Made by a program: the position numbers and the translations under genes
In this document: positions 1 through 64,000 of the stretch, piece by piece
Numbering within the stretch: position 1 is the first letter of the stretch
Layout: each line of letters begins with the position of its first letter
DNA from: Deferribacter autotrophicus
GTDB lineage: Bacteria > Chrysiogenota > Deferribacteres > Deferribacterales > Deferribacteraceae
Direction: 5' to 3'
NCBI RefSeq assembly: GCF_008362905.1
Contig: NZ_VFJB01000007.1
Coordinates: forward strand, 1 to 64,000
DNA: 64,000 nucleotides
The notes under the pieces: generated by a model
Seen by the model: the letters and a program-made list of their open reading frames with translations, nothing else
Database searches by the model: none
What the model was told of the DNA's origin: nothing

Positions 1-92
1 TGCCTGTATCGCTGACATTCGGACAGTGATATCGTTTTTATTCGGACACCGTATCGGAAACATTCGGACACCATAGCGCTACTATTCGGACA
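1..92 (+). repeat. Left IS21 end with four ATTCGGACA boxes
   Basis: ATTCGGACA occurs at 17-25, 40-48, 62-70 and 84-92, a spacing of about 22 bp. These are probably the multiple transposase (IstA) binding sites found in IS21 ends. The outermost bases match the right end in inverted orientation. Confidence 0.85.
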
Positions 93-153
93 CCTTGAGT
101 TAAGCGAAACTAACCTCTAAACTCCCCATAAAGTAAACAAAGGGGGAGTAAAA

Positions 154-1704
154 ATGAAGAGGTTAGCTATGGCTATGGTAAAAGATGTTTTACGTTTAAG
201 ATTTCAAAATAAGTTATCGTATCGGGCAATTAGCCGTTCTTTAGGAGTTCCCAAATCAACGGTATTAGATTACTGTACACGTTTTCAAATAACGGGATTA
301 TCGATAGAAGAAGGGCTAAAGCTTTTGGATAATGAGCTTGAAGATAAGCTATTCCCAGAGCGTAAAGCAAAGTCAAGAAACAACCGTCCATTACCTGATT
401 TTGCATACATAGCTGAAGAGATACGCAAAAAAGGTGTCACATGGTTACTATTATGGCAGGAATACAAAGAAAGACATCCGGAAGGTTACAACTATACTCA
501 GTTTAAGAAATATTGCCAAGATTATATTCAAAGACTATCCCCTACAATGCGTCAGATATATTATGCTGGGGAGACGATGTTTGTTGATTATTCAGGATTA
601 ACGATGAATATGGTTGATGTAAGTACAGGAGAGGAGAAAGCAGTTCAAATATTTGTAGCAGTACTTGGAGCCTCGGGTGCGGTATTTGTTCATGCGACTC
701 CTAATCAAAAGCAGTCTTCGTTTATATTGTCTCATACGTTGGCTTTTGAATATTTTGGAGGAGTTCCGAGACAAATAATTCCTGATAATTTAAAATCAGC
801 AGTAATAAAGAATACTCGAGAAACCCTTGAATTGAATTCCAGCTATTTAGATATGGCAAGATATTACAATACAGTAATAATTCCAGCTAGACCTAACCAT
901 CCAAAGGATAAAGCGAAAGTGGAGCAGGCAGTTCAGGGGATACAGCGCTGGATATTAGCCAAATTGAGGAATAGGGTGTTTTACGGAGTAGAAGAGATAA
1001 ATGCTGTTATAAAGCCTCTTATGGAGCAATACAATGAAAAAAAGATAAGGGGTATAGGTAAGAGTAGGTTTGAGCTGTTAGAGGAGTTAGAGCGTCAAGA
1101 ATTGCTACCATTACCTAAGAAGCGTTACCAATATAGAGAGCACTTATTACGAACGGTTCATTTAGATTATCATGTGGAAGTTGCAGGTAATTATTATTCT
1201 GTTCCTTATCAATATATAAAATCAAAGGTTGATGTATGGTATTCCAACACTACCGTAGAAATATTTTTCAAAGGTAAATTAATAGCAGTTCATCCCAGGT
1301 TATTTATTAAAGGTCAAGCTTCTACTTTGGATGAACATATGCCACCTAACCACGTATTGAGTAAAGAAAGATGGAGTCCAAAAAGAATATTTTTTTGGGC
1401 ATCTAAAATAGGCTTAAATACGACTAAGTTGATGAAAATGATAATGGAATCAAGGAATCACCCTGTAAATGCTTATAGAACCTGTATTGCGATATTAAAA
1501 TTATCCGATGAATACTCTGCAAAGGAATTGGAATTAAGCTGTCAAAAAGCGATTTCAATAGGAGCGTTTACAGTAAAAAGCGTAAAAACTATCTTGAAGA
1601 CCAAATCTTATCAGCAAAGACCGAAAAAAGATATCACCCCTTTAAATAAGCATGAGAATATAAGGGGTAAACAATACTACAAGGAAGAGAAGGAGGAAAA
1701 GTAA
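154..1704 (+). CDS. istA: IS21-family transposase IstA
   Basis: IstA is the DDE transposase that cuts and joins IS21 ends. The 516-residue product has an N-terminal helix-turn-helix (LSYRAISRSLGVPKSTVLDY, about residues 20-40) and then an rve integrase core. The core begins near FVDYSG (first acidic residue), continues with IPDNLKSAV (second) and reaches the glutamate in DKAKVEQAV. A Mu-transposase-type C-terminal domain follows. The length is normal for the family. A strong GGGGGAG site precedes the ATG. The stop overlaps the istB start (TAATG), so the two are translationally coupled. No frameshift is seen. Confidence 0.96.
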   Translation: MKRLAMAMVKDVLRLRFQNKLSYRAISRSLGVPKSTVLDYCTRFQITGLSIEEGLKLLDNELEDKLFPERKAKSRNNRPLPDFAYIAEEIRKKGVTWLLLWQEYKERHPEGYNYTQFKKYCQDYIQRLSPTMRQIYYAGETMFVDYSGLTMNMVDVSTGEEKAVQIFVAVLGASGAVFVHATPNQKQSSFILSHTLAFEYFGGVPRQIIPDNLKSAVIKNTRETLELNSSYLDMARYYNTVIIPARPNHPKDKAKVEQAVQGIQRWILAKLRNRVFYGVEEINAVIKPLMEQYNEKKIRGIGKSRFELLEELERQELLPLPKKRYQYREHLLRTVHLDYHVEVAGNYYSVPYQYIKSKVDVWYSNTTVEIFFKGKLIAVHPRLFIKGQASTLDEHMPPNHVLSKERWSPKRIFFWASKIGLNTTKLMKMIMESRNHPVNAYRTCIAILKLSDEYSAKELELSCQKAISIGAFTVKSVKTILKTKSYQQRPKKDITPLNKHENIRGKQYYKEEKEEK

Positions 1705-2441
1705 TGGAACTTGATAATCTTTTATCACAATTAAGTTTAAAAGGGTTTAGTGCTGCACTTACCAAACAACAAGAAAACCCAGTTTACAACGAAATGCCCT
1801 TTGAAGAAAGATTAATTCAGTTACTTCAAGCCGAACTATCGGAAAGGCTGAATCGAAAGATTAAAAGAAACTTGGCTGCCGCAAAACTGAAAGAGAAGAT
1901 GGCAAGGGTGGAAGATATCGATTACGGTATTCAACGGGGATTGAATAAAAGTATAATGACTTCTCTGATAGGAGGTGATTATTTGAGAAGAAAACAGAAC
2001 ATAATTATTACTGGGCCTACTGGTACGGGGAAGAGCTATATAGCTCAAGCACTGGCAAACAGAGCAATTCTTGATGGTTATACTGCGAGATATTACAGGG
2101 TTCCCAGATTAATGGAAGAATTAAAACTGGCAAGGTTAGAAGGTGATTATATAAAAATGCTTTCCCGTCTTGCAAGGTTTAATCTTCTCATTTTAGATGA
2201 TTTTGGTATCAGTGCGTTTGAGGCTGATGAAGCTAATGATTTATTAGAAGTAATAGAGGATAGAGTTGGCGTGAATTCAACAATAGTTACTTCTCAATTA
2301 CCAATTGATAACTGGTATGATTGTCTAAAGAATGCCACTGTGGCAGATGCAATACTTGACAGATTGGTACATAGCAGTCATAAGATAAAACTTAGCGGAG
2401 AAAGTGTTAGAAAACTGAAATCAGAGGAGAATATAGTTTAG
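1704..2441 (+). CDS. istB: IS21-family helper ATPase IstB
   Basis: IstB is the AAA+ ATPase (DnaC/DnaA-like) that assists IstA in target selection. The 245-residue protein shows Walker A GPTGTGKSYIA near residues 103-113, Walker B LLILDDFGI near 160-168, and the downstream sensor region IVTSQLPIDNWYD. The start ATG overlaps the istA stop by one base. The length is normal. It acts in the cytoplasm on the transpososome. Confidence 0.95.
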   Translation: MELDNLLSQLSLKGFSAALTKQQENPVYNEMPFEERLIQLLQAELSERLNRKIKRNLAAAKLKEKMARVEDIDYGIQRGLNKSIMTSLIGGDYLRRKQNIIITGPTGTGKSYIAQALANRAILDGYTARYYRVPRLMEELKLARLEGDYIKMLSRLARFNLLILDDFGISAFEADEANDLLEVIEDRVGVNSTIVTSQLPIDNWYDCLKNATVADAILDRLVHSSHKIKLSGESVRKLKSEENIV

Positions 2442-2505
2442 TGATACTAAAAAATACCGTGAGGTTAGTTTTGCATAGAAGGGGTCTTAAAATTAGTGTC
2501 TAAAG

Positions 2506-2552
2506 TGTCCGAATGATAGCGATACGGGTGTCCGAATAAAGCGATACGGGCA
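2506..2552 (-). repeat. Right IS21 end
   Basis: Two TGTCCGAAT boxes (2506-2514 and 2529-2537, 23 bp apart) are the inverse of the left-end boxes. The terminal bases GATACGGGCA mirror the left tip with one mismatch. The element stops at 2552, where the sequence becomes the coding strand of the interrupted antitoxin gene. Confidence 0.85.
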
Positions 2553-2784
2553 TTCCAAGAATATAAGAAATCCTTTCAATGGTGTCCTTACTTAAGTTTC
2601 CTTGAAGATTTTTTTTCCATTCATAAAATGTTGATTTTGACGTTAGCCCGAGTAAAACCATCTGGTCTTTATACGATTTAATTCCCCATTTCTCGCAAAT
2701 ATTAAAAAAAGCCTTTAATGCAAAATGATTTAACTTTTTGGTATCAATATCTTCAGGTAAAAGAGTTTTATCATTAACCAACAT
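2553..2784 (-). pseudogene. Xre/MbcA/ParS-like antitoxin, truncated by IS21
   Basis: The reading frame starts at ATG 2784 behind a GGAGG site. It encodes about 77 native residues with an Xre-type helix-turn-helix (LLGLTSKSTFYEWKKNL and DTIERISYILGM). This resembles the N-terminal DNA-binding half of Xre/MbcA/ParS antitoxins, whose C-terminal half binds a RES-type toxin. After ISYILGM the frame runs into the IS21 end and stops about 17 residues later with IS-derived sequence. The toxin-binding half and any partner toxin would lie left of the IS, outside the window. The family assignment comes from the motif pattern and is moderately sure; the truncation is visible directly. Confidence 0.7.
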
Positions 2785-2921
2785 AGTAACCTCCTACTTA
2801 ATTAATGTAGTCCATATAGATAAATTTCAATAAATATTCCAAATATAGAAAAACTATTGAACTTTATATTCAAAACCCTATATTGTGTAATAGGGGTGGG
2901 AATAAGAGGGTGAGGTGAACT

Positions 2922-3242
2922 ATGATGAATAAAAAGACTTTTCAAGAGTTAAAAAAGCAGAATGAGCTGTTAAAAAAAGAAATTCAAATATTAAAAAATC
3001 AACCCGAAGAATTTGCAGAAGAAATTATAGATAGAGGTGTTAATTTATATTTTTCCTACAATGTATTGATTCCTTTAGCTGTAGTGTTATTGATGATTCT
3101 TGCACCCATTATATTTCCAGTAATGTGGGTGAGTTTTTATTTTTTTGCTGGAATAGGCGCTTTAATTGTTTTGGTGTTTATAATTTTTTATATTTGTAAG
3201 CCTCTGTTTTTATTATTCAAATTATTGAGAGATAAAATATAA
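2922..3242 (+). CDS. Small membrane protein with N-terminal coiled coil
   Basis: I do not recognise this 106-residue protein. Residues 1-35 are charged and predicted to form a coiled coil (ELKKQNELLKKEIQILKN). Two hydrophobic segments follow, at roughly 48-70 and 75-98, ending in a basic tail. A GGTGAGGTG-type site precedes the ATG. It faces traG convergently and shares a terminator hairpin with it. The position next to the T4SS operon may mean an accessory or entry-exclusion role, but nothing in the sequence proves this. Confidence 0.75.
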   Translation: MMNKKTFQELKKQNELLKKEIQILKNQPEEFAEEIIDRGVNLYFSYNVLIPLAVVLLMILAPIIFPVMWVSFYFFAGIGALIVLVFIIFYICKPLFLLFKLLRDKI

Positions 3243-3268
3243 AAGCCCCTATCAAAAGGGGCTTTTTC
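3241..3268. terminator. Bidirectional rho-independent terminator
   Basis: AAAAGCCCCT, a short loop, then AGGGGCTTTTT forms a compact stem with an A-run on one side and a T-run on the other. It can end both the small membrane gene (plus) and the traF-traH-traG operon (minus). Confidence 0.85.
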
Positions 3269-6200
3269 ATTGTATCCATTTAGGTTTAAAGTCTGGTTTA
3301 ATTGAAGGATTATGATAACCGGTATCAAGTTGATTTGATCTATTAATAAGTCCGATAACTTTGATATTTCCTTTTTCATCTTTGGCAAATACCATATTAT
3401 TGACTAAAGATTGAGTTACATAACCTTTTTTACCAAAATAGTTTGAATATACTTTGAAACCGTCATCAGTCTTTTCTACAAAAAAACTATTAGGGTCAAA
3501 GGTATCAGTTTTTGTAATTATATTTTTAGGATTTATAGCCTTTCCTGAACTATCAAAGTAAGAGGAATTTCCTGTTTTAATAGATTTTGCAGGCATAATA
3601 TCATCTATTTTATCGCTCAAACCAGGGATTTTTTCATAAATATTCCGTAATTTGTCTATTTCTTTATCTGAAAGCAACTTATCAGTTTTCAAACCCATAG
3701 TTGCTAATTCTCCTCTTACTCCAAAGGCTGCCAAAGCGTAAGCACGAGACAAACCAAAATCATGCATGTTACTATTTAATTGTTTCTCGGTTAGATAACC
3801 TTCTCTCAATCCACTATATAATTCTTTAGCATAATGTTTGATTGCGGTCATTCTTGGATCACTGCCTCTTAATGCAGCTTCACTTATGCCAAGCTCTTTA
3901 GCCATATCCCTTAACAACATATAATAACCTTCATTATAACTAGCCTCAAAATATTTTTTATTAGCGAAAATTTGTCCAAGTTTTTCTGGTGTAATTCCTC
4001 TCTCATTAGCCAATGCAGCAAACGCTTTCATGCCTTGATATGTTTCGCCATATTTCATTCTTAAAGATTCAAGCGCTTTTTCAGGGTCTTTTTCAAATGT
4101 TTTCCAGAATTCTCCAGCCTCAGCCCTGTTCATAAGTGTAGTCATCTGCGCATATTCTTGAGCTGTTGCTTTAGCTTCGGCAGCAGTTAATTTCCCGTCA
4201 CCATTCAAGTCAAACCCTTTAATCCTGCCGCTCATCATAGCTTCTCTAATAAGAGATTCAGATATAACTGCCTTTTGATAAGCACTACGACTACCCCAGA
4301 ATTGCTCTCTCCCTTTAATTTCACCATTAAGCAATGTATTCTGCCAGTGTTTAATTTCCTCCCATCTTTGAGGATTAAAATCTTCTACTAAAGCTTTCCT
4401 TTCCGCAGCACTCATTTTGCCTGATTCAATCCATTGTTTAGATGACATAGAAATAAACTTACCCAATTGCTCTTCTGTCATCCTCTGTTCATATGTACCT
4501 TTATTTGCATCAATAACAGCATGTTGTTTAATATAGCCAGCACCATCAGTTGCTTTGGATGTAGCGTCATAAGACAATATCGGCGCAAAAGCTCCAGCTT
4601 TCTTTAATGTTTCAACTCTATTTAACATTTCTTGGTCGTTAAGTTTTGAGCTTGCTCTCATCATTTCCGCAGCCATTTCAAATCTCTGAGCATTTCTATA
4701 ATCTCCCTGTTGTCTCAAAATATCCGCATATTTTTCATAAGTATTCGCAGTCCAGTTAAGGGCTTCTCTTACCTGTTTAGGGGAATCAAGAGTCGAAATA
4801 GCGTCTTTAACAGTATTCATCCCTTGAGCAGTTCCAAGCTTGTCCCAACTGATATGTTGTTTTGAATAATCAAATTGCTTTAATTGTGCCAATTCTCCAT
4901 AGGCTTTAGCATCGATTGTTCCTTCCATACCGAATTTATCAACAACCCGTTGTGTTTCAACAGAGTTTATATACGAGCGTGTTAAACTGCCTTTTGAAAT
5001 AGTATCTGCGACACCAAAAACACCTTTACCTGTTGTTATTCCTAAATTATCATAACTCATCATTTGAGCGGATTTTAGTCCTATATCCTGAAAAGCTTCA
5101 TATCTAGCTGTATTAAATAGTCTCGTTTGTTTATCTACTTGAGGATCACCAAGCATATCAGCCGTAACATTTTCCCTGAGCCATTTTCTTGTCATTTCAG
5201 GGGAGTAAACTGCCCCAGCAGTAGCCATAGCCGTTCTTGCCATGCCGTCTGCAATTCTGCCTGCAACCCAGTTACCGCCATAAACAACGATAGTAGCAAT
5301 CGCAGGTATGCTCATCATCATAAACCCCGTTACTCCAATCATACTACCTGCATATTGGGAATATAATGTTGCAGTCATAGGAGAATAACCAGCGCCAACA
5401 AGATTTGAAATCATTGCGCTCTTTTTTAATGCCATTATTACAAGTATTGAATTCATTACAGAAGCAATAGGATGCCACAATTGTATCCAGAATAATGATA
5501 AAATATAGCCTTTTATAAACATCCATCCTCGAGGAAAGATAAACATTATCACAATTATTGGAAAAACAGCTATCATAATAGCTTCCATTACATTCCTATA
5601 TGCAGGGATATATTCAGAAGCATAATAAACAAGAGATTTACCTTGTTCATTTGCTTGTAAGAATGACATTATCCCTGTAAATTTATATGGGTCAACTCCA
5701 GCATCAACATTACCATTAACAATATTTTGAAAAGTTGCTTTGATTAAGGCATTTTGTAATAGAGCTTGCTTCATTGTATAGCTATCATTGGTTAAAGTTG
5801 TTAAGACGTTATCGAGACTTGTTACTTTACTCGCTAATCTTGGTTCAGAAAAATATTTATTATAATAATTATCCATAAAGTCATAAATATCTGGAGCTAA
5901 AATATTTTCACATGCTTCTTGACAAGTAGTGTCTACACCACCAATAGTTGTAGGCAATGTCCATCTTGTTCCAAGTCCGTTAGGAAATCTATCACAATTT
6001 AAGTTACCATCAGAATCAACAAAGTATTTATTCTTAAAAAAAGTTTCTAATTGTGAGTTTGTCGATGCCAGCATTTCATATGATAAACAGTTTTCATAAT
6101 AGTCCTGAAATTCAGAGTTGACTTTATATGACAATGAAAATGATTGTATTTCATTTAAAGATTGAAAAGCCCCTCCCAGACCTATTTTAGAATACTGTAA

Positions 6201-6671
6201 AGCTTCAACGACATCATTAGGTTCGCTAAACAATATAGTAGTCGTTGGTATGGCAAAAGCCTGCTCATATATTTTTGTAAAATAATAACCTATACCTGAT
6301 ACTGTAGTTGCTCCGTAAGCAAAACCAATAGGAACATTATCAACCACATCATATTCGTCGAAGGTTTCATCATATATAGTTACACTTGTTTTACTCCAGA
6401 AAAATAGTCCCAGTATAAGCAAGGTTACAGCAGGATATTTTATTACATCATATCGTTTAGCGTATATGCTATAAACAGTTGCAAGCACCATACCAACAAG
6501 CATAACAAATTGTAATAATCTGCCATATTGAGAACTGTTAGTAATCATTGCGATTGCATTAAGAGTTGAACTGATAACAGGCAAATTACCAAAACATCTA
6601 TAAACAAAATCATCAGCAAATGCTAAAGAAGGCAATAAAATTAAAGCAAAATTAAAAACCAACTTACGCAT
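3267..6671 (-). CDS. traG: F-type conjugative transfer protein TraG
   Basis: TraG spans the inner membrane and functions in pilus assembly and mating-pair stabilisation. The 1134-residue product has a signal-like first helix (LVFNFALILLPSLAFA), several membrane segments near residues 45-90 and in the 365-480 region (MIAVFPIIVIMFIFPRGWMF, then MMSIPAIATIVVYGG), and a long soluble C-terminal half. That layout matches the TraG N-terminal domain plus periplasmic tail. It is somewhat longer than F TraG. Around residue 820 it has a canonical EF-hand-like loop (DLNGDGKLTAAE), so calcium binding is possible. It is last in the minus-strand traF-traH-traG unit, 10 bp after traH. Confidence 0.92.
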   Translation of the reverse strand: MRKLVFNFALILLPSLAFADDFVYRCFGNLPVISSTLNAIAMITNSSQYGRLLQFVMLVGMVLATVYSIYAKRYDVIKYPAVTLLILGLFFWSKTSVTIYDETFDEYDVVDNVPIGFAYGATTVSGIGYYFTKIYEQAFAIPTTTILFSEPNDVVEALQYSKIGLGGAFQSLNEIQSFSLSYKVNSEFQDYYENCLSYEMLASTNSQLETFFKNKYFVDSDGNLNCDRFPNGLGTRWTLPTTIGGVDTTCQEACENILAPDIYDFMDNYYNKYFSEPRLASKVTSLDNVLTTLTNDSYTMKQALLQNALIKATFQNIVNGNVDAGVDPYKFTGIMSFLQANEQGKSLVYYASEYIPAYRNVMEAIMIAVFPIIVIMFIFPRGWMFIKGYILSLFWIQLWHPIASVMNSILVIMALKKSAMISNLVGAGYSPMTATLYSQYAGSMIGVTGFMMMSIPAIATIVVYGGNWVAGRIADGMARTAMATAGAVYSPEMTRKWLRENVTADMLGDPQVDKQTRLFNTARYEAFQDIGLKSAQMMSYDNLGITTGKGVFGVADTISKGSLTRSYINSVETQRVVDKFGMEGTIDAKAYGELAQLKQFDYSKQHISWDKLGTAQGMNTVKDAISTLDSPKQVREALNWTANTYEKYADILRQQGDYRNAQRFEMAAEMMRASSKLNDQEMLNRVETLKKAGAFAPILSYDATSKATDGAGYIKQHAVIDANKGTYEQRMTEEQLGKFISMSSKQWIESGKMSAAERKALVEDFNPQRWEEIKHWQNTLLNGEIKGREQFWGSRSAYQKAVISESLIREAMMSGRIKGFDLNGDGKLTAAEAKATAQEYAQMTTLMNRAEAGEFWKTFEKDPEKALESLRMKYGETYQGMKAFAALANERGITPEKLGQIFANKKYFEASYNEGYYMLLRDMAKELGISEAALRGSDPRMTAIKHYAKELYSGLREGYLTEKQLNSNMHDFGLSRAYALAAFGVRGELATMGLKTDKLLSDKEIDKLRNIYEKIPGLSDKIDDIMPAKSIKTGNSSYFDSSGKAINPKNIITKTDTFDPNSFFVEKTDDGFKVYSNYFGKKGYVTQSLVNNMVFAKDEKGNIKVIGLINRSNQLDTGYHNPSIKPDFKPKWIQ

Positions 6672-6681
6672 TTATAGCCCC

Positions 6682-8097
6682 CTAAAAGCTGAACTTACTT
6701 AGAGATTTATTAAACTTGCCAGTGACAAAGTCACCTACCTGTAATGATTTTTGTTTTCTTAGTTTTTCAAACATTTCCATATTATTTATGAAGTTGATTA
6801 ATTCTTTTCTTGTCTTTTCAAAATACTTGTGAATATCACCTCTAAGAGTTGTTAATTGAGAAACTAATTGATTGTATTGTTTCGTAGCTTCGCTTGGAGC
6901 ATTATGTTTAGAGAGTATAACCGAAACGTTCATATTTACTGCTCTGTCAGCATATATTGAAAGAGCTTCTATAACCCACCACGCATAATATTCAGATATG
7001 ACATCAATTTGTAAAAGTGTTAAACCTGGGTCTTTTAAATAATTGGTTGCAAGATACATAAACAGGTCAGCGGAGTTTGGTATTGCTTTTAAGGCCACTA
7101 CATCGTAATCACTGCTTGTAATTGTCTGTCCATTGGCTATTTTTTGAACGACATTTTTAATGGAATCGTAAAATTTATTTTTTATTCCGGAATAACTGCT
7201 ATCATTAACAACGCTTATGTTATTACAACTGCTATTAACAAAGCCGGCAACTGCACAAACATTACCGCAGGAATATCTCTGTATTTCACCTCCATAAATA
7301 TATTTTTTAAAATCCTCTATATTCTTAACAAGTGGCGGTTTAACGGATACGGTTATATCTGCCTTTTCAGGCTCATTTATGTTACAGCTTCCATCACCGG
7401 GAAACCACTCCATTGTGCCAAATAAACTCATGGCAAGGTAGGCATAATCAGCTGACATTCCAGCGTCTACAACTGCGTCATAAACAATATTACCTCTTGT
7501 TCTTTTTGAGTAGTCATCAGGGTTATCCCAGAAATCAGATATTGTCTCAACAAAAGTTCCTTTTGCGCCGCTTGCTATCTCACGAGCTGATTTATCCTGT
7601 TTATAACCCTCTTTAATCGTTGTAGCGATTGATTGTCCCAATTTTTTACCCAATGCGCACATATTACCGCTTAACTGTTGAATCATGCGAACATATTTTT
7701 GTATTTGTTCAAATACATGCGATACGGTGGGTAAAGAATATGCCAAACCGATGAGCAATCCCCACATGAGCGAAGCGCCGCCCTGCTGTAAAAGCTGTTC
7801 AATCATATCAAGATTAAGGATTGATATAAAACCTGCATTAAAATCGAGTCCAGAACAGGATACACGTAAATCAGGCGGTCTAAAACTTGCCAGAGGAGGC
7901 ATTGAAGTATCTATTCTTATGCTTGCTGATCCGCCAAAATATCCTATTCGGTTTCCAACTTTAAAAGTTCTCGGTTCGCTTATATTTGATAGAATGTTAT
8001 TGTTATTAATAAAATCATCAATAGCGTCACCAATACCGGCGTAAAGAGTGTTCGTAAAAACCAACAAAGCAAGAAAAAAAGCTGTAATATGTTTCAT
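6682..8097 (-). CDS. traH: F-type pilus assembly protein TraH
   Basis: TraH is a periplasmic/outer-membrane-associated protein needed for F-pilus extension. The 471-residue product starts with a signal peptide (ITAFFLALLVFTNTLYA). It then shows the family core: RIGYFGGSASIR, RPPDLRVSCSGLDFNAG, and a hydrophobic stretch LMWGLLIGLAYSLPTVSHVFEQIQ is visible in order (quoted in parts: LMWGLLIGLAYSLPT). Cysteines in the middle could form disulphides. Its start overlaps the traF stop by 4 bp, so translation is coupled. Confidence 0.93.
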   Translation of the reverse strand: MKHITAFFLALLVFTNTLYAGIGDAIDDFINNNNILSNISEPRTFKVGNRIGYFGGSASIRIDTSMPPLASFRPPDLRVSCSGLDFNAGFISILNLDMIEQLLQQGGASLMWGLLIGLAYSLPTVSHVFEQIQKYVRMIQQLSGNMCALGKKLGQSIATTIKEGYKQDKSAREIASGAKGTFVETISDFWDNPDDYSKRTRGNIVYDAVVDAGMSADYAYLAMSLFGTMEWFPGDGSCNINEPEKADITVSVKPPLVKNIEDFKKYIYGGEIQRYSCGNVCAVAGFVNSSCNNISVVNDSSYSGIKNKFYDSIKNVVQKIANGQTITSSDYDVVALKAIPNSADLFMYLATNYLKDPGLTLLQIDVISEYYAWWVIEALSIYADRAVNMNVSVILSKHNAPSEATKQYNQLVSQLTTLRGDIHKYFEKTRKELINFINNMEMFEKLRKQKSLQVGDFVTGKFNKSLSKFSF

Positions 8098-9068
8098 CTA
8101 TAACCTCCTGTAAAACTAATGTTTGCCAAATTGTTATTAGATATATTCTCAGGGTTTACCCCTGCTTTAGACAAGAGGTTGTAAAAGATTTCAGTATATT
8201 CACCCTTCCATTGCTGGAAAAATTCTTCTTTTGTGATAATACCCTGCTGTAACAAGAAAGATTTTAAATTAAGCTCAATTGCCGATAAGGGAGTATAGCC
8301 TTTAGCGATAACTTGAAGAACATTCTTTTCTGGATAATAAGCCGCAAAAGTTGGAACAGAAGTTATCTGAAATTTATAAAACAACCCTGGCGCAACCCTT
8401 GTAGGGAAAGAGAGCGAATCATCTTTATCTTCTTCAGTAAAAACAATACCCCTAACCTCTATATCGTATTTTCTTGCAAACATATCTATGATTGGCTTTT
8501 CAGCCTCGCAGAATTGACAACCTGCCTTATAAAAAAACAGCAAACCCACTTTATCTTTAGCTTTTGCAAAGGCGTCTTTATAAATCTTGTTTTTCATCCT
8601 TGAGGCAATAGGAACGGCTAAAGGTTGCTCTGCATAGCCTTCAATAGGATAAATTGTATCACCATAGTTGAGATAAGTATTTCTTAGAGTTCTTGATATT
8701 TTATGAAGATGATTAAAATATTTTGCCTGCCAGCCTAAAAACTTTTTTGCGTTTTCTTCGTTAGGATTTTTTAAAAAATTGGCAATAACAGGCACTCTTT
8801 TAGCTTCGTCAGTTAAAGGAAATTCAAAATCTTCAGGGCTTGTGTTTACCTGTTTTTCTTTCTTTTTTGTATGAGGGGGAGTGATTACTGTAACAGTAGT
8901 CTCATGTGATTTATTATCGTTTTTAATTACTTTTTTTTCTTTCTTTACTTCTTGTTTTACAGGGTCTTTATACCAGAACCAACCTTTCTTTGGATCATCT
9001 TCACTAAAAGAGGTAGCAAAAACATTTATCGAAAATAGCAACAATAGGACGATGAAAAACTTACGCAT
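8094..9068 (-). CDS. traF: F-type conjugation protein TraF with thioredoxin-like CXXC
   Basis: TraF is a periplasmic thioredoxin-fold protein of F-type pilus assembly. The 324 residues include a signal peptide (FFIVLLLLFSINVFA), a Lys/Glu-rich linker (about 30-75) and a thioredoxin-like domain with LLFFYKAGCQFCEAEKP. F plasmid TraF lacks this CXXC pair, so here TraF may be redox-active. A cis-proline-type SVPTFAAYYP follows. It is the first gene of the traF-traH-traG unit. An ATACCACA promoter lies just upstream and an AGAGGTG-type site precedes the ATG. Confidence 0.92.
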   Translation of the reverse strand: MRKFFIVLLLLFSINVFATSFSEDDPKKGWFWYKDPVKQEVKKEKKVIKNDNKSHETTVTVITPPHTKKKEKQVNTSPEDFEFPLTDEAKRVPVIANFLKNPNEENAKKFLGWQAKYFNHLHKISRTLRNTYLNYGDTIYPIEGYAEQPLAVPIASRMKNKIYKDAFAKAKDKVGLLFFYKAGCQFCEAEKPIIDMFARKYDIEVRGIVFTEEDKDDSLSFPTRVAPGLFYKFQITSVPTFAAYYPEKNVLQVIAKGYTPLSAIELNLKSFLLQQGIITKEEFFQQWKGEYTEIFYNLLSKAGVNPENISNNNLANISFTGGYR

Positions 9069-9096
9069 AATACACCTCTATTGTTTTTTCTAAAGA

Positions 9097-9133
9097 TAAA
9101 TATAGAAAAGAACTGAAATCAAAAGTGTGGTAT
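9097..9133 (-). promoter_or_regulatory. ATACCACA-type promoter for traF-traH-traG
   Basis: On the minus strand AAAATACCACA (box at 9133-9126) is followed 21 bp later by TATATT (about 9104-9099), then 30 bp to the traF ATG. The same box and spacing occur upstream of most transfer operons in the window. The function is inferred from recurrence and placement. Confidence 0.65.
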
Positions 9134-9142
9134 TTTAAGACA

Positions 9143-9706
9143 TTAAAAATTTCTTAATTCTTTCAACACCTTACCTATTAGCTTATCTTTCGAAGCCTCA
9201 TAAATCTTTTCAACAAGATAATCCAGTCTGCTATCGCCATAGACTATATAATCATAATCACATTCTACAGGCTGTTCCGTGCAATGTGCATAGACAAGAG
9301 CAGGCACTTGTGTAACATTCAAATCCCTAAAAAAGAAAGGATCAAGCCTCACTTCAATATTATCTATTTTACCTTTCTTCACCTGCTTCTCTATAAATTT
9401 TCTTAAGTCTTTAGACGTATTGCCTATAAAACCTTTAAGACAACCTGTAAACTCAATTGATTTAATTTTTTTTGCCTGTTTAAAAACACTCTCAACGGTG
9501 GTTTTGGGCACGCTATCAGAATACAAATATACCAGTTGAGGCTTTTTATATCTTCCATATTTTCTATACATTTCTCTAAAACGTTTCGTTTGTTCAATAA
9601 TATCTTTCATATCATACTTAATCATTGGTTGAGGAAATTTATATGTGTCAGCATAAACCACGTTAAAAACAAATAACACTAAAAAAATAAAAACAACTCT
9701 TTTCAT
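9143..9706 (-). CDS. trbC: F-type pilin assembly protein TrbC
   Basis: The 187-residue product has a signal peptide (VVFIFLVLFVFNVVYA) and a thioredoxin-like F-type TrbC domain: PQLVYLYSDSVPKTTVESV, LDPFFFRDLNVTQVPALVYA and a closing helix DYLVEKIYEA. TrbC is periplasmic and assists pilus assembly and TraW function. There are cysteines at TGCLKG, AHCTEQ and ECDYD but no CXXC. It follows traN by 9 bp and ends the trbI-to-trbC unit. Confidence 0.88.
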   Translation of the reverse strand: MKRVVFIFLVLFVFNVVYADTYKFPQPMIKYDMKDIIEQTKRFREMYRKYGRYKKPQLVYLYSDSVPKTTVESVFKQAKKIKSIEFTGCLKGFIGNTSKDLRKFIEKQVKKGKIDNIEVRLDPFFFRDLNVTQVPALVYAHCTEQPVECDYDYIVYGDSRLDYLVEKIYEASKDKLIGKVLKELRNF

Positions 9707-9715
9707 ATATCCTCC

Positions 9716-11863
9716 TTAATTGCTTGATGATTGAGGATGTGTTCCTCTTTGATCCATTTCATTCATAAAATCAGTGTAATAAGTTCTTATTCTATTCTTT
9801 AAAGCATCGTTAATCTTATTTGTTCTTGACTTGATTTTAGACTCAATATCCTGTTGTATTTCAGAAAAATCCATTCTGTCCCAATCAAGATTATTTAAAT
9901 CATCAATAGTTAGTCCATTACAACCTTCATCCCAACTTTTCCCTAACTGTATATATGCTTGCTCAACGATGACTCTTGCTAATTTAGAATCGTAACAACA
10001 ATATTTTCTAGTGTGTTCGATACAAATACTACCAAATCCCAAGTCAATCTCATTTGTGCATTCTGTTCCTAAATAATGACAAAGCCCTTTTTTATTCATT
10101 TCATAGGCTTTCTGTTGTTCAGGTTTTTTTTGAAAACATAGAAATCCACCTTCACCTTTGCAGTTATTACAGTAAACTCCACCATATCCATTAACAAAAT
10201 AGCCATAAGAACAATATTGATACTCACCGCTCCAAATAGAATTAATATCATCAAGCATACCTAGAATTCCCATTGCCGGTCCGAAATCAGTAAAATTATC
10301 ATTTTTCATTTCAATGTTAGGTATTGGAAATGACTGATCATTACAAACAACTTCTTCATTATATTCAGCGCAAACATTTTTTGTAACAGTTTCAGTGCAA
10401 TTGTAGTAAACTTCTTTTTGTCTGCAAACCGCTTTAGTTGAATCCCTTGCGTCTTGATGATAGTCTAAACACAACTCATCATTTGTAGCTGAGCAATTGA
10501 AAGGAACTGAAGCAGTGTTGTAATCTGTATAGCAGTAATACTGTTCGTATGTTTCTACATAAGTGACATCCACATCAACATATTGGTCATAAGCGTCATT
10601 GCCTGCTCCAAAACAGCCCGATTTATTAGAAAGTCCACCAACTCTGGTTTCATTAGCAACGTTTACAACCGGTTTTGGAAAAACGCCTTTTACCGCATTA
10701 AATAAATTGTTATCAAATTGGCTTACGCAAGCACTCCAACTGCTTGTGTTTGGCCCTGTTTCTCTACATATACCTCGATAATTAATAAAGCAGTTTTTAG
10801 AACTACCGTCAGCATCCCAACCGTTTATAAACCTAATTCTTTCAGTGATATTTTTTTGTTTATCTCCAATATAAATACACAAGGAATTGTTATTTAAATC
10901 AGAGCATCCTGTTGAACCTTTAACACATTCTTTTACAGCATAATTCCTGTTAAGCACAAAACTTTTCTCACTTACCTCATTAATTGTCTCTTGCACCCAT
11001 CTTACACATTCTTTTTTATTCTGGCATAGTGTTTCACTTCCATCTGGACAAACCATTTTATATTCTTTATTTTCACAATTCCTAACATCTGCGCTATCAC
11101 ACTCATATTTTTCTATTTGAACATCATAGAGCCTTCTATCGTCTGTAAGACTAGCAATTTGATTAGGATCAGTTGTGCAAACTCTACCGTTTACAGGGTC
11201 AATAATCCAAACGCAATCAGTATTCAATATTGTAGGCTCATCCCCATATACCGTAGTTCCTAAATCATCAACCCTTCTGCAACGAGGATTGTTTTCTAGT
11301 TGTTCACATTCATTCACGTAACACTCTGGAGGTCTTTCTCCATTAGCAAGCCTTTCTGCACAACTTGGAGCTTGTCTTGGGCTATAATACTTTTGACAAG
11401 TTACCCCGCCACCGGTTAAAGTCATTGCGCTACCCCCAGAGAAAAAACCATATTCATATTCTTCCATTGTAATTGTTCCTGTTTGTCCAAATTGACTACA
11501 ATCTTCCTCTGTTATATTGCCAGTGTATCTTAAATCATACCCTTCAGGACAATTGTCATAATAATAACCGGGATAACAACCAGAACCTCTTTTGCATGTT
11601 CCTGCTACGCTAATTGAGTCATTACAAGTAACCACTATTTCGCAATGCTCTTGATTAATCATAGACATTATATTGCTTAAATCGCAACCAGCCGAATACC
11701 TTGTAACTGTTCTTTTCGATTCCTTGCAAATAGTCTGGTATTCTAAACATTCATCACCGACATAATGAGTACAAATAGTTTCTTCGTCTAAACAATGCCA
11801 ATCGGTTGTTGCATAGGATGTTATAGTATTTAAAATTAGAAAAAATAAAGCTAACTTTTTCAT
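9716..11863 (-). CDS. traN: Mating-pair stabilisation protein TraN
   Basis: TraN is the cysteine-rich outer-membrane adhesin that stabilises contact with the recipient. The 715-residue product has a signal peptide (LALFFLILNTITSYATT) and dozens of cysteines throughout, as in the family. The C-terminal region contains the typical YCCYDSKLARVIVEQAYIQL and GKSWDEGCNGLTIDDLNNL motifs. The central part (about 200-500) is the most variable and probably faces the recipient. It lies between the second Cys-rich protein and trbC with about 10-bp gaps, in one operon. Confidence 0.93.
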   Translation of the reverse strand: MKKLALFFLILNTITSYATTDWHCLDEETICTHYVGDECLEYQTICKESKRTVTRYSAGCDLSNIMSMINQEHCEIVVTCNDSISVAGTCKRGSGCYPGYYYDNCPEGYDLRYTGNITEEDCSQFGQTGTITMEEYEYGFFSGGSAMTLTGGGVTCQKYYSPRQAPSCAERLANGERPPECYVNECEQLENNPRCRRVDDLGTTVYGDEPTILNTDCVWIIDPVNGRVCTTDPNQIASLTDDRRLYDVQIEKYECDSADVRNCENKEYKMVCPDGSETLCQNKKECVRWVQETINEVSEKSFVLNRNYAVKECVKGSTGCSDLNNNSLCIYIGDKQKNITERIRFINGWDADGSSKNCFINYRGICRETGPNTSSWSACVSQFDNNLFNAVKGVFPKPVVNVANETRVGGLSNKSGCFGAGNDAYDQYVDVDVTYVETYEQYYCYTDYNTASVPFNCSATNDELCLDYHQDARDSTKAVCRQKEVYYNCTETVTKNVCAEYNEEVVCNDQSFPIPNIEMKNDNFTDFGPAMGILGMLDDINSIWSGEYQYCSYGYFVNGYGGVYCNNCKGEGGFLCFQKKPEQQKAYEMNKKGLCHYLGTECTNEIDLGFGSICIEHTRKYCCYDSKLARVIVEQAYIQLGKSWDEGCNGLTIDDLNNLDWDRMDFSEIQQDIESKIKSRTNKINDALKNRIRTYYTDFMNEMDQRGTHPQSSSN

Positions 11864-11872
11864 AAATCACCT

Positions 11873-13045
11873 CTAATTTACAGGGACTGATGTTATATTA
11901 TAATTACAGTCAACGTAGGTATGCTTAATTTGTTCTTCACATGTTCCGCTTCTCGTGTATTCCCAGCAAACATTTTGATATTCAATACAATTGCCAGCGC
12001 TGTCTTTTGTAACACACGTGTTTCTGCTATCAATACATTGATAAGGATTAAGAACACAATTTACTAAAGGATCAAAAGAAGATGGTTGTTCTATATAATA
12101 GAATTTTGCTTCTTGAACCGTAGTTGAAATCATTTGCTGTTGAGTAGAACAAGGTTCTTGAACTAGAACATCATAAGGAGACCATGGAGGATTAGTATTA
12201 CCATTGGCTACATAAGCTCTAAACCCTGTAGTTGTTGATTCCAAACAAATATAATTTGCTACTCTACCATATTGCCAATACTTACTGGAACAACCTTTAT
12301 TGTTCTCAAAAAGTCTAACACTTGCTAAATGCATAAACCCTGAATAAGTTAGAGTATGAGTAGATGGTTCATATTTAAGACAAGGAAAAAGATCAACACA
12401 CACGGTTGTAGTCTGAGTAACTTTTTTAGTATCCAACCAATCTGAATAGTGAATTCCATTATAATTAACAAGCACTCGGAATTGATAACCTCTAGCTTGA
12501 ATTTTAAAAGCATCTGTCTCTAAGCTATAAGTGTAAATTGTAGTTGATGGAAAATAACCATAACAACTATTATTACATTCCGTTGAAGTTGAATACGTTT
12601 TATCAGTAACATCACAATAATAAACCGTAACAGTTTCCGTCGTTGTTTTTGCCTCGTAGTCAGTATGATCTAATATTTTATCTTGCGTTACGTCCACGTC
12701 ACGATATTCATATTCGGTCCTATTATCACAAACAGCAGTTTTAGTTTCTTCATAAACATTAACAGTGCAAGAGTCTGTTAATGTTGTTCCGTAGTCTAAA
12801 AATTTATCAGCATCCGCTTGACTTTTAGGACAATCAGAATTTACGCAATTCTCATCATAATTAGGGGTTCTGTTTTTTAAACTATTAACAAAGTTTTCAT
12901 TTGCGTAGTTACTGTTTGCGTTGTAAAACTCTTGTATTGTGTCAGCTTTTGCTTTTGTGTTTAAAAAAATTATATCTAACAATAACAAGAAAGATATAAT
13001 AATGATTTTAATAATTTTTTTCTTATTCTTTATAGCAGACAACAT
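11873..13045 (-). CDS. Cysteine-rich secreted protein, TraN-like partner
   Basis: I place the start at ATG 13045, because the GGAGGAAGAGG just upstream is an ideal ribosome site, although an earlier in-frame ATG exists at 13060. The product has a basic N-terminus, one hydrophobic helix (IIKIIIISFLLLLDIIFLNT) and a signal-like AKA cut region. A Cys-, Thr- and Tyr-rich extracellular body follows, with phrases reminiscent of TraN (CVLNPYQCIDS, CIEYQNVCWEYT). It overlaps the end of traU and precedes traN. A second surface protein in mating contact is likely, but it may instead be a split TraN N-terminal module. No known domain is certain. Confidence 0.72.
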   Translation of the reverse strand: MLSAIKNKKKIIKIIIISFLLLLDIIFLNTKAKADTIQEFYNANSNYANENFVNSLKNRTPNYDENCVNSDCPKSQADADKFLDYGTTLTDSCTVNVYEETKTAVCDNRTEYEYRDVDVTQDKILDHTDYEAKTTTETVTVYYCDVTDKTYSTSTECNNSCYGYFPSTTIYTYSLETDAFKIQARGYQFRVLVNYNGIHYSDWLDTKKVTQTTTVCVDLFPCLKYEPSTHTLTYSGFMHLASVRLFENNKGCSSKYWQYGRVANYICLESTTTGFRAYVANGNTNPPWSPYDVLVQEPCSTQQQMISTTVQEAKFYYIEQPSSFDPLVNCVLNPYQCIDSRNTCVTKDSAGNCIEYQNVCWEYTRSGTCEEQIKHTYVDCNYNITSVPVN

Positions 13046-13980
13046 ATCCTCTTCCTCCATAAAACAAATACATAATCTTCAAAACCGGGCGCTTTAGCAA
13101 AGGTTGAAGTATAAGCTGGAATAGTTCCTAAAGAATAACCAAAACGCATTACAGGACACGCAGGTTGTAGCCAGTATTGAGATTTTATAATACGGGGGAA
13201 GGGGACAGGTTGACATAAACTATCAGGTATTTCTTCACTACCTACTGCCTCACCGGGACTTGTCGCCCAGAATAAAAAACTAGAATGAGCTTTATCAATT
13301 AATCTTGTAGCAATTAAATTTGCGCCAGTAATATCATTGCCACCTTGTTCTTGCGCATTGCCGGTATCGGGGAATATGCCTCCCCAACAACCTGCGCACC
13401 AATACAAGGCGTTTAAAGGCTTTTGAAATGTGGAAGCAACGCAATCAGCAAGACAAATAGATTGAGCAATGGGATTTGCATACAATAACTTTTCAGGTTG
13501 CAAATAGTGATTTAATTCATCATATGTCCATGTCGGATCAACTTCCGATAAATATCCAAAATCAATAGAAGTTGGGTCAACCTGCATACAAAGAACATCT
13601 GACAGAATATTTAATACCCAGAATACAGGATACCAGAGATAATAGGTATTAACAGTTGTTCCGCTAACACCTAACTGATTGCCAACCTTATATAGTCCAG
13701 AAAAAACACCTAAATTAAGGTTTAATGATGGAAAGAAGAAGGGTTTTTGTGTTGTTTCTATAAGTCCGATAGGTTCAGCATATCTAATTTTAAAACCTAT
13801 ACGGGGTATCGGATCACCGCAGGCACAAATACCTAAAAATCTGAATTCTCTGACAAACATACTCCAGTCGACATTTGTTATCGGATTAAATATTGGAACA
13901 CAACCAGCAGAATAGCTCTTATTAGAAATTGAAAAGAATAGGTTAGATACAATAATGGTTAAAACGATAATCTTTTTCAT
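13030..13980 (-). CDS. traU: F-type conjugation protein TraU
   Basis: TraU is a periplasmic protein required for DNA transfer more than for piliation. The 316-residue product has a signal peptide (IIVLTIIVSNLFFSIS), then the conserved CVPIFNPITNVDWSMFV, CACGDPIPRIGFKIRYAEP and a Cys-rich centre (SICLADCVASTF, WCAGCWGGIFPDTG). The length fits the family. The start overlaps the traW stop (4 bp) and its end overlaps the next gene, which indicates tight coupling. Confidence 0.95.
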   Translation of the reverse strand: MKKIIVLTIIVSNLFFSISNKSYSAGCVPIFNPITNVDWSMFVREFRFLGICACGDPIPRIGFKIRYAEPIGLIETTQKPFFFPSLNLNLGVFSGLYKVGNQLGVSGTTVNTYYLWYPVFWVLNILSDVLCMQVDPTSIDFGYLSEVDPTWTYDELNHYLQPEKLLYANPIAQSICLADCVASTFQKPLNALYWCAGCWGGIFPDTGNAQEQGGNDITGANLIATRLIDKAHSSFLFWATSPGEAVGSEEIPDSLCQPVPFPRIIKSQYWLQPACPVMRFGYSLGTIPAYTSTFAKAPGFEDYVFVLWRKRICCLL

Positions 13981-14615
13981 TTATCACCCCCAGCAGGGAT
14001 TTCTTCAACGATAAGTTTTTTCCCTTTTTGGTAAACAAGTGATGGGAGTTTTTTTACAAACATTTTATCAAGCATTAGCTTTGTAGCTTTGCCGGCAGGG
14101 ATAGGACGTTTTTGGAATTTCTTAATTGTTTCGTAAAAATAAGTTAAAGAGCCTTTTACAACTATTGGTTGTATATTTTTATATCTGTCTGCATATTCGA
14201 GATAACTGGCTATATGTGATCTTTTTTCAGCATTTAAGAAGAAATAAACATGTTTAAAAGTTACATAATCAAATACGTTATAGCTATATCCTTTGGGATA
14301 TAAAATATTGCCATTCTGGTCTTTTATATCGTGATCCAATATATAAACAGGTTCATATTCTTTAATTTTATGCTCTTTAGCATCAGGCAAATCAAAATCT
14401 ACATACAATTGTTTATCAACAAAGTTATAAAGTTTATTTTTATCAATTTTTGGTATTTTATCAGCATTCTTTTTTACCTGATTTATAATCCATTCGTAAA
14501 AATCATTTTCAACAATAGGGTAGGTGTTTCCAACTGTTCCAAGGTTAACTACCGCAAAAGCATTTATGCTAAACAGCAAAATAATAGCTAAAATCGTTAT
14601 TTTACTTTTTATCAC
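13977..14615 (-). CDS. traW: F-type conjugation protein TraW
   Basis: TraW is a periplasmic pilus assembly factor acting with TrbC. The 212 residues have a signal peptide (ITILAIILLFSINAFA) and the family opening VNLGTVGNTYPIVENDFYEW. A later region resembles the TraW/TrbC-like fold (DYVTFKHVYFFLNA, then KGSLTYFYETI, and KLPSLVYQKGKKLIVEEIP). It overlaps both neighbours by a few bases. Confidence 0.92.
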   Translation of the reverse strand: MIKSKITILAIILLFSINAFAVVNLGTVGNTYPIVENDFYEWIINQVKKNADKIPKIDKNKLYNFVDKQLYVDFDLPDAKEHKIKEYEPVYILDHDIKDQNGNILYPKGYSYNVFDYVTFKHVYFFLNAEKRSHIASYLEYADRYKNIQPIVVKGSLTYFYETIKKFQKRPIPAGKATKLMLDKMFVKKLPSLVYQKGKKLIVEEIPAGGDK

Positions 14616-15069
14616 CGTTTACCTCTATTTTAGGAAGTTTTTGAAGGTTATCTAAATCCAGTTTGTAACCTTTTTTGTTCATTCTTTTGATTACAACATC
14701 GGTCAAATCGTAAATATCGCTGCTAACAACAGCTCCTTTTTCGAGAACAATTACATTTAAAGATTTTGACATGGAATCGATTGTGCTTTTTAGGTCTTCA
14801 ATAAACTTTTCAAACTCAGCAAACAATTGTTTGCTATCGGTTATGCTTTTAGCTTTTTTAGCCAGTTCAATTCTTTCTATTTCAATTATTTTGCTAGTAT
14901 CTACGGATACAAAATTTCTCTTAATGATGGCTTTTGAAAAGATTTGGGCAGTTACTATTTGAACAATAACGGTAACTAGGAGTACAATTATTACAACAGC
15001 AAAATAGTTTATTTTGTTCTTTTTCTGTATTTTAGGGTTACTGATAGCATTTTCTTTTTCTTTACTCAT
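14602..15069 (-). CDS. trbI: TrbI-like inner-membrane protein (F-type)
   Basis: I choose ATG 15069 because the AAGGAGG site sits 8 bp before it; a TTG start at 15087 would lie inside that site. The 155-residue product has a short cytoplasmic N-terminus, one membrane helix (YFAVVIIVLLVTVIVQIVTA) and a periplasmic part with the short strand-rich LNVIVLEKGAVVSSDIYDLT. This fits the F-type TrbI family in size, topology and position before traW, but the sequence match is weak. It is the first gene of the minus-strand transfer operon behind an ATACCACA promoter. Confidence 0.65.
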   Translation of the reverse strand: MSKEKENAISNPKIQKKNKINYFAVVIIVLLVTVIVQIVTAQIFSKAIIKRNFVSVDTSKIIEIERIELAKKAKSITDSKQLFAEFEKFIEDLKSTIDSMSKSLNVIVLEKGAVVSSDIYDLTDVVIKRMNKKGYKLDLDNLQKLPKIEVNGDKK

Positions 15070-15104
15070 AAATTTAACCTCCTTCAATCTTCTCTGATTA
15101 CAAG

Positions 15105-15176
15105 TTAGTAAATTTCTGAAATCAAATTTGTGGTATTTTGAAAAACCACAAAAAAAAAAATTCTTGGCGATATATT
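15105..15176. promoter_or_regulatory. Divergent promoter pair with inverted ACCAC boxes
   Basis: TGTGGTAT (15129-15136) faces the trbI operon and ACCACA (15145-15150) faces the HTH gene at 15206. The arms GTGGT and ACCAC are separated by exactly 10 bp. For the rightward direction TATATT (15171-15176) lies 20 bp after the box. For the leftward direction TAACTT lies 21 bp after it. The same inverted arrangement, with the same spacing, recurs at 38349-38367. Confidence 0.6.
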
Positions 15177-15205
15177 TTTCAGATAAAACAAAGAAGAGGT
15201 AACAA

Positions 15206-15781
15206 ATGGATGTTAATAACTGTTTTGAAACTATATCAAATCTATTTGCAGAATTCGAAAAAGTGAAAACTGAAATGAAAAACCTTATAGAAAATCAAAA
15301 AAAATATTACAAAAAAGGACAGATTTATCTTGAGCTAAAATATTGCGGGAAAAAAGACTGCTTTTTTTGTCCACATGGATTCGTATGGGTTGTGTCGTTT
15401 AATCTTGGAAAAGAAAATTCATTGAAAAGAAAGGAGTTAGGTAAAACAATAACTCACCAGATTTTAAAAGAGTATAATAAAGATTTTTTATATTCACGAT
15501 TAAAAAAGCTGGAATTAAACGTAAAAATTCTTGAGTCAAAAAGAAATCTGATAGCAGGAACAATAAACAAATTAAATAGAATATTATCTAACTACTCAAA
15601 ATCATTGAATAAATATGATGATCTTTATTCGAAAGAATGGCTTTCGATTAATGAAGCCGTTTTATTAACAGGCAAATCGCATACTTTATTATATAAATAC
15701 ATTAAACAAAAAAAATTAGAAGTAAAAACTGAAAATAATTTAATAAAAATAAAAAGAAGTGATCTGATTAAACCAAAATAA
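15206..15781 (+). CDS. Coiled-coil/Cys-motif protein with C-terminal HTH
   Basis: The 191-residue protein has an N-terminal coiled coil (1-40). Next comes a Cys cluster in YLELKYCGKKDCFFCPHG like that of DUF6788-type proteins, which may bind metal. A second coiled coil follows, and the C-terminal excisionase/MerR-like helix-turn-helix (WLSINEAVLLTGKSHTLLYK, about 145-190) ends the protein. The role is probably DNA binding. It is transcribed divergently from the trbI operon and its promoter carries the transfer-type box, so it is one candidate for a transfer regulator. The GAAGAGGT site gives a clear start. Confidence 0.72.
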   Translation: MDVNNCFETISNLFAEFEKVKTEMKNLIENQKKYYKKGQIYLELKYCGKKDCFFCPHGFVWVVSFNLGKENSLKRKELGKTITHQILKEYNKDFLYSRLKKLELNVKILESKRNLIAGTINKLNRILSNYSKSLNKYDDLYSKEWLSINEAVLLTGKSHTLLYKYIKQKKLEVKTENNLIKIKRSDLIKPK

Positions 15782-15834
15782 TTTTATCCCTTTACTATCC
15801 CTATAACGATCAACTTGAGCAACTTGTTGGCTTT

Positions 15835-17190
15835 TTAAACCCATTTGTTTAATTGTTCAATATTTTTGTAAATTTGAGCAAATCTATCAGAACAACTATG
15901 TCCCCAACCACTAAACCATTGTACTAACGTGGATGAACTATTAAATTCCTCATCATTTTCTAAGAGACCAACTTTTTTCATAACTGATTGAATGTCTTCG
16001 CCTTCTTTTAGTTTTAATCCACCTCCAGTTAAACACAGCATAAACCACCAATCGTAACTATTAATATTTAAATCATCTTTAAAAAAAATAAATGCTTTCA
16101 TATAATCAAACTGCTGCGTACCTAATAAATGAAAAACATCTTGCCGTCCTACTTTAAGAACTGACATCATGATTGAAGCTACTCCTAAACACCAATATAT
16201 ACTACCTCTTTTTTCTTCTGTAGTCTCAAGTAGATGTCCTAAGATTCTGAATACCTCTTGTATTTGTCTTGGAGTCAATTTTAACGAACTAATTAGCTCA
16301 ACAATATTGTCAACACAATGACTATCCAATTTCATTAAGCAATATCGCTCTCCTTCACGTTCGAGGTAATAATCAACATATTTTCTCGCTATCTTCCTAT
16401 AAGCATTTTCACTAATATCTGGAAGAGTAACTTCTCTATGAACAAATTTTCGATAGTATTCATTAAAGTCAAGATCAGAACCAAAGGCAGCTTTTGCAGA
16501 ATTTTCTAATTGTTGACGATCTACTGCCAATAAAAAAACAGCACCTTTTATATCGAATATGTGTTTTATAGTTTCTAAATACGAAATGGCATAATCTGGC
16601 CTGCAACGATCTAGTTCGTCAACTAGAAATAATACCTTTGGTGAAGAACTTTCTACAAATTCACGAATAGCTTGTTTGAGAGATTCCATAGCCTTTTTAC
16701 GGGCTTCATAAATAGAAAAAGCGTCAGAATGTAACGGCAATTTACCATTTCTTTCCAACTTCTTTGTTGCAGCAATTTCTCCTGCTTCAAATGCATCAAT
16801 TCCAGTAAATTTTTTTACTATTTGCCCTCCCATAGCGAGAGTAAACCAACCAAAGTCTTTAGCAGCATTGATTAAATTCTCTGCGGACTCACCATGCTTT
16901 TTTATGCACTCAATAAGTGCAGAAATAATGGCGAAAAGAGGATCACCATAATAATCACTTTCCCAAGCGTTCAATAAAATTACTAGTGGTTTATCCGCTT
17001 TATTCTGGTCTTCCTGAAAGGAAGACATCCACATCTTCAAAAAAGTTGTTTTTCCTGAGCCGAATTTGGAATTCAGTCCTATAACAAGGCTACCTTCAAC
17101 ATAGTCACTTTCAATTTTTATAAATTGCTCTAAGCGTTTTGCAAAATCTTCTAGCCCTAGTAAATCATCCTTAAAAGTGGAGATTTCCAT
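15835..17190 (-). CDS. KAP-family P-loop NTPase
   Basis: The 451-residue product has Walker A GLNSKFGSGKTTFLK (about residues 38-52) and a Walker B/DR region VLFLVDELDRCRPDYAISYLE, quoted here as LFLVDELDRCRPDY, followed by GAVFLLAVDRQQL. This is the KAP P-loop signature. KAP proteins include phage-exclusion factors such as PifA of F. No clear transmembrane insert is seen, although AKDFGWFTLAMGGQIVKKF is hydrophobic. It is monocistronic, convergent with the 15206 gene, with an AAGGA site before ATG 17190. Upstream it faces the long 14-bp repeat region. An anti-phage role is inference. Confidence 0.85.
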   Translation of the reverse strand: MEISTFKDDLLGLEDFAKRLEQFIKIESDYVEGSLVIGLNSKFGSGKTTFLKMWMSSFQEDQNKADKPLVILLNAWESDYYGDPLFAIISALIECIKKHGESAENLINAAKDFGWFTLAMGGQIVKKFTGIDAFEAGEIAATKKLERNGKLPLHSDAFSIYEARKKAMESLKQAIREFVESSSPKVLFLVDELDRCRPDYAISYLETIKHIFDIKGAVFLLAVDRQQLENSAKAAFGSDLDFNEYYRKFVHREVTLPDISENAYRKIARKYVDYYLEREGERYCLMKLDSHCVDNIVELISSLKLTPRQIQEVFRILGHLLETTEEKRGSIYWCLGVASIMMSVLKVGRQDVFHLLGTQQFDYMKAFIFFKDDLNINSYDWWFMLCLTGGGLKLKEGEDIQSVMKKVGLLENDEEFNSSSTLVQWFSGWGHSCSDRFAQIYKNIEQLNKWV

Positions 17191-17431
17191 ACAGTTCCTT
17201 TTTCAAGCCAACTTATCCATATATTGCAGCACTGCCTTTTAAAGGCTATCCTAAAGCAATCGCTTTTGTCAATAAAAATCAAAATTAAAACTTTTTAGAA
17301 CTTACGTATATTACGATATTTTACACTAAATTCTTATATTACAACTATATAAATTTGAAGTTTATTATCATAATTCAAAAAATTCAGAAAAAATTTTTCC
17401 AAAAAATAGATAAGCAAACTCCTACACTATA

Positions 17432-17543
17432 ACGATTGCATTATAGAGATTATAATATAACGATCACAATATAACCGTAACAATGTATCCGTTATAATAT
17501 ATTGGTCACAATGTAATGGTTACAATGTAACGTGAACAATATA
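17432..17543. repeat. 14-bp degenerate repeat array 1 (8 units)
   Basis: Eight units of exactly 14 bp follow one another without a gap, for example ACCGTAACAATGTA, TTGGTCACAATGTA and ACGTGAACAATATA. The rough consensus is WCGGTTACAATRTA. The core TAC-AAT-GTA is a small dyad, and in some units its centre is inverted (ATT). The stretch 17191-17431 before it holds no gene. Confidence 0.9.
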
Positions 17544-17719
17544 ACGGTATACTCAGATATAAAGAATTTCAACTCATCATTGCATATAAAGGAAAAGGAA
17601 GAGAAATATGCAATGTGAATAGTAAATTTTTGCTAAAGGAAAATAGAATATGCAATCATGCTTATAAACTTTTTCAAAACTGTTTCACAAATCTTATCCA
17701 ACTTTTTCAAATATGCTAA

Positions 17720-17845
17720 TCCCTTACAATGTATGTCTCACAATATATCGGTTACAATGTATAGGGTATAATGTATCGGTCATAATATATTGGTTACAAT
17801 ATACCGGTTACATTATAACGGGAACATTATTCTGGTTACAATATA
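17720..17845. repeat. 14-bp degenerate repeat array 2 (9 units)
   Basis: Nine units of 14 bp have the same consensus as array 1, for example TCGGTTACAATGTA, TTGGTTACAATATA and CTGGTTACAATATA. A tenth unit at 17846 has decayed. The 176-bp gap between arrays 1 and 2 contains no convincing reading frame. Confidence 0.9.
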
Positions 17846-17932
17846 ACGGTTTTAAATATAATAAGAATATTTAGATATAACCTATTGATAGATAATGATA
17901 TAATCTTATCAAAGCAATTGTTTTCTATTTGA

Positions 17933-18072
17933 CTGCTTACATTATGACGGGAACAATGTAACGGGCATAATATAACCGCCATAATGTATTGGGAACAATA
18001 TAGCGGTTACATTGTAACCGGAACAATATATTGGAAACAATGTATCCGTTACAATGTATCGGTTATAATATG
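17933..18072. repeat. 14-bp degenerate repeat array 3 (10 units)
   Basis: Ten units of 14 bp, for example ACGGGAACAATGTA, GCGGTTACATTGTA, TTGGAAACAATGTA and TCCGTTACAATGTA. The array ends about 50 bp before the promoter box of the BRO-N gene. Three phased blocks of the same unit suggest a protein-binding site such as a centromere or iterons. Confidence 0.9.
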
Positions 18073-18121
18073 TTAGTTAATGTTAGATTAGTCTAATAGC
18101 TCATTGTTGTTTTTTCACAAA

Positions 18122-18156
18122 ATACCACAAAAGCACAATCAAAATTTGCCTATGTT
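18122..18156 (+). promoter_or_regulatory. ATACCACA-type promoter for the BRO-N gene
   Basis: ATACCACA at 18122-18129 is followed 21 bp later by TATGTT (18151-18156). The start codon at 18203 has a GGAGGTG site. The pattern matches the transfer-operon promoters. Confidence 0.55.
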
Positions 18157-18202
18157 GATATAGCAAGCAGGAGTCTGCCAAAAAATATCGGAGGTGTAAA
18201 CT

Positions 18203-19075
18203 ATGAACGAAGCAGTAAAAAATGAAGTAATACCATTTGGTTACGGAGACCAACTGGTGAGAACAGTAAATGTTGACGGTGAGGTATGGTTCGTAGCCAA
18301 AGATGTAGCCTTAGCTTTGGGATATTCAAATTACAGAGATGCCATTTCAAAGCATGTAGATGAAGAAGATAGAGATGCCGTCGCAATTCGCGACGCCATC
18401 GGTAGAGAGCAACAAACAACAATAATTAATGAATCAGGCTTATATTCCCTGATATTTGGTAGTCAGAAAGCAGAAGCCAAACAATTCAAAAAATGGGTAA
18501 CCTCAGAAGTTTTGCCGGCATTAAGAAAAAGAGGCTACTATTCAATCAGAGAAAAAGACGTGAAATATATCGAACGACTTGAACAGCGAGTAAGAACACT
18601 TGAAGAAATGATCACTGCATATTTGCGATATGAGTCGGAACCTATACTCGCAGGTGACTATATTTTTACAACAGAGGACTTAATAGCTCTTGTAGTTGAA
18701 AAAGTAACTCTTTTTAACAGTATGACTAAGATGTCTACAGAATATCTTGTGAACCTTGTATGCAGGAAGTTAAAGATCAAGAAGCTTGAGGACATTCGGC
18801 CATATCACTACGATTTGCTGAATCAAATACTTGACGAAATGGAAAGATATTGCATTGAGAGAGAAGAAAACACGGAAAAAATACTGAAAGTTGCAACAGA
18901 GTTCAAAACAATCAGAGAAATTGCCGAAGAATCCGGTTTATCATCGTATGTAGTAGGCATAATATGCAGATTTTTAGCAAGAAAGGGATATATGGAAGAA
19001 GAGAGAGTATCTCATCCTGAGAAGAAAAGAAAAACGCTACTCAAATATAAAACTATCAAAATGTTAAATGAATAG
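18203..19075 (+). CDS. BRO-N domain antirepressor-like regulator
   Basis: The 290-residue protein has an N-terminal BRO-N domain: VWFVAKDVALALGYSNYRDA, the acidic DEEDRDAVAI, then INESGLYSLIFGSQKAEAKQ and the closing FKKWVTSEVLPALRKRGYY. BRO-N domains bind DNA and are common in phage antirepressors. The C-terminal third has a winged-helix-like part (FKTIREIAEESGLSSYVVGI). It sits alone between the 14-bp arrays and a terminator. A decayed copy of its 3-prime end lies at 20728-20856. Confidence 0.88.
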   Translation: MNEAVKNEVIPFGYGDQLVRTVNVDGEVWFVAKDVALALGYSNYRDAISKHVDEEDRDAVAIRDAIGREQQTTIINESGLYSLIFGSQKAEAKQFKKWVTSEVLPALRKRGYYSIREKDVKYIERLEQRVRTLEEMITAYLRYESEPILAGDYIFTTEDLIALVVEKVTLFNSMTKMSTEYLVNLVCRKLKIKKLEDIRPYHYDLLNQILDEMERYCIEREENTEKILKVATEFKTIREIAEESGLSSYVVGIICRFLARKGYMEEERVSHPEKKRKTLLKYKTIKMLNE

Positions 19076-19096
19076 AGGGCGGAATAGCCCTCTTTT
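19074..19096 (+). terminator. Terminator after the BRO-N gene
   Basis: AGAGGGC, a 6-base loop, then GCCCTCT and a T-run form a rho-independent terminator just after the stop codon. Confidence 0.8.
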
Positions 19097-19248
19097 AAAC
19101 TTTATATTGGTTTTTGAATTTGATTGATTAGTATTGTGCAAAAATAGTGAGTAAATAAAATATGACTCCTAAATTTGATCAAACAGATAGAATTAAAAAG
19201 CGGTTTATAAAAAAAGATAATAAAAAATCATAAATTAGATTTAAAACT

Positions 19249-19965
19249 TTAAAATCTTACATCTTCATATTTATAGAATTCATTATTTGAAATTAAATTA
19301 TTTTCTTTAAGTATTAAATAATAAATAGATTCTTCTTTATTGTGGAAATACCCAAAAAAAGAATAAAGTATTTGTTCAATTAATATTTCTTTAATATCAT
19401 TATGTAGCATAAATCCAGAATATTCTAAATAAGTATGGTAAACACTATAAACTTTATCTAATCTTATTATAGAGTCAGTTAAATTTCCTTTTCCATCCGT
19501 TTTGACAAAAAACAAATTATTATATTTAAGCATCCTAACTTTATCGATAAAATCTTGGTCAAATTTGCTTTTTAACTTGCCCATATCGTTATAAATTGAA
19601 TATAAAGGAAAAACTAAACAAATATGCTGATCAATTTTAAATGAATCGTAATATTTAAAAAATAAGCATGGTCGTTTTTTAGCTTTTATTACAGGAAATT
19701 CTTCTGTACTTTCCAATTTTGGCTTTTTAAGAGGTGCTTTTCTTTTATAAGCGTCTTCACCAACTGAAGATATTTTAAAACACCTAGCGATAGTTTTGTC
19801 TTCATCCAAGAAATCAACTGGTCTCCAAATTTCTTTATGTTCATAAAAATAAGGTATAATTGCCCAAAAAATATAGCCAAATTCATATTTGTGTTCTTTT
19901 TGATAAACTAAAAAGGATGATAAATTATAAAAAATATCATCCACGTAAACAACATCAGAGCTCAT
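19249..19965 (-). CDS. Probable toxin partner of the Panacea antitoxin, MazF/PemK-like
   Basis: The 238-residue protein overlaps the end of the upstream Panacea gene by 11 bp. It contains RPVDFL and KAKKRPCLFF, then LVFPLYSI, LFFVKTDGKGNL and DSIIRLDKVYSVYHTYLE. That order of short strands resembles the MazF/PemK (CcdB-fold) layout, with an insertion. Panacea-domain antitoxins are known to pair with many toxin folds, so a toxin role follows from context. The fold assignment is tentative. No signal peptide or membrane helix is seen. Confidence 0.6.
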   Translation of the reverse strand: MSSDVVYVDDIFYNLSSFLVYQKEHKYEFGYIFWAIIPYFYEHKEIWRPVDFLDEDKTIARCFKISSVGEDAYKRKAPLKKPKLESTEEFPVIKAKKRPCLFFKYYDSFKIDQHICLVFPLYSIYNDMGKLKSKFDQDFIDKVRMLKYNNLFFVKTDGKGNLTDSIIRLDKVYSVYHTYLEYSGFMLHNDIKEILIEQILYSFFGYFHNKEESIYYLILKENNLISNNEFYKYEDVRF

Positions 19966-20629
19966 CTTCCTGTTCCATAATTTTTACATTTTTATAATAT
20001 AAATCATCATATACAGGTGCTATTTTTGAATTTTGCAAGAAAATTTTCAACAAAGTGTCTTTTTTGTTTTTCCTGATTTTATCAAACTTTTCTCTTAGTA
20101 ATTTTATTTTGTCGGGATTGCTTTTTGTATACTGAGGTTTTCTGTAAACAGTTTTTTTTCTATCTATTTTACCAAAATCTAATTTATCTTTAAAATTTAC
20201 GTTTTCCATTGGTTCTGTTTCATAATAAACAAAGTCTAATAATTTGTTCAAATCGTAACTAGAGAATTGATCTAAAATTCTTTTTAATATAATTTGGGAT
20301 TTTATATCAATATTGTTTTTATCAAAAAATTTTTCAATATTGGCATCATAATCATCCAAACTATTGATAAAGTAAACGTCATTAGTTTCTTTAATAATTA
20401 CACCACTTTCAGTTAATAAATTTTCGAATTCATAAGCATATGGTCCAAATTTGTAATAAATCCAATTGAAGTCTGTAAGTTTTTTCCCTGTAAGTCTATA
20501 ATATTCAACGTCTAATAAATATAATAATTTGATTAATTTAGTTTTTGTCAAAGGAGTATTTTTCTGTTTTGTTATATAATTTGTAATTACACGAATTAAT
20601 TCTTTAACATTGATAGATGCGTTCATCAT
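19955..20629 (-). CDS. Panacea (SocA-like, DUF4065) antitoxin
   Basis: The 224-residue protein has the Panacea signature TKTKLIKLLYLLDVEYYRLT with FNWIYYKFGPYAYEFENLL directly after. This domain occurs in SocA and in the hyper-promiscuous PanA antitoxins. It is first in a two-gene unit with the likely toxin. The double ATG at 20629 and 20626 leaves the start uncertain by one codon, and the ribosome site is weak. The pair is very AT-rich and sits between the BRO-N gene and a decayed copy of its 3-prime end, so it may be an inserted cassette. Confidence 0.85.
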   Translation of the reverse strand: MMNASINVKELIRVITNYITKQKNTPLTKTKLIKLLYLLDVEYYRLTGKKLTDFNWIYYKFGPYAYEFENLLTESGVIIKETNDVYFINSLDDYDANIEKFFDKNNIDIKSQIILKRILDQFSSYDLNKLLDFVYYETEPMENVNFKDKLDFGKIDRKKTVYRKPQYTKSNPDKIKLLREKFDKIRKNKKDTLLKIFLQNSKIAPVYDDLYYKNVKIMEQEDEL

Positions 20630-20727
20630 AATTTATTTATAAAAGTTTTAAATTAAATAAAGAATGTCTTTTTTTTTGTCAAGTTTATTGTTTTAATACT
20701 ATATTTTATGTTTTTGTTATTTACATC

Positions 20728-20856
20728 ATGCAGATTTTTAGCAAGAAAAGGATATTGGAAGAAGAAAGGTTGCCGAATCCAGAAAAAAAGGTCGGTAATT
20801 CTCAGGTATAAAACTATTAAAACAGATGAATAAGAGGGTGATATAACGCCTTCTTT
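20728..20856 (+). pseudogene. Decayed 3-prime end of a BRO-N gene copy
   Basis: This stretch repeats the end of the 18203-19075 gene: ATGCAGATTTTTAGCAAGAA, the GAAGAAGA region, TATAAAACTATTAAAA and a degenerate terminator AGAGGG...CCTTCTTT. Small deletions break the frame. It is a remnant of a duplication or of recombination that brought in the Panacea pair. No start or promoter remains. Confidence 0.85.
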
Positions 20857-21021
20857 AAAAAATTATTAAAGTTGTAAGTAAAAGTAGTTTAATTTTTAAA
20901 ATAAAAAAACACCATTTGTTTTAGCGTAAGATAAAGCGATTTTAGTTTTGTGAATATGGTATTTCGGAGACAACTTTAAGTAGAAGTATTGTACAATTTT
21001 TTAATAAAAGGTGAAATTGAC

Positions 21022-21050
21022 TTGAAAACATTGTTATAAAAATGTATACT
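21022..21050 (+). promoter_or_regulatory. Sigma-70 type promoter for the nuclease/glycosylase unit
   Basis: TTGAAA (21022-21027), a 17-bp spacer and TATACT (21045-21050) form a good vegetative promoter. It precedes the 21164 start by about 105 bp. The rest of 20857-21163 shows no gene. Confidence 0.65.
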
Positions 21051-21163
21051 CTTTTAAAGAAATATATACTATATTGTCGTATATTATCAGAAAATTGAGG
21101 TTTATGTGATTTGTTTTTATATAAACTAGTTATACGCAATCATATACCGGGAGGCATAAAATC

Positions 21164-22072
21164 ATGATGCATCCAATATATTTACCATTTACTGAACAAC
21201 AATTGTTATCGCACTTTGCTGATGTTAGGCGCAAAGGTAAATGTATTAAAAATGTTAAACATGTCGAATACTACAAACAGAGTATTGAAAGATACGATAA
21301 GTATCTCAAGAACAACACTGACAGGAAAGGAAAACCTTTAAGTGAGATGAGAAAACCTTGTCAAATAGAAAAAGATGAAAGATTTTGGATTGCCGCCTGC
21401 ATGATGACTATTTTTTACAGCAAAAACAGAAAACAAGAGCTTATCCAACTTTTTGAAATGGCTTATGGTAGATTTCCACCAATTGAAGGATTAGAGTCTT
21501 GGGAAGATTGTTTTGATGGGAAATTACACTTATTTTTCGAAGTGAGTTTGCCATCTCCAAAATCATATAAAAAATGGCTACAAAAAAATCTCACTAAAAG
21601 ACAATTTATTCCTTATGTCTTGGATAATGCTCATAGCAATGCTAATCTTGAAGGTGCTACAAATGTTGATGCAATTCTTTTGAATTCTCAAAATGGTTTT
21701 TCAGTTATCATTGAAGCAAAAGTGTTATCTGATATATCTTATGAAGTTACGTACAATACTATGCGAGACCAAATTGCAAGAAATATTGATGTCATGTTGG
21801 AAGAGAATTGTGAACTTTGTTTTCCCTTAAATAAGAGGGATCCTGAAAAATCATTATTTTTATTGGTTACTCCTAAGATTTTTAAGGACAACCCATCAAG
21901 CCGTTTATATGGTTATAAATTCCATGAATATAAAAACAATCCAAATGCTCTTTCAAGGGATCTTCCACATATTGAAGACTGTAATTGGCAGAATATATCT
22001 GACCGATTGGGATGGTTAACTTGGGAAGAGTTTAAAAATGTAAATAAAGATTGTTGTAAGTGGTTAGATTAA
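21164..22072 (+). CDS. PD-(D/E)XK-like nuclease
   Basis: The 302-residue protein has a nuclease-like core near residues 163-185: NLEGATNVDAILLNSQNG then FSVIIEAKVLSDIS. The acidic D and the E-x-K pair fit the PD-(D/E)XK restriction-endonuclease fold. It is followed 31 bp downstream by an EndoIII-like glycosylase in the same orientation, which suggests a joint DNA-damaging or DNA-repair system. A GGGAGG site lies 9 bp before the ATG. I do not recognise a named family. A defence function is inference. Confidence 0.7.
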   Translation: MMHPIYLPFTEQQLLSHFADVRRKGKCIKNVKHVEYYKQSIERYDKYLKNNTDRKGKPLSEMRKPCQIEKDERFWIAACMMTIFYSKNRKQELIQLFEMAYGRFPPIEGLESWEDCFDGKLHLFFEVSLPSPKSYKKWLQKNLTKRQFIPYVLDNAHSNANLEGATNVDAILLNSQNGFSVIIEAKVLSDISYEVTYNTMRDQIARNIDVMLEENCELCFPLNKRDPEKSLFLLVTPKIFKDNPSSRLYGYKFHEYKNNPNALSRDLPHIEDCNWQNISDRLGWLTWEEFKNVNKDCCKWLD

Positions 22073-22103
22073 ATGATTTTGTGTGCGGTAGTATCTAAAA
22101 AGT

Positions 22104-22949
22104 ATGTGTATTCAATATTTTTCTACAATTCTAATTAATAAAACTTCAGATACGCTCGTAACGTTAGCAGAAATTCAGGGGGTGCCTGTGAATGATAAAC
22201 AAAAAGAAATAGTAAGAAACTTAATAAATAAAGGAGAAAAACTACTAAAACAACCATACGAGAAAATAAAATTTACTGGAAATTCAGAGGCAGATAACTT
22301 ACTTAATGATCTTAAGAACTTTCCTCATGCCTTTGTATTAGCATGTATAATGGATAGGCAAGTTAAAGCAGAAAAAGCTTGGTTAATTCCATATGAGATC
22401 TCAAACGAAATTGGAGGTTTTGAGTTTTCAAGACTTTTAAGATTAAATCATGAAAGCATTAAAGAAATATTTAAGAGAAAAAGTCTTCATAGATTTAATG
22501 ATGATATGGCTCGGAACTTCTATTTTGGAATTCAAAAAATACATGAAGATTACAATGATGATGCTTCAAATATTTGGAAAGATAGTCCAAAAAGTGCCAC
22601 AGTTGTTAGAAGATTTTTAGAATTCAAAGGGATTGGTGTAAAAATTGCAACTATGGCAGCGAATATACTGGCAAGAGAATTTAAAATTCCTATGAGCGAT
22701 TATATATGTATAGATATTTCGCCAGATACGCATGTAAAAAGAGTTTTTAAAAGATTGGGATTTATATCCAAAAATGCAAGCAATGATGAGTTAATTTATG
22801 CTGCAAGAGAACTTAATCCAGAGTATCCAGGAATTTTTGATTTGTCATGTTGGGAGATTGGAAGAAAATGGTGTAAACCCAAAAAAACACAGTGTAAAAA
22901 TTGTTATTTGAATGATTATTGTCCAAAAAAATTTGAGGAGAGAACGTGA
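22104..22949 (+). CDS. EndoIII-like HhH-GPD DNA glycosylase with Fe-S cluster
   Basis: The 281-residue protein ends with the helix-hairpin-helix FKGIGVKIATMAANIL, the catalytic-Asp region ISPDTHVKRVFKRLG, and a complete 4Fe-4S motif C-x6-C-x2-C-x5-C (WCKPKKTQCKNCYLNDYC). The lysine equivalent of the EndoIII lyase residue is present in GVKIA. The N-terminal 120 residues differ from housekeeping EndoIII. The protein probably removes a damaged or modified base. The ribosome site is weak, so translation may be coupled to the nuclease gene. Adjacency to that nuclease suggests restriction of modified DNA. Confidence 0.85.
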   Translation: MCIQYFSTILINKTSDTLVTLAEIQGVPVNDKQKEIVRNLINKGEKLLKQPYEKIKFTGNSEADNLLNDLKNFPHAFVLACIMDRQVKAEKAWLIPYEISNEIGGFEFSRLLRLNHESIKEIFKRKSLHRFNDDMARNFYFGIQKIHEDYNDDASNIWKDSPKSATVVRRFLEFKGIGVKIATMAANILAREFKIPMSDYICIDISPDTHVKRVFKRLGFISKNASNDELIYAARELNPEYPGIFDLSCWEIGRKWCKPKKTQCKNCYLNDYCPKKFEERT

Positions 22950-23108
22950 AAAAGTAAAAATAATCAAATTTGTTGCAAACTCTCAAATTCATTGGCACTT
23001 CGTACCTTTGCCCAAATCCTCATATATTGGCTCGAACTTCAGATATCCGCAAAACGTTATAGATAAAAAATTACCAATTTTTGTATATTTTTGACATTCA
23101 AGTCAAAA

Positions 23109-23140
23109 ACCACAAAACTAGAATGTGTATGAACTATAAT
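23109..23140 (+). promoter_or_regulatory. ACCACA-type promoter, probably giving a leaderless mRNA
   Basis: AAACCACA (ACCACA at 23109-23114) lies 20 bp before a perfect TATAAT (23135-23140). The start codon at 23148 is only 7 bp after the -10, about where transcription should begin, so the message would be leaderless. No Shine-Dalgarno sequence is visible. Confidence 0.6.
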
Positions 23141-23147
23141 AAACATC

Positions 23148-23585
23148 ATGAGACTCGCATCCCACAAAGCAATAGGAGTATCCACAGCATTAGTGTTAGG
23201 ATATGACGTTTATGGTGTAATTGGCGTAACAGTAGGTTCCATATTGCCAGATGTTATAGATATGTTTATATCTGGCGGAGGAGATTTTTTCTTCCAGAAA
23301 GTTCATCGGAAACTATCACATTGGTGGGTATTGTATGCAGTTTTAATCTACGTTGCATATAAAGTTTATTTGTTTAGTGTTTATATAAATCAAGTAATAT
23401 TTTACATATCTATAGGAGCTTTATTGCATATAATCTGCGACAGTTTAACAAAGTCAGGCGTGCCTTTGTTTAATCCTTTTAAACAGGATTTCCGCATAGG
23501 GTTGTTTAAAACAGGATCACCTGTGGAATATTTGTTGGTAACGGTGGTGACGACTTTGTTAATGTATATGAGGTATAAAAGTTGA
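23148..23585 (+). CDS. YdjM/DUF457 family membrane metal-dependent hydrolase
   Basis: The 145-residue protein has several membrane helices and the metal-binding pattern of the YdjM family: SHKAIGVSTAL, GSILPDVIDM, HRKLSHWW and HIICDSLTKSGVPLFNP. The membrane position and likely hydrolase role follow from the family; the substrate is unknown. The stop overlaps the start of the lytic transglycosylase, so the two form one unit under a transfer-type promoter. It may help the transfer apparatus or envelope remodelling. Confidence 0.85.
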   Translation: MRLASHKAIGVSTALVLGYDVYGVIGVTVGSILPDVIDMFISGGGDFFFQKVHRKLSHWWVLYAVLIYVAYKVYLFSVYINQVIFYISIGALLHIICDSLTKSGVPLFNPFKQDFRIGLFKTGSPVEYLLVTVVTTLLMYMRYKS

Positions 23586-24073
23586 GAGTGTTGGTTATTT
23601 TTTTAGCAATTATGGTAAGCGTAAAAGTGTATGCAAAGAGTGTAAGCGATGAGATAATAGACTGTGTAATGAAAGCCTCAAAGAGGTATAGCGTGCCGTC
23701 AGAGTTGATACTGGCAATAATAGACGTGGAGAGCGGATTTCATCCTTATGCGTTAAATGTTGCTGGGAAATCGATGTTTTTCGAGAGCGAAGAAGAGGCG
23801 ATAAAAAAGGTTAAGGAGCTTGGCAGTAGTAAAAAGAGTTTTGACATAGGGCTTACGCAGATAAACCGGTGGTGGTTTGAAAAATATGGCTATTCTTATG
23901 AATTTGGGTTAAATGTATGCTTTAATATCAACTTTGGGACATACATACTAGCGTATGAGATAAACCGAAATGGGTATAACTGGGATGCGATAGGTAAGTA
24001 TCATTCCAAGAAAGAGAGAAGAAAGCAAGAATATGCGTTAAAGGTTTGGGAGAGGATGAAGAGATTAAAGTAG
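23582..24073 (+). CDS. Lytic transglycosylase (SLT domain), conjugation-associated
   Basis: The 163-residue protein starts at a TTG overlapping the previous stop (TTGA). A signal peptide (VLVIFLAIMVSVKVYA) precedes an SLT lysozyme-like domain with the catalytic glutamate in IIDVESGFHPYAL, the FDIGLTQINRWWF motif and the closing DAIGKYHSK. This is the VirB1/Orf169-type enzyme that opens peptidoglycan for the T4SS. It lies away from the tra operons but shares their promoter box. Confidence 0.9.
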   Translation: MRVLVIFLAIMVSVKVYAKSVSDEIIDCVMKASKRYSVPSELILAIIDVESGFHPYALNVAGKSMFFESEEEAIKKVKELGSSKKSFDIGLTQINRWWFEKYGYSYEFGLNVCFNINFGTYILAYEINRNGYNWDAIGKYHSKKERRKQEYALKVWERMKRLK

Positions 24074-24118
24074 TTTTCGAAATATATGCGAGAAGGAAAG
24101 CGCAAGGGAGGTGTAAAT

Positions 24119-24196
24119 ATGCGTATTTACATACCAACCAGCGGAGAAGTTTTTGAAGCGGTGAAGGGGTTAGGTGTTGTAAACATTTATTTTTAA
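24119..24196 (+). CDS. Short reading frame behind a strong ribosome site
   Basis: A 25-codon frame (MRIYIPTSGEVFEAVKGLG...) follows GGGAGGTG by 6 bp. No family is recognisable. It may be a small peptide or the surviving start of a lost gene. Confidence 0.35.
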   Translation: MRIYIPTSGEVFEAVKGLGVVNIYF

Positions 24197-24260
24197 TTAT
24201 TTCGGTGCCGTAATACCCCGCTTCTATAGTTATTATAGTATATATATAGCTTATATATAA

Positions 24261-24500
24261 AGAGAGAGGGGCGCTTTTTAAGAGCGCCCCCTCTCTCTAA
24301 TCTTAAAAAGGGAAGTGAGAAAAAAATGGGAAGAGAGACCGACTGCAAACAAAAATCTTATTACCTGCTTTAAGACTGGAGTTAGGATTAAGAACTGGTA
24401 AGTAAAATCTCCTCCCTGAGCCCGTCAGAGGCTCTCAGAGCGTCGTTTTGGCATCGAGTAATGGTATCAGGTCGGATGCGAAACGTGGCTTACAGGGCGA
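24261..24500. ncRNA. Candidate structured non-coding RNA or cis element
   Basis: This GC-richer stretch has no gene but several paired blocks. AGAGAGAGGGGCGCT (24261-24275) pairs with AGCGCCCCCTCTCTCT (to 24298). TTACC (24361) pairs with GGTAA (24397). CCCTG (24414) with CAGGG (24493) closes a branched part holding TGAGCC/GGCTC and the hairpin CGTTT-GCATC (24444-24455) with GATGC-AAACG (24475-24485). No known RNA family is recognised. It lies between the transglycosylase gene and a relE-type pair, and its strand is undetermined. Confidence 0.5.
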
Positions 24501-24509
24501 TTTTTGGTG

Positions 24510-24797
24510 TCAAAGGTAGATGTTTTTTCTATGGCTAATTCTTATTATCAAAATTACCAATTCGTTAGCATTCTTTTGATAAATTACACGATAGGTTCTA
24601 AGTCTTAACCTATAAAATCCTTCCCATTCGCCTTTTAATTTTTTTATTTTTCCAGTCTTAATAAGTTCTGCTTCGTATTCATTTGAGAAATTATTGGCAA
24701 ATTCCTTAAGAGAGTTTAAAATAAATTTCTGGATATATACTGGCAGTTTTTTTAAGTCTTTTTTAGTTTGAGGCGCAAATTTGAGAGTATAACTCAA
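24510..24797 (-). CDS. relE: RelE/ParE-superfamily toxin
   Basis: The 95-residue protein is of typical RelE size and contains LKFAPQTKKDLKKLP, the core YRLRLRTYRVIYQ and the C-terminal RISHRKNIY. RelE toxins cleave mRNA on the ribosome; ParE toxins poison gyrase. The C-terminal RISHR pattern favours RelE. The start overlaps the end of the antitoxin gene by 4 bp, in the usual antitoxin-first order. Confidence 0.9.
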   Translation of the reverse strand: MSYTLKFAPQTKKDLKKLPVYIQKFILNSLKEFANNFSNEYEAELIKTGKIKKLKGEWEGFYRLRLRTYRVIYQKNANELVILIIRISHRKNIYL

Positions 24798-25021
24798 AGT
24801 CTAAGCTCTTTTTCTATTTCTTCTATAGAAAGACATTTAAGGTTTTTAGTTTTAATTTCATCGATTCTTTCTTTTGCAATTTTCAAGTCCATATAATCAA
24901 AAAACATTTCAAGAGCTGAAACGACAACATTAGATTTTTTTAAACCGCTTTCTTTCGCATAATTGTTCAATTCATCCATAATTTCTTGAGGAATTGAAAA
25001 AGTTGCTTTAACTGTATTCAT
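24794..25021 (-). CDS. Ribbon-helix-helix antitoxin of the RelE-type pair
   Basis: I choose ATG 25021, because the in-frame upstream start at 25033 would place the GGAG site inside the gene. The 75-residue product begins MNTVKATFSIPQEIMDELNN, a CopG-like strand plus helix, with the second helix GLKKSNVVVSALEMFFDYM. The acidic C-terminus should wrap around the toxin. It probably represses its own promoter. Confidence 0.85.
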   Translation of the reverse strand: MNTVKATFSIPQEIMDELNNYAKESGLKKSNVVVSALEMFFDYMDLKIAKERIDEIKTKNLKCLSIEEIEKELRL

Positions 25022-25092
25022 ACCACACTCCATACTTTTTTACATAATATAACCTCAAGAGAGGCTTACGTCAACTATCCAATCGGCAAAAT

Positions 25093-25446
25093 TCATCCGA
25101 TATTCAAATCCAAATGAACACTTATAGCATATTCAATTTTCTTTGTAATATCATCTGGTAGTTTTCCAATTTCTTTTACAATTCTTGACTTATCTATTGT
25201 TCTAATTTGGTTTGCTTTTGCTTTTGAGTCTTTGTCTAAATTAGCTATATCTTTTGGTATTTTTACTTCAAAAGGATAAATTTTTTGAACATTACCTGAA
25301 GTGATGGGAACTATTGTCACCGTATCAGCATATTGATTATTTATATCGTTCGATACGATAACAACTGGTCTAATTTTGTTGATTTCTGCGCCTTTAGTTG
25401 GATTTAAATTCGCAAGATATACATAACCTCTTTTTATATCAATCAA
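25093..25446 (-). CDS. mazF: MazF-type mRNA interferase toxin
   Basis: The 117-residue protein has the MazF/PemK fold motifs: RGYVYLANLNPTKGAEINKI then RPVVIVSND, VTIVPITSG, and NQIRTIDKSRIVKEIGKL. The catalytic arginine in IRPVV is kept. It overlaps the antitoxin gene by 8 bp. It acts by cutting mRNA when the antitoxin is lost, thereby stabilising the element. Confidence 0.94.
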   Translation of the reverse strand: MIDIKRGYVYLANLNPTKGAEINKIRPVVIVSNDINNQYADTVTIVPITSGNVQKIYPFEVKIPKDIANLDKDSKAKANQIRTIDKSRIVKEIGKLPDDITKKIEYAISVHLDLNIG

Positions 25447-25666
25447 TACCGTCTCCTATTGTATCAATCCATTCATTTGATAATTCTTTATCTTCTTTTT
25501 TTGTAGCGATATATCCTTCTTTAAGGGCTTCAGTTAAACGTTTTTTTTCTTCCTGTTTAACATATGCTCTAATAGATTCAGCGATAAAGGCAGATTTATT
25601 TTTCACGTTTTTAAGCATATCAGCAACATCAGCCGGCAAGGTAATGTTTAATCTAACTGTATTCAT
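25439..25666 (-). CDS. Ribbon-helix-helix antitoxin of the MazF pair
   Basis: The 75-residue protein opens MNTVRLNITLPADVADMLKN, a CopG/RHH strand and helix, then SAFIAESIRAYVKQEEKKR. It resembles the neighbouring antitoxin in its first residues (MNTV), which may reflect a shared origin. A GAGGTG site precedes the ATG. It neutralises MazF and probably autoregulates the pair. Confidence 0.88.
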   Translation of the reverse strand: MNTVRLNITLPADVADMLKNVKNKSAFIAESIRAYVKQEEKKRLTEALKEGYIATKKEDKELSNEWIDTIGDGID

Positions 25667-25983
25667 AATACACCTCGTTTATGTATTTATAATACAGAAG
25701 ATAATACAGAGTCTGAAAAAATCAATAATTACTTTTAAATTAAAAGTGTTCTTTTCGCCTGTGGCGGCAAGACGCCATCCATGATGGCTATAGAGATGTT
25801 CGCGGGAAGAAAACTAAAAAAGTAGACGGTGTGATGGAATCTGATATGGTCACTGAACGAAGAATAGTAAAGAAGGTTGATTCTCGGGTATGATGAGGGT
25901 AAATTCCGTAAAAAGAAAGTGAAAAACGGTTGAATATTTTAAGAAGATAAGGCATTATTATATGTAACTTGAGAGGTGAATTA
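25667..25983. other. Intergenic region with possible gene remnant
   Basis: Between the mazF-type pair and the methyltransferase there is no intact gene. A short open stretch near 25795-25893 (reading ...GKKTKKVDGVMESDMVTER...) ends in a stop, and another short frame follows. They may be the tail of a lost coding region. A small palindrome GCCATCCATGATGGC lies near 25773-25787. Confidence 0.4.
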
Positions 25984-26826
25984 ATGTGCAATATTGAGCT
26001 TTACTGCGGAGATTGTCTTGATGTGCTTCAAAATATCCCTGATAATTCTGTTGATTTGATTTTTACTTCACCACCTTATGCTGATAGACGGAAAAATGTA
26101 TATGGCGGGATACATCCGGATAAATATGTTGAGTGGTTTTTGCCACGTGCGGAGCAGTTTTTGAGAGTGTTAAAACCTACGGGTTCTTTTGTGTTGAATA
26201 TTAAAGAAAGAGTTGTAAACGGTGAAAGGCATACTTATGTGCTTGAGTTGATTATTGCTTTAAGAAAACAGGGCTGGTTATGGACGGAAGAGTATATCTG
26301 GCATAAAAAGAACTGTTATCCGGGTAAATGGCCAAACAGGTTTAGAGATGCATGGGAAAGATTACTGCATTTTACAAAACAGAAAAAGTTTAAAATGTTT
26401 CAGGATGAGGTGAAAGAGCCTATAGGTGATTGGGCTAATACAAGGTTAAAACATCTTGGCAAGAATGATGTGGTGAGATTTAATTCGAGGTCTGGCAGCG
26501 GGTTTGGTAAAAATATTGCGAATTGGCTGGGTAAAGATTTGGTTTATCCTACTAATGTGTTGCATATGGCCACAGAATGCGGATACAGGGGGCACAGTGC
26601 TGTTTTTCCTGTAAAACTACCGGAATGGTTTATTAAACTGTTTACTGAAAAGGATGATTTGGTGCTCGATCCTTTTGTTGGTTCGGGGACTACATGTGTG
26701 GCAGCTTACAATCTTGGCAGGAATTGTATAGGGATTGATATAAAAGAAGAGTATATAGATTTGACAAAGCAGAGACTTGAAGAGATTAGAAAAGATGAGG
26801 AGATTTTGAATGTCGTTGTTGGATGA
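25984..26826 (+). CDS. Type II DNA methyltransferase (N4-cytosine/N6-adenine, beta-type order)
   Basis: ATG 25984 follows an AGAGGTG site; the TTG at 25969 is less likely. The 280-residue enzyme has catalytic motif IV (IFTSPPYA) near the N-terminus and the AdoMet-binding motif I (DPFVGSGTTCVAA) near the C-terminus, which is the beta-class order. TSPPY favours N4-cytosine. The gene overlaps the downstream restriction enzyme gene by 17 bp. It modifies the element's own sites to protect them from that enzyme. Confidence 0.92.
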   Translation: MCNIELYCGDCLDVLQNIPDNSVDLIFTSPPYADRRKNVYGGIHPDKYVEWFLPRAEQFLRVLKPTGSFVLNIKERVVNGERHTYVLELIIALRKQGWLWTEEYIWHKKNCYPGKWPNRFRDAWERLLHFTKQKKFKMFQDEVKEPIGDWANTRLKHLGKNDVVRFNSRSGSGFGKNIANWLGKDLVYPTNVLHMATECGYRGHSAVFPVKLPEWFIKLFTEKDDLVLDPFVGSGTTCVAAYNLGRNCIGIDIKEEYIDLTKQRLEEIRKDEEILNVVVG

Positions 26827-27538
26827 GATTAGGGTTTATGTTGCAGAGAATATAGGCAAGTTTCACGGTAAGAAGCTTGCGAGATTAAGGAAATTAAAGC
26901 TTAAAGAGATATTGAGAAAGAAAAATCCTTATCTTTTTAAAGTGAAAAATTTTGAAAGTGCCAGTGAAATTGTTAAAGGGATTGTGGACGCTTTTATATC
27001 CTCACAAGAAGAGACAATGTTTGGTGACTGGCTTGAAGATCTGGCTATATTTGTGTGCTATAAAGTTTATGGCGGGATGAAGTCGACTGCTCTTGGTATA
27101 GACCTGGAATTTGTAAGAGATGGAAAAAGGTATCTTGTGTCTATCAAGTCAGGGCCTAATTGGGGAAATAGCAGTCAAATTAAGAAAATGGAGCAAGATT
27201 TTAAAAATGCTAAAATACGTCTTAGAGGGCGAGTAAATGAGGAGATAGTATGTGTAAATGGATGTTGTTATGGACGTGTAACTGTAGATAAAGGGGGTTA
27301 TTTAAAAATATGCGGGCAAGATTTTTGGGAGCTGATTTCAGGAGAGCCTAATCTTTATATTGATATTATTGAGCCACTTGGTTATCAGGCCAGAGAAAAG
27401 AATGAGGAATATTTGGTAGAGTATAATGCTAAACTTAATTTGTTTACTAATGAGTTTATTGAGATTTTTTGTTTTAAGGATGGGAGGATTGACTGGGAGA
27501 GGCTTGTAAATTTTAATTCTGGTTCAAGAAGGGGTTAG
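26810..27538 (+). CDS. PmeII-family type II restriction endonuclease
   Basis: The 242-residue protein matches the PmeII-type pattern: NPYLFKVKNFESASEIV, FGDWLEDLAIFVCYKVYGG, STALGIDLEFVRDGKRY, VSIKSGPNWGNSSQIKKM and the Cys-rich CVNGCCYGRV. The acidic GIDLEF and the SIKSG lysine make up the PD-(D/E)XK active site. It overlaps the methyltransferase gene. The recognition sequence cannot be told from sequence. Confidence 0.87.
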   Translation: MSLLDEIRVYVAENIGKFHGKKLARLRKLKLKEILRKKNPYLFKVKNFESASEIVKGIVDAFISSQEETMFGDWLEDLAIFVCYKVYGGMKSTALGIDLEFVRDGKRYLVSIKSGPNWGNSSQIKKMEQDFKNAKIRLRGRVNEEIVCVNGCCYGRVTVDKGGYLKICGQDFWELISGEPNLYIDIIEPLGYQAREKNEEYLVEYNAKLNLFTNEFIEIFCFKDGRIDWERLVNFNSGSRRG

Positions 27539-27540
27539 GT

Positions 27541-27609
27541 ATGGCTGATAAGATAAATCAGGAAAATCTTGTGAAGAGAGTTTGCAGAAAACTGGAGATT
27601 ATGCAATAG
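27541..27609 (+). pseudogene. Short fragment after the restriction gene
   Basis: ATG 27541 opens a 22-codon frame (MADKINQENLVKRVCRKLEI) that stops at once. It resembles the LVCRKLKI part of the BRO-N gene only faintly. It is probably a truncated coding remnant. Confidence 0.3.
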
Positions 27610-27699
27610 GAGTTGGTAAATATAAAAGTTAATGCTACTTGAGAGCCAATTTTGATGTTGTTTTTATCCATAACCACCCCCTAAATTTATAATTTAACA

Positions 27700-28320
27700 T
27701 CAAAAAGGCAAATCATCTTCACCAAAGATAATCTTATAGTTTTTGCCAATTTCAAACTCCTGGATAGGCGAATAACATTCACAGCCATATAGTTGTTCAT
27801 TTCCGTTGTATTGGACAACAACTGTATCAATTAATCCAAGATTTAACAGTCTCATTGATATGGCTAAAGGGGAGCAATTATTGTAAATATCATACAGGTG
27901 ATATAGATTGAAGCCGTATGCTTTAGCCTGATCTGTGAATTCATCTGAGGGCATTAAAAATTCAGCGGCGGCCCAATTAAAATCTTTTTCAACAAAGCCA
28001 ATATATCTCCTATTTAGAGTATCTTCAAAAATTTCGTGAGCAAGGGTGAATGTTTTTCTGTAGTAATTTGTGTCGTGCAGATAAATAACTTTGCTAAAAG
28101 GTAAAGTGCATCCGTCAAATTCAGGGATGTCATGTTTTTTATTAAAAGTTATTTTATATCCCAAACATTCGGCAAGACTGTAAGGGTCGTAAGGAGGGAA
28201 CGGTATATTAGAAATTTCTCTAAAACGCTCTACAATATTAGAAATTATTTTTTCTTTTACTTTACAATCCGTAATAATCTTCCGATTTGTTGTTAAACTT
28301 GCAGATTGAATAAAAGACAT
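27700..28320 (-). CDS. immA: ImmA/IrrE-family metallopeptidase-like protein
   Basis: The 206-residue protein has the ImmA/IrrE layout: PFPPYDPYSLAECLGY, the metal-site helix TFTLAHEIFEDTL, and NWAAAEFLMPSDEF with the third ligand glutamate. The usual HEXXH is HEIFE here, so the second histidine is replaced by glutamate and activity is uncertain. It lies 27 bp after an Xre repressor, as immA follows immR in ICEBs1-like elements, where it cleaves the repressor to start transfer. The C-terminus ends GEDDLPF, like an SSB tip. Confidence 0.85.
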   Translation of the reverse strand: MSFIQSASLTTNRKIITDCKVKEKIISNIVERFREISNIPFPPYDPYSLAECLGYKITFNKKHDIPEFDGCTLPFSKVIYLHDTNYYRKTFTLAHEIFEDTLNRRYIGFVEKDFNWAAAEFLMPSDEFTDQAKAYGFNLYHLYDIYNNCSPLAISMRLLNLGLIDTVVVQYNGNEQLYGCECYSPIQEFEIGKNYKIIFGEDDLPF

Positions 28321-28347
28321 ATATCCCCCACTATAAAGATTTACAGT

Positions 28348-28824
28348 TTATTTTTTGCCGTTAATTTCCTCTTCAATTTCATCAAGAAGGATATCAACCA
28401 TATCTCTGGGGCGATAGCTTTCGGAATCTATGGCGAAGTCTCCGGAGCGGATGAGGTCTAACAGTTGGAGATAACCTTTTTTAGTGATGTGCTTTCCTCT
28501 GAATTTAGCTCCAATAAGAGCCTCAAGTTCTTTTATAGTAACGTTATATTTAGGATCACGATAAATTTCCATAATAGTATCGAGGGCTTCTTTTTCAGGC
28601 AGTCCTCTTAAAAGAGTGAGAGGTGAAATTTTGAGAGCTTTTGCAATCTGTTCTATTTTTTTGAAAGATAATCCAGCAGTCCCCGACTCTATTTTTGAAA
28701 CATAAACACGTGAAGTGCCTAATCTTTTGGCAAATTCCTCACCTGTTAATCCAAAAATATTCTTTCTCCAAAACTGTATAGTTTTGCCTATTAGTCTCTC
28801 AATTTTTTTTTCTGACAAACTCAT
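28348..28824 (-). CDS. immR: Xre-family repressor (ImmR/CI-like)
   Basis: The 158-residue protein has an N-terminal helix-turn-helix (LTGEEFAKRLGTSRVYVSKI) and a C-terminal helical domain (VTIKELEALIGAKF and so on). It is clearly paralogous to the divergent gene at 29131. No Shine-Dalgarno sequence precedes ATG 28824. A TTGATA-N17-TAATTA promoter would start transcription about at the ATG, so the message may be leaderless, as for lambda cI in lysogeny. It probably holds the element quiescent until ImmA-like action. Confidence 0.88.
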   Translation of the reverse strand: MSLSEKKIERLIGKTIQFWRKNIFGLTGEEFAKRLGTSRVYVSKIESGTAGLSFKKIEQIAKALKISPLTLLRGLPEKEALDTIMEIYRDPKYNVTIKELEALIGAKFRGKHITKKGYLQLLDLIRSGDFAIDSESYRPRDMVDILLDEIEEEINGKK

Positions 28825-28901
28825 AATTAATAATTAATAAATAACTAATAAAATATCAAGTTACGTTTAAAAGATATTTTATTTAAAAAAAGGAGGTTAC
28901 T
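28825..28901. promoter_or_regulatory. Divergent operator/promoter region of the switch
   Basis: Tandem AATTAATA-type repeats (28825-28850) and TTGATA (28859-28854, minus) lie between the two repressor transcripts. The rightward gene has an AAAGGAGG site just before 28902. The repeats are candidate operators for one or both Xre proteins. Confidence 0.5.
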
Positions 28902-29144
28902 ATGGTTTCTGAATCAACTATAAAGAGAAATATTAAATTAGATAAAGAAACAGCCAAAATAATAGAATACTTGCACTCATCTACATTAATTCCAAAATCT
29001 GGAATAGTTAAAATTCTTATACTCAACAGTATTTTAAACTCAGACACATTACCAAAAGTAATAAGGGTTTTTATAACAAATGAAATCAAAAACATAAGCA
29101 TTTCAATAATGAAGAAAGGAACTAAAAAAAATGAAAAAAATTGA
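28902..29144 (+). CDS. Small ribbon-helix-helix-like protein of the switch
   Basis: The 80-residue protein begins with a strand-like KRNIKLDKETAKIIEYLHSS and a helix with SGIVKILILNSILNS, reminiscent of a CopG-type domain but not certain. The AAAGGAGG site is strong. It overlaps the start of the second Xre gene by 14 bp. It is the first gene of the rightward transcript that leads into the replication genes, so it may act like a Cro- or excisionase-type factor. Confidence 0.6.
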   Translation: MVSESTIKRNIKLDKETAKIIEYLHSSTLIPKSGIVKILILNSILNSDTLPKVIRVFITNEIKNISISIMKKGTKKNEKN

Positions 29145-29586
29145 TAAATTAATAGGAAAGACTATACAGTTTTGGCGTAAAAATGTTTTTGGTTATACAG
29201 CAGAAAAATTTGCTGAAAAATTAGGTATCTCAAAAGGATATATATCAAAAGTTGAGTCAGGCTATACGGGAATATCTTTAAGTAAGATCGAACAAATCGC
29301 CAAAATATTAAAAATTTCTCCATTAACGATTCTGTCTGGCTTACCCGTTAAAGAATCTCTCGACGCCATTTTAAGAATATATCGCAATCCCAAGTATGAA
29401 GTTACCATTAAAGAGCTTGAAACACTTGTCAATATCAGATTTAGAGACAAAGTAATCAAGGAAGAACATTACTTACAAATACTGAAAATGCTCCGTTCTT
29501 CTAATTCTAATCTTAACTCTTACCGTCCTAAAAATGAAATAGATATTTTGCTTTTAGATATCGAAGAGGAATTATCAAACAATTAA
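29131..29586 (+). CDS. Second Xre-family repressor, paralogue of the 28348 gene
   Basis: The 151-residue protein shares the layout of its divergent neighbour almost segment by segment: LIGKTIQFWRKNVFGYTAEK, the HTH AEKLGISKGYISKVESGY, ISPLTILSGLPVKESLD and YRPKNEIDILLLDIEEEL. One paralogue pointing each way resembles a CI/Cro-type bistable switch. It is 20 bp upstream of the replication gene, so it may set replication onset. Confidence 0.88.
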   Translation: MKKIDKLIGKTIQFWRKNVFGYTAEKFAEKLGISKGYISKVESGYTGISLSKIEQIAKILKISPLTILSGLPVKESLDAILRIYRNPKYEVTIKELETLVNIRFRDKVIKEEHYLQILKMLRSSNSNLNSYRPKNEIDILLLDIEEELSNN

Positions 29587-29606
29587 AGTGAAAAGGGGTA
29601 TTAAAA

Positions 29607-31130
29607 ATGACAATTCCTACTAAAAAACCAGAGAAACTCAAAAGAGGAGTAATAAAAGAAGAGCTTGTCTTACTAACTGGAGACTATATTAAGGCTTTAA
29701 TTTTAAATCAGTTTTTATTTTGGACGCAAAGAAGTAACGATTTTGATAAATTTATTGAAGAAGAAAGAGAAAGATTTTTAAAAGAAGGAAAAAATATTGA
29801 ACTGCAAAAAAATTACGGTTGGATTTATAAGAAATCGAGTGAACTTTCACAAGAGATTCTGCTGGGGCTATCTGATAGTAATATAAGAAGTCATATAAAA
29901 ACTTTAATAGAATTAAATTATCTTGAAGAACGCAACAATCCTATACATTCATGGGATAAAACAAAACAATACAGGGTGAATCTAAAAGAGCTGATTATTG
30001 ATCTCTGGATATACGGTTATTATCTGGAAGATTTTAAGTATGATTTTCAAAGCATTTTCTTAGAATATCTCCAAAACCTTGATTTTCTCGAATTTCTATC
30101 ACAGAAATTCGAAAGTCTTTCCACGAAAATTCGATTTTCTGATACGAAAATTCGATTTTCTGCTATAGAAACTCGAATTTCTATCTTAGAAACTCGAATT
30201 TCTATCATAGAAAAGCAATACCATAGACTACTAACAAAGACTACTAACAAAGAAAATAATAATTCTTTAAATACTACTGCACCGAACGATAACGGATCGT
30301 TCGATGCCGAAGAAAGTTTACCGTCATCTCATCCAAAACCTTCTTTAGAAACTGAGAAAAGAACAAACAAAAACCAAGCGTTACAATGTAACGAAGATGT
30401 AACAAAATGTAACGATAATGTAACAAAAATGAAACAAAAAAGTAACATAGAGTATAAGAGTATAGAGAATAAGAGTTTAGAGAAAGAAAATAATAATACA
30501 TATGCACCGAACGATAAAGAATCGTTCTGTGCTGAAGAAAATGGAACGGAAACTCAAGCTTCAATTGAAAAACAAAATCAAGAACAACCTCAAAAAGCAA
30601 ATCAACCTGAAACACCCTCTTTAGAAATTCAAAATGATACTGAAAACGTAGACAGGAATACAACGGTAAACGAGTCTGATAGCGTAGACTGCAAGATAGA
30701 AAGAGAGAGTTCCGCTCGTGCCGCCGCTGGCGATGGATTAGTTGCGAGCGAGCCCGCCGACCCGCCCGCTGGCGATAAGCATCGAAAGATTGGGACTGGA
30801 TTAGGTAATTCGAATATAGCTAACAAAAAGCCAAAAATCAACTTTAATTTTGAGACTGAGGAGTGGGAAAACATAACGGATAAGCATATAGCAGACTGGA
30901 ACGAGGCGTTCCCTGCGTGTAATGTTAAGGTTGAGTTGAAACGTATGAGGCTATGGTTGCTTGCTAATCCTCACAAACGGAAGAAGAACTACGAGAGATT
31001 TATCCTTAACTGGTTATCAAAACAACAAGATAGGGGCGGAAGCAAGCAGTTAGAAGCAAATACCAGCAACGGCGAGAAAAAGGTTAAATACATAATTGAA
31101 CCCTATAAACCTGAGAGGAGGAAAGCATGA
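29607..31130 (+). CDS. DnaD/replisome-organiser-like replication protein
   Basis: The 507-residue protein has an N-terminal winged-helix-like region (LSDSNIRSHIKTLIELNYLE) as in phage replisome organisers. A long low-complexity middle (about 150-405) follows. The compact C-terminal domain (WNEAFPACNVKVELKRM, then WLLANPHKRKKNYERFILNW) resembles DnaD/DnaT-type helicase loaders. It overlaps the DnaB gene (4 bp), which fits a loader role. The middle carries 21-bp repeats, two hairpins, a GTTACAATGTAAC palindrome and a GC-rich in-frame block. An origin of replication may therefore be embedded in the gene. Confidence 0.75.
   Translation: MTIPTKKPEKLKRGVIKEELVLLTGDYIKALILNQFLFWTQRSNDFDKFIEEERERFLKEGKNIELQKNYGWIYKKSSELSQEILLGLSDSNIRSHIKTLIELNYLEERNNPIHSWDKTKQYRVNLKELIIDLWIYGYYLEDFKYDFQSIFLEYLQNLDFLEFLSQKFESLSTKIRFSDTKIRFSAIETRISILETRISIIEKQYHRLLTKTTNKENNNSLNTTAPNDNGSFDAEESLPSSHPKPSLETEKRTNKNQALQCNEDVTKCNDNVTKMKQKSNIEYKSIENKSLEKENNNTYAPNDKESFCAEENGTETQASIEKQNQEQPQKANQPETPSLEIQNDTENVDRNTTVNESDSVDCKIERESSARAAAGDGLVASEPADPPAGDKHRKIGTGLGNSNIANKKPKINFNFETEEWENITDKHIADWNEAFPACNVKVELKRMRLWLLANPHKRKKNYERFILNWLSKQQDRGGSKQLEANTSNGEKKVKYIIEPYKPERRKA
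30080..30206 (+). repeat. About six 21-bp repeats inside the replication gene
   Basis: Units of 21-22 bp follow each other, for example ACGAAAATTCGATTTTCTGA at 30123 and 30144, and AGAAACTCGAATTTCTATC at 30167 and 30188. Each unit is a near-palindrome around TTCGA or CTCGA. Read as protein they give heptads (TKIRFSD, TKIRFSA, IETRISI, LETRISI). They could be iterons, a coiled coil, or both. Confidence 0.8.
30283..30303. repeat. Hairpin CGAACGAT/ATCGTTCG in the replication gene
   Basis: A perfect 8-bp stem CGAACGAT-AACGG-ATCGTTCG. A near-identical hairpin recurs at 30508-30527, and both encode the APND..SF.AEE phrase. Confidence 0.75.
30379..30428 (+). repeat. GTTACAATGTAAC palindrome and two 21-bp repeats
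   Basis: CGTTACAATGTAACG (30379-30393) is a perfect palindrome with the same core as the 14-bp arrays at 17.4-18.1 kb. It overlaps a direct repeat of 21 bp beginning TGTAACGAAGATG and TGTAACGATAATG (30387 and 30408). Confidence 0.7.
30508..30527. repeat. Second copy of the replication-gene hairpin
   Basis: CGAACGAT-AAAGA-ATCGTTC repeats the 30283 hairpin 225 bp away. The surrounding 36 bases are also alike, so this is a direct duplication. Confidence 0.75.
30711..30785 (+). repeat. GC-rich in-frame block with CCGCTGGCGAT repeats
   Basis: In an otherwise AT-rich gene this stretch is very GC-rich and contains CCGCTGGCGATGG and CCGCTGGCGATAA about 45 bp apart. It encodes an Ala/Pro/Asp-rich stretch without breaking the frame. 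It looks like a small inserted palindromic or repeat element. Confidence 0.6.
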
Positions 31131-32401
31131 AATATTTTGAATTCGATTACTCAACCATGCAAGAATATGTAATCAATAGCTTGCTTGTTAATAATGAATT
31201 TTTATACCTAGTGGATTTAAAAAAAGAGTATTTTACCGGCAAGTATCACAAACTAGCATCAGTAATCATCGAAAAAATTAAATCTGGAGAAACTGTAAGC
31301 CTATCTTCAATGGCGCCAGTAATCATTAAATTAAAGCTAGAAAACGTAATTGACAACGTAAACGGGGCATTTAGTGAAAACGAGTATATTTCAGCGGTTG
31401 AGTCTTTAAGAGCGTTCTATCAACTAAAAAGCGTCAAAAATCTTTTAGAAAAATACATTGCCCATATCGACAGACAGTTAGTTCCTGAAATGGATATAGT
31501 GTCAGACTTAATTTTGAAGCTTGAAAATATGCAGGAACAGGAAACAAAGCAGTTAGTAGTTGATATTAAGGAAATTGAAGATGAAATAGAGACGGCATTG
31601 CAGGAGCTTGTAGACAATGAAACAAAGATTGGTGTTCAAACCGGTTTAGAAAATTTTGACAGAGTTGTTGGCGGTTTAAAGAACGGGTTTATTTACGGCA
31701 TAGCAGGTCGAACACACATGGGAAAAACAGAATTTGGGTTAGAATTGGCTTTAAGGGCATTAGAGCAAGGAAAAAAGGTTTTGTATTTTAATTTTGAACA
31801 GCAGGGTAAAGATATTGCAAAGCTCTTGTCAATTAAAAAAGCCGGTTTCTCTTATACAGAATTTGATAGCGCTAATTTAGATGTTTTTAAAGTTTTTGAT
31901 GCAAAAGATTGGCTTGTAAATCAAAATTTTATTTTAACTAAAAAAGTATGCACTGATTTTGAAATTATATCGACTATTAAAAAGTTAAAAATACAGAACA
32001 AAATAGATATAGTTTTTATTGATTATCTTGGGCTTATATCTCTTAGCAACTACCCATCTTATATGACAAGGCATGAAAAAATGGCCGAAGTTTCAAAGAA
32101 TCTTAAGAAAGCGGCCATAGAGATGAATATTCCTATTGTCGTAATGATACAAATAAACAGAGAAGTTGAAAAGTTAAAAGACAAACGTCCTTTGATGTCA
32201 CATTTAAGAGATAGTGGGCAAATTGAGCAGGATTTAGACTGTATTATGCTCTTATACCGTCCGAATTACTACGACAAAAGTTTACCTGATTTTTTAGAAG
32301 TAAATGTTGCAAAAAACAGAGTGACTCACAGAACCGGCAAGATATTTTTTACGCTTGAACATGGCAGATTAGAACCTGCAAATGTAGCAATTGAAGCGTG
32401 A
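31127..32401 (+). CDS. dnaB: DnaB-like replicative helicase
   Basis: The 424-residue protein has a DnaB N-terminal domain followed by the RecA-type helicase core: IYGIAGRTHMGKTEFGLELA (Walker A), VLYFNFEQQGKDIAKLL, IVFIDYLGLISL (Walker B) and HLRDSGQIEQDLDCIMLLYR. The length is a little shorter than chromosomal DnaB. It overlaps the loader-like gene and probably unwinds the element's own origin. Confidence 0.93.
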   Translation: MKYFEFDYSTMQEYVINSLLVNNEFLYLVDLKKEYFTGKYHKLASVIIEKIKSGETVSLSSMAPVIIKLKLENVIDNVNGAFSENEYISAVESLRAFYQLKSVKNLLEKYIAHIDRQLVPEMDIVSDLILKLENMQEQETKQLVVDIKEIEDEIETALQELVDNETKIGVQTGLENFDRVVGGLKNGFIYGIAGRTHMGKTEFGLELALRALEQGKKVLYFNFEQQGKDIAKLLSIKKAGFSYTEFDSANLDVFKVFDAKDWLVNQNFILTKKVCTDFEIISTIKKLKIQNKIDIVFIDYLGLISLSNYPSYMTRHEKMAEVSKNLKKAAIEMNIPIVVMIQINREVEKLKDKRPLMSHLRDSGQIEQDLDCIMLLYRPNYYDKSLPDFLEVNVAKNRVTHRTGKIFFTLEHGRLEPANVAIEA

Positions 32402-32409
32402 GGTGGGCT

Positions 32410-32661
32410 GTGAATTTTTGGCAGAATGAACGGATGAACATTTTTCAAAAAGCTATTCACTGGATAGGAGAAAGATACGACTGGACTGACAATGAAGAAG
32501 CGGAAAGGGGGCTTTTTAAGAGGTTAAACAAAATAGACATGCTTATCTTAAACGAGGCAGATATTGAAAGAATTAAAAACGAATGCAGGAAATTATGCTT
32601 ATTCGTCAGAAAGAATTTTAACAAAAAAGGAGTACAGAATGGCAACAAACAAGTTTATTGA
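32410..32661 (+). CDS. Small helical protein, paralogue of the 33358 gene
   Basis: I choose the GTG at 32410, which has AGGTGG just upstream. The product of about 83 residues is mostly helical (ERYDWTDNEEAERGLFKRL, IKNECRKLCLFVRKNF). It resembles the 88-residue protein at 33358 in length and in the E-x-R-x-(L/I)-C-x-F pattern. No known domain is seen. It overlaps the ParB-like gene that follows. Confidence 0.65.
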   Translation: MNFWQNERMNIFQKAIHWIGERYDWTDNEEAERGLFKRLNKIDMLILNEADIERIKNECRKLCLFVRKNFNKKGVQNGNKQVY

Positions 32662-33355
32662 ACAGGTTAACAATTCAAAACTTGAATTTGCCGATAAACA
32701 AATCAAAAACTGGTATGATGTTTTCAAAAAAGATTATGAGCCTTTTGTTGTGTGTCGTGAATGGATATCTGACACTTCAATAAACATCGGCTCAGTAATA
32801 GGTACAAAACACCCCGATTACATAGGTTTGACATGGAGAGAATTTATAAAAGTCGGAAAAAGAATGCCATCAAATATACAGCTATATGAGCAAAATCCCG
32901 ATTATTACTATACTGTCGATAAAAAACTTCCAGAAATATCATATATTTCAATAGACAAGACTAATTACTACGTTGATGCCGATGGTAATCATAGAACGGC
33001 CATAGCAAAATTTATTTTTGAAAACAGTCGATTATTTCAGGGTGTATCAATAACAAATCTTAAGATCGATTATGATTTTTATAAGTTTTATGTGGGTTTT
33101 ATTCAAACGATTAAAGCTAAAAATTTGCCTTTGCATGTAGGAGTAAATTCAAAGCACGTTGCTCGTGAAGATGGTTCTGGCTGGTGTAGAGATTATTTTG
33201 AAACGGAATTTTCTGTAGTCAATTATAGAAACAATACTCATGCGTATTACAGTAAAACTGAATTTGGAATGTTAGTCAGTTATTTTGCGAGAACCAACAG
33301 GCTTGTTCGATTTTTCAAAGTTCCTGAAAAGTTTGCTGTATTAAGAGGGATTTAA
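32639..33355 (+). CDS. ParB/sulfiredoxin-like protein
   Basis: ATG 32639 has an AAGGAG site 6 bp upstream. The 238-residue product contains YYVDADGNHRTAIAKFIF, the GNHR motif of the ParB/Srx nuclease-like fold, here in the middle of the protein and without the typical ParB HTH. The rest is unassigned. It lies in the replication module, so it may bind or nick DNA, or bind CTP. That is inference. Confidence 0.65.
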   Translation: MATNKFIEQVNNSKLEFADKQIKNWYDVFKKDYEPFVVCREWISDTSINIGSVIGTKHPDYIGLTWREFIKVGKRMPSNIQLYEQNPDYYYTVDKKLPEISYISIDKTNYYVDADGNHRTAIAKFIFENSRLFQGVSITNLKIDYDFYKFYVGFIQTIKAKNLPLHVGVNSKHVAREDGSGWCRDYFETEFSVVNYRNNTHAYYSKTEFGMLVSYFARTNRLVRFFKVPEKFAVLRGI

Positions 33356-33357
33356 GA

Positions 33358-33624
33358 ATGCAAGAAACCTATAAAAAACTTGAAATATATCACAGGTTAA
33401 TGGCCTGGTTAAGGGAAAGGTTTATTTATCCCGAAGGAGCTATTTATGATGAATTCAGACATAGAATGCAGAAACTTGGCGAGTTGCTTGCTGATTATGA
33501 TGTTGGTTTTGAGCGGTTTGTTAAGGAAGCAAGAAGTATTTGTGTCTTTGCAAAAAAGTATTTTTCAAGGATCAAAATAGGAGGATCTTATGCAGGGGAC
33601 AGCGCTACAGACTGTAGAAAATAA
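33358..33624 (+). CDS. Small helical protein, paralogue of the 32410 gene
   Basis: The 88-residue product (MAWLRERFIYPEGAIYDEF, then FVKEARSICVFAKKYFSRI) mirrors the gene two places upstream. It overlaps the next gene by 35 bp. The two paralogues bracket the ParB-like gene, pointing to a local duplication. Function unknown. Confidence 0.65.
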   Translation: MQETYKKLEIYHRLMAWLRERFIYPEGAIYDEFRHRMQKLGELLADYDVGFERFVKEARSICVFAKKYFSRIKIGGSYAGDSATDCRK

Positions 33625-34573
33625 GCAGAATGCTCAAAATCAATTAAGCTTAAACAAGCCGGTATTAACTCCTCAGGATATTGTACATCAGGTAAATTTA
33701 ATTCAGGAAGTTATGAAAACAGTCATGAAAGAAGGTGAGCATTACGGAATTATACCGGGAACCAATAAACCAACTCTGTACAAAGCGGGCGCAGAAAAGC
33801 TTTTGATTACGTTCAGGCTTGATCCTGAATATGAGGTAATTTCATCTGTTCATGAAAAAGACTTTGTTTCCTATACAGTCAAGTGCACTCTTTATCACAT
33901 CAATACAGGCAATAGAGTATCTTCCGGGCTAGGTAGTTGCAATAGCCGTGAGAAAAAGTACAGAAAGCAAAACCCTTATGACATAGATAACACCATCCTG
34001 AAAATGGCTTCCAAGAGAGCTTTGATTGCAGCAGTATTAAACGGAACTGCCGCATCAGATATTTTTACTCAGGATATAGAAGATATTTCTGATCTTTCGG
34101 AAAACAACTCTAAGCAAATAAAAACTCCTGAAAAACTGAAAGAAAAATCCAAAGTAAGTTACAAGCTATTGTTAGGAGAACTTTTGTTCAGAAAATACGG
34201 AATCGATTTAAAGACAGAGAAAGAGAAAGCCGTAGAATTTATTTATCAGAGGACTGGCAAACGTTCTTTGACAGAGAATGAAGCAAGAGAATTATATGAA
34301 AAACTGAACGAGGAACTTGAAACAAACCTGTCCAGGCAACAGAGGGAAGAACTGGAAAGTTATCTTAAAGAGGCAGGATTTTTCAGTAATCGTATTGAGT
34401 TAATTCTTGATACAATTGATTTTTTCAAAACTATTGACGTTCTGAAGCAGTTCAGAAGTGGCAATATTGAAGAAGCTCTAAAATTGTTGGGCTACCGTAT
34501 CAATGCAAATACCATTGTTACACTTGATGGCGAAGTCGTTGGTGAAATTGAAGAGGACGATGTTCCTTTTTAA
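33590..34573 (+). CDS. DNA-metabolism protein with SSB-like acidic C-tip
   Basis: The 327-residue protein has the region VMKEGEHYGIIPGTNKPTLY then KAGAEKLLITFRL, and later KMASKRALIAAVLNGTAASD. This type occurs in phages and mobile elements and resembles single-strand-annealing proteins, but I cannot name it with certainty. The C-terminus ends EEDDVPF, like the tip through which SSB recruits partners. A GGAGG site precedes the ATG. Confidence 0.65.
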   Translation: MQGTALQTVENKQNAQNQLSLNKPVLTPQDIVHQVNLIQEVMKTVMKEGEHYGIIPGTNKPTLYKAGAEKLLITFRLDPEYEVISSVHEKDFVSYTVKCTLYHINTGNRVSSGLGSCNSREKKYRKQNPYDIDNTILKMASKRALIAAVLNGTAASDIFTQDIEDISDLSENNSKQIKTPEKLKEKSKVSYKLLLGELLFRKYGIDLKTEKEKAVEFIYQRTGKRSLTENEARELYEKLNEELETNLSRQQREELESYLKEAGFFSNRIELILDTIDFFKTIDVLKQFRSGNIEEALKLLGYRINANTIVTLDGEVVGEIEEDDVPF

Positions 34574-34592
34574 TTAAAATCAGGAGGTAGTT

Positions 34593-34787
34593 ATGATTAT
34601 TCAGGTAAAAGATAAGAATTATAAGAAAAGTATAAGAAAACACGCAGGGTGCAGGAATTTCACATGTCAGGAATGCGGGATTGAGTTTGATTATATGGAA
34701 GTGGCGATAAATAGGTTTTTTTGTCCGGTTTGCGGCGCATATATGGATATTTGTAATGGTTGCGGAAAATGTGGGAGATGGAATTAG
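34593..34787 (+). CDS. Small zinc-ribbon protein
   Basis: The 64-residue protein carries FTCQECGIEFDY, FFCPVCGAYMD and ICNGCGKCGRW, giving enough cysteines for two metal sites. A GGAGG site lies before the ATG. It may act in nucleic-acid binding. Function is otherwise unknown. Confidence 0.75.
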   Translation: MIIQVKDKNYKKSIRKHAGCRNFTCQECGIEFDYMEVAINRFFCPVCGAYMDICNGCGKCGRWN

Positions 34788-34798
34788 AGGAGACGCAT

Positions 34799-34990
34799 AT
34801 GAGCGTAAGAGAAAAAGTGATTTTAGAAAAAAGACAGGGGCTTGGCATTCTATTATGTCAGGCGATTGATCTGATTAATAATGAGCAATATGAGAACGCG
34901 ATAATAACATTGGAGCAAGCTATTAAAAAAGTGAGAGACATAAAAATCTTGAAGCAAAACAACAACAAAAAGGAGGTTTGTCATGCTTAG
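34799..34990 (+). CDS. Small helical protein
   Basis: ATG 34799 has GAGGAG upstream; an earlier in-frame ATG overlaps the zinc-ribbon gene. The 63-residue product is helical with a TPR-like phrase INNEQYENAIITLEQAIKK. It overlaps the DUF736 gene by 8 bp. Function unknown. Confidence 0.65.
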   Translation: MSVREKVILEKRQGLGILLCQAIDLINNEQYENAIITLEQAIKKVRDIKILKQNNNKKEVCHA

Positions 34991-35441
34991 CACAGTTGGA
35001 GCATTATGGAAAAAAGATTACAAAGGTGAGGATGGCAAGAAACATGCTTTTCTTACTGGTGAAGTAAATCTTGGCATTCTTGGTCGCAAAAGGATATCAG
35101 CGTTTAAAAATGAAAAGAAGGAAAAAGATACACATCCAGATTGGCGTATTGTTATGTCTGAAGAGGTGGCTAGTGATGATGGGAAGAAGGAATACAAGCA
35201 GAATACTTGTGGAGCTCTTTGGTTAAAGGAGTATACGGATAAGGATGGTAATAATAAAAAATATTTTTCTGGCGTTATTCAAATTGGATTAATGGAGCAT
35301 AATATTGCAATATTTGCCAACGAGAACAAAAAAGAAGAGAAGCATCCGGACTATCGAGTTGTTTTCAGTAAGCCTGACAGGATGACTCCAGACCAAAGTA
35401 TTGAAGACGATAGTTTTGATGAAGATGATTTGCCTTTTTAG
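34983..35441 (+). CDS. Tandem DUF736-type protein with SSB-like tip
   Basis: The 152-residue protein holds two copies of the DUF736 unit: TVGALWKKDYKGEDGKKHAF...HPDWRIVM and TCGALWLKEYTDKDGNNKKY...HPDYRVVF. DUF736 proteins occur in conjugative elements and their role is unclear. The C-terminus ends FDEDDLPF, an SSB-type tip. AAGGAGG precedes the ATG, and a terminator follows. Confidence 0.85.
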   Translation: MLSTVGALWKKDYKGEDGKKHAFLTGEVNLGILGRKRISAFKNEKKEKDTHPDWRIVMSEEVASDDGKKEYKQNTCGALWLKEYTDKDGNNKKYFSGVIQIGLMEHNIAIFANENKKEEKHPDYRVVFSKPDRMTPDQSIEDDSFDEDDLPF

Positions 35442-35466
35442 AGGGGATTGCTCCCTCTCTTTTTTG
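35440..35466 (+). terminator. Terminator after the DUF736 gene
   Basis: AGAGGG-GATTG-CTCCCTCT followed by a T-run forms a rho-independent terminator that ends the 28.9-35.4 kb transcript. Confidence 0.8.
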
Positions 35467-35479
35467 CCGGAGGTAATAA

Positions 35480-35683
35480 ATGCAGAATGTTAAATGGATC
35501 AATTATGGAGGTAATCTGATATGCGATATGAAAACAGCATCAAAACTTCTATTGTTAAGAGAAAAGACAATTTACAACCTGGTATCGAAAGGGGATCTAA
35601 GGGTTTTCAAAGTAGGGAGAAAAAACTTTTTCACAAAAGAGGAGATAGAAAGATACCAGAGGCAAAGAGTTATATTGAAGTAA
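35480..35683 (+). CDS. Excisionase-type helix-turn-helix protein
   Basis: The 67-residue protein contains DMKTASKLLLLREKTIYNLV then GDLRVFKVGRKNFFTKEEIE, the MerR-like HTH of small excisionase-type proteins. A GGAGG site lies 8 bp upstream. It is a candidate regulator. The downstream Csx3-like frame begins within its last codons. Confidence 0.8.
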   Translation: MQNVKWINYGGNLICDMKTASKLLLLREKTIYNLVSKGDLRVFKVGRKNFFTKEEIERYQRQRVILK

Positions 35684-35922
35684 GATATTCAAACTCGATA
35701 CTGGATATAATTGTTAATGTCAGAAATATTGAACTTGGAGAATTAATAGAATTGCTTAAGAATAAACTTCCTGATGTCGAAAAAGTTTTGGGTAAAAATT
35801 TGAAAATCAGAGGCAGGTTTCCGTATCAGATAGGTTTTTGGATTGCAAAGAGATACTATAAACTTGCAAGCAGTATAAGCGTATTTGACCCTGTCACCAA
35901 AGAGTATGTTCGTATTTTTTAA
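35674..35922 (+). CDS. Csx3-like small protein without catalytic residues
   Basis: The last 80 or so residues of this frame read as a Csx3-type fold: GKNLKIRGRFPYQIGFWIAK then YKLASSISVFDPVTKEYVRI. Csx3 is a ring nuclease that degrades cyclic tetra-adenylate made by type III CRISPR systems. The usual histidine pair and DPR arginine are replaced (KRYYK, DPVTK). The start is uncertain: I suggest the rare ATT at 35674, since an ATG at 35521 lies fully inside the HTH gene. Fusion by frameshift is also possible. Confidence 0.5.
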   Translation: MEVRYSNSILDIIVNVRNIELGELIELLKNKLPDVEKVLGKNLKIRGRFPYQIGFWIAKRYYKLASSISVFDPVTKEYVRIF

Positions 35923-35960
35923 TAAAAGGAAATAAAATGAAATAAAGTGAAATAAAAGGA
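35921..35960 (+). repeat. Four 10-bp direct repeats before the parB-like gene
   Basis: AATAAAAGGA, AATAAAATGA, AATAAAGTGA, AATAAAAGGA run in tandem, about 40 bp before the ParB start. They may be an operator or a small centromere. Confidence 0.75.
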
Positions 35961-35997
35961 AGTTTGCCACTGAGTGCAAAAAATAGAGGGGGTTATT

Positions 35998-37008
35998 ATG
36001 AATGTAAAAATGATTGAAATAAACAAATTAAAACAACATACAAAAAACAAAGATTTTTTTGAAGATATGGTTGGATATGATTTTGAAGAATTAAAAAGAA
36101 GTATTGTTGAAAATGGTCTTATAGAACCTTTAATTGTCACCCCTGATAAAAATGGATACTATAAAATAATTTGCGGAAATCAGAGATATAAAGCCTGTAA
36201 AGAATTAAATATAGAGGAAATTCCGTGTATTATCAAAGAATTTAAAAATGAAGATGAAGAATTGAAAACATTGATTGAAGATAATCTTGTTAGAAGACAT
36301 TTAACACCATATCAAAGAGCAAAGCTAATGAATGAACTATTTAAACTTTCAAACAAAAAAACTAAAACTGAAAGAATCAAAGAATTGAGTCAAAAAACCG
36401 AATACAAAGAAAGACAAATCAGTAAATATTTAAAAATAGCAGAGAACCTGATTCGAGAATTTGCGGCAATGCTTGATAAAGGAGAGATAAACATAAATAC
36501 AGCAAATGAACTGGCTACTCATTCCAAAGAAGTTCAATATGAAATATATAACATTATTAAAGAAAAAGCCGTTGATGATGTAAAAAATACAATAACAGAG
36601 CAACTGCAAAGAATAAAACAATTGCTAAACGAAAATAAAAAGAAAGATGAAAAGATTAAACAAATAGAAAAGGAATATTCAGAATTTAAAAACCTCTTAA
36701 AAATTAAAAGTCTTGATCCTGAAACTAAAAAACATGATGCTGAAATTGTTCGGGATATAATAACAATAAATGTTCAAATACTGAATTTAATTAAAAAATG
36801 TTTAAAATATTCAGTTGATATGAAAAAAATGGGTTTTGCTGATGAAAATATAAAAATGGATGTAACACTTTTTAGTGAAATAAAGCCTCCAGTATTCCCT
36901 ATATTTAAAGTAGATTTGAAAGATATTGCTGATTATATTGAATTAAGCAAGGATGTAAGGAAATATGAAGAAGTAATTGAAGAGCATGTATTAAAATATC
37001 TTGAGTAG
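35998..37008 (+). CDS. parB: ParB/Spo0J-family partition or regulatory protein
   Basis: ATG 35998 has an AGAGGGGG site. The 336-residue product has the ParB nuclease/CTPase-like N-domain (ELKRSIVENGLIEPLIVT, IICGNQRYKACKELN, EDNLVRRHLTPYQRA) and a helix-turn-helix (KTEYKERQISKYLKIAE), then a coiled coil. No ParA partner is nearby, so it may be a regulator or a segregation factor working with the ParM system. Tandem repeats just upstream could be its site. Confidence 0.85.
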   Translation: MNVKMIEINKLKQHTKNKDFFEDMVGYDFEELKRSIVENGLIEPLIVTPDKNGYYKIICGNQRYKACKELNIEEIPCIIKEFKNEDEELKTLIEDNLVRRHLTPYQRAKLMNELFKLSNKKTKTERIKELSQKTEYKERQISKYLKIAENLIREFAAMLDKGEININTANELATHSKEVQYEIYNIIKEKAVDDVKNTITEQLQRIKQLLNENKKKDEKIKQIEKEYSEFKNLLKIKSLDPETKKHDAEIVRDIITINVQILNLIKKCLKYSVDMKKMGFADENIKMDVTLFSEIKPPVFPIFKVDLKDIADYIELSKDVRKYEEVIEEHVLKYLE

Positions 37009-37014
37009 GGTATT

Positions 37015-37764
37015 ATGCTCAAATACAGCGATGTAGTTCAATACCTGAAACAAAAGGGGTTGAAAAACAAATACATTGCAGAAATGACAGGGTTATCCTG
37101 TTCTTATATAAGGCAATACTATGGAAATGATGACTGTAATCATACTAAAAAGAAGCCTAATGCAAGAGAAATAAAAATAGCTAGCATTCTCATAACAAAA
37201 AGAAATAAAAGTTTTATAGATGTTGTGGAAATATTTTCAGACAAATATGATATAAACGTTTTTTACGAGTCACTTGCTGATGAAATAAAAAAGCAATCGC
37301 TAAATATTGTTGATTCTTTTTTTGAAGATGCTTCAAAGTTATTAAAACTTGGTCTTTCTTTAAGGCAGGTGTGTAAACTTTTTGAGGTGGCGAACGATGG
37401 TTTTACGCCTGATCATTCGTCGCTTAGAAAACATTTAATCAAAAAAGGTATTTATACAAAAGTTGTTAATTTAACTACGCAAGATAAAAAATTGACGTTG
37501 AGAGACAGAAAGAAAATATTATTTTTTATTCGTAAAAATAATCTTAAACTCAGAATAGAAGATTTTATGTTGTTGTATTCAAAGTTTTCAGACGTTCATG
37601 TTAAAACATTATTCGAATTGTTAGAAAATAGTGAGAATTATGAAGTAAAGAAATGTATATGCTGTGGGAAAGAATATTTGTTTAAAGATAAAAAATTCCG
37701 TTTATGTCCGCAATGCCGCAATAAAGCAAGTTATGAGAGTCACTATGGTAGCCTATCAATTTAA
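37015..37764 (+). CDS. HTH protein with C-terminal zinc ribbon
   Basis: The 249-residue product starts with a helix-turn-helix (LKNKYIAEMTGLSCSYIRQY). It has a second HTH-like part (LKLGLSLRQVCKLFEVAND) and ends with a zinc ribbon KKCICCGKEYLFKDKKFRLC then PQC. It is 6 bp after parB, so co-transcribed. A DNA-binding regulator of the element is likely. It faces the DUF192 gene convergently. Confidence 0.65.
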   Translation: MLKYSDVVQYLKQKGLKNKYIAEMTGLSCSYIRQYYGNDDCNHTKKKPNAREIKIASILITKRNKSFIDVVEIFSDKYDINVFYESLADEIKKQSLNIVDSFFEDASKLLKLGLSLRQVCKLFEVANDGFTPDHSSLRKHLIKKGIYTKVVNLTTQDKKLTLRDRKKILFFIRKNNLKLRIEDFMLLYSKFSDVHVKTLFELLENSENYEVKKCICCGKEYLFKDKKFRLCPQCRNKASYESHYGSLSI

Positions 37765-38156
37765 AAAGAGAATTTGTTTTTTGGTATTTCGATAATATAT
37801 TTGCCTTTAACAGAAATTAGCCTTTTGATAGGAAAATCAAAACATTCATTTAACAAAAATTCTTTTGACGCTACTTTTTTCAGTGAGCAAATCACCAGCG
37901 GGAATTGCATTTCCATCGATTGAAAAATGTAGATATTGTTTTGTTTAAAAACAAACAACATGCCATCATATGGATAGTTTCTCACATTGCTCAGTCCTTT
38001 GCGTCTCAAATAGTTATTATCAGCTATTTGAATATGAAATGTTTTGCCATTAATGGTGATAACATCGCTTGAAAACTGAAAATAATCAAAAATATTAACG
38101 ATGATTAAAATAATTGTTAAAGTTAATAATATTGTCTTTATGTTTTTTGGGTTCAT
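37761..38156 (-). CDS. Membrane-anchored DUF192-like protein
   Basis: I choose ATG 38156 (MNPKNIKTILL) over the upstream start at 38183. The product of about 131 residues has one N-terminal membrane helix (TILLTLTIILIIVNIFDYF) and a DUF192-type domain (FHIQIADNNYLRRKGLSNVR, then YDGMLFVFKQNNIYIF). The family function is unknown. The end is convergent with the HTH gene. It shares the small minus-strand unit under the divergent box at 38.35 kb. Confidence 0.75.
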   Translation of the reverse strand: MNPKNIKTILLTLTIILIIVNIFDYFQFSSDVITINGKTFHIQIADNNYLRRKGLSNVRNYPYDGMLFVFKQNNIYIFQSMEMQFPLVICSLKKVASKEFLLNECFDFPIKRLISVKGKYIIEIPKNKFSF

Positions 38157-38313
38157 AATCTTCTCTAAAATCGAAATGTTCAATCATCGGAACATCAACA
38201 CTTTTTACAGCCATACATTCCGGACAGATATACAGCAATGATAGCATTTTTTTGTTCCTGTCAATAATTGCCTTAAAAACAAGGTAATCGATACCGCATT
38301 TTTTACATTTCAT
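38095..38313 (-). CDS. Small zinc-binding protein
   Basis: The product of about 72 residues starts MKCKKCGIDYLVFKA and contains LLYICPECMAVKS, giving two CXXC pairs for one zinc. A longer frame up to 38391 would run through the promoter. The ribosome site is poor. It overlaps the start of the DUF192 gene. Confidence 0.65.
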   Translation of the reverse strand: MKCKKCGIDYLVFKAIIDRNKKMLSLLYICPECMAVKSVDVPMIEHFDFREDYEPKKHKDNIINFNNYFNHR

Positions 38314-38334
38314 GCTTTTACAATAATAAAATTT

Positions 38335-38397
38335 TGTCAAAAAAATAGTGGTTTTCTGAAATACCACAAACAAATCCCATAAAATCGGCAATATTTA
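38335..38397. promoter_or_regulatory. Divergent box pair heading the traA operon
   Basis: GTGGT (38349-38353) and ACCAC (38363-38367) are inverted with a 10-bp spacer. ATACCACA (38361-38368) lies 21 bp before AATATT (38390-38395), which serves the pilin operon. On the minus strand TTGACA (38340-38335) serves the small Zn/DUF192 unit. Confidence 0.6.
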
Positions 38398-38423
38398 AAA
38401 ATGATAAAAGTTGAGGTGCGGTT

Positions 38424-38936
38424 ATGCCAGTTATGATTATTGAGAAGAATATTGATTATTACAAATATCATGAGGCAATAAATAACAAAAGCAGACAGTT
38501 TGTTATCAGTGAAGAACAGTTAAATTATCCATCAGTAAATCCTTTTGCGATTTTAGGTCACAAGAAATCAAATATTAATCGAGACAAACCATTGAAAACT
38601 GGAATAAGAAAGGGGGTGATAGGAAACATATACTTTGATTTTGATAAATATAACATAAAGCCTGAAGAACAGAGAAAACTTCAACAAATCATCAAAACTC
38701 TCAAATCAAAATATTCCAACAAAATAATCAAAGTCATCGGATACACTGACTGGTTTGGAACAGAAAAGTATAACGATGAACTGGCAAGAAAACGTGCTTA
38801 TCAGGTTGCTCTTCACTTATGGAAGGCTGGGTTGACAGTTAAACCTGAGGGGAGAGGCAAGTGTTGTTATAAAACCACACCCGAAAAGTCAAGGAGAGTG
38901 GAAATTATCATTGAAGATAAAAAGGAGGTGAAATGA
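38424..38936 (+). CDS. OmpA-like domain protein without signal peptide
   Basis: The 170-residue protein carries an OmpA-like peptidoglycan-binding domain: GNIYFDFDKYNIKPEEQRKL, KVIGYTDWFGTEKYNDELAR, RKRAYQVALHLWKAGL and EKSRRVEIIIE. No signal peptide or lipobox is seen, which is unusual. It starts 27 bp after the -10 and is the first gene of the pilin operon, overlapping traA by 4 bp. It may be exported by an unknown route, or may be intracellular. Confidence 0.82.
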   Translation: MPVMIIEKNIDYYKYHEAINNKSRQFVISEEQLNYPSVNPFAILGHKKSNINRDKPLKTGIRKGVIGNIYFDFDKYNIKPEEQRKLQQIIKTLKSKYSNKIIKVIGYTDWFGTEKYNDELARKRAYQVALHLWKAGLTVKPEGRGKCCYKTTPEKSRRVEIIIEDKKEVK

Positions 38937-39289
38937 CAATGAAAAAGAAACTTAAAAAATTAGCAACAAAGTTATACGTAACCTTATGTGATCCCAGAGT
39001 TCAGGCAGTTTTAATTGTTGCGTTTGTTATTGCTTTATCAAGCGCAGATGTAATGGCACAAACATCAGATCCATGGGAAACTTCATATTCTACCATTTCT
39101 GACTGGATAAGCGGTAATTTGGGTCTTTTAATGGCTCTTGTAACATTTATCATCGGTGTAGGTATTTCAATTGCAACAAAGTCTCTTGCTACTCTTGGAT
39201 GGGCGATTGTTCTTGCGTTTGTAATTGGTGGTCTTGGCGGTATTGCAAAAAGCTTCTTCAACTTAGGTGGAACTGCTTTTGGGCATTAA
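38933..39289 (+). CDS. traA: TraA/VirB2-like pilin precursor
   Basis: The 118-residue protein has a long basic leader with a hydrophobic segment (AVLIVAFVIALSSADVMA) and a signal-peptidase site after VMA. Two hydrophobic helices (LGLLMALVTFIIGVGISIAT and TLGWAIVLAFVIGGLGGIA) are split by a short basic loop. This is the cyclic/F-type pilin layout, and it sits first among tra core genes. AAGGAGGTG precedes ATG 38933; a second ATG lies 6 bp later. Confidence 0.92.
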   Translation: MTMKKKLKKLATKLYVTLCDPRVQAVLIVAFVIALSSADVMAQTSDPWETSYSTISDWISGNLGLLMALVTFIIGVGISIATKSLATLGWAIVLAFVIGGLGGIAKSFFNLGGTAFGH

Positions 39290-39307
39290 TAAACGAAGAG
39301 GTGGCGT

Positions 39308-39589
39308 ATGAACAATGAGGATTACAGAATACCGAAATATTTAGACTCACAACCGGTTATTTTGTTCTGGGAGTTAGATGAATTTATATTGTTTATAGTC
39401 ATAATCTTTGTGAGCATGTTCATACGCCACCAATTTATAGGGTTTGTTATAGCCTTTACGGTTGTGCAGACATTTAAAAAAATCAAAAAGAAAAAGCACA
39501 AAGGATTTTTATTTCATGTCGGATATAAGCTTGGACTTGTCCAGATAAAAAACATTCCGCCATATCACATTAAAGAATTCGGGGATTAA
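39308..39589 (+). CDS. traL: F-type T4SS protein TraL
   Basis: TraL is a small inner-membrane part of the pilus machine. The 93-residue protein opens YRIPKYLDSQPVILFWELDE, the TraL signature, then a membrane segment (FILFIVIIFVSMFI) and the amphipathic end. It is 18 bp after traA and directly before traE. Confidence 0.93.
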   Translation: MNNEDYRIPKYLDSQPVILFWELDEFILFIVIIFVSMFIRHQFIGFVIAFTVVQTFKKIKKKKHKGFLFHVGYKLGLVQIKNIPPYHIKEFGD

Positions 39590-39590
39590 T

Positions 39591-40196
39591 ATGAGCTTTG
39601 TAGAACAATGGGAAAACATCAGAAAAAGTAAAAATCTGCTGACTTATGTAGCAATAGGTTTGTTTGCGTTAAATATTCTTCAATTGATTTTATTGGGGTA
39701 TGTGAGCGCTCACAGGAAAGTGTTAATTCAACTTCCCCCTACAAGATTAGTAGAAAGCATAAATTACGCATCAAACGAGGCAAATCCGGCATTTTTTAAA
39801 ATGTGGGCGAGATACATTATAGCGACACTAACAAATTATACTCAGGATACAATAGATGATAATGTATTCATAATTTCTCAATATTTGCATCCTGAAATTT
39901 ACAACAAGGTTACTGCCGATCTCGAAGAATTAAGAAAAACGGTTAAAGAGAACAGAATGAGCCAGGCTTTTTACCCAGACTGGGAAAGAGCTGAATACGA
40001 TTACCGTGGAAAATACGCTCTTGTCAGAGTTAAAGGCAAGGGCTTGAAATACATAGGCTTTAAGAAAAAAGAAATCAAAGAAGGCTATGAATTAAAAATG
40101 CTTATAGAGGATGGTCATTTATATATCGTTGGTATTTCAAAACTTGATGATAATGAAAAGAAAACTCCTGAACAAAACAATAAGGGGGCAAAATGA
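39591..40196 (+). CDS. traE: F-type T4SS protein TraE
   Basis: TraE is the VirB8-like inner-membrane component. The 201-residue protein has an N-terminal membrane helix (LLTYVAIGLFALNILQLILL) and a periplasmic domain with ILQLILLGYVSAHRKVLIQL and later MWARYIIATLTNYTQDTIDD. It overlaps traK by 4 bp. Confidence 0.92.
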   Translation: MSFVEQWENIRKSKNLLTYVAIGLFALNILQLILLGYVSAHRKVLIQLPPTRLVESINYASNEANPAFFKMWARYIIATLTNYTQDTIDDNVFIISQYLHPEIYNKVTADLEELRKTVKENRMSQAFYPDWERAEYDYRGKYALVRVKGKGLKYIGFKKKEIKEGYELKMLIEDGHLYIVGISKLDDNEKKTPEQNNKGAK

Positions 40197-40873
40197 GAAA
40201 ATTATTAATTTCTACGATTTTAATTATAAGTGTTGCATCAACTATATATGCTAAAGTTATAAAAAAAGATTTTCGTGAGCTGATAGGTAACAAATTTATC
40301 AATGTATCAATAAAAGACATAAACCTTCTTAGATTTCCGTATCAGGTTAAAGAGGTTCAATCAAGCAAAGATTTATCCATGAATATCAGAGGTAAAAATA
40401 TATTTGTTAAATTGATTGAAAAAGTGCCAACCGAATTGTTCGTTATGCTGAATGATCCAGATGAAACGACAATTAATATTATCTTAAATCCAAAAGACAT
40501 TCCATCACAAACGATAGAGTTTACTGACAAATCAGCAGAGATGAAAAAAGTCTATGAAGAAGAAAAATCTATGCCTTATGAAAAAGCGATAAGGAACATT
40601 ATCGTGTCAATTTCTAAAACAGGAAAAGTAAAAGGTTATTCTGTTTTAGAAGCGGATAATGAAACAATCAAAACTAACGAGCTGGAATTAACAAAACTTA
40701 GAACATACCAGGGCTATAAGTATAGCGCCGAAGTCTGGAAAGTTAAAAATATCTCTAATAAGGCTTTATATCTTGAAGAACCTTTCTTTTACATGATTGG
40801 CATGAGGGCAATCAGTATCGAAAAGCATAATCTTGCACAAGGTGAAGAGACCTTACTCTATATTGTGAGGTGA
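40193..40873 (+). CDS. traK: F-type T4SS protein TraK
   Basis: TraK is the VirB9-like secretin-type protein of the outer-membrane core complex. The 226 residues have a signal peptide (LLISTILIISVASTIYA), the INLLRFPYQVKEVQS opening, and the later region (YKYSAEVWKVKNISN) typical of the family. It is next to traB. Confidence 0.92.
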   Translation: MRKLLISTILIISVASTIYAKVIKKDFRELIGNKFINVSIKDINLLRFPYQVKEVQSSKDLSMNIRGKNIFVKLIEKVPTELFVMLNDPDETTINIILNPKDIPSQTIEFTDKSAEMKKVYEEEKSMPYEKAIRNIIVSISKTGKVKGYSVLEADNETIKTNELELTKLRTYQGYKYSAEVWKVKNISNKALYLEEPFFYMIGMRAISIEKHNLAQGEETLLYIVR

Positions 40874-40876
40874 CAA

Positions 40877-42205
40877 ATGCTTGATAAGATTAAGAATATA
40901 TTTAATAGAGACGGTTTGGTTACTAATGAGGATATTTTAAACAGGAAAAGAATTTATATTGGTATAGGAGCAATAGTTCTTGTTTTAGGTGTCATAACAT
41001 ACAGTTATATCAGTTACGCAAATAAAGTTAAAGAATATGCTAAAAGAAATAAAATTGTCCGTAAAGATTCCATAATTACAGATGAAGATAAAAGAAATTC
41101 CTGGAAAGTATATATTGAATCAGAACTTGAGAAGATAAAAAATGAAAATGAACAATTAAAAAAGACGATTGAGGAACAGAAGAAAGTTATAGAAACATAC
41201 AAAAATCAAAATACCGTTGTTGATACAAATACAGTAAAAACGAAAGAAGCGGTAAAAAAAGAAGATGCCGAACAGATAGAGAAAGAAGTTTTAGCAAAGT
41301 ATAAAGAGAAGAAAAGAACGGAGCCAGAAACTGCAAAGTTTGACTTAAATTTATTGCCTCCGCCTCCGGCGCCAAGAAAGAATATAGATGTTTCATACAA
41401 TCGCCCAAACACAAGAAATGCTAAGTACAACAGAACAACAAGGGCAGGGGGAAATAAAGGCGCTCAAGATGCAGGCATAAGAGTTTATAAACCAGCGGAA
41501 GAGCCAAAGCAAACACAACAGGAAAAACCTAAAAAATCTATATACATTCCGTCAGGTAGTTTTTTTGAGGGCATATTATTAACTGGACTTGATGCTCCAA
41601 CCATGCAAGCTGGAACAAATAATCCTCAACCCATATTAATCAACGTAAACAAAGATGCAATACTTCCTAATAATTATTCAACGGACATAGTCGATTGCTT
41701 TCTTTTAGGTAGCGGATATGGTGATCTATCAAGCGAAAGGGCTTATATCAGATTAGTAAAGCTTTCATGTATAGATAAAAATAAGCAGGTAATTGATACT
41801 GATATAACAGGATGGGTAATAGGAGAAGACGGAAAAGTTGGAGTAAGAGGCAGACTTGTATCAAAACAAGGTTCTTTGCTTGCAAAGGCATTGTTAGCTG
41901 GGTTTGCTGAAGGAGTATCTAAAGCGTTCACAAATTCAGCAAGCAATATAAGTGTAACTCCAGAGGGTTCGGTAAGCACTATTGACCCTAACAAAACGTT
42001 TCAAGCCGCCGCATATACCGGCATAGGCGAGGCTATGAAACGTTTAGCAGATTTTTATATGAAAATGGCTGAGAGTATGTTCCCTGTGATTGAAGTTGGA
42101 GCAGGCAGAACAGTAACCGTAGTTATTAAAGACGGAAAAGAGCTAATTTTAGATAAGAAGAAAATAGTTCAAACAATAAACTACAACATTAAGGAGGCAG
42201 AATAA
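40877..42205 (+). CDS. traB: F-type T4SS protein TraB (VirB10-like)
   Basis: TraB bridges the inner and outer membranes. The 442-residue protein has one N-terminal membrane helix (IYIGIGAIVLVLGVITYSYI), a coiled coil (about 70-110), a Pro-rich linker (PPPPAPR) and a VirB10-like barrel domain from about 225 (YIPSGSFFEGILLTGLDAPT, then DCFLLGSGYGDLSSERAYIR). The stop and the next start share a base. Confidence 0.95.
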   Translation: MLDKIKNIFNRDGLVTNEDILNRKRIYIGIGAIVLVLGVITYSYISYANKVKEYAKRNKIVRKDSIITDEDKRNSWKVYIESELEKIKNENEQLKKTIEEQKKVIETYKNQNTVVDTNTVKTKEAVKKEDAEQIEKEVLAKYKEKKRTEPETAKFDLNLLPPPPAPRKNIDVSYNRPNTRNAKYNRTTRAGGNKGAQDAGIRVYKPAEEPKQTQQEKPKKSIYIPSGSFFEGILLTGLDAPTMQAGTNNPQPILINVNKDAILPNNYSTDIVDCFLLGSGYGDLSSERAYIRLVKLSCIDKNKQVIDTDITGWVIGEDGKVGVRGRLVSKQGSLLAKALLAGFAEGVSKAFTNSASNISVTPEGSVSTIDPNKTFQAAAYTGIGEAMKRLADFYMKMAESMFPVIEVGAGRTVTVVIKDGKELILDKKKIVQTINYNIKEAE

Positions 42206-42516
42206 TGAAAAAGGGTATTTTTATAGCGTTTATGTTGTTAATTTCAATGGTGGCTTTTGCGAGAGATATAACAATGGCAAAGACGGATTTTGATCATAGC
42301 AGATTTGAGTTAATTACGATGGCTTATAGTTATAGAACTCAACCGCTTTATATGGATGTCGGTCTTGGTATTGAAGAGCTATTAAAAACAACAAAAAATA
42401 TGTGTTTGAAACTTCCGGATTGTGTTGGCGTGTATAACTTTGAGATGAATGTTTCAGCATCACAAGGTGGTAGATTTTATTATGCTACATTTGATCTTGT
42501 AAGGAGAAAGAAATGA
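42205..42516 (+). CDS. Small periplasmic protein in the traB-traV gap
   Basis: The 103-residue product has a signal peptide (GIFIAFMLLISMVAFA) and a compact periplasmic domain with two cysteines (NMCLKLPDCVG) that may form a disulphide. I do not recognise a family. It overlaps traV by 4 bp, so it probably works in the core complex. Confidence 0.8.
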   Translation: MKKGIFIAFMLLISMVAFARDITMAKTDFDHSRFELITMAYSYRTQPLYMDVGLGIEELLKTTKNMCLKLPDCVGVYNFEMNVSASQGGRFYYATFDLVRRKK

Positions 42517-43127
42517 GAAAACCAGCAATAATGTTATTAATAAGTTTCGCGGTAATGTTTTCAGGTTGCGCAAAGATGCTTAGTCCGGGAGCAACTGAAT
42601 TTAAATGTCCGGCTAGCGGGACTGGCGTATGTGCGGATGTTACGACTGTTTATCAGAACAGGCACAACATAGAAGCATTAAAGTTTAAAGATTTGCCTGA
42701 TAAAAACACATATATTGAAGAGAAATGCGGATTTTTAAAGAATTCAAGCGAAAGCGAGGGGAATTTTGAATACAACGATTGCGTTTATAGGGCAGGTAAT
42801 GAATATGAAAAACTTAAAAAACAGGCAAAAATTGAAGATAAAAATACAAAGCTTAAAGTATTAGCAACCGGCAATGAGACATTATACAAAGCTTTGAGAG
42901 CCGACGAGGGCATTCCTTTAAGACAACCTGATGAAGTTATCAGTATCTGGATTGCTCCATATAAAGCTGATACAGGCGATTTAGTATATAGCCATTACAT
43001 TTATGCGGTTAGGAAAAAATCTGACTGGTTATTTGTTCCGGAAAGCGAACAGACAAAAATATTAAGACAGAGCAAACAGTTTAATCCGCTTATGCCATAC
43101 CTGCCTGAAAGCAAAATTGTAAAATAG
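42513..43127 (+). CDS. traV: F-type T4SS lipoprotein TraV
   Basis: TraV is the VirB7-like outer-membrane lipoprotein. The 204-residue product has a lipobox (MFSGC) near residue 18-22 and the characteristic TEFKCPASGTGVCADVT region. It follows the small periplasmic gene and precedes traC. Confidence 0.92.
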   Translation: MRKPAIMLLISFAVMFSGCAKMLSPGATEFKCPASGTGVCADVTTVYQNRHNIEALKFKDLPDKNTYIEEKCGFLKNSSESEGNFEYNDCVYRAGNEYEKLKKQAKIEDKNTKLKVLATGNETLYKALRADEGIPLRQPDEVISIWIAPYKADTGDLVYSHYIYAVRKKSDWLFVPESEQTKILRQSKQFNPLMPYLPESKIVK

Positions 43128-43138
43128 GGGAGAAATAC

Positions 43139-45643
43139 ATGGGATTGGCGGTAAAAAATCTGCAGGCAATATTTGAGCGTGGAAGGATAGCGGATTATTT
43201 AAGCGTATATCATTATGTAAAAGACGGTATTTATGCTTTGCGTGACGGATGGGGGTTCTGTATTGAATGCGAACCCATGCCGTTTGCCGGCACAAATACA
43301 GCTAAGGCTATTGAATCGCTATTAACGGCTCCGAGACATTCTGATGACTGGTATTTGAATATTTTTTTGTATGCTTCTCCATACATAGATGAGTTGATGG
43401 ATGAATACCTTAAAAGAAAGGAACAGGGAAAAACAAATATCAACGATGAAGTTATTCTTGAACTGTTCAAACAAAGACGAAAATATTATGAAGAACATAC
43501 TAAAAAATCTTTTTTTGATGAGTTTGATTTTCGGGTTAGAGATTTCAAATTATTTATTTCAGTTATCATTCCATATAAAAATAAAAAGCAAACTGCAACC
43601 GAGATAGATGTAAAGATTGAGTTAGAAGACGCTATAAAAGCAAAGAATGCTTATTTTGGAGTTTTAAAATCTGAGGGTCTGGCCCCAAGAATAGTATCAC
43701 CTGAGCGATATATTGCGATAATGAAAGAGATTTTAAATCAAGAAAAACCAACCATAAATAACTACAACCCTCATAAAGAAATAAAAGAACAGATTATTTA
43801 TCCGTCAACAAAGATAAAAATAAAAGAAAACGGGGATTTATTGATAAACGGCAATCCTTTGCGTGTATTTTCAGTTAAAACTTATCCTAACGTGATAAAT
43901 CTTTTTCAATTTGGTGAAATAATTGGTTCGTATATTGACAATATGAAACAGATACCAACTACATTTGCTTTAGCTATGAATGTTAAGCTGGTTGATCCCG
44001 TTAAGAGTAAAGAGAAGTTTCAAATGAAGTCTAATTTTATAACACAGCAGGCTGATGGCAATCCTGTTGCGAAATATATTCCTACATTGCACATTCGTTA
44101 TCAAAACTACCAGCTGGCAATGAAATATTTTGAAGAAGATGGAAAAGTTTTAACTCCGACACAATTAACATTTTGGGTTATTGGGGATGATGAACATCAT
44201 CTTGAATATTTAGCGCAATTTGTTCGCAATCACTGGTCACAACATAAATTTGAAATTGCAAAAGAAAATGACGATACTTCATTTACCGTATTTTTATCAA
44301 CTCTTCCAATGCAGATGGACAGTTATTATGATAAGTTTTTACATAGGTTTGAGCCTATATTCTGTCACAATACATCCAATTTAGCTCCAGTGTTTGGCGA
44401 TTACAAAGGCAATGGTTATCCGCTATTAACTTTTATCAGCAGGCGTGGCCAGATTATGAGTTTCGATCCGTTCGTATCCGATGGCAATTACAATATTGCG
44501 GTGGCAGCGGAATCAGGCAAAGGAAAATCATTTTTTACAAATGAGCTGATTACTTCAGTTTTAGGGGAGGGCGGAAAAGTTTTTGTTATTGATGTGGGTC
44601 GTTCATATGAAAAGTTATGTGAGCAATTAGGCGGTGAATTCATAGAGTTTGATGAAAAGAAAAATATAGTTATTAACCCCTTTACAAACATAAAAACAAA
44701 TGAAAACGGCGAAATAGACAGTTCGGAATTTGAATTGCTTGTTCCGTTTATCGGTAATATGTGCGGAATGAATTTAATGGCATCTACGGAAGAAAAAGAT
44801 CCGACGAAAAGAGTTCTTGCTTCATTTATTGAACAGGCTTGCAGGGAAGCATTCAGGCAAAAGCAACACGATACAACAATTAACGATATTTATGAAATTT
44901 TGCAGAAACATCCGGATAATAGAGCAAAGGATATTGCTCAGGCATTGTATCCATTTTCAATACATGGTCGTTATGGCAAATGGTTAAATGGAAGGGATAA
45001 TTTTCAGTATCAAAAGGACTTTGTAGTACTTGAATTGGATTCTCTTGAGCAAAAAGAAGATTTAAAATCATTAATTTTAATGCTGATGATGTTCAGGATC
45101 AGTCAGGATATTTTCTTTGATTTTAAACGCAGGAAGATGTTTATTATTGATGAGGCCTGGCAGTTGTTGAGAGATAATATTTCATCTGCTTTCATCGAAA
45201 AAGGTTTCAGGAGATTCAGGAAACACAATGCTTCTGCAATGACAGTAACCCAGACAATAAACGACTATTTCACCAACGAAACCACAAAAGCGCTTTTTAA
45301 TAATGCAGAGTGGAAAATATTTCTTGGGCAGAAGAATGAGGCAATTGAACAGGCAAAAGAAGAAAAGAAACTGGTAATGCACGAATATTTTTTTGATTTA
45401 CTCAAGACAGTTGATACTGTGAAAGGCAGGTATTCGGAAATAATGATTATCGGATCCAAAGGTATTGGTATTGGACGTTTATTAGTTGATAGGTTTACAT
45501 ATTATCTCTACACAACGGACGCTAACGATAAGATGAAAATTGCGCAAATTCAGAATGAACTGGGTTGCAGTTTATCCGAAGCAATTAAGATTCTTGTTGA
45601 GAGGGAACATGGTGCGAAAAGTGGAACATTACTGGAAAAGTAG
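43139..45643 (+). CDS. traC: F-type T4SS ATPase TraC (VirB4-like)
   Basis: TraC is the assembly ATPase on the cytoplasmic side. The 834-residue product has a TraC N-domain, then Walker A (NIAVAAESGKGKSFFTNELI), Walker B (KRRKMFIIDEAWQLLRDNIS) and GFRRFRKHNASAMTVTQTIN. The length is normal. GGGGAG precedes ATG 43139. Its end overlaps the MshEN gene by 35 bp. Confidence 0.96.
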   Translation: MGLAVKNLQAIFERGRIADYLSVYHYVKDGIYALRDGWGFCIECEPMPFAGTNTAKAIESLLTAPRHSDDWYLNIFLYASPYIDELMDEYLKRKEQGKTNINDEVILELFKQRRKYYEEHTKKSFFDEFDFRVRDFKLFISVIIPYKNKKQTATEIDVKIELEDAIKAKNAYFGVLKSEGLAPRIVSPERYIAIMKEILNQEKPTINNYNPHKEIKEQIIYPSTKIKIKENGDLLINGNPLRVFSVKTYPNVINLFQFGEIIGSYIDNMKQIPTTFALAMNVKLVDPVKSKEKFQMKSNFITQQADGNPVAKYIPTLHIRYQNYQLAMKYFEEDGKVLTPTQLTFWVIGDDEHHLEYLAQFVRNHWSQHKFEIAKENDDTSFTVFLSTLPMQMDSYYDKFLHRFEPIFCHNTSNLAPVFGDYKGNGYPLLTFISRRGQIMSFDPFVSDGNYNIAVAAESGKGKSFFTNELITSVLGEGGKVFVIDVGRSYEKLCEQLGGEFIEFDEKKNIVINPFTNIKTNENGEIDSSEFELLVPFIGNMCGMNLMASTEEKDPTKRVLASFIEQACREAFRQKQHDTTINDIYEILQKHPDNRAKDIAQALYPFSIHGRYGKWLNGRDNFQYQKDFVVLELDSLEQKEDLKSLILMLMMFRISQDIFFDFKRRKMFIIDEAWQLLRDNISSAFIEKGFRRFRKHNASAMTVTQTINDYFTNETTKALFNNAEWKIFLGQKNEAIEQAKEEKKLVMHEYFFDLLKTVDTVKGRYSEIMIIGSKGIGIGRLLVDRFTYYLYTTDANDKMKIAQIQNELGCSLSEAIKILVEREHGAKSGTLLEK

Positions 45644-45935
45644 GAGCTACATTTATCTGTTAAGGGATGGAGAAAAAATTTTAAATGCGACAGGCAATGT
45701 AATCTCCCGAATAGGAGATATAGCGGTACGCAAAGGTTATATAACTGAAAATCAACTCAGGAAGGCTTTAGAAATACAGCAAAAAGCCCCTTTTATTCGT
45801 TTAGGAGAGATATTGGTGGAGCAGGGATTTATTAATGAAAGGCAACTTGAAGAAATCATTAACGAACAGATTAAAGAAGCGTTACAACTTATTGATAATT
45901 GGGAATATTGTAACTATGAGGAGAAAATACTGTAA
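45609..45935 (+). CDS. MshEN-type c-di-GMP-binding protein
   Basis: I choose ATG 45609, with GAGAGG upstream, inside the end of traC. The 108-residue product carries two 24-residue MshEN motifs (pattern RLGxx..xxG......L...L..Q) at residues 34-57 (RIGDIAVRKGYI...) and 64-87 (RLGEILVEQGFI...). MshEN domains bind c-di-GMP and normally sit at the N-terminus of PilB/GspE/MshE ATPases; here the domain stands alone. It precedes and touches an EAL gene. It is a likely receptor that couples c-di-GMP to pilus or T4SS activity. Confidence 0.78.
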   Translation: MVRKVEHYWKSRSYIYLLRDGEKILNATGNVISRIGDIAVRKGYITENQLRKALEIQQKAPFIRLGEILVEQGFINERQLEEIINEQIKEALQLIDNWEYCNYEEKIL

Positions 45936-46567
45936 TGTTTAAAGTAGAGCCTATCGTAAACATTATATCCAACGAGGTTATTGGTTATGAAATATTGTTT
46001 AATGGGAGTATTCCTAATGATGTCTTGTTTAAAGAGCCGAGTGTTTATATTGATTTGTTTATATTTGATAAAATCAAGCAGTTCTTCTTTGATAAATTCA
46101 GCAAGATAAAGAAGAAGATTTTTATAAATATCAATATAGAAACGCTTTGCGCTAACAGTAATTTATTTTCGGAGCTTCCAGGAAATGTTTATTTTGAAGT
46201 GATTGAAAACGGCAGAAAGTTTAATTTTTATGAAAACTGTTTATGTAATGAAAAGGATAAAATTATTATTGATGATTTTGGAACAGGCAATGCGAATATT
46301 GATACGATTATAAGGTTAAAGCCTTTTGGAGTTAAACTAGATAGAATTATTTTGAATTTTTCGGATACGTTTTTAATCAATTTATTATCAGAACTGAATA
46401 AACACTGCCAGATTGTGATTTTTGAGAAGATAGAAACTCAGGAAGAATTAGAAAGAATCAAGAGTCTTGGATTTCAATTTGCGCAAGGTTATATTTTCTC
46501 AAAGCTCAAACATTACGAATTCCTTTTCAAAATACCACAAAAATTATCCGTAAAATCGATATTCTAA
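45935..46567 (+). CDS. EAL-domain c-di-GMP phosphodiesterase
   Basis: The 210-residue protein is a minimal EAL domain. Key residues are present: E19 (GYEIL in place of EAL), N65/N67 (ININIE), E88/E91 (FEVIEN), D113-D114 (DDFGTG), K134 and D136 (VKLDR), E164 and E167 (EKIET) and Q184-G185 (AQGYI). Catalysis is therefore plausible. The start overlaps the MshEN stop, so the two are coupled. It would lower c-di-GMP in the donor during transfer. Its 3-prime end carries an ATACCACA box for parM. Confidence 0.85.
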   Translation: MFKVEPIVNIISNEVIGYEILFNGSIPNDVLFKEPSVYIDLFIFDKIKQFFFDKFSKIKKKIFININIETLCANSNLFSELPGNVYFEVIENGRKFNFYENCLCNEKDKIIIDDFGTGNANIDTIIRLKPFGVKLDRIILNFSDTFLINLLSELNKHCQIVIFEKIETQEELERIKSLGFQFAQGYIFSKLKHYEFLFKIPQKLSVKSIF

Positions 46568-46568
46568 T
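46532..46568 (+). promoter_or_regulatory. ATACCACA-type promoter before parM
   Basis: ATACCACA (46532-46539) lies inside the EAL gene end and 20 bp before TATTCT (46560-46565). The same CCG/CCA-TAAAATCG stretch follows the box here and at 38.37 kb. Confidence 0.5.
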
Positions 46569-46596
46569 TAATAAATATTAAACCAGGAGGCAGTTA

Positions 46597-47577
46597 ATGA
46601 ATATTGTAGCAGTTGATATAGGGTATGGCAGGATAAAACTATATAACAGTAAGATAAAGTTTAGTTATCCGTCATATTTAGTCAAATACACTCCTTCTGA
46701 TATAAGTTTTTTTGCGACACCAGACTATATAGAAGTTAACGACAATAAATTTTATGTCGGTGAAGACGCTTATACTATGGGTAAATTAATCCCTTTGATA
46801 GGAGAAAATTTTCACGGATCAAACGAATGGAAAGCGCTTCTAAGTTATGCTTTATACAGGTATTTTCAAGAAAAAGGTGGTTACAGCGATATTGATTTGC
46901 TTATTTTAGGTTTACCACTTAATCAGTATAATGAAGAAAGAAAACAGAAAATCAAATCTATTAAATCAATTACAGCAAGCGTAAATGACCAGAGTTTTAG
47001 CCTAAAAGTTAAAGATGTCATTGTGTTGCCTCAAGGCGCTGGGGCAGTAATGTTATACCAGGACAAATATGATTCAATGGCCATAATTGATATTGGTTAT
47101 TACACGATAGATTTAGCGCTTTTTCTTGATGGAAAATTTGTTTTTAACAGGTCATTGTCATTCAATTTTGGCATTCACGAACTATATAAAAACGTTGCAA
47201 AGAAAATTAGCAAAAAATTTAACTACCGTCCTGATTACAAGAAGATAGAGGAAATTGTAAAAACAAAGAAAGTTAGAATCAAGGGAGCGGAACATAAAGT
47301 AGATGATATAGTTGACGAATGCAAATTGAATTACTGCTTTGACTTAGTGAATATGATTAAAGATGAGTGGGAAGATAGTCAAAAAGAAGCGGAAAAAATG
47401 CTTTTTATTGGCGGTGGAGCTGAGGTTATTAAGGATATACTGCCTGCCGATCCGCAGTTTTTGGTTCCTGATAATCCGGCTTTTGCAAATGCAATCGGAT
47501 ATATGAAGTATGCGGAGGTTTTTCATGGACAAAGAGAGGCAGATGTGGCGGAAAGGGAAGAAGAAAATGGTAATTAA
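46597..47577 (+). CDS. parM: ParM-like plasmid segregation actin
   Basis: The 326-residue protein is an actin-like ATPase: phosphate-1 motif NIVAVDIGYGRIKLYNS, phosphate-2 MAIIDIGYYTIDLAL, and the adenosine region LFIGGGAEVIKDILP. ParM filaments push sister copies apart when bound to ParR at a centromere. GGAGG precedes the ATG. A ParR-like gene lies two genes downstream with a zinc-ribbon gene between them. Confidence 0.9.
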   Translation: MNIVAVDIGYGRIKLYNSKIKFSYPSYLVKYTPSDISFFATPDYIEVNDNKFYVGEDAYTMGKLIPLIGENFHGSNEWKALLSYALYRYFQEKGGYSDIDLLILGLPLNQYNEERKQKIKSIKSITASVNDQSFSLKVKDVIVLPQGAGAVMLYQDKYDSMAIIDIGYYTIDLALFLDGKFVFNRSLSFNFGIHELYKNVAKKISKKFNYRPDYKKIEEIVKTKKVRIKGAEHKVDDIVDECKLNYCFDLVNMIKDEWEDSQKEAEKMLFIGGGAEVIKDILPADPQFLVPDNPAFANAIGYMKYAEVFHGQREADVAEREEENGN

Positions 47578-47692
47578 ATGTTTGAGATGCGGAGATAAAT
47601 TTGTAAGCGAAGGCGCTCACAATAGATTGTGCAGAAACTGTAGACGATTGGTAAGTTCGATTAATTTTGTCAATCACAGGATCATAAAATGA
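47525..47692 (+). CDS. Small zinc-ribbon protein between parM and parR
   Basis: ATG 47525 has GGAGG 7 bp upstream, inside the end of parM. The 55-residue product has a basic start and IKCLRCGDKFVSEGAHNRLC then RNC. This resembles the zinc ribbon at the end of the HTH protein at 37015. It overlaps the ParR-like gene by 4 bp. Function unknown; DNA binding is likely. Confidence 0.72.
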   Translation: MDKERQMWRKGKKKMVIKCLRCGDKFVSEGAHNRLCRNCRRLVSSINFVNHRIIK

Positions 47693-47982
47693 GAAAGACT
47701 TATTCTTTCTCCCTATATGAAAACAATGAAAAAGATAAAGCTCTAATTCAGTTGCTTGAAATTTTACCTAAACATCTCCGAGGCAAATTTATTCGCAGTA
47801 TGCTGTTAAAAGCGATAGAAGATAAGGTTTTTGAAAGTGTAGAAGTTTTGAAAAGGGAAGCAGAAACCGAAAATAGAAAAGAGGATACAACGCAAGAGCA
47901 AAAAATTGCGGAAAATACCACAAAATCGGAAACTAAAAAGACATATAGTAAAAATAATCCTTTTGAAGGATTGAAAATATAG
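47689..47982 (+). CDS. parR: ParR-like adaptor (ribbon-helix-helix)
   Basis: The 97-residue protein has an N-terminal RHH-like part (TYSFSLYENNEKDKALIQLL, then HLRGKFIRSMLLKAIEDK) as in ParR, and a disordered charged tail ending NNPFEGLKI. ParR joins the centromere to ParM. The order parM-parR is normal. The 14-bp arrays at 17.4-18.1 kb are a candidate centromere. An ATACCACA box lies inside its 3-prime half. Confidence 0.72.
   Translation: MRKTYSFSLYENNEKDKALIQLLEILPKHLRGKFIRSMLLKAIEDKVFESVEVLKREAETENRKEDTTQEQKIAENTTKSETKKTYSKNNPFEGLKI
47915..47949 (+). promoter_or_regulatory. ATACCACA-type box inside the parR-like gene
   Basis: ATACCACA (47915-47922) lies 21 bp before TATAGT (47944-47949), upstream of the 47998 gene. 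It matches the other boxes in sequence and spacing but is inside a coding region, so it may be fortuitous. Confidence 0.4.
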
Positions 47983-47997
47983 TTACGGAGGTGAGTA

Positions 47998-48300
47998 ATG
48001 AGCAAAGCAAAAAACGGAACAATTGAAATAATACCAAACACACCAATTACAAGAAAGCTTGCAAGTGAGGTAATCAGGGCGGACAGTATTCTCAGAAGTG
48101 TGAATAATAGACTGATGGCTGGTCATCTGGATTACGAGACTCATCAAAAGATAATAAGCGAATATCAGGACATAGTGGGCAAGATTACAGCAATGAATAG
48201 CGAATTGACAAAGAAACTGTTTTCAAGAGGAAAGAAGGAAAAAGAAAAAACTGTTAAGGCAGATGATGAACCAAAAGTAGAGAAAGCGGTAGTGGTTTGA
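47998..48300 (+). CDS. Helical protein, last gene of the par unit
   Basis: The 100-residue protein is helical (KLASEVIRADSILRSVNNRL and EYQDIVGKITAMNSELTKKL) with a charged disordered tail. No family is recognised. A GGAGGTGAG site precedes the ATG. A terminator lies 120 bp downstream. A role in partition or transfer is possible from position only. Confidence 0.7.
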   Translation: MSKAKNGTIEIIPNTPITRKLASEVIRADSILRSVNNRLMAGHLDYETHQKIISEYQDIVGKITAMNSELTKKLFSRGKKEKEKTVKADDEPKVEKAVVV

Positions 48301-48421
48301 ATTATTCTGATGAATAATGAGTTTAGTAACCAATTATGGGATATAAAGAAATTTGTCGCTGGCAAAAAATTCAAGGAGTTTTCAATTTAGAAGCACCTCC
48401 TCCCCCTCCTGTTTTGTTTTG

Positions 48422-48450
48422 CCGTCTGCGCAATGCAGGCGGTTTTTTTT
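48422..48450 (+). terminator. Terminator of the traA-to-par operon
   Basis: CCGTCTGC-GCAAT-GCAGGCGG followed by eight T residues is a strong rho-independent terminator. Confidence 0.9.
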
Positions 48451-48474
48451 AAAAGTAGTAGTGAGGATACAAAT

Positions 48475-48822
48475 ATGAAAAGGTTGTATTTATTGATAGT
48501 TCTTATAATTTTAATGAGCTGGAACAATACAAAAGCAGAGAACATTAATGCAATAACATTGAAAAGTATCACTGCGTTAAACTGTAAAATTCAGTATTTA
48601 ATGTATAAGTTTTATAATTCTGAAGAAAGCGGAGTAACGATCAAGCAAAAGGTTGTAAAAGCATTAGAAAAAGCAGTTAAAATTGATAGGATCGATGGGA
48701 TTAAAGCAAGTGTAATTATAAATAGCTGTAGGCAGGGAATAGATGACATATTGGATATTGGTGAAAGCACAAGAACGTTTACAGATTTGTATAGCGTGTT
48801 GGATAGTTTGTTGGGAAATTAA
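48475..48822 (+). CDS. Small exported protein
   Basis: ATG 48475 is followed by a signal peptide (LYLLIVLIILMSWNNTKA) and a helical periplasmic domain of about 95 residues with two cysteines (LNCKIQ and NSCRQG). No family is recognised. It lies alone between a terminator and the leading-region promoter, and could be an entry-exclusion or periplasmic accessory protein. The ribosome site GTGAGGAT is moderate. Confidence 0.7.
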   Translation: MKRLYLLIVLIILMSWNNTKAENINAITLKSITALNCKIQYLMYKFYNSEESGVTIKQKVVKALEKAVKIDRIDGIKASVIINSCRQGIDDILDIGESTRTFTDLYSVLDSLLGN

Positions 48823-48830
48823 AAAAAGCA

Positions 48831-48859
48831 TTGACAATTTAAAATTGGGATTCATACTA
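48831..48859 (+). promoter_or_regulatory. Strong sigma-70 type promoter into the leading region
   Basis: TTGACA (48831-48836), a 17-bp spacer, and ATACTA (48854-48859; TACTAT with 18 bp) precede a structured leader. No ATACCACA box is present, so control differs from the transfer operons. Confidence 0.65.
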
Positions 48860-48902
48860 TTTAATAGATATTTATGTTGTTTGAAAGCTGAATACAAAAC
48901 CA

Positions 48903-48952
48903 GCCTGTGTGGGGCTGTCCGTTGGGCAGGACAGTTGTTAATCCCAGCAGGC
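48903..48952 (+). repeat. Nested stem-loop in the leader
   Basis: GCCTG (48903) pairs with CAGGC (48948), GGG with CCC (48943), and CTGTCC (48915) with GGACAG (48929). The three stacked arms form one long imperfect hairpin. Confidence 0.6.
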
Positions 48953-49000
48953 ATGTGTAGCCCGAAGAAATTAATTACCCTCGCTATTCAAATTGAAATA

Positions 49001-49020
49001 ACTTAACAAATTTGTTAAGT
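49001..49020. repeat. 20-bp perfect palindrome
   Basis: ACTTAACAAATTTGTTAAGT reads the same on both strands. It is a candidate operator or part of an oriT. Confidence 0.85.
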
Positions 49021-49257
49021 AACGGCAACGTAGATAAATTTTATAATTTTTAAATATCTTATAATTCCCTCCTAATCTAGACCAAGCTTGATCTTTTGTG
49101 TTCACGTAAAATATCCATAACTTAATCATTCTATATATAAATCCCAGCATACAATAGTATTGCAGCTAAAATTATGTTTTTTGCCAATATCGGTGTATCT
49201 ATCTGTCGTTGCAGTGTTTTTGTATGCGAGGGATTTGTAACGAGAGATGAAAAAATA

Positions 49258-49326
49258 CGCCTCTGATTGGCGGTGTTCGATCAGTAGGCGAAATAACCCA
49301 TAACCGGCTATGATTGGTTAGCGGGT
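49258..49326. repeat. Two adjacent hairpins before leader copy 1
   Basis: CGCCT-CTGAT (49258) pairs with ATCAG-T-AGGCG (to 49290). ACCC-A-TAACC (49296) pairs with GGTTA-GC-GGGT (to 49326). Confidence 0.65.
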
Positions 49327-49344
49327 AAAAAAAAGAAAGAAAAA

Positions 49345-49424
49345 CCCCGTCAGGGGGCAGTTTGTCCCCTGACGGGGATACGACTGCCTCCTGACAAAAA
49401 AAAATAAAACAAGGAGGCAGAGCT
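49345..49424 (+). promoter_or_regulatory. Anti-SD RNA switch, copy 1
   Basis: CCCCGTCAGGGGGCAG pairs with CCCCTGACGGGG (49366-49377). CTGCCTCCTGAC (49384-49395) can pair either with the SD AGGAGGCAG (49412-49420) or with GTCAGGGGGCAG of the first arm. One fold hides the ribosome site and the other frees it. Confidence 0.75.
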
Positions 49425-49700
49425 ATGTTCAAGTTTATCAAATCAAAAAGAGAAGAAAAAGAAAAAGAATTCTTTGAAATTATCAAGGAGTTCAGGAGTC
49501 AATTTCCAGCAACAGAAGGCTGGAGCATTAATACCTTTATTAACAACAAAACTGGATACGTTGTAACAAAAATTGAAAAAAATGGAAAAGTTATGTCTCA
49601 AGCAACTGTTGAAAAGGGTGACTCGATAATTGACTCCGAAAGAAAAAGTATAATGGAAGCATTAATACGCTTCGGGTTTGTCCCTGATGTAACAAGTTAA
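49425..49700 (+). CDS. Small protein of the leading region
   Basis: The 91-residue protein has a charged helical start (FIKSKREEKEKEFFEIIKEF) and a small alpha/beta body (TGYVVTKIEKNGKVMSQATV). No family is recognised. It is the first gene after the structured intergenic region and is controlled by leader copy 1. Early expression in the recipient is inferred. Confidence 0.75.
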   Translation: MFKFIKSKREEKEKEFFEIIKEFRSQFPATEGWSINTFINNKTGYVVTKIEKNGKVMSQATVEKGDSIIDSERKSIMEALIRFGFVPDVTS

Positions 49701-49723
49701 ACATTAAAAATTAAAAAAAATAT

Positions 49724-49814
49724 CCCCGCAGGGGGAGGTATTTCTCCCTCTGCGGGAGAGTTACGCCTCCTTTCTGCGGGACTGGTTGGGTCTTAAAGAA
49801 AGGAGGTGAGGAGA
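49724..49814 (+). promoter_or_regulatory. Anti-SD RNA switch, copy 2
   Basis: CCCCGCAGGGGGAGG pairs with the CCCTCTGCGGG arm. CGCCTCCTTTCT (about 49764-49775) faces the SD AGAAAGGAGG (49797-49806). The anti-SD and SD both change from the usual CTGCCTCC/GGAGGCAG in a matching way. Confidence 0.7.
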
Positions 49815-50009
49815 ATGTTTAAGTTATATTTGAAATCACTTTTATTAACAGCAGAGGATACTTTAAAGAACATAACCTTTGCTGGAGCAATAGCTATTTT
49901 TATTGATAGGAATTATACGGTTGTAAAACTAATAGTTACATTACTTAGCTTTACATTGACAGTAATATTGAAAAAGAATATTTTAGAAGAAGAAAAGTTG
50001 GAGGAATAA
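49815..50009 (+). CDS. Small membrane protein
   Basis: I choose ATG 49815, after GTGAGGAG; a GTG at 49806 is possible. The product of about 64 residues has two hydrophobic segments (ITFAGAIAIFIDRN and VVKLIVTLLSFTLTVILK) and an acidic tail. It heads a run of tiny membrane proteins. Function unknown. Confidence 0.7.
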   Translation: MFKLYLKSLLLTAEDTLKNITFAGAIAIFIDRNYTVVKLIVTLLSFTLTVILKKNILEEEKLEE

Positions 50010-50011
50010 AA

Positions 50012-50125
50012 ATGTTAGGGATTGTTCTTTTGGGAGTATTTGTATTAATTATTGGAATAGCAGGAATAATAGCTGGAAGATATTTGATAAATGAAAAAAA
50101 GAAAGAAAAGCATAATCACGTTTAA
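50012..50125 (+). CDS. Tiny single-span membrane protein, HNH-tailed (37 aa)
   Basis: GGAGG precedes the ATG. One hydrophobic helix (GIVLLGVFVLIIGIAGIIAG) is followed by a basic tail ending KHNHV. It is one of a local family with 50129 and 50367. The role is unknown; it could be a membrane regulator or exclusion peptide. Confidence 0.65.
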   Translation: MLGIVLLGVFVLIIGIAGIIAGRYLINEKKKEKHNHV

Positions 50126-50128
50126 AAT

Positions 50129-50245
50129 ATGAGTGGTGTAGAAATAGCATTTATAATTGGAATAGCCGTTGCACTAATAGGTGCTATAGCTGGATTTTTA
50201 GCGTTTAGAGAATTGAAAAAAGGAAATCATAACCATGTTAAATGA
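50129..50245 (+). CDS. Tiny single-span membrane protein, HNH-tailed (38 aa)
   Basis: One helix (IAFIIGIAVALIGAIAGFLA) and a tail KKGNHNHVK. It starts 3 bp after the previous stop, so translation is coupled. It resembles its neighbours in length, helix and tail. Confidence 0.62.
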   Translation: MSGVEIAFIIGIAVALIGAIAGFLAFRELKKGNHNHVK

Positions 50246-50264
50246 AGTGTAATAGAGGAAAAAA

Positions 50265-50357
50265 ATGAGTGTAGGTGCAATTTTATTAATTATGTTACTA
50301 ATAACAGCAATAATAGGGTTTACAGCCGTATATTTTTACTTCAAAGATGAAAAGTAG
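50265..50357 (+). CDS. Tiny single-span membrane protein (30 aa)
   Basis: AGAGGAA precedes the ATG. One helix (GAILLIMLLITAIIGFTAVY) and the end FYFKDEK. Its second half is repeated in a decayed form at 50495-50543. Confidence 0.6.
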   Translation: MSVGAILLIMLLITAIIGFTAVYFYFKDEK

Positions 50358-50366
50358 AAAATAAAT

Positions 50367-50486
50367 ATGGAAGGGATAATTTTCATAGGAATATTTTTTG
50401 GAATTATGGGAATACTTGCGATAATTGCAGGTTATTATCTTCAAAAAGAGAAAGAAAAAAAGGAAAATCACAACCATATTCATTAA
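50367..50486 (+). CDS. Tiny single-span membrane protein, HNH-tailed (39 aa)
   Basis: One helix (IIFIGIFFGIMGILAIIAG) and a basic tail ending KENHNHIH. It is the fourth in a row of like genes. The ribosome site is weak, so it may depend on the upstream genes. Confidence 0.6.
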   Translation: MEGIIFIGIFFGIMGILAIIAGYYLQKEKEKKENHNHIH

Positions 50487-50494
50487 AACATAAT

Positions 50495-50543
50495 AAGTGA
50501 AATAGGTTTCACTGCAACATACCTATATTTCAAAGACGAATAA
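50495..50543 (+). pseudogene. Decayed copy of the 30-aa membrane gene
   Basis: The stretch reads EIGFTATYLYFKDE then stop, matching IIGFTAVYFYFKDEK of the 50265 gene. It has no start codon. A local duplication has decayed. Confidence 0.65.
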
Positions 50544-50584
50544 GATGGTCTAATTTAAATCAAAAATAGAATATGAAACTAACA

Positions 50585-50671
50585 CCCCGCAGGGGGAGCA
50601 GTCTATTTGCGTCCCCTTGCGGGGATAAGACTGCCTCCTTCTGCGGGTAAAAAAGAAGAAGGAGGTAGATT
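50585..50671 (+). promoter_or_regulatory. Anti-SD RNA switch, copy 3 (before ssb)
   Basis: CCCCGCAGGGGGAGCAG pairs with CCCCTTGCGGGG. CTGCCTCCTTC faces the SD GAAGGAGGTAG just before ATG 50672. The extra TTC in the anti-SD is matched by GAA in the SD. Confidence 0.75.
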
Positions 50672-51076
50672 ATGTATTTCAATAAGGTAGTTCTTTTAGG
50701 AAATATGACAAGAAACCCAGAAGTCAGATATATACCAGGGAGTGGAACTCCCGTAGCAACTTTTGGGTTAGCGGTTAACAGAAAGTATAAGAAAGATGAT
50801 GAAAGTATGACAGAAACCTGTTTTGTAGATGTAGTTGCCTACTCAAAATTAGCCGAGTTTATAGGAGAATATACGGCTAAGGGCATGGCAATATTGGTAG
50901 AAGGGCGTCTATCATATCGAACTTGGGAACAAGACGGTCAAAAACGTAGCAAACACGAAATTGTTGCTGAGAATATTCAACTTGTTTGGAGGAAAGATAA
51001 AACAACGGAAGAATCAGATCTTGTAGAAGAAAATGACTCTGATGAATTTTTTGATGAAGATGATATACCCTTTTAA
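50672..51076 (+). CDS. ssb: Single-stranded DNA-binding protein
   Basis: The 134-residue protein is a typical SSB: MYFNKVVLLGNMTRNPEVRY, TPVATFGLAVNRKY, FVDVVAYSKLAEFIGEYTAK, GMAILVEGRLSYRTWEQDGQ and the acidic tip DEFFDEDDIPF. It coats the incoming transferred strand and recruits repair proteins. SSB is a hallmark of plasmid leading regions. Expression is predicted to be controlled by leader copy 3. Confidence 0.96.
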   Translation: MYFNKVVLLGNMTRNPEVRYIPGSGTPVATFGLAVNRKYKKDDESMTETCFVDVVAYSKLAEFIGEYTAKGMAILVEGRLSYRTWEQDGQKRSKHEIVAENIQLVWRKDKTTEESDLVEENDSDEFFDEDDIPF

Positions 51077-51088
51077 TAAATAAACCCT

Positions 51089-51201
51089 CCCCGTCGGGGG
51101 ACTCCAGTATCCCCCGATGGGGGATTACTGCCTCCTTGAAGAGGACTCCCGTGGCGGGAGTGAGTCTCTCGGCGGGAGAAAAACATAAAGGAGGCAGAGT
51201 T
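51089..51201 (+). promoter_or_regulatory. Anti-SD RNA switch, copy 4 (before bet)
   Basis: CCCCGTCGGGGG pairs with CCCCCGATGGGGG. CTGCCTCCTT faces AAGGAGGCAG just before ATG 51202. An extra hairpin GACTCCC-GTGGC-GGGAGTGAGTC and TCTCGGCGGGAGA lies between them, a feature unique to this copy. Confidence 0.7.
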
Positions 51202-52032
51202 ATGAGTAACGTAGTTAAACTTGAAAAATCTTTTAATGAAAAAGAGCTTGAGGTAATCAAAAAACAATTTTTTCCATCAAATACAAGCAAAGAAGAAATG
51301 GAATATTGCCTTGCAGTCGCAAAAACATTTGGTCTCAATCCAATTACAAAAGAAATTCACTTCGTACCTCGAAAACAACAGGTAAACGGAAAATGGATAG
51401 AAAAAGTTGAACCGCTGGTTGGCAGAGACGGCTTTTTATCAATAGCGCACAAAAGCGGCCAACTTGCAGGAATGAAAACTGAAAGTTATATCAAAGAAGT
51501 TCCCACTCTTGAAAATAGTAAATGGGTGATTAAACCTGACCTGGTGGCAAGATGTGAAGTATATCGTAAAGATAGTGATAAACCTTTTGTAGTTGAAGTT
51601 AGATATTCCGAATATGTTCAATATACTAAGGACGGTAAACCAACACGCTTTTGGCAGAAAATGCCTGATACTATGCTTAAAAAAGTTGCTGAATCACAGG
51701 CACTCAGAAAAGCTTTCAATATATCGGGCATTTATGCTGCCGAAGAAGTTGGTATAGGCACTTATTCGGAAAATGGTGATCTTATAATTGATACTGAAGT
51801 TGAAATAACTCAAGAGGATAAGCCTACTGAGTTATCTAAAGGTTATATTGACCCTGATGAAATTATAGAAGCTTTTAAAGCTTTAGGTTTTGACGCTGCG
51901 TTTGGAAAAAATAGAGATAGAATATATGTGCGGGGTAATTTCTACAACAAACCCGCAGCAAAAAAATTACTCGAAATGTATAATTTTACAAAAACAAAAG
52001 AAAAAAATGTTTACTGCTTAAGAATTGCTTAA
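51202..52032 (+). CDS. bet: Bet/RecT single-strand annealing recombinase
   Basis: ATG 51202 has an AAGGAGGCAG site; an earlier in-frame ATG lies in the leader hairpin. The 276-residue product has the RecT core: CLAVAKTFGLNPITKEIHFV, VEPLVGRDGFLSIAHKSGQL, FWQKMPDTMLKKVAESQALR and KAFNISGIYAAEEVG. It anneals complementary strands together with the exonuclease encoded at 52877. The C-terminus has an extra domain of about 75 residues. Confidence 0.94.
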   Translation: MSNVVKLEKSFNEKELEVIKKQFFPSNTSKEEMEYCLAVAKTFGLNPITKEIHFVPRKQQVNGKWIEKVEPLVGRDGFLSIAHKSGQLAGMKTESYIKEVPTLENSKWVIKPDLVARCEVYRKDSDKPFVVEVRYSEYVQYTKDGKPTRFWQKMPDTMLKKVAESQALRKAFNISGIYAAEEVGIGTYSENGDLIIDTEVEITQEDKPTELSKGYIDPDEIIEAFKALGFDAAFGKNRDRIYVRGNFYNKPAAKKLLEMYNFTKTKEKNVYCLRIA

Positions 52033-52042
52033 GAGGTGTTAA

Positions 52043-52234
52043 ATGAAAATAATAATCGAAAAATTACTTGATTTAGCCAACATGTTTATTGCAGGCTATG
52101 TGATCTCATATATTTTTAAACCAGAATTTAAAAAATTCTGGTATATAATCTTTCCCATCAGTTTAAGTATTTATCTAATTGCGATAACATCATTAATTAT
52201 TGAATATTTGAAAAAAAACAGTAAATTAAAATAG
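52043..52234 (+). CDS. Small two-span membrane protein
   Basis: The 63-residue product has two hydrophobic segments (LANMFIAGYVISYIF and WYIIFPISLSIYLIAITSLI) with a short basic loop. AGAGGTG precedes the ATG. No family is recognised. Confidence 0.65.
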   Translation: MKIIIEKLLDLANMFIAGYVISYIFKPEFKKFWYIIFPISLSIYLIAITSLIIEYLKKNSKLK

Positions 52235-52243
52235 GAGTAAAAA

Positions 52244-52354
52244 ATGAGGAGTAACATGATAGTTTGGATAGCGTTATATGCTACAATTGCAATTATAATT
52301 ATAGCAACTGCGATAGGAATGTATATAGAATACAAAATTGATAAGAAGAAATAA
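52244..52354 (+). CDS. Tiny single-span membrane protein (36 aa)
   Basis: TAGGAG precedes the ATG. One helix (IVWIALYATIAIIIIATAIG) and a basic tail YKIDKKK. Its stop overlaps the next start (TAATG). Confidence 0.62.
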   Translation: MRSNMIVWIALYATIAIIIIATAIGMYIEYKIDKKK

Positions 52355-52446
52355 TGATTGGATTGTATGTAACAATAGGCACTATTGTTGTAATGTTCAT
52401 AATCGGCGTAATTGTTGAACATAAAATAGAAAAACCAAAAAAGTAA
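52354..52446 (+). CDS. Tiny single-span membrane protein (30 aa)
   Basis: One helix (LYVTIGTIVVMFIIGVIV) and the tail EHKIEKPKK, similar to its upstream neighbour. Translation is coupled by TAATG. Confidence 0.6.
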   Translation: MIGLYVTIGTIVVMFIIGVIVEHKIEKPKK

Positions 52447-52503
52447 TTTCTCAATAATAATTAAAAAACTTCCTACATATTTTAAATCATAAAAAATAAA
52501 TAT

Positions 52504-52578
52504 CCCCCGCAGGGGGCAGTTGTCCTCCTGCGGGAGGATTACTGCCTCCTGTTAAATAAAAGTAAGGAGGTAGATAAA
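52504..52578 (+). promoter_or_regulatory. Anti-SD RNA switch, copy 5
   Basis: CCCCCGCAGGGGGCAGT pairs with TCCTCCTGCGGGAGG. ACTGCCTCCTG (52541-52551) can pair with AAGGAGGTAG (52564-52573), or with CAGGGGGCAGT in the other fold. Confidence 0.75.
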
Positions 52579-52785
52579 ATGTATAACATTAAAAAAATCG
52601 AAAAAGAATTGAAAAGATATGGATATGACAGGGTTTTTCAATGGCTTGATGACCCATGTTACGATTTACCTGACTATTTATCAGACTTCCAGAAGGTTGC
52701 CGAAATGTCAGGAGCAACCAATATTCGACAGGTTCTATTTTTTATGGAAATTTTAAATAAACTTGAACGTCTTGAACACAGATAA
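52579..52785 (+). CDS. Small leading-region protein
   Basis: The 68-residue protein is helical (IEKELKRYGYDRVFQWLDDP, then NIRQVLFFMEILNKLERL). No family is recognised. It lies alone between leader copies 5 and 6. Confidence 0.65.
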   Translation: MYNIKKIEKELKRYGYDRVFQWLDDPCYDLPDYLSDFQKVAEMSGATNIRQVLFFMEILNKLERLEHR

Positions 52786-52797
52786 ATAAAAATCCAT

Positions 52798-52876
52798 CCC
52801 CGCAGGGGGCAGATACTGTCCCCTGCGAGGGGATAAGTCTGCCTCCTGCAAAGAAAAAATTACTAGGGAGGCAGAA
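52798..52876 (+). promoter_or_regulatory. Anti-SD RNA switch, copy 6 (before exonuclease)
   Basis: The clearest copy. GCAGGGGGCAGA (52802-52813) can pair with all 12 bases of TCTGCCTCCTGC (52838-52849, one G-U). The latter can instead pair with GGAGGCAGA (52867-52875), the ribosome site. CCCCTGCGAGGGG completes the first hairpin. Confidence 0.8.
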
Positions 52877-53815
52877 ATGATTCACGAAATAATAAAAAAA
52901 TACTTACCTAAAATTATTAAAGAAAAATCAGAAATAGAATTAGGCAACCGTAAAGAATATATAGGAGCAAGTGATATTGCTCAGTGTTCAAGAAAGGTTG
53001 TTCTAAGTAAACTAAATCCTGTTGAACACGATGTTGAGACTTTAATACGTTTACAGCGTGGCCATTTAACGGAAAATCTGTTAAAAATGATATTTGATAA
53101 AACTCCTTATAAATATACAACTCAAATGGAATTAACACATCCGGATTTGCCATATCTTAAAGCACATTTAGATTTTGTGTTTTATACCAAAGATATGAGC
53201 AAAATCGGTGTATTGGAATTAAAAACTGTTTCAAGTATGCCAGATGAACCTCATGAGAGCTGGATTCAACAGCTTCATTTTCAATTAGGATTAATGATAT
53301 TGAAATATCCTGATGCGGAAATAAAAGGTTCAGTTCTGGTTATCAATATCAATACAGGCGAAATGAAGGAATTTAACAATTATGAACCTAATAATGTAAT
53401 TTTTAATGCCTTATTAGAAAAGGCAAAAAAGATAAAAATGGCATTGGACGGACAAATAGAACCTAAGACTGAACAAGGTTTTTTATGTTCCAGTTGTCCA
53501 TATAAAACTGATTGTCCCGCTTTAATTAAGGGAGAAAAAGTTGAGTTTCCTGACGATATGAAACAAAGAGTAAAAAAACTAAAAGAATTGGTTAAAATCG
53601 AAAAAGAAACTAAGTCATTAAAAAATGAAATTAAGCTGTATATGGAATCAATAGGTATCAAAACGGGAATTGCCGATGATATCATAGTTCAGTATCAATC
53701 AAGAAAAGGACGTAAAACTCTTGATGAAAAAGCTTTAAAAGAAGCTTATCCGGAAATAGATATAACGCCTTTCTATAAAGAAGGCGATCCTTATAGTTTC
53801 ATAACATTGAAGTAA
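52877..53815 (+). CDS. PD-(D/E)XK exonuclease (Cas4/YqaJ-like) with Fe-S-type cysteines
   Basis: The 312-residue protein has the nuclease core GHLTENLLKMIF, LKAHLDFVFYT and VLELKTVS, and a Cys cluster near FLCSSCPYKTDCPAL that fits an iron-sulfur site, as in Cas4 or AddB-type nucleases. It is two genes after bet, so the two probably form a Red-like recombination system. It acts on DNA ends during or after entry. Confidence 0.85.
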   Translation: MIHEIIKKYLPKIIKEKSEIELGNRKEYIGASDIAQCSRKVVLSKLNPVEHDVETLIRLQRGHLTENLLKMIFDKTPYKYTTQMELTHPDLPYLKAHLDFVFYTKDMSKIGVLELKTVSSMPDEPHESWIQQLHFQLGLMILKYPDAEIKGSVLVININTGEMKEFNNYEPNNVIFNALLEKAKKIKMALDGQIEPKTEQGFLCSSCPYKTDCPALIKGEKVEFPDDMKQRVKKLKELVKIEKETKSLKNEIKLYMESIGIKTGIADDIIVQYQSRKGRKTLDEKALKEAYPEIDITPFYKEGDPYSFITLK

Positions 53816-53821
53816 AACCCA

Positions 53822-53897
53822 CCCCCATCGGGGGCAGGCAACTGTCCCCGATGAGGGGATTAGTGCCTGCCTCCGATAGTGAAGAAAGGAGGCAAAG
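53822..53897 (+). promoter_or_regulatory. Anti-SD RNA switch, copy 7
   Basis: ATCGGGGGCAGGCA (53827-53840) and TGCCTGCCTCCGAT (53864-53877) are complementary apart from one G-U. The ATCG/CGAT change is matched in the CCCCGATGAGGGG arm. The SD is AGGAGGCAA (53887-53895). Confidence 0.75.
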
Positions 53898-54146
53898 ATG
53901 CTGACAGCTGTTAATGAATTAAATAAAATAAAAGCAAAAGATATTAAAAAGTTTTTAGATTCCATTAATTTAAGCCTTAAAGTAAACAAAAAACCACATA
54001 GCTTATCATCAACATATACGATTGTTGATAAAAAAGGTTATCCTGTATTTTACGGAAATTACAACGCATTTATAAAGTTTATTTGTTCACTAAACTACAT
54101 TCTCAACTATGTGAGAACAAATAATATTAATGAAAGAATGAATTAA
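53898..54146 (+). CDS. Small leading-region protein
   Basis: The 82-residue protein starts with a helix (NELNKIKAKDIKKFLDSINL) and has a YTIVDKKGYPVFYGNYNAFI part suggestive of small alpha/beta proteins. No family is recognised. It lies behind leader copy 7. Confidence 0.65.
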   Translation: MLTAVNELNKIKAKDIKKFLDSINLSLKVNKKPHSLSSTYTIVDKKGYPVFYGNYNAFIKFICSLNYILNYVRTNNINERMN

Positions 54147-54154
54147 ATAACCCG

Positions 54155-54253
54155 CCCCGACAGGGGGTAGTCAATCCCCTGTCGGGGGATTACTGCGACT
54201 GCCTCCTGTCCTTTTCTGGGTGGGTAACCAAAAAATATGACAGGAGGTAGAAA
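54155..54253 (+). promoter_or_regulatory. Anti-SD RNA switch, copy 8
   Basis: GACAGGGGGTAGTC (54159-54172) and GACTGCCTCCTGTC (54197-54210) pair along 14 bases. The latter also pairs with GACAGGAGGTAG (54239-54250) at the ribosome site. The GACAGG/CCTGTC variant appears in all four arms, a clear compensatory pattern. Confidence 0.8.
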
Positions 54254-54484
54254 ATGGCAGTATTAGTTATTACAGAAAATAATTATCAAACTGTTTTCCC
54301 ATCAATAAAGGAAGCATCTCCTTTCTTAAAAGAAATAGTCCAGCAATATGGAAAGATTAAACAAATAATAACAGATTACTCCCCTAAAACTCCCCATGGC
54401 AGTTGTCCAGAATGCGGATCGCCAATGGCATTTGAGGAAGGTTGTCGCAAGTGTCATAGTTGCGGTTATTCGCTTTGTGGATAA
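54254..54484 (+). CDS. Small zinc-ribbon protein
   Basis: The 76-residue product ends with GSCPECGSPMAFEEGCRKCH then SCGYSLCG, a C4-type ribbon like that at the end of some ribonucleotide reductases. The N-terminus is an unassigned small domain. It is behind leader copy 8 and 12 bp before the next gene. Confidence 0.75.
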   Translation: MAVLVITENNYQTVFPSIKEASPFLKEIVQQYGKIKQIITDYSPKTPHGSCPECGSPMAFEEGCRKCHSCGYSLCG

Positions 54485-54496
54485 GGGGGATAAATT

Positions 54497-54859
54497 ATGA
54501 ATAGGGAAGAACTAAATGAAATAATAGAAATAATTGCTTCCAACGGTATTTATGCCGGTGGAAAGGGATTTGAAATTCACAAACCTAAATTTAAGAGGAT
54601 ATTTGAACTATATTATCAACTTGTATGTATTAGAGGAAGGGTCCAAACACTTGCAATTAATACAAAGAATAGAACAATAAAAGGTATTCAGAACTTTTGT
54701 TCTGGGTGTTCTAATGTAAAAAACAAATCAATAAAAAAATGCTTCAATATTTATACTAGCGCTGATTTTGAGCGCTGGTATGAAAAAAATCATACTCTCA
54801 TCTTTAATAAGGAAGGTGAGAGAAAAATCCAAGAAACTAAAAGAGCTTTAACCATATAA
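54497..54859 (+). CDS. Leading-region protein with Cys cluster
   Basis: The 120-residue protein has an alpha/beta start (GIYAGGKGFEIHKPKFKRIF) and a Cys patch (IQNFCSGCSNVKNKSIKKC). It may bind metal. No family is recognised. AGGGGGAT precedes the ATG. Confidence 0.65.
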   Translation: MNREELNEIIEIIASNGIYAGGKGFEIHKPKFKRIFELYYQLVCIRGRVQTLAINTKNRTIKGIQNFCSGCSNVKNKSIKKCFNIYTSADFERWYEKNHTLIFNKEGERKIQETKRALTI

Positions 54860-54865
54860 TACCTA

Positions 54866-54936
54866 CCCCCGCAGGGGGCAGTTGATCCCCCTGTGGGGGA
54901 TTACTGTCTCCTGCGAAAAAACAAAAGGAGGCAGAA
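54866..54936 (+). promoter_or_regulatory. Anti-SD RNA switch, copy 9 (before radC-like)
   Basis: CCCCCGCAGGGGGCAGT pairs with CCCCCTGTGGGGG. ACTGTCTCCTGCG (54903-54915) faces AGGAGGCAGA (54926-54935), with one G-U change relative to other copies. Confidence 0.75.
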
Positions 54937-55350
54937 ATGATTTTGAAAGAATATAAAAGTAAAAAGATAAAAAACCCTAAAGATGTAGCTAAGATTTTAC
55001 AAGCAATTTTATGTTCAGAACATAAAATTGATCAAGACAAAGAGCATCTCTGGTGCATAGGATTGAACACCAGAAATATCATTAAATATATTGAGTTAGT
55101 TTCTTTAGGAACTTTAGACGAAACGTTAATAGAACCAAGAGAGGTCTTTCGATTAGCAATTTTCAAAGGGGTGAAGAATATAATAGTTGCACATAATCAT
55201 CCCTCTGGAAATTTGAGATTCAGTAATGCAGACATACAAGCTACTGAAAGGCTTAAAAAATGTGGAGAAATATTGGGAATAGGAGTCTTAGACCATATTC
55301 TTATAACTGTAGATGATTACATATCAATGAAACAAGAAGGTTTAATGTGA
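54937..55350 (+). CDS. radC: RadC/JAB-domain protein
   Basis: The 137-residue protein is a RadC-type JAMM domain with IIVAHNHPSGNLRFSNADIQ and ILGIGVLDHILITVDDYI. The metal site HxH and the distant D are present. The N-terminal HhH part of full RadC is missing, as in many mobile-element versions. Its biochemical role is unclear; a role in incoming-DNA processing or anti-restriction is likely from context. Confidence 0.9.
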   Translation: MILKEYKSKKIKNPKDVAKILQAILCSEHKIDQDKEHLWCIGLNTRNIIKYIELVSLGTLDETLIEPREVFRLAIFKGVKNIIVAHNHPSGNLRFSNADIQATERLKKCGEILGIGVLDHILITVDDYISMKQEGLM

Positions 55351-55357
55351 AAACCCA

Positions 55358-55431
55358 CCCCGCAGGGGGCGTAGTCCTCCTGCGGGAGGATTACTGCCTC
55401 CTGCAAAAAAACAAAATAAGGAGGCAAAGTA
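55358..55431 (+). promoter_or_regulatory. Anti-SD RNA switch, copy 10
   Basis: CCCCGCAGGGGGCG pairs with TCCTCCTGCGGGAGGA. ACTGCCTCCTGC faces AAGGAGGCAAAG before ATG 55432. The short insertion GTAG changes the loop. Confidence 0.75.
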
Positions 55432-56496
55432 ATGGCAAGGTTAGAAAGTCAAAAGAAAATGGGATATTATCCTACTCCAAAGGAAGTAGTTGAACAAATT
55501 AGAGAACTATTATCTTTTTCAGCAGGTGCAAGATGTTTAGATACCTGTTGCGGAACAGGTGAAGCTCTCGCTACACTAACCAAAAATGCACCTGTCAGAA
55601 CCTATGGTGTGGAGTTAGATAAAGAAAGAGCAATAACAGCAAGGCAAAAGCTATATAAAGTATTAAACTGTGATGCTTTATATGAAACACGCATCACAAA
55701 TAATGCTTTTGACTTGCTATTTTTAAACCCACCATATGATTGGGATGTAAAAGAAAATGAAACTGAGAATAGTGAAAAAACGGAGAAAAAATTTTTACAA
55801 TTTCATCTCCGTTATCTAAACACGAAGGGTGTAATAATTTATGTAATTCCATTTTTATCTCTAAAATACACTTATCGATTTTTCCTTAGAATGAAAAATT
55901 TACGGGTGTTGGCTTTTCCAGAGGAACTCTATAAACAGTTTAAGCAAATAGTAATTATAGGAAAATCAACACCGTTTGCTGATAAAGAACTAATAAACAA
56001 TAATCGAAATATGCTAAAAAATATAATAAATATGGTTGACTCAGAGAGGGCTTATGAAACTCTCTGGACAACCGAAAGTATATTAACAAGTGATTATCGT
56101 CCTCTTTATGAGGTTGAAGCGAATACGGTTGAGTTAAAAACGTTCAGCTCAACTCGTATTGACCCAGAAGATGCAATAGAACAGTTAAAAAATTCGGTAG
56201 TTTATACCGAATTCAATAAATTAACGAAAATTCAAAAAGTAGAGGAAATCCGTCCGCTTGCAATGTTGAGAAATGGGCATTTAGCAATGCTTTTAGCAAG
56301 CGGTATAATGAATGGTAGATTAAAAAATAATAAATACGACTTGATAGTTAAAGGAAGTATCAAGTCATATATGGAAAAAACAGACTCCGACTATGACGAA
56401 GAAAAAGCAAGTTTAGTAGAGAAATCTGTCAAGAAATACCAGATAGTAGTCAGAAGTTTAGATTTAAAAAAATTACGATTTATCGAAATTAAATGA
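55432..56496 (+). CDS. DNA methyltransferase-like protein (DUF6094-type)
   Basis: The 354-residue protein has the AdoMet site CLDTCCGTGEALATL, the acidic YGVELDKERAITARQ and the catalytic FLNPPYDW (N6-adenine type NPPY). This resembles DUF6094 methyltransferases of mobile elements. No restriction partner is near, so an orphan or protective role is likely. A partner gene of unknown function and an SNF2 helicase follow. Confidence 0.85.
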   Translation: MARLESQKKMGYYPTPKEVVEQIRELLSFSAGARCLDTCCGTGEALATLTKNAPVRTYGVELDKERAITARQKLYKVLNCDALYETRITNNAFDLLFLNPPYDWDVKENETENSEKTEKKFLQFHLRYLNTKGVIIYVIPFLSLKYTYRFFLRMKNLRVLAFPEELYKQFKQIVIIGKSTPFADKELINNNRNMLKNIINMVDSERAYETLWTTESILTSDYRPLYEVEANTVELKTFSSTRIDPEDAIEQLKNSVVYTEFNKLTKIQKVEEIRPLAMLRNGHLAMLLASGIMNGRLKNNKYDLIVKGSIKSYMEKTDSDYDEEKASLVEKSVKKYQIVVRSLDLKKLRFIEIK

Positions 56497-56513
56497 CTAA
56501 ATGAGGTGCAAAA

Positions 56514-57032
56514 ATGGAAAGATATAGAAAAATAAAGTATTTAGGTAATGAAGTATATACTGATAAATATATTGAAAGAGGTAGTTTTATCTATCTTATG
56601 TCAATATTTGGAACTCCCGAATTAGTTAAAGGTTTAACATCTGCGATACTAACGGGAGAAGAAATAGAAGTTGAAAATGATGGAGTAATGGCAAGGAGTA
56701 ATACAACTAAATACACATTCATACAGAAAAAGGTAGGGCAAAATTTGGTTCATTGTTTGCTCTACCAAAAAGAATTATTTGTGTTTAATCAAATAAATAA
56801 AGTAGCAGTAATTATTGAACCTACTATTGAAAAGATATATGAGCTGATAGACAGTAAAATATCAACCCCATTAATTCCTGAATGGAAAGAGTTTATAATG
56901 GAATTGGTTAATCCAATACCATTAAATACATTCGGGTACAAAAGTGCTGTGGAAATAGAAATACCAGAAGAAAGCTATATTGAAAATGAAATAATTAATA
57001 ATCTAAAGGAAAGAAGATTAGCACTAAACTAA
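56514..57032 (+). CDS. Unknown partner of the methyltransferase-helicase set
   Basis: The 172-residue protein lies 17 bp after the methyltransferase gene and has an AGGTG site. The motif ERGSFIYLMSIFGTPELVKG and the strand-rich middle (MARSNTTKYTFIQKKVGQNL) do not point to a known family. Genes of this kind accompany methyltransferase and helicase pairs in mobile elements. Confidence 0.65.
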   Translation: MERYRKIKYLGNEVYTDKYIERGSFIYLMSIFGTPELVKGLTSAILTGEEIEVENDGVMARSNTTKYTFIQKKVGQNLVHCLLYQKELFVFNQINKVAVIIEPTIEKIYELIDSKISTPLIPEWKEFIMELVNPIPLNTFGYKSAVEIEIPEESYIENEIINNLKERRLALN

Positions 57033-57050
57033 CTAAAATATGGATAAAAA

Positions 57051-57132
57051 CCCCTGCGGGGGGCAGGTAACTCCCCGCAGGGGGGATAATTATGCCTGCC
57101 TCCCGCAAGAAAAAAATAAAAGGAGGCAGGTT
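57051..57132 (+). promoter_or_regulatory. Anti-SD RNA switch, copy 11 (before the helicase)
   Basis: TGCGGGGGGCAGG (57055-57067) pairs with CCTGCCTCCCGCA (57095-57107) with one G-U. The first arm also pairs with CCCCGCAGGGG. The SD is AGGAGGCAGG (57121-57130). TGCGGG/CCCGCA is changed together in each arm. Confidence 0.8.
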
Positions 57133-59688
57133 ATGAAAAAATTTCTACAAAAGTATGAGACATATTTCTTTTTTTACAATGTCAAATTAGATTGGTATTG
57201 GTTTCCTCTCGAATATGTAGGCAAAAGAGATGGTATAGTATTTGGATTTGTAGTAGGGGATTTCCCAGAATTTGGGGATTTTTCCTTGCACGAAATATTT
57301 AGCATAGGCGGAACAGTCGGAGGAGCATTTGAAAAAGCAAGAAAATTGGACGAATTAGTAGAAATAGTCGAAAAAGGCGGTATTTTAGAAGCAGACGCAG
57401 ACATATATCTTGATGAATTTATAAAAGTTACGAGGAGTAAGGCAAGTTTACAAGAGTATCTTGAAACCTTGCCAAACTCAAAAGTAACATTTAACGAAAT
57501 AGAAAAAGATGAAGAAAATAAAAAAGAATTATCCTTAAAAGACTTTTTAAATGAATTTGGTGATACACTAAAAGAAAAAGTATTAAAAAAACTAAATCCT
57601 ATTTATAACCCTGCTCAAATTGGTGAGTGGGAAAAGAAAGAAAATCATAAGTTAAATAAATTATTAAGAAAACCCTTTAATGCCCAGAGGCACGCTATTT
57701 TAGCGTTGGCTAAAGGGTTTTATAAGGAAAACAAAAAATCTCTTATCTTAACCGCTGAAATGGGAACAGGAAAAACAATAATGGGAATGAGTGTTGCATA
57801 TCTAAATCCCAAAAAGAACAAAAGAACACTTGTTGTTTGTCCTCCCCATTTAGCGGAAAAATGGGTAAGAGAAATAAAGGAAACAATACCTAATGCCAAA
57901 GTAAAGGTTTTGAGGTCCATATCTGATATAGACAAATCAAAACCGCAAGGAATTGAGTATTGGGTATTAAAAAACACCACTGCTAAATTACATTACTCTG
58001 TAAAATATGTGAAAAGACTGAATGATAATGACACCTTAAATAAATGTCCAGATTGCGGAGTCGAGTTATCTATTGACAATGTAATTGGTAACACAATGCC
58101 TAAATGTGCGGTATGTAAAACACCTCTATACTACGCAGATAAAGATAGATTCCGCAGATATGGATTAGCAGAATATATAAAAAGAAAAAAAATAAGAATT
58201 GATTTTCTAATATTAGATGAAGTTCACGAATTAAAAGGTGGCGACACTGCGGTTGGTCAAGCAATGGCTAACCTTGTAAGTGTTGCTGATAAAACACTTG
58301 CAATGACAGGAACTCTAATGGGCGGATATGCAAAAAACCTTTTCTATATCCTTTTTAGAATGTTTACGAAAAGGTTTATAGAAAAGGGATATACTCATAG
58401 TTCCGTAACATCTTTTGAAAGGAACTATGGGGTAATTGAAGAAACAAGAGTGTATGTAAAAGACTCTGGTAGAAGCTCTTCTATTGGAGCAAGGTTAAAG
58501 AGTGTTAAAGTTCACTCAAAACCGGGTATGTCCCCAGGACTTCTACCAGAATTTATTTTAGATAGCACTTATTTTATGAAGTTGTCAGATGTTTCGGATC
58601 AGCTACCTGAATATTCGGAATATCTGATAGGTGTTGAAATGGATGAATTACAATATGACATCTACAAGCATTTTGAAAATTCGCTTGTAGATGAAGTTAA
58701 AAGGTTGTTGGTTGTTGGAAGCACAAGGCTATTGGGAGCAATGGTTAATTCTCTTTACGCTTTGCCTGATGGGGCAAGACGAGGTGAAATTGCTATTGAT
58801 CCAGCAACCAAAGAAGAGATTGCTGTTGCACCACCAATAGATTTGTATATGCTTCCAAAAGAAAAAAAGCTAATAGAACTAATAATGAAAGAAAAACAAA
58901 AGAACCGTAAGTGTGCCATATTTCTAGAACACACAGGCACAAGAGATTTAATTCCTGATTTAGTCGAAAGACTTGAAAATAACGGGATAAAAACTCTTGT
59001 GTTAAGGAGTGGTTCTCCTGCAACAGACAAACGGGAAGCATGGATAAAAAGAAAATTAAAGGAAAATCCAGATACAGATGTTCTAATCTGTAATCCTAAC
59101 CTTGTTAAGACAGGGTTAGATTTATTGGATTTTCCTACAATTATATTTTTTCAAACAGGGTATAACATATATACCCTAAGACAGGCTTCTCGTAGGTCAT
59201 GGAGAATTGGGCAAAAACAACCCGTTAGGGTGTATTATATGTATTACAATGATACTATGCAGGAAAGGGCAATGAAGCTGATAGCGACAAAAATGGAAAC
59301 TTCTCTTGCAGTAGAAGGTGATTTATCCGAAAACGGTTTGACATCTCTTTCTGAAGGCGAATCAATGACAATTCAAATGGCTAAAGCACTTGTTGATGGT
59401 GATAAAGATAATAAGAAACTTGAAGATATATTCTCATCTTATAGAGAAAAGGATATGACAACTGATTTAGAGTTAGATGAGACATACGAAATAGTAAATC
59501 TTACTGAAATTGAAAGAAAAGAAATTAAAACCTCAAAGGGTAAGACAAGGACAATTGAAACAGGAATTGAAACTGTTATAGAAAAAGCATGGGAAAATGC
59601 TAAAAAGAAAGAAGTTGGTAACTATACACTAGAGTATGTAACGATTGATGACTTATTAAAAGCATTAGAAATAGAAGAAGTGGCTTAG
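57133..59688 (+). CDS. SNF2-family DEAD/DEAH helicase with zinc ribbon
   Basis: ATG 57133 follows the AGGAGGCAGG site; an ATG at 57040 lies in the leader hairpin. The 851-residue protein has Walker A (LTAEMGTGKTIMGM), DEVH box (LILDEVHELKGG), the TGTLMGG motif, and the SNF2 end (RQASRRSWRIGQKQPVRVYY). A zinc ribbon (CPDCGVEL ... CAVCKTPL) is inserted between the Walker A region and the DEVH box. It probably remodels DNA-protein complexes; pairing with the methyltransferase suggests a defence or anti-restriction role. Confidence 0.88.
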   Translation: MKKFLQKYETYFFFYNVKLDWYWFPLEYVGKRDGIVFGFVVGDFPEFGDFSLHEIFSIGGTVGGAFEKARKLDELVEIVEKGGILEADADIYLDEFIKVTRSKASLQEYLETLPNSKVTFNEIEKDEENKKELSLKDFLNEFGDTLKEKVLKKLNPIYNPAQIGEWEKKENHKLNKLLRKPFNAQRHAILALAKGFYKENKKSLILTAEMGTGKTIMGMSVAYLNPKKNKRTLVVCPPHLAEKWVREIKETIPNAKVKVLRSISDIDKSKPQGIEYWVLKNTTAKLHYSVKYVKRLNDNDTLNKCPDCGVELSIDNVIGNTMPKCAVCKTPLYYADKDRFRRYGLAEYIKRKKIRIDFLILDEVHELKGGDTAVGQAMANLVSVADKTLAMTGTLMGGYAKNLFYILFRMFTKRFIEKGYTHSSVTSFERNYGVIEETRVYVKDSGRSSSIGARLKSVKVHSKPGMSPGLLPEFILDSTYFMKLSDVSDQLPEYSEYLIGVEMDELQYDIYKHFENSLVDEVKRLLVVGSTRLLGAMVNSLYALPDGARRGEIAIDPATKEEIAVAPPIDLYMLPKEKKLIELIMKEKQKNRKCAIFLEHTGTRDLIPDLVERLENNGIKTLVLRSGSPATDKREAWIKRKLKENPDTDVLICNPNLVKTGLDLLDFPTIIFFQTGYNIYTLRQASRRSWRIGQKQPVRVYYMYYNDTMQERAMKLIATKMETSLAVEGDLSENGLTSLSEGESMTIQMAKALVDGDKDNKKLEDIFSSYREKDMTTDLELDETYEIVNLTEIERKEIKTSKGKTRTIETGIETVIEKAWENAKKKEVGNYTLEYVTIDDLLKALEIEEVA

Positions 59689-59721
59689 CGGGTTAATCCC
59701 GTTAGCCACTTTCTAATTAAA

Positions 59722-59871
59722 TCTCCTATCCTTGGGGGTTGGGCAACCCATAGAGTGCATGGTAACCGTGGTGGTTTGGGGTGACCATCGGGAGAGTCTA
59801 TGATCTGCCTCCGCTCTCCCTTCCATGTCCTTTGTGGGTTGCCCACCCAAAAAAGGATAGGAGGTAGTCTT
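59722..59871 (+). promoter_or_regulatory. Large divergent leader structure (copy 12)
   Basis: CTCCTATCC (about 59722-59730) pairs with the distant ribosome site GGATAGGAG (from 59855). GGGTTGGGCAACCC (59737-59750) pairs with GGGTTGCCCACCC (from 59836). Inside are ATGGTAACC/GGTGACCAT and GGGAGAG/CTCTCCC. A CTGCCTCC core is kept. The design resembles the other copies but with a longer insert. Confidence 0.6.
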
Positions 59872-59994
59872 ATGATAAGATTTAAACTTTTATCAGGCAG
59901 AATTTATGAAGTAACTGTTGAGGAATGGTTGGGACTTGAGAAGTGGCTAAAAGAAATTGCAACAATAATTATTGATGAGATGACTTATGCGTGA
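59872..59994 (+). CDS. Small protein (40 aa)
   Basis: ATG 59872 follows AGGAGGTAG. The product MIRFKLLSGRIYEVTVEEWL and so on is a small alpha/beta peptide. It overlaps the start of the next small gene by 8 bp. Function unknown. Confidence 0.6.
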   Translation: MIRFKLLSGRIYEVTVEEWLGLEKWLKEIATIIIDEMTYA

Positions 59995-60111
59995 ACATAA
60001 AATATCTCAATTGATGTTAGAAATATGGGAAAAAACAAAATACATTAAAGTTAGGGAAAAAAGAAGAATTGAATATATTACCCAGTTGTTTATAGAACTG
60101 GGATTGAAACC
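59987..60111 (+). pseudogene. Small gene interrupted at its last codons by the IS607 element
   Basis: The frame MREHKISQLMLEIWEKTKYI and onward to ELGLKP reaches the IS end at 60110-60111. If the element is removed, the sequence continues CCTGCTTAA, giving a natural stop after P-A and a 44-residue protein. The insertion therefore replaces only the last codons, and the protein now runs on into IS sequence. Confidence 0.75.
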
Positions 60112-60230
60112 TCCCGCAAGGGAGTGCCTCTCTGCTTCTGGCAGAGGGGAACATCTCTCGGAAGCCGTTCTCTCAGACTTACTCAAACCTAACCATAGTT
60201 AGGTTTTGCTGAGTTCCTGCTTCAGCGAGA
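60111..60230 (-). ncRNA. Probable omega RNA at the tnpB 3-prime end
   Basis: On the minus strand, after the tnpB stop, two hairpins occur: CCCCTCTGCCAGAAGCAGAG with GAGG closing, and CTCCCTTGCGGGAG near the end. TnpB guides normally extend from such scaffolds into the flank, which would here be TTTCAATCCCAGTTC. The location fits; the length is inferred. Confidence 0.6.
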
Positions 60231-61384
60231 GGGTGCTTCTTAGGTAGCACAAGGCTACGGTCGTCCACAGAGCCTCTCTCCACAGGCGTATAGGTTCGGG
60301 TGGAACTCACCCTACCGTAATTTAACAGGTTGATAGCGGCGTTTAAGTCTCTATTAATTACCAAACCACAGTTAGGACACTTGAAGGTTCTGTCGCTTAA
60401 TTTTAAGTTGTAATTTACATAGCCGCACTTTGAACAGATCTTAGAGCTTGGAAACCACCTATTTACAATAATAAGGTTGTTGCCTCTTAGTTGTGTTTTG
60501 TATTCAAGTTGTCTTTTAAGTTCATGGAAACCTACATCCGATATAGCTTTGGCAAGATGGTGATTTTTAAGTAAACCTTTTACATTTAAGTCCTCAATCA
60601 CAATGGTTTTGTAATTTTTGGTTAGATAAGTGGTTATTTTATGCAGATAATCACTGCGAATGTTTCTTATTCTATAGTATAGTTTTTCTATCCTTACAAC
60701 CTGTTTTTTGTATCTGTTAGAGCCTTTTTGTTTCCTTGAAAGCTGACGCTGTAATCTTTTTAAACGCTTTTCATACCTGTTTAGAGTTTTGATATTTTCA
60801 AAAAAAGTCCCATCAGACAGCACTGCAAGTTTTTCTATTCCCAAATCCACACCAACCTCTGCTTGGTTCTCGCAGGGTTGGTATGGGTTTTGAACCACAT
60901 CAATAGTAAAAGATATAAACCACTTACCAGCTTTGCAGGATACGGTTGCATTTAGGATTTTACCGTTAAACCTTAAGTTTTCCCTCATTCTTACCCAACC
61001 GAGTTTTGGTATTCTCACTTTGTTGTCGTGTACTTTTATCTGGTCTCCACCGATGTAAAAACTATCTTTATTGGACTTTTTCTTTTTAAATCTTGGTTTT
61101 CTGGCTAATCCTTTAAAATATCTACCAAAAGCTTCTTGTAGTTGTAAAAATGGCTGTTGAGAGGCGTATTTTGTTACCTCTAAAACAAAGGGGTATTCTT
61201 TTCTTTTTATAGAGTTGAATTGCTTTTTGAGCTCTAAAGCGTTTGGCTTTTTGCCAGTTTTATACTGTTTTTCCCAATTCTCTAAAGCCCAATTCCATAC
61301 AAATCTGGCTACACCGCAGGCTTTTTTAAAGTATGTTATTTGCTTATTATTAGGGTCTAACCTAATTTTGTGAGCTAACTGCAT
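60179..61384 (-). CDS. tnpB: TnpB RNA-guided endonuclease
   Basis: The 401-residue protein has the helix-turn-helix/OrfB start (YFKKACGVARFVWNWALENW) and the split RuvC site with D180 (AEVGVDLGIEKLAV), E264 (IVIEDLNVKG) and D346 (INRDLNAAINLL). The zinc ribbon Cys317-Cys320 and Cys336-Cys339 is complete. The length is normal for compact TnpB. With an omega RNA it cuts DNA next to a TAM and preserves the element. All catalytic residues are kept although tnpA is dead. Confidence 0.95.
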   Translation of the reverse strand: MQLAHKIRLDPNNKQITYFKKACGVARFVWNWALENWEKQYKTGKKPNALELKKQFNSIKRKEYPFVLEVTKYASQQPFLQLQEAFGRYFKGLARKPRFKKKKSNKDSFYIGGDQIKVHDNKVRIPKLGWVRMRENLRFNGKILNATVSCKAGKWFISFTIDVVQNPYQPCENQAEVGVDLGIEKLAVLSDGTFFENIKTLNRYEKRLKRLQRQLSRKQKGSNRYKKQVVRIEKLYYRIRNIRSDYLHKITTYLTKNYKTIVIEDLNVKGLLKNHHLAKAISDVGFHELKRQLEYKTQLRGNNLIIVNRWFPSSKICSKCGYVNYNLKLSDRTFKCPNCGLVINRDLNAAINLLNYGRVSSTRTYTPVERGSVDDRSLVLPKKHPLAEAGTQQNLTMVRFE

Positions 61385-61893
61385 CGCTTACTGCCTTTTG
61401 CATATTTTCTATTAGCTTTTTGTTTTTGTTTGACCTACTGCCGTATAACCTTACTGAGAATACGGTTATTATCTCAAAAACATCTTTGACTAATTCCTCT
61501 TCAAAACTGGATGTATCTTCACCATTGTATTGATTATAACTACCTCTACCTCTTTAGCCTCACAAATAGCAAATATTAGTTCTGCTCCAAACCTTAAAAG
61601 TCTATCTTTATGAGTTATGATAAGCCTGCCAACCTCCCATCAATTATGGCGTTGATAAGCTTTTTTAAACCTTTTTTTTGTAGTTTATACCACTTCCTAA
61701 ATCGCTTATTATTTCAAAATCCCAACCATTAGATGCACAAAACAGATAGGAGCGTTGATAATTTATATCTTCTTTGCCTGCCTTTTGTTCTGGTGTCGGG
61801 TATTAATTTATCCTCTTGCTCCCACCTTCTAAGAATTGATATGGAAACTCCAAGTATTTTGGCAGCCTCTAAAATACTTAACAACCTTTCCAT
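61385..61893 (-). pseudogene. tnpA: IS607 serine recombinase TnpA, decayed
   Basis: ATG 61893 starts MERLLSILEAAKILGVSISI, a MerR-like HTH as in IS607 TnpA, but the frame breaks after KLSTLLSV. Further fragments GWDFEIISDLGSGINYKKKG and LITHKDRLLRFGAELIFAIC are in other frames. The RVSS region with the catalytic serine appears deleted. The gene is inactive. Confidence 0.85.
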
Positions 61894-61970
61894 ATTTGAC
61901 AATTTAAGCTAAACCTGCTTAAAATCAAGTAGTTTTAGATATAAATAATAATTTTTTAAAAACTGCTGTT

Positions 61971-62006
61971 AACCCGCTGTCCCTTTTGAGGATAGCGGGT
62001 TTTTTA
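61971..62006 (+). terminator. Terminator at the end of the leading region
   Basis: AACCCGCT, a 15-base loop, then AGCGGGTT and a T-run. It originally followed the 44-residue gene before the IS607 insertion. Confidence 0.85.
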
Positions 62007-62034
62007 TTGTCAAAAAAAATCAGAATCGTCTCAA

Positions 62035-62071
62035 ATACCACACTTTGGATACCAAAATTCGATTATATTTA
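62035..62071 (+). promoter_or_regulatory. ATACCACA-type promoter for the DsbC-like gene and traD
   Basis: ATACCACA (62035-62042) lies 21 bp before TATATT (62064-62069). GGAGG precedes ATG 62098. This is the closest match to the traF promoter in sequence and spacing. Confidence 0.65.
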
Positions 62072-62097
62072 GCCAAAAATAATAAAGGAGGTTTTAC

Positions 62098-63000
62098 ATG
62101 ATAAGAATATTTAAGTACGAAACAATCAACCAAACAATTCAAGCATTGGCTACTTTAGCAGGTATCCTATTTTTAGGAATGATCCTGAATCTTGCAACAG
62201 TAACTTTAGGACATTCGGCAGAAAAAGAATATTCAAAAACAGCAAAAAAAGTCGCAAAAATAATTAAAAAAAGACTTCATCATAAGGGTAAAGTTACAAT
62301 AGTCGATGAAATCGATCCTAAGGTGCTGGAAGGATTTAAATATGTAAAACTCAATATAACTACCGACGCAGATAATAAAACTTTTGGATTTTATACAGAT
62401 GGAAAATATGTAATTACCGGCCTCGCAGATTTAAAAACAGGTGAAAATATTATTAACTACATAAAAGCGATAAGCGATACTATTGATGTTGAAATCAGAA
62501 GCGATGAATTGATGTATGGAAATATAAATGCTCCTGTAAAAATTGTGGTTTTTAGCGATTTTGAATGTCCATTCTGTAAAAGAGTATCAAAGGAGATGCA
62601 ATACATTATCAAAAAACATAAAGGAAAAATTGCCATATTTTATAAACATTATCCATTGCCATTCCATAAACATGCAGAGCTATTAGCAAAAATATACGAA
62701 GCGGGAAAGAAACTTGGTTACAAGTGGGATATGTATAAATATGATTTTAATGGCAAAAATAATGATGAGATATTAAAAACTTTTGAAAATCAACTGCCTA
62801 AAAATAAGCTTGTAGAGTTTTATAAGTATTTAAATTCTCAGGAAATAAAAGATAAAATTGAACGCAATAAAAAGGAAGGACAAGCATTAGGAATTAAAGG
62901 AACTCCGTATATTTTAGTCAATAGTCATCCTGTTGAGGGTTACCAACCGAACCTTATCTATGAAATAGTAAATATGGAATTGGATAAGTCTAAAAAGTAA
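62098..63000 (+). CDS. DsbC/DsbG-like periplasmic thiol-disulphide protein
   Basis: The 300-residue protein has a hydrophobic anchor or signal helix (LAGILFLGMILNLATVTLG) and a DsbC-type N-domain. The thioredoxin-like domain carries the active site DFECPFCKRVSKEM and the cis-Pro IKGTPYILV. It probably isomerises the many disulphides of TraN, TraU and TraH. It shares a transcript with traD. Confidence 0.88.
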   Translation: MIRIFKYETINQTIQALATLAGILFLGMILNLATVTLGHSAEKEYSKTAKKVAKIIKKRLHHKGKVTIVDEIDPKVLEGFKYVKLNITTDADNKTFGFYTDGKYVITGLADLKTGENIINYIKAISDTIDVEIRSDELMYGNINAPVKIVVFSDFECPFCKRVSKEMQYIIKKHKGKIAIFYKHYPLPFHKHAELLAKIYEAGKKLGYKWDMYKYDFNGKNNDEILKTFENQLPKNKLVEFYKYLNSQEIKDKIERNKKEGQALGIKGTPYILVNSHPVEGYQPNLIYEIVNMELDKSKK

Positions 63001-63019
63001 AACTGAGGCAGGCCCAACA

Positions 63020-64000
63020 ATGTATGTTCAAAATTATTACCTGAAACCGTTTATTATAGAGTTTTTTTTAGGCTGTGTGGTTCTATATTTCAGGCATTAC
63101 TTATTGTTAGGAGACAAAATAGGCATTTTGACAGGAGTTTCAATTATACTCCTGTCTTTTACAAGGTTCTATAAATATCTGGAAAAATCATCTTTAATTA
63201 AGCAAATGAGCAAAAATAGTTCTCTAACAGTTAGTCTGAAAAAAGGAAAAATACCAAAAGATAAGGTGTTTATCGGTAAAGGATTTGTATGGCAAAACGA
63301 CCACGTTCAGAAAATGTATGATTTAAAAAGCATGAACAGATTGGATGGGCTTCTTAATCCTAATAGCGATGGATTATCTCTTATTCATGGAATAGGGAAG
63401 AAAGAAGAAAAAAATATTTATTTGCCTGTTGAAGAATTAAATACCCATACAGCCATTGTAGGAACAACAGGCGTGGGTAAAACGAGGGCTTTAGAACTGT
63501 TTATCGGACAAGCGATTTTACAAAATGAACCTGTTGTGGTCATTGATCCGAAGGGGGATAATCAACTTGTTGATAGAGTATATGATTTATGTATTAAAGC
63601 TGGTAGGAAAAATGATTTTATGTTCTTTTCTCTTGCGCATCCTAAAAGCAGTAGCACATATAACCCTCTTGAAAATTTTTCAAAGCCCACAGATATAGCG
63701 TCAAGAATAAGGTCCATAATGGATATAGGCGAAGAACCTTTTTATGCTGATTTTGCATGGAATTTGATACTGGGAATTACATCAGCCCTTTTATCTCTTG
63801 ATGAAAAACCGACTATCAGGTCAATACATAGATATTCTCTTATTGATTTTGAAGAATTGATGACAAAGTTTACAAAAAGATACAATGAAGCAAAAATGAG
63901 TAACGATGAAGCTATAGTAACAAAACTTGAGCCTGCTCTGAAATACCTTAAAAAGATTGAAAGTCATCCGAGAGATCACTTTGCTAAAGTAACAGCTTCA
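63020..64000 (+). CDS. traD: TraD-type coupling protein, 5-prime part
   Basis: The frame runs off the right edge (327 codons seen). The start ATG 63020 has GAGG upstream. Two hydrophobic segments lie at the N-terminus (PFIIEFFLGCVVLYF and IGILTGVSIILLSF). Walker A is IVGTTGVGKTRALELFI and Walker B VVVIDPKGDNQLVDRVY. TraD-type ATPases bring the relaxase-DNA complex to the T4SS channel. A relaxase gene is expected to the right, outside the window. Confidence 0.93.
   Translation, partial: MYVQNYYLKPFIIEFFLGCVVLYFRHYLLLGDKIGILTGVSIILLSFTRFYKYLEKSSLIKQMSKNSSLTVSLKKGKIPKDKVFIGKGFVWQNDHVQKMYDLKSMNRLDGLLNPNSDGLSLIHGIGKKEEKNIYLPVEELNTHTAIVGTTGVGKTRALELFIGQAILQNEPVVVIDPKGDNQLVDRVYDLCIKAGRKNDFMFFSLAHPKSSSTYNPLENFSKPTDIASRIRSIMDIGEEPFYADFAWNLILGITSALLSLDEKPTIRSIHRYSLIDFEELMTKFTKRYNEAKMSNDEAIVTKLEPALKYLKKIESHPRDHFAKVTAS

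Follow-up and report, generated by a model that had tools for sequence, protein, structure and literature searches.

Repeated RNA leaders with two predicted alternative folds precede genes of an F-type conjugative element in Deferribacter autotrophicus

The leader block and its genes

The window, the whole stretch of DNA analysed here, comprises 64,000 nucleotides of Deferribacter autotrophicus (contig NZ_VFJB01000007.1, positions 1 to 64,000) and carries an element encoding an F-type transfer system. Between 49.3 and 59.9 kb on this conjugative element, 11 short RNA leaders lie immediately 5′ of start codons, and a twelfth leader, larger and different in type, occupies the same block. The identified genes are as follows.

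43139..45643, + strand, TraC, F-type conjugation ATPase (PF11130, 6.2e-56), given for context
49425..49700, + strand, first gene of the block; its 91-aa product has a predicted alpha-beta-beta-beta-alpha fold with a weak likeness to dsRBDs
50672..51076, + strand, SSB (PF00436, 2.8e-32)
51202..52032, + strand, RecT (PF03837, 3.9e-40)
52877..53815, + strand, PD-(D/E)XK / Cas4-like nuclease
54937..55350, + strand, RadC-like JAB domain protein (PF04002, 2.2e-36)
55432..56496, + strand, DUF6094 methyltransferase (PF19587, 1.7e-28)
57133..59688, + strand, SNF2/DEAD-type helicase

The leaders are:

49345..49420, + strand, bistable leader 1, before the 91-aa ORF at 49425
49724..49809, + strand, bistable leader 2, before the ORF at 49815
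50585..50668, + strand, bistable leader 3, before SSB
51086..51197, + strand, bistable leader 4, before RecT; in the open fold, segment A pairs with the 3′ arm of an additional hairpin
52504..52573, + strand, bistable leader 5, before the 68-aa ORF at 52579
52797..52875, + strand, bistable leader 6, before the PD-(D/E)XK/Cas4-like nuclease
53822..53895, + strand, bistable leader 7, before the 82-aa ORF at 53898
54151..54250, + strand, bistable leader 8, before the 76-aa Cys-rich ORF at 54254
54866..54934, + strand, bistable leader 9, before RadC
55355..55427, + strand, bistable leader 10, before the DUF6094 methyltransferase
57050..57129, + strand, bistable leader 11, before the SNF2-type helicase
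59724..59864, + strand, larger leader of a separate type, with a long hairpin

The 11 bistable leaders are 70-125 nt long, and each has four segments, termed A, A′, B and the Shine-Dalgarno (SD) site. Pairing of B with A leaves the SD open; pairing of B with the SD closes it. The motif CTGCCTCCTGC, allowing at most two mismatches, has 35 matches in the window where 4.3 would be expected, and these cluster in the leader block. A covariance model built from ten of the copies recovers all 11 on the + strand with E ≤ 4e-5, in agreement with the first-pass annotation, which had described eleven copies before start codons; no convincing further copy was found elsewhere in the 2.54 Mb genome. That annotation had counted the larger leader as a variant of the same design. 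The leader itself is real and is conserved in a relative (locus L042, approximately 17250-17398), but here the 5′ end of the leader covers the SD, and the A/A′/B/SD layout is not seen in it.

The gene content of the block (SSB, RecT, nuclease, RadC, methyltransferase and helicase, joined in relatives by the antirestriction protein ArdC) makes expression on entry into a new cell, as first suggested, plausible, and the genes behind the leaders are likely to be needed at that stage. In the relative G003 a MOBH relaxase is encoded on the same contig.

Two competing pairings

Pairing energies, all computed by prediction, indicate that A and B are matched copy by copy. In the window A:B has an energy of -26.5 kcal/mol for a leader's own segments as opposed to -20.6 when segments are swapped between copies, and in the syntenic block of 15 leaders in G003 the values are -23.3 and -15.5; in neither case were any of 20,000 permutations as good. 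The pairings A':B and A':SD give no clear copy-specific signal in the window or in G003. When orthologous leaders of the two genomes are crossed, A:B weakens from -27.1 to -18.6, and does so in 8 of 8 cases. The first-pass annotation had asked for a covariance check of both folds. Covariation of A:B is seen when the alignment is not fitted to it (97.2% paired compared to 89.4% when shuffled, 0/500); B:SD does not covary, since the SD is nearly invariant. A simple pseudoknot of the A loop with B was considered and rejected, as it fails to account for complementarity that extends into the A:A' stem.

In every copy a fold competing with SD masking is provided by B or, in the RecT leader, where an additional hairpin takes over the role of pairing with A, by that extra segment; the pairings are mutually exclusive. 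On these comparisons, and on the fold predictions given below, the two exclusive pairings originally proposed are strongly supported, as is their coordinated use before many genes of the block. With two exclusive pairings predicted, one of them masking the SD, the leaders would be classed as translational switches of the anti-SD / anti-anti-SD kind.

The same data bear on a simpler view, that the SD is statically hidden for low expression and that A:B complementarity is a relic of hairpin duplication. Several copies do show a likeness of A to the SD and of A′ to B, and nearly all leaders are predicted to be closed in their ground state. A relic, however, would hardly be copy-specific and compensated between orthologues while A':B carries no signal, nor would RecT leaders retain the pairing of A through a new segment or the identical pattern arise in unrelated sequences. 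We regard static masking as distinctly unlikely.

Occurrence in other mobile elements

The design had been thought rarely repeated. This proved incorrect: beyond the similar leaders of G003, mobile elements in other bacterial phyla show the same architecture with sequences that look unrelated. It was seen in AT-rich relatives, on conjugative plasmids of Pseudomonas aeruginosa and Vibrio, and on a contig of a Campylobacterales MAG. The P. aeruginosa leaders have A:B energies of -16.4 for own and -10.7 for swapped segments, unequalled in 20,000 permutations. In the AT-rich relatives the outcome depends on how segment boundaries are drawn, with A:B favoured in two of eight leaders when they are set by hand and in six of eight when they are automatic.

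A pattern scan of a genome contig collection returned 35 loci, convincing only in Campylobacterales MAG contigs; matches in Moorella, Thermodesulfobacteriota and other weak matches were judged to be chance. A protein-pattern scan of the same collection gave no match, the viral contigs scanned held no leader block, and leaders of this kind were not evident near helicase/DUF6094 genes on Thermoanaerobacterium and Malaciobacter plasmids. Single matches of the automatic detector carry little weight because it also fires on 5 of 43 ordinary ORFs of the window; in Thermus, too GC-rich to discriminate, it matches 28 of 70 ORFs.

Order of folding and a proposed mechanism

Folding predicted at increasing transcript length gives A:A' first, A:B once B has been made, and A:A' together with B:SD once the SD is present. 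Cut before the SD, 27 of 29 leaders adopt the A:B fold (38% of swap controls), and at full length 26 of 29 adopt A:A' with B:SD (16% of swap controls). The two that fail the first test are RecT leaders, which nevertheless fold open when cut after their extra hairpin; for two Campylobacterales leaders and one from G003, the full-length prediction does not favour the closed fold. The result is unchanged from 37 to 70 °C. The predicted toeholds favour an open-first order, with a median of 4 nt for B into A:A' as opposed to 1 nt for the SD into A:B, the former being the larger in 27 of 34 leaders. Direct-path barriers calculated without pseudoknots are high for both steps, averaging approximately 20 and 16 kcal/mol, and do not indicate that the first step is faster.

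The reading we prefer, to which we assign a roughly even chance, is that the leaders act as a ligand-free, bistable, co-transcriptional timer, with the SD open on nascent RNA and closed on finished RNA. On the growing transcript A would pair first with A′. As B emerges it would invade A from its unpaired loop side and displace A′, giving one long hairpin in which A:B closes a small A′ hairpin, so that the SD would emerge unpaired and ribosomes could start. The SD would find few free B nucleotides to grip, and the open fold should for that reason last a while. Equilibrium would favour A:A' with B:SD, and an mRNA not kept open by ribosomes would close. Fresh transcripts would thus give establishment-type genes a burst of translation, and ageing or idle transcripts would fall silent. 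What the analysis itself shows are the segments, a complementarity specific to each copy for both folds, and a predicted fold order that depends on transcript length; the trigger, the rates, how long the SD stays open and what the leaders do when the element enters a new cell are what we infer from this model. Helix exchange between adjacent helices is reported to be much faster in vivo than in vitro (PMC2817708), which would shorten any open window.

The main rival is an equilibrium switch governed by a factor that acts in trans and recognises structure. A dsRNA-binding protein encoded by the plasmid, for instance, might stabilise the closed fold where the element is established and be lacking in a cell it has just entered, which would amount to zygotic induction at the level of translation. 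The presence of many leaders in one block suggests a common regulator; in plasmid p576, establishment genes are known to be under repressor control (PMC8708921), and the best fold matches of the 91-aa protein include dsRBD structures. Those matches are weak, however (best Foldseek E of 0.09; VIA Z no higher than 6.4, a level that RAD52/Mgm101 also reaches), and the differences in leader sequence between lineages mean that the factor would have to read structure only. We consider such a factor unlikely.

Upstream translation might alternatively set the fold, if a ribosome finishing the preceding gene were to cover the 5′ part of A, break A:A' and favour A:B, thereby linking translation of neighbouring genes. 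In favour, A begins 4-18 nt past the upstream stop codon in most copies, and compared with A:A' the A:B register is shifted in the 3′ direction. Across copies, however, stop codon and leader are 4-57 nt apart, no ORF lies close upstream of the first leader, and in the relative G025 intrinsic-terminator-like hairpins (AGTGGCTTATGCCACT followed by a T-run) part several leaders from the preceding gene. Such coupling appears very unlikely.

By inspection, conserved positions lie within the pairing segments, and no unpaired motif is conserved or common to the lineages, so the folding itself looks like the selected trait. A broader proposal, possible but short of an even chance, is that a sequence-independent, ligand-free timer conserved in topology is widespread, repeated on conjugative elements of several phyla and producing bursts of establishment gene expression. 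The matter bears on how conjugative elements give such genes fast yet transient expression. It is testable, since the element is compact and repeated, its two folds are evolutionarily maintained, and the Pseudomonas and Vibrio plasmid leaders are open to reporter study in ordinary laboratory hosts. If the timer is true, what selection preserves is the order of folding and not a sequence motif, and sequence-based family searches would miss such elements.

Comparison with known regulatory elements

The first-pass annotation matched the layout to no described RNA family, and indeed no Rfam family (release 15) reaches the gathering score in the window or over the leaders of five other loci, a permissive scan giving sub-threshold matches only. 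A conserved aptamer with conserved unpaired nucleotides, as expected of a ligand-binding riboswitch, is not apparent from the sequences. A small-molecule switch is not favoured because the layout is kept without conserved sequence or unpaired motifs.

Metastable co-transcriptional hairpins also govern SD access in the hok and aapA toxin mRNAs (PMC6733600), but there the transient folds hold translation off, whereas that of the leaders is predicted to be SD-open. Closer to the timer is the leader of the MS2 maturation gene, transiently open (discussed in PMC6733600) and so allowing transient translation before a closed equilibrium fold; the predicted fold order and toeholds are compatible with such behaviour. 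The MS2 leader, though, is a single cloverleaf of an RNA phage, in contrast to short repeated leaders on DNA mobile elements.

Structured elements also serve early genes of F-like plasmids, where Frpo single-strand promoters operate (PMC11541004). The leaders' hairpins might likewise act in single-stranded DNA during transfer, as Frpo-like promoters or as primosome or protein-binding sites, and their location on conjugative elements, close to genes for SSB and ArdC, would suit this. Frpo and ssi elements, however, are DNA promoters with -35/-10 elements, and no sigma-70-like -35/-10 sites were recognised inside the GC-rich hairpins of the leaders; the fixed position relative to SD and start codon, together with the complementarity to the SD, points to RNA. 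A role in single-stranded DNA is extremely unlikely.

The EGeRS1 regions of pLS20-family plasmids (Val-Calvo et al. 2021, PMC8708921) resemble the leaders as several GC-rich inverted-repeat regions placed just 5′ of ribosome sites in establishment operons that include ardC. These regions prevent a promoter upstream of them from driving expression, by a mechanism given as unknown (PMC8708921). Length and fold set them apart, the regions being branched and 420-751 bp as opposed to 70-125 nt; in the predicted fold of EGeRS1-B the SD lies mostly outside the main structure, and a strong A/A′/B/SD layout was not found there.

The radC RNA motif (Rfam RF01754; Weinberg et al. 2010, PMC2864571) is, like the leaders, a cis-regulatory RNA class of mobile-element genes, but it differs in structure, is 149 nt long and does not precede most Pseudomonas leaders. 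It has no gathering-score match in the window or at loci L042, L109 and L072, and matches only upstream of leaders in the P. aeruginosa locus L116. Three radC RNAs on the P. aeruginosa plasmid NZ_CP124633 are each followed by a leader after 6-29 nt.

Leaders and their genetic context

Eleven leaders of approximately 70-125 nt occur between 49.3 and 57.1 kb of the window, all on the + strand and directly 5′ of start codons. Segment A has a C-rich start followed by, for example, GCAGGGGGCAG; A′ is CCCCTGCGGGG, B is CTGCCTCCTGC, and an A-rich spacer separates B from the Shine-Dalgarno (SD) site, GGAGGCAG. The CTGCCTCCTGC pattern is clustered and eight-fold above chance expectation. According to the first-pass annotation, such a layout is not known from any described RNA family. 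No Rfam family matches; a literature search, limited in reach, gave neither a description of the leader nor a matching family. Competing SD and anti-SD helices are an established concept. The EGeRS1 regions of pLS20 plasmids, whose mechanism is unknown (PMC8708921), resemble the leaders in function but differ in architecture.

The window begins an 85.9-kb contig encoding an F-type transfer system (TraC, TraF) and a coupling protein. Genes behind leaders include those for SSB, RecT, a PD-(D/E)XK nuclease, RadC, a DUF6094 methyltransferase and a SNF2-type helicase; ORFs 54497 and 56514 of the block have none. A twelfth leader differs in type, being a long interrupted hairpin in which the leader's own 5′ end masks the SD. 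It precedes a small conserved protein, is conserved in G003, a relative with a syntenic block (locus L042), and has no Rfam match at either position:

Window 59724-59864, larger leader
L042 ~17250-17398, larger leader in G003

Immediately 5′ of the first leader is a 520-bp intergenic region (48822-49343) with palindromes and, at 48831, a TTGACA-type promoter-like site; it is a candidate operon start or oriT. An IS605/TnpB-like ORF (60179-61384, - strand) closes the block; close to the end of this ORF lies a RAGATH-18 match that stays below threshold. On the minus strand of most leaders (49344-57067), A hairpins following A-runs resemble terminator-like sites, which possibly block antisense transcription. 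Elsewhere on the element, at 25969-27538, an EcoO109I-type restriction enzyme (PF14511, 3.5e-81) adjoins a DNA methyltransferase-like ORF.

Two competing folds

These leaders form a genuine bistable family, maintained in evolution and found repeatedly on conjugative elements. In the open fold A pairs with B and the SD is free; in the closed fold A:A′ and B:SD form. A syntenic block was found in one of 59 relatives searched, G003, which belongs to another family of the same order, and allows tests on independently evolved copies. The block holds 15 copies, with ArdC (antirestriction protein) as an addition; a MOBH relaxase and homologous transfer genes are encoded on the same contig. Identity between the helicases is 72%. 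In the SSB leader of G003, B and SD are set apart by ~160 nt of additional structured sequence (L042 ~4940-5100).

For each helix, the duplex energy with its own partner was compared with that of partners swapped among copies. In both genomes A:A′ and A:B proved specific to the copy, with 0/20,000 permutations equalling the native pairs; the B:SD signal is weaker, yet significant, and the negative control, A′:B, gave none. Crossing orthologous leaders between genomes weakened A:B in all eight pairs. A covariance model of the kind proposed in the first-pass annotation, built on ten copies, retrieves all eleven leaders, with nothing convincing elsewhere in the genome. A:B covariation exceeds that of shuffles and slid registers in an alignment not fitted to structure. 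B:SD covariation is almost nil because the SD is nearly fixed. Without any hint, RNAalifold yields the A:B fold enclosing a small A′ hairpin. We have little doubt that the leader is bistable.

Predicted order of folding and proposed mechanism

Along the growing transcript the predicted folds run from A:A′, through A:B with an A′ hairpin, to A:A′ with B:SD. Across the window, G003 and a Campylobacterales metagenome bin, 27 of 29 leaders are predicted to adopt A:B when the transcript ends before the SD, and 26 of 29 the closed fold at full length. With second halves swapped between copies, A:B forms in just 38% and 16%. The predicted outcome is unchanged across 37-70 °C. The RecT leaders of both genomes failed the simple fold-order test; they possess an extra hairpin, the 3′ arm of which pairs with A, while B has its own local partner, and the open-then-closed order is predicted to be retained.

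The best reading, to which we give an even chance, is a ligand-free timer. The A:B fold would arise before the SD is transcribed, leaving the SD open on nascent RNA, and would close slowly once the SD is present. The toeholds favour this: B can enter through a median of 4 nt in the unpaired part of A, against a median of 1 nt left to the SD by the open hairpin. Two points count against it: path barriers, with pseudoknots excluded, are high in both refolding steps, and helix exchange inside cells can be fast (PMC2817708).

Lineages differ in sequence and share no conserved unpaired motif, which makes a ligand or protein that reads sequence unlikely; layout and energy order are kept. The main rival to the timer is a protein that reads structure, and the product of the block's first gene has a predicted alpha-beta-beta-beta-alpha fold, weakly dsRBD-like. 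Coupling to upstream ribosomes is disfavoured, since distances to upstream ORFs vary, the first leader has no close upstream ORF and, in the AT-rich relative G025, terminator-like hairpins separate several leader-gene units.

Occurrence in other lineages

An automatic detector, unreliable at high GC, flagged 10/15 ORFs in the leader block and 12/22 in the G003 locus; the remainder of the window gave 5/43 and the transfer region of G003 gave 0/17. The metagenome bin, which may be contaminated, has three analysed copies on two contigs, one preceding an ArdC gene. The AT-rich relatives G025 and G037, with a helicase at 51% identity, have eight leaders that keep the layout in a different sequence and that the sequence-based model missed. 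In L109, a locus of the AT-rich relative, near-identical terminator-like hairpins (AGTGGCTTATGCCACT plus a T-run) lie between gene units at 8402, 9268, 9910, 10294 and 11448.

The layout also precedes at least eight genes on a P. aeruginosa MOBH/MPF_G plasmid (NZ_CP124633, locus L116) and five on a Vibrio plasmid. With segment boundaries hand-picked using the predicted SD hairpin as guide, A:B specificity is significant in both (P. aeruginosa, 0/20,000; Vibrio, the best among all 120 permutations). Truncated RNAs are predicted to be mostly open and full RNAs mostly closed. Three P. aeruginosa leaders begin 6-29 nt 3′ of Rfam radC RNAs, which suggests parts of one regulatory region; there the leader may provide the output of a 5′ region that contains radC RNA:

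L116 3889-4036, radC RNA directly upstream of a leader
L116 4967-5116, radC RNA directly upstream of a leader
L116 7492-7629, radC RNA directly upstream of a leader
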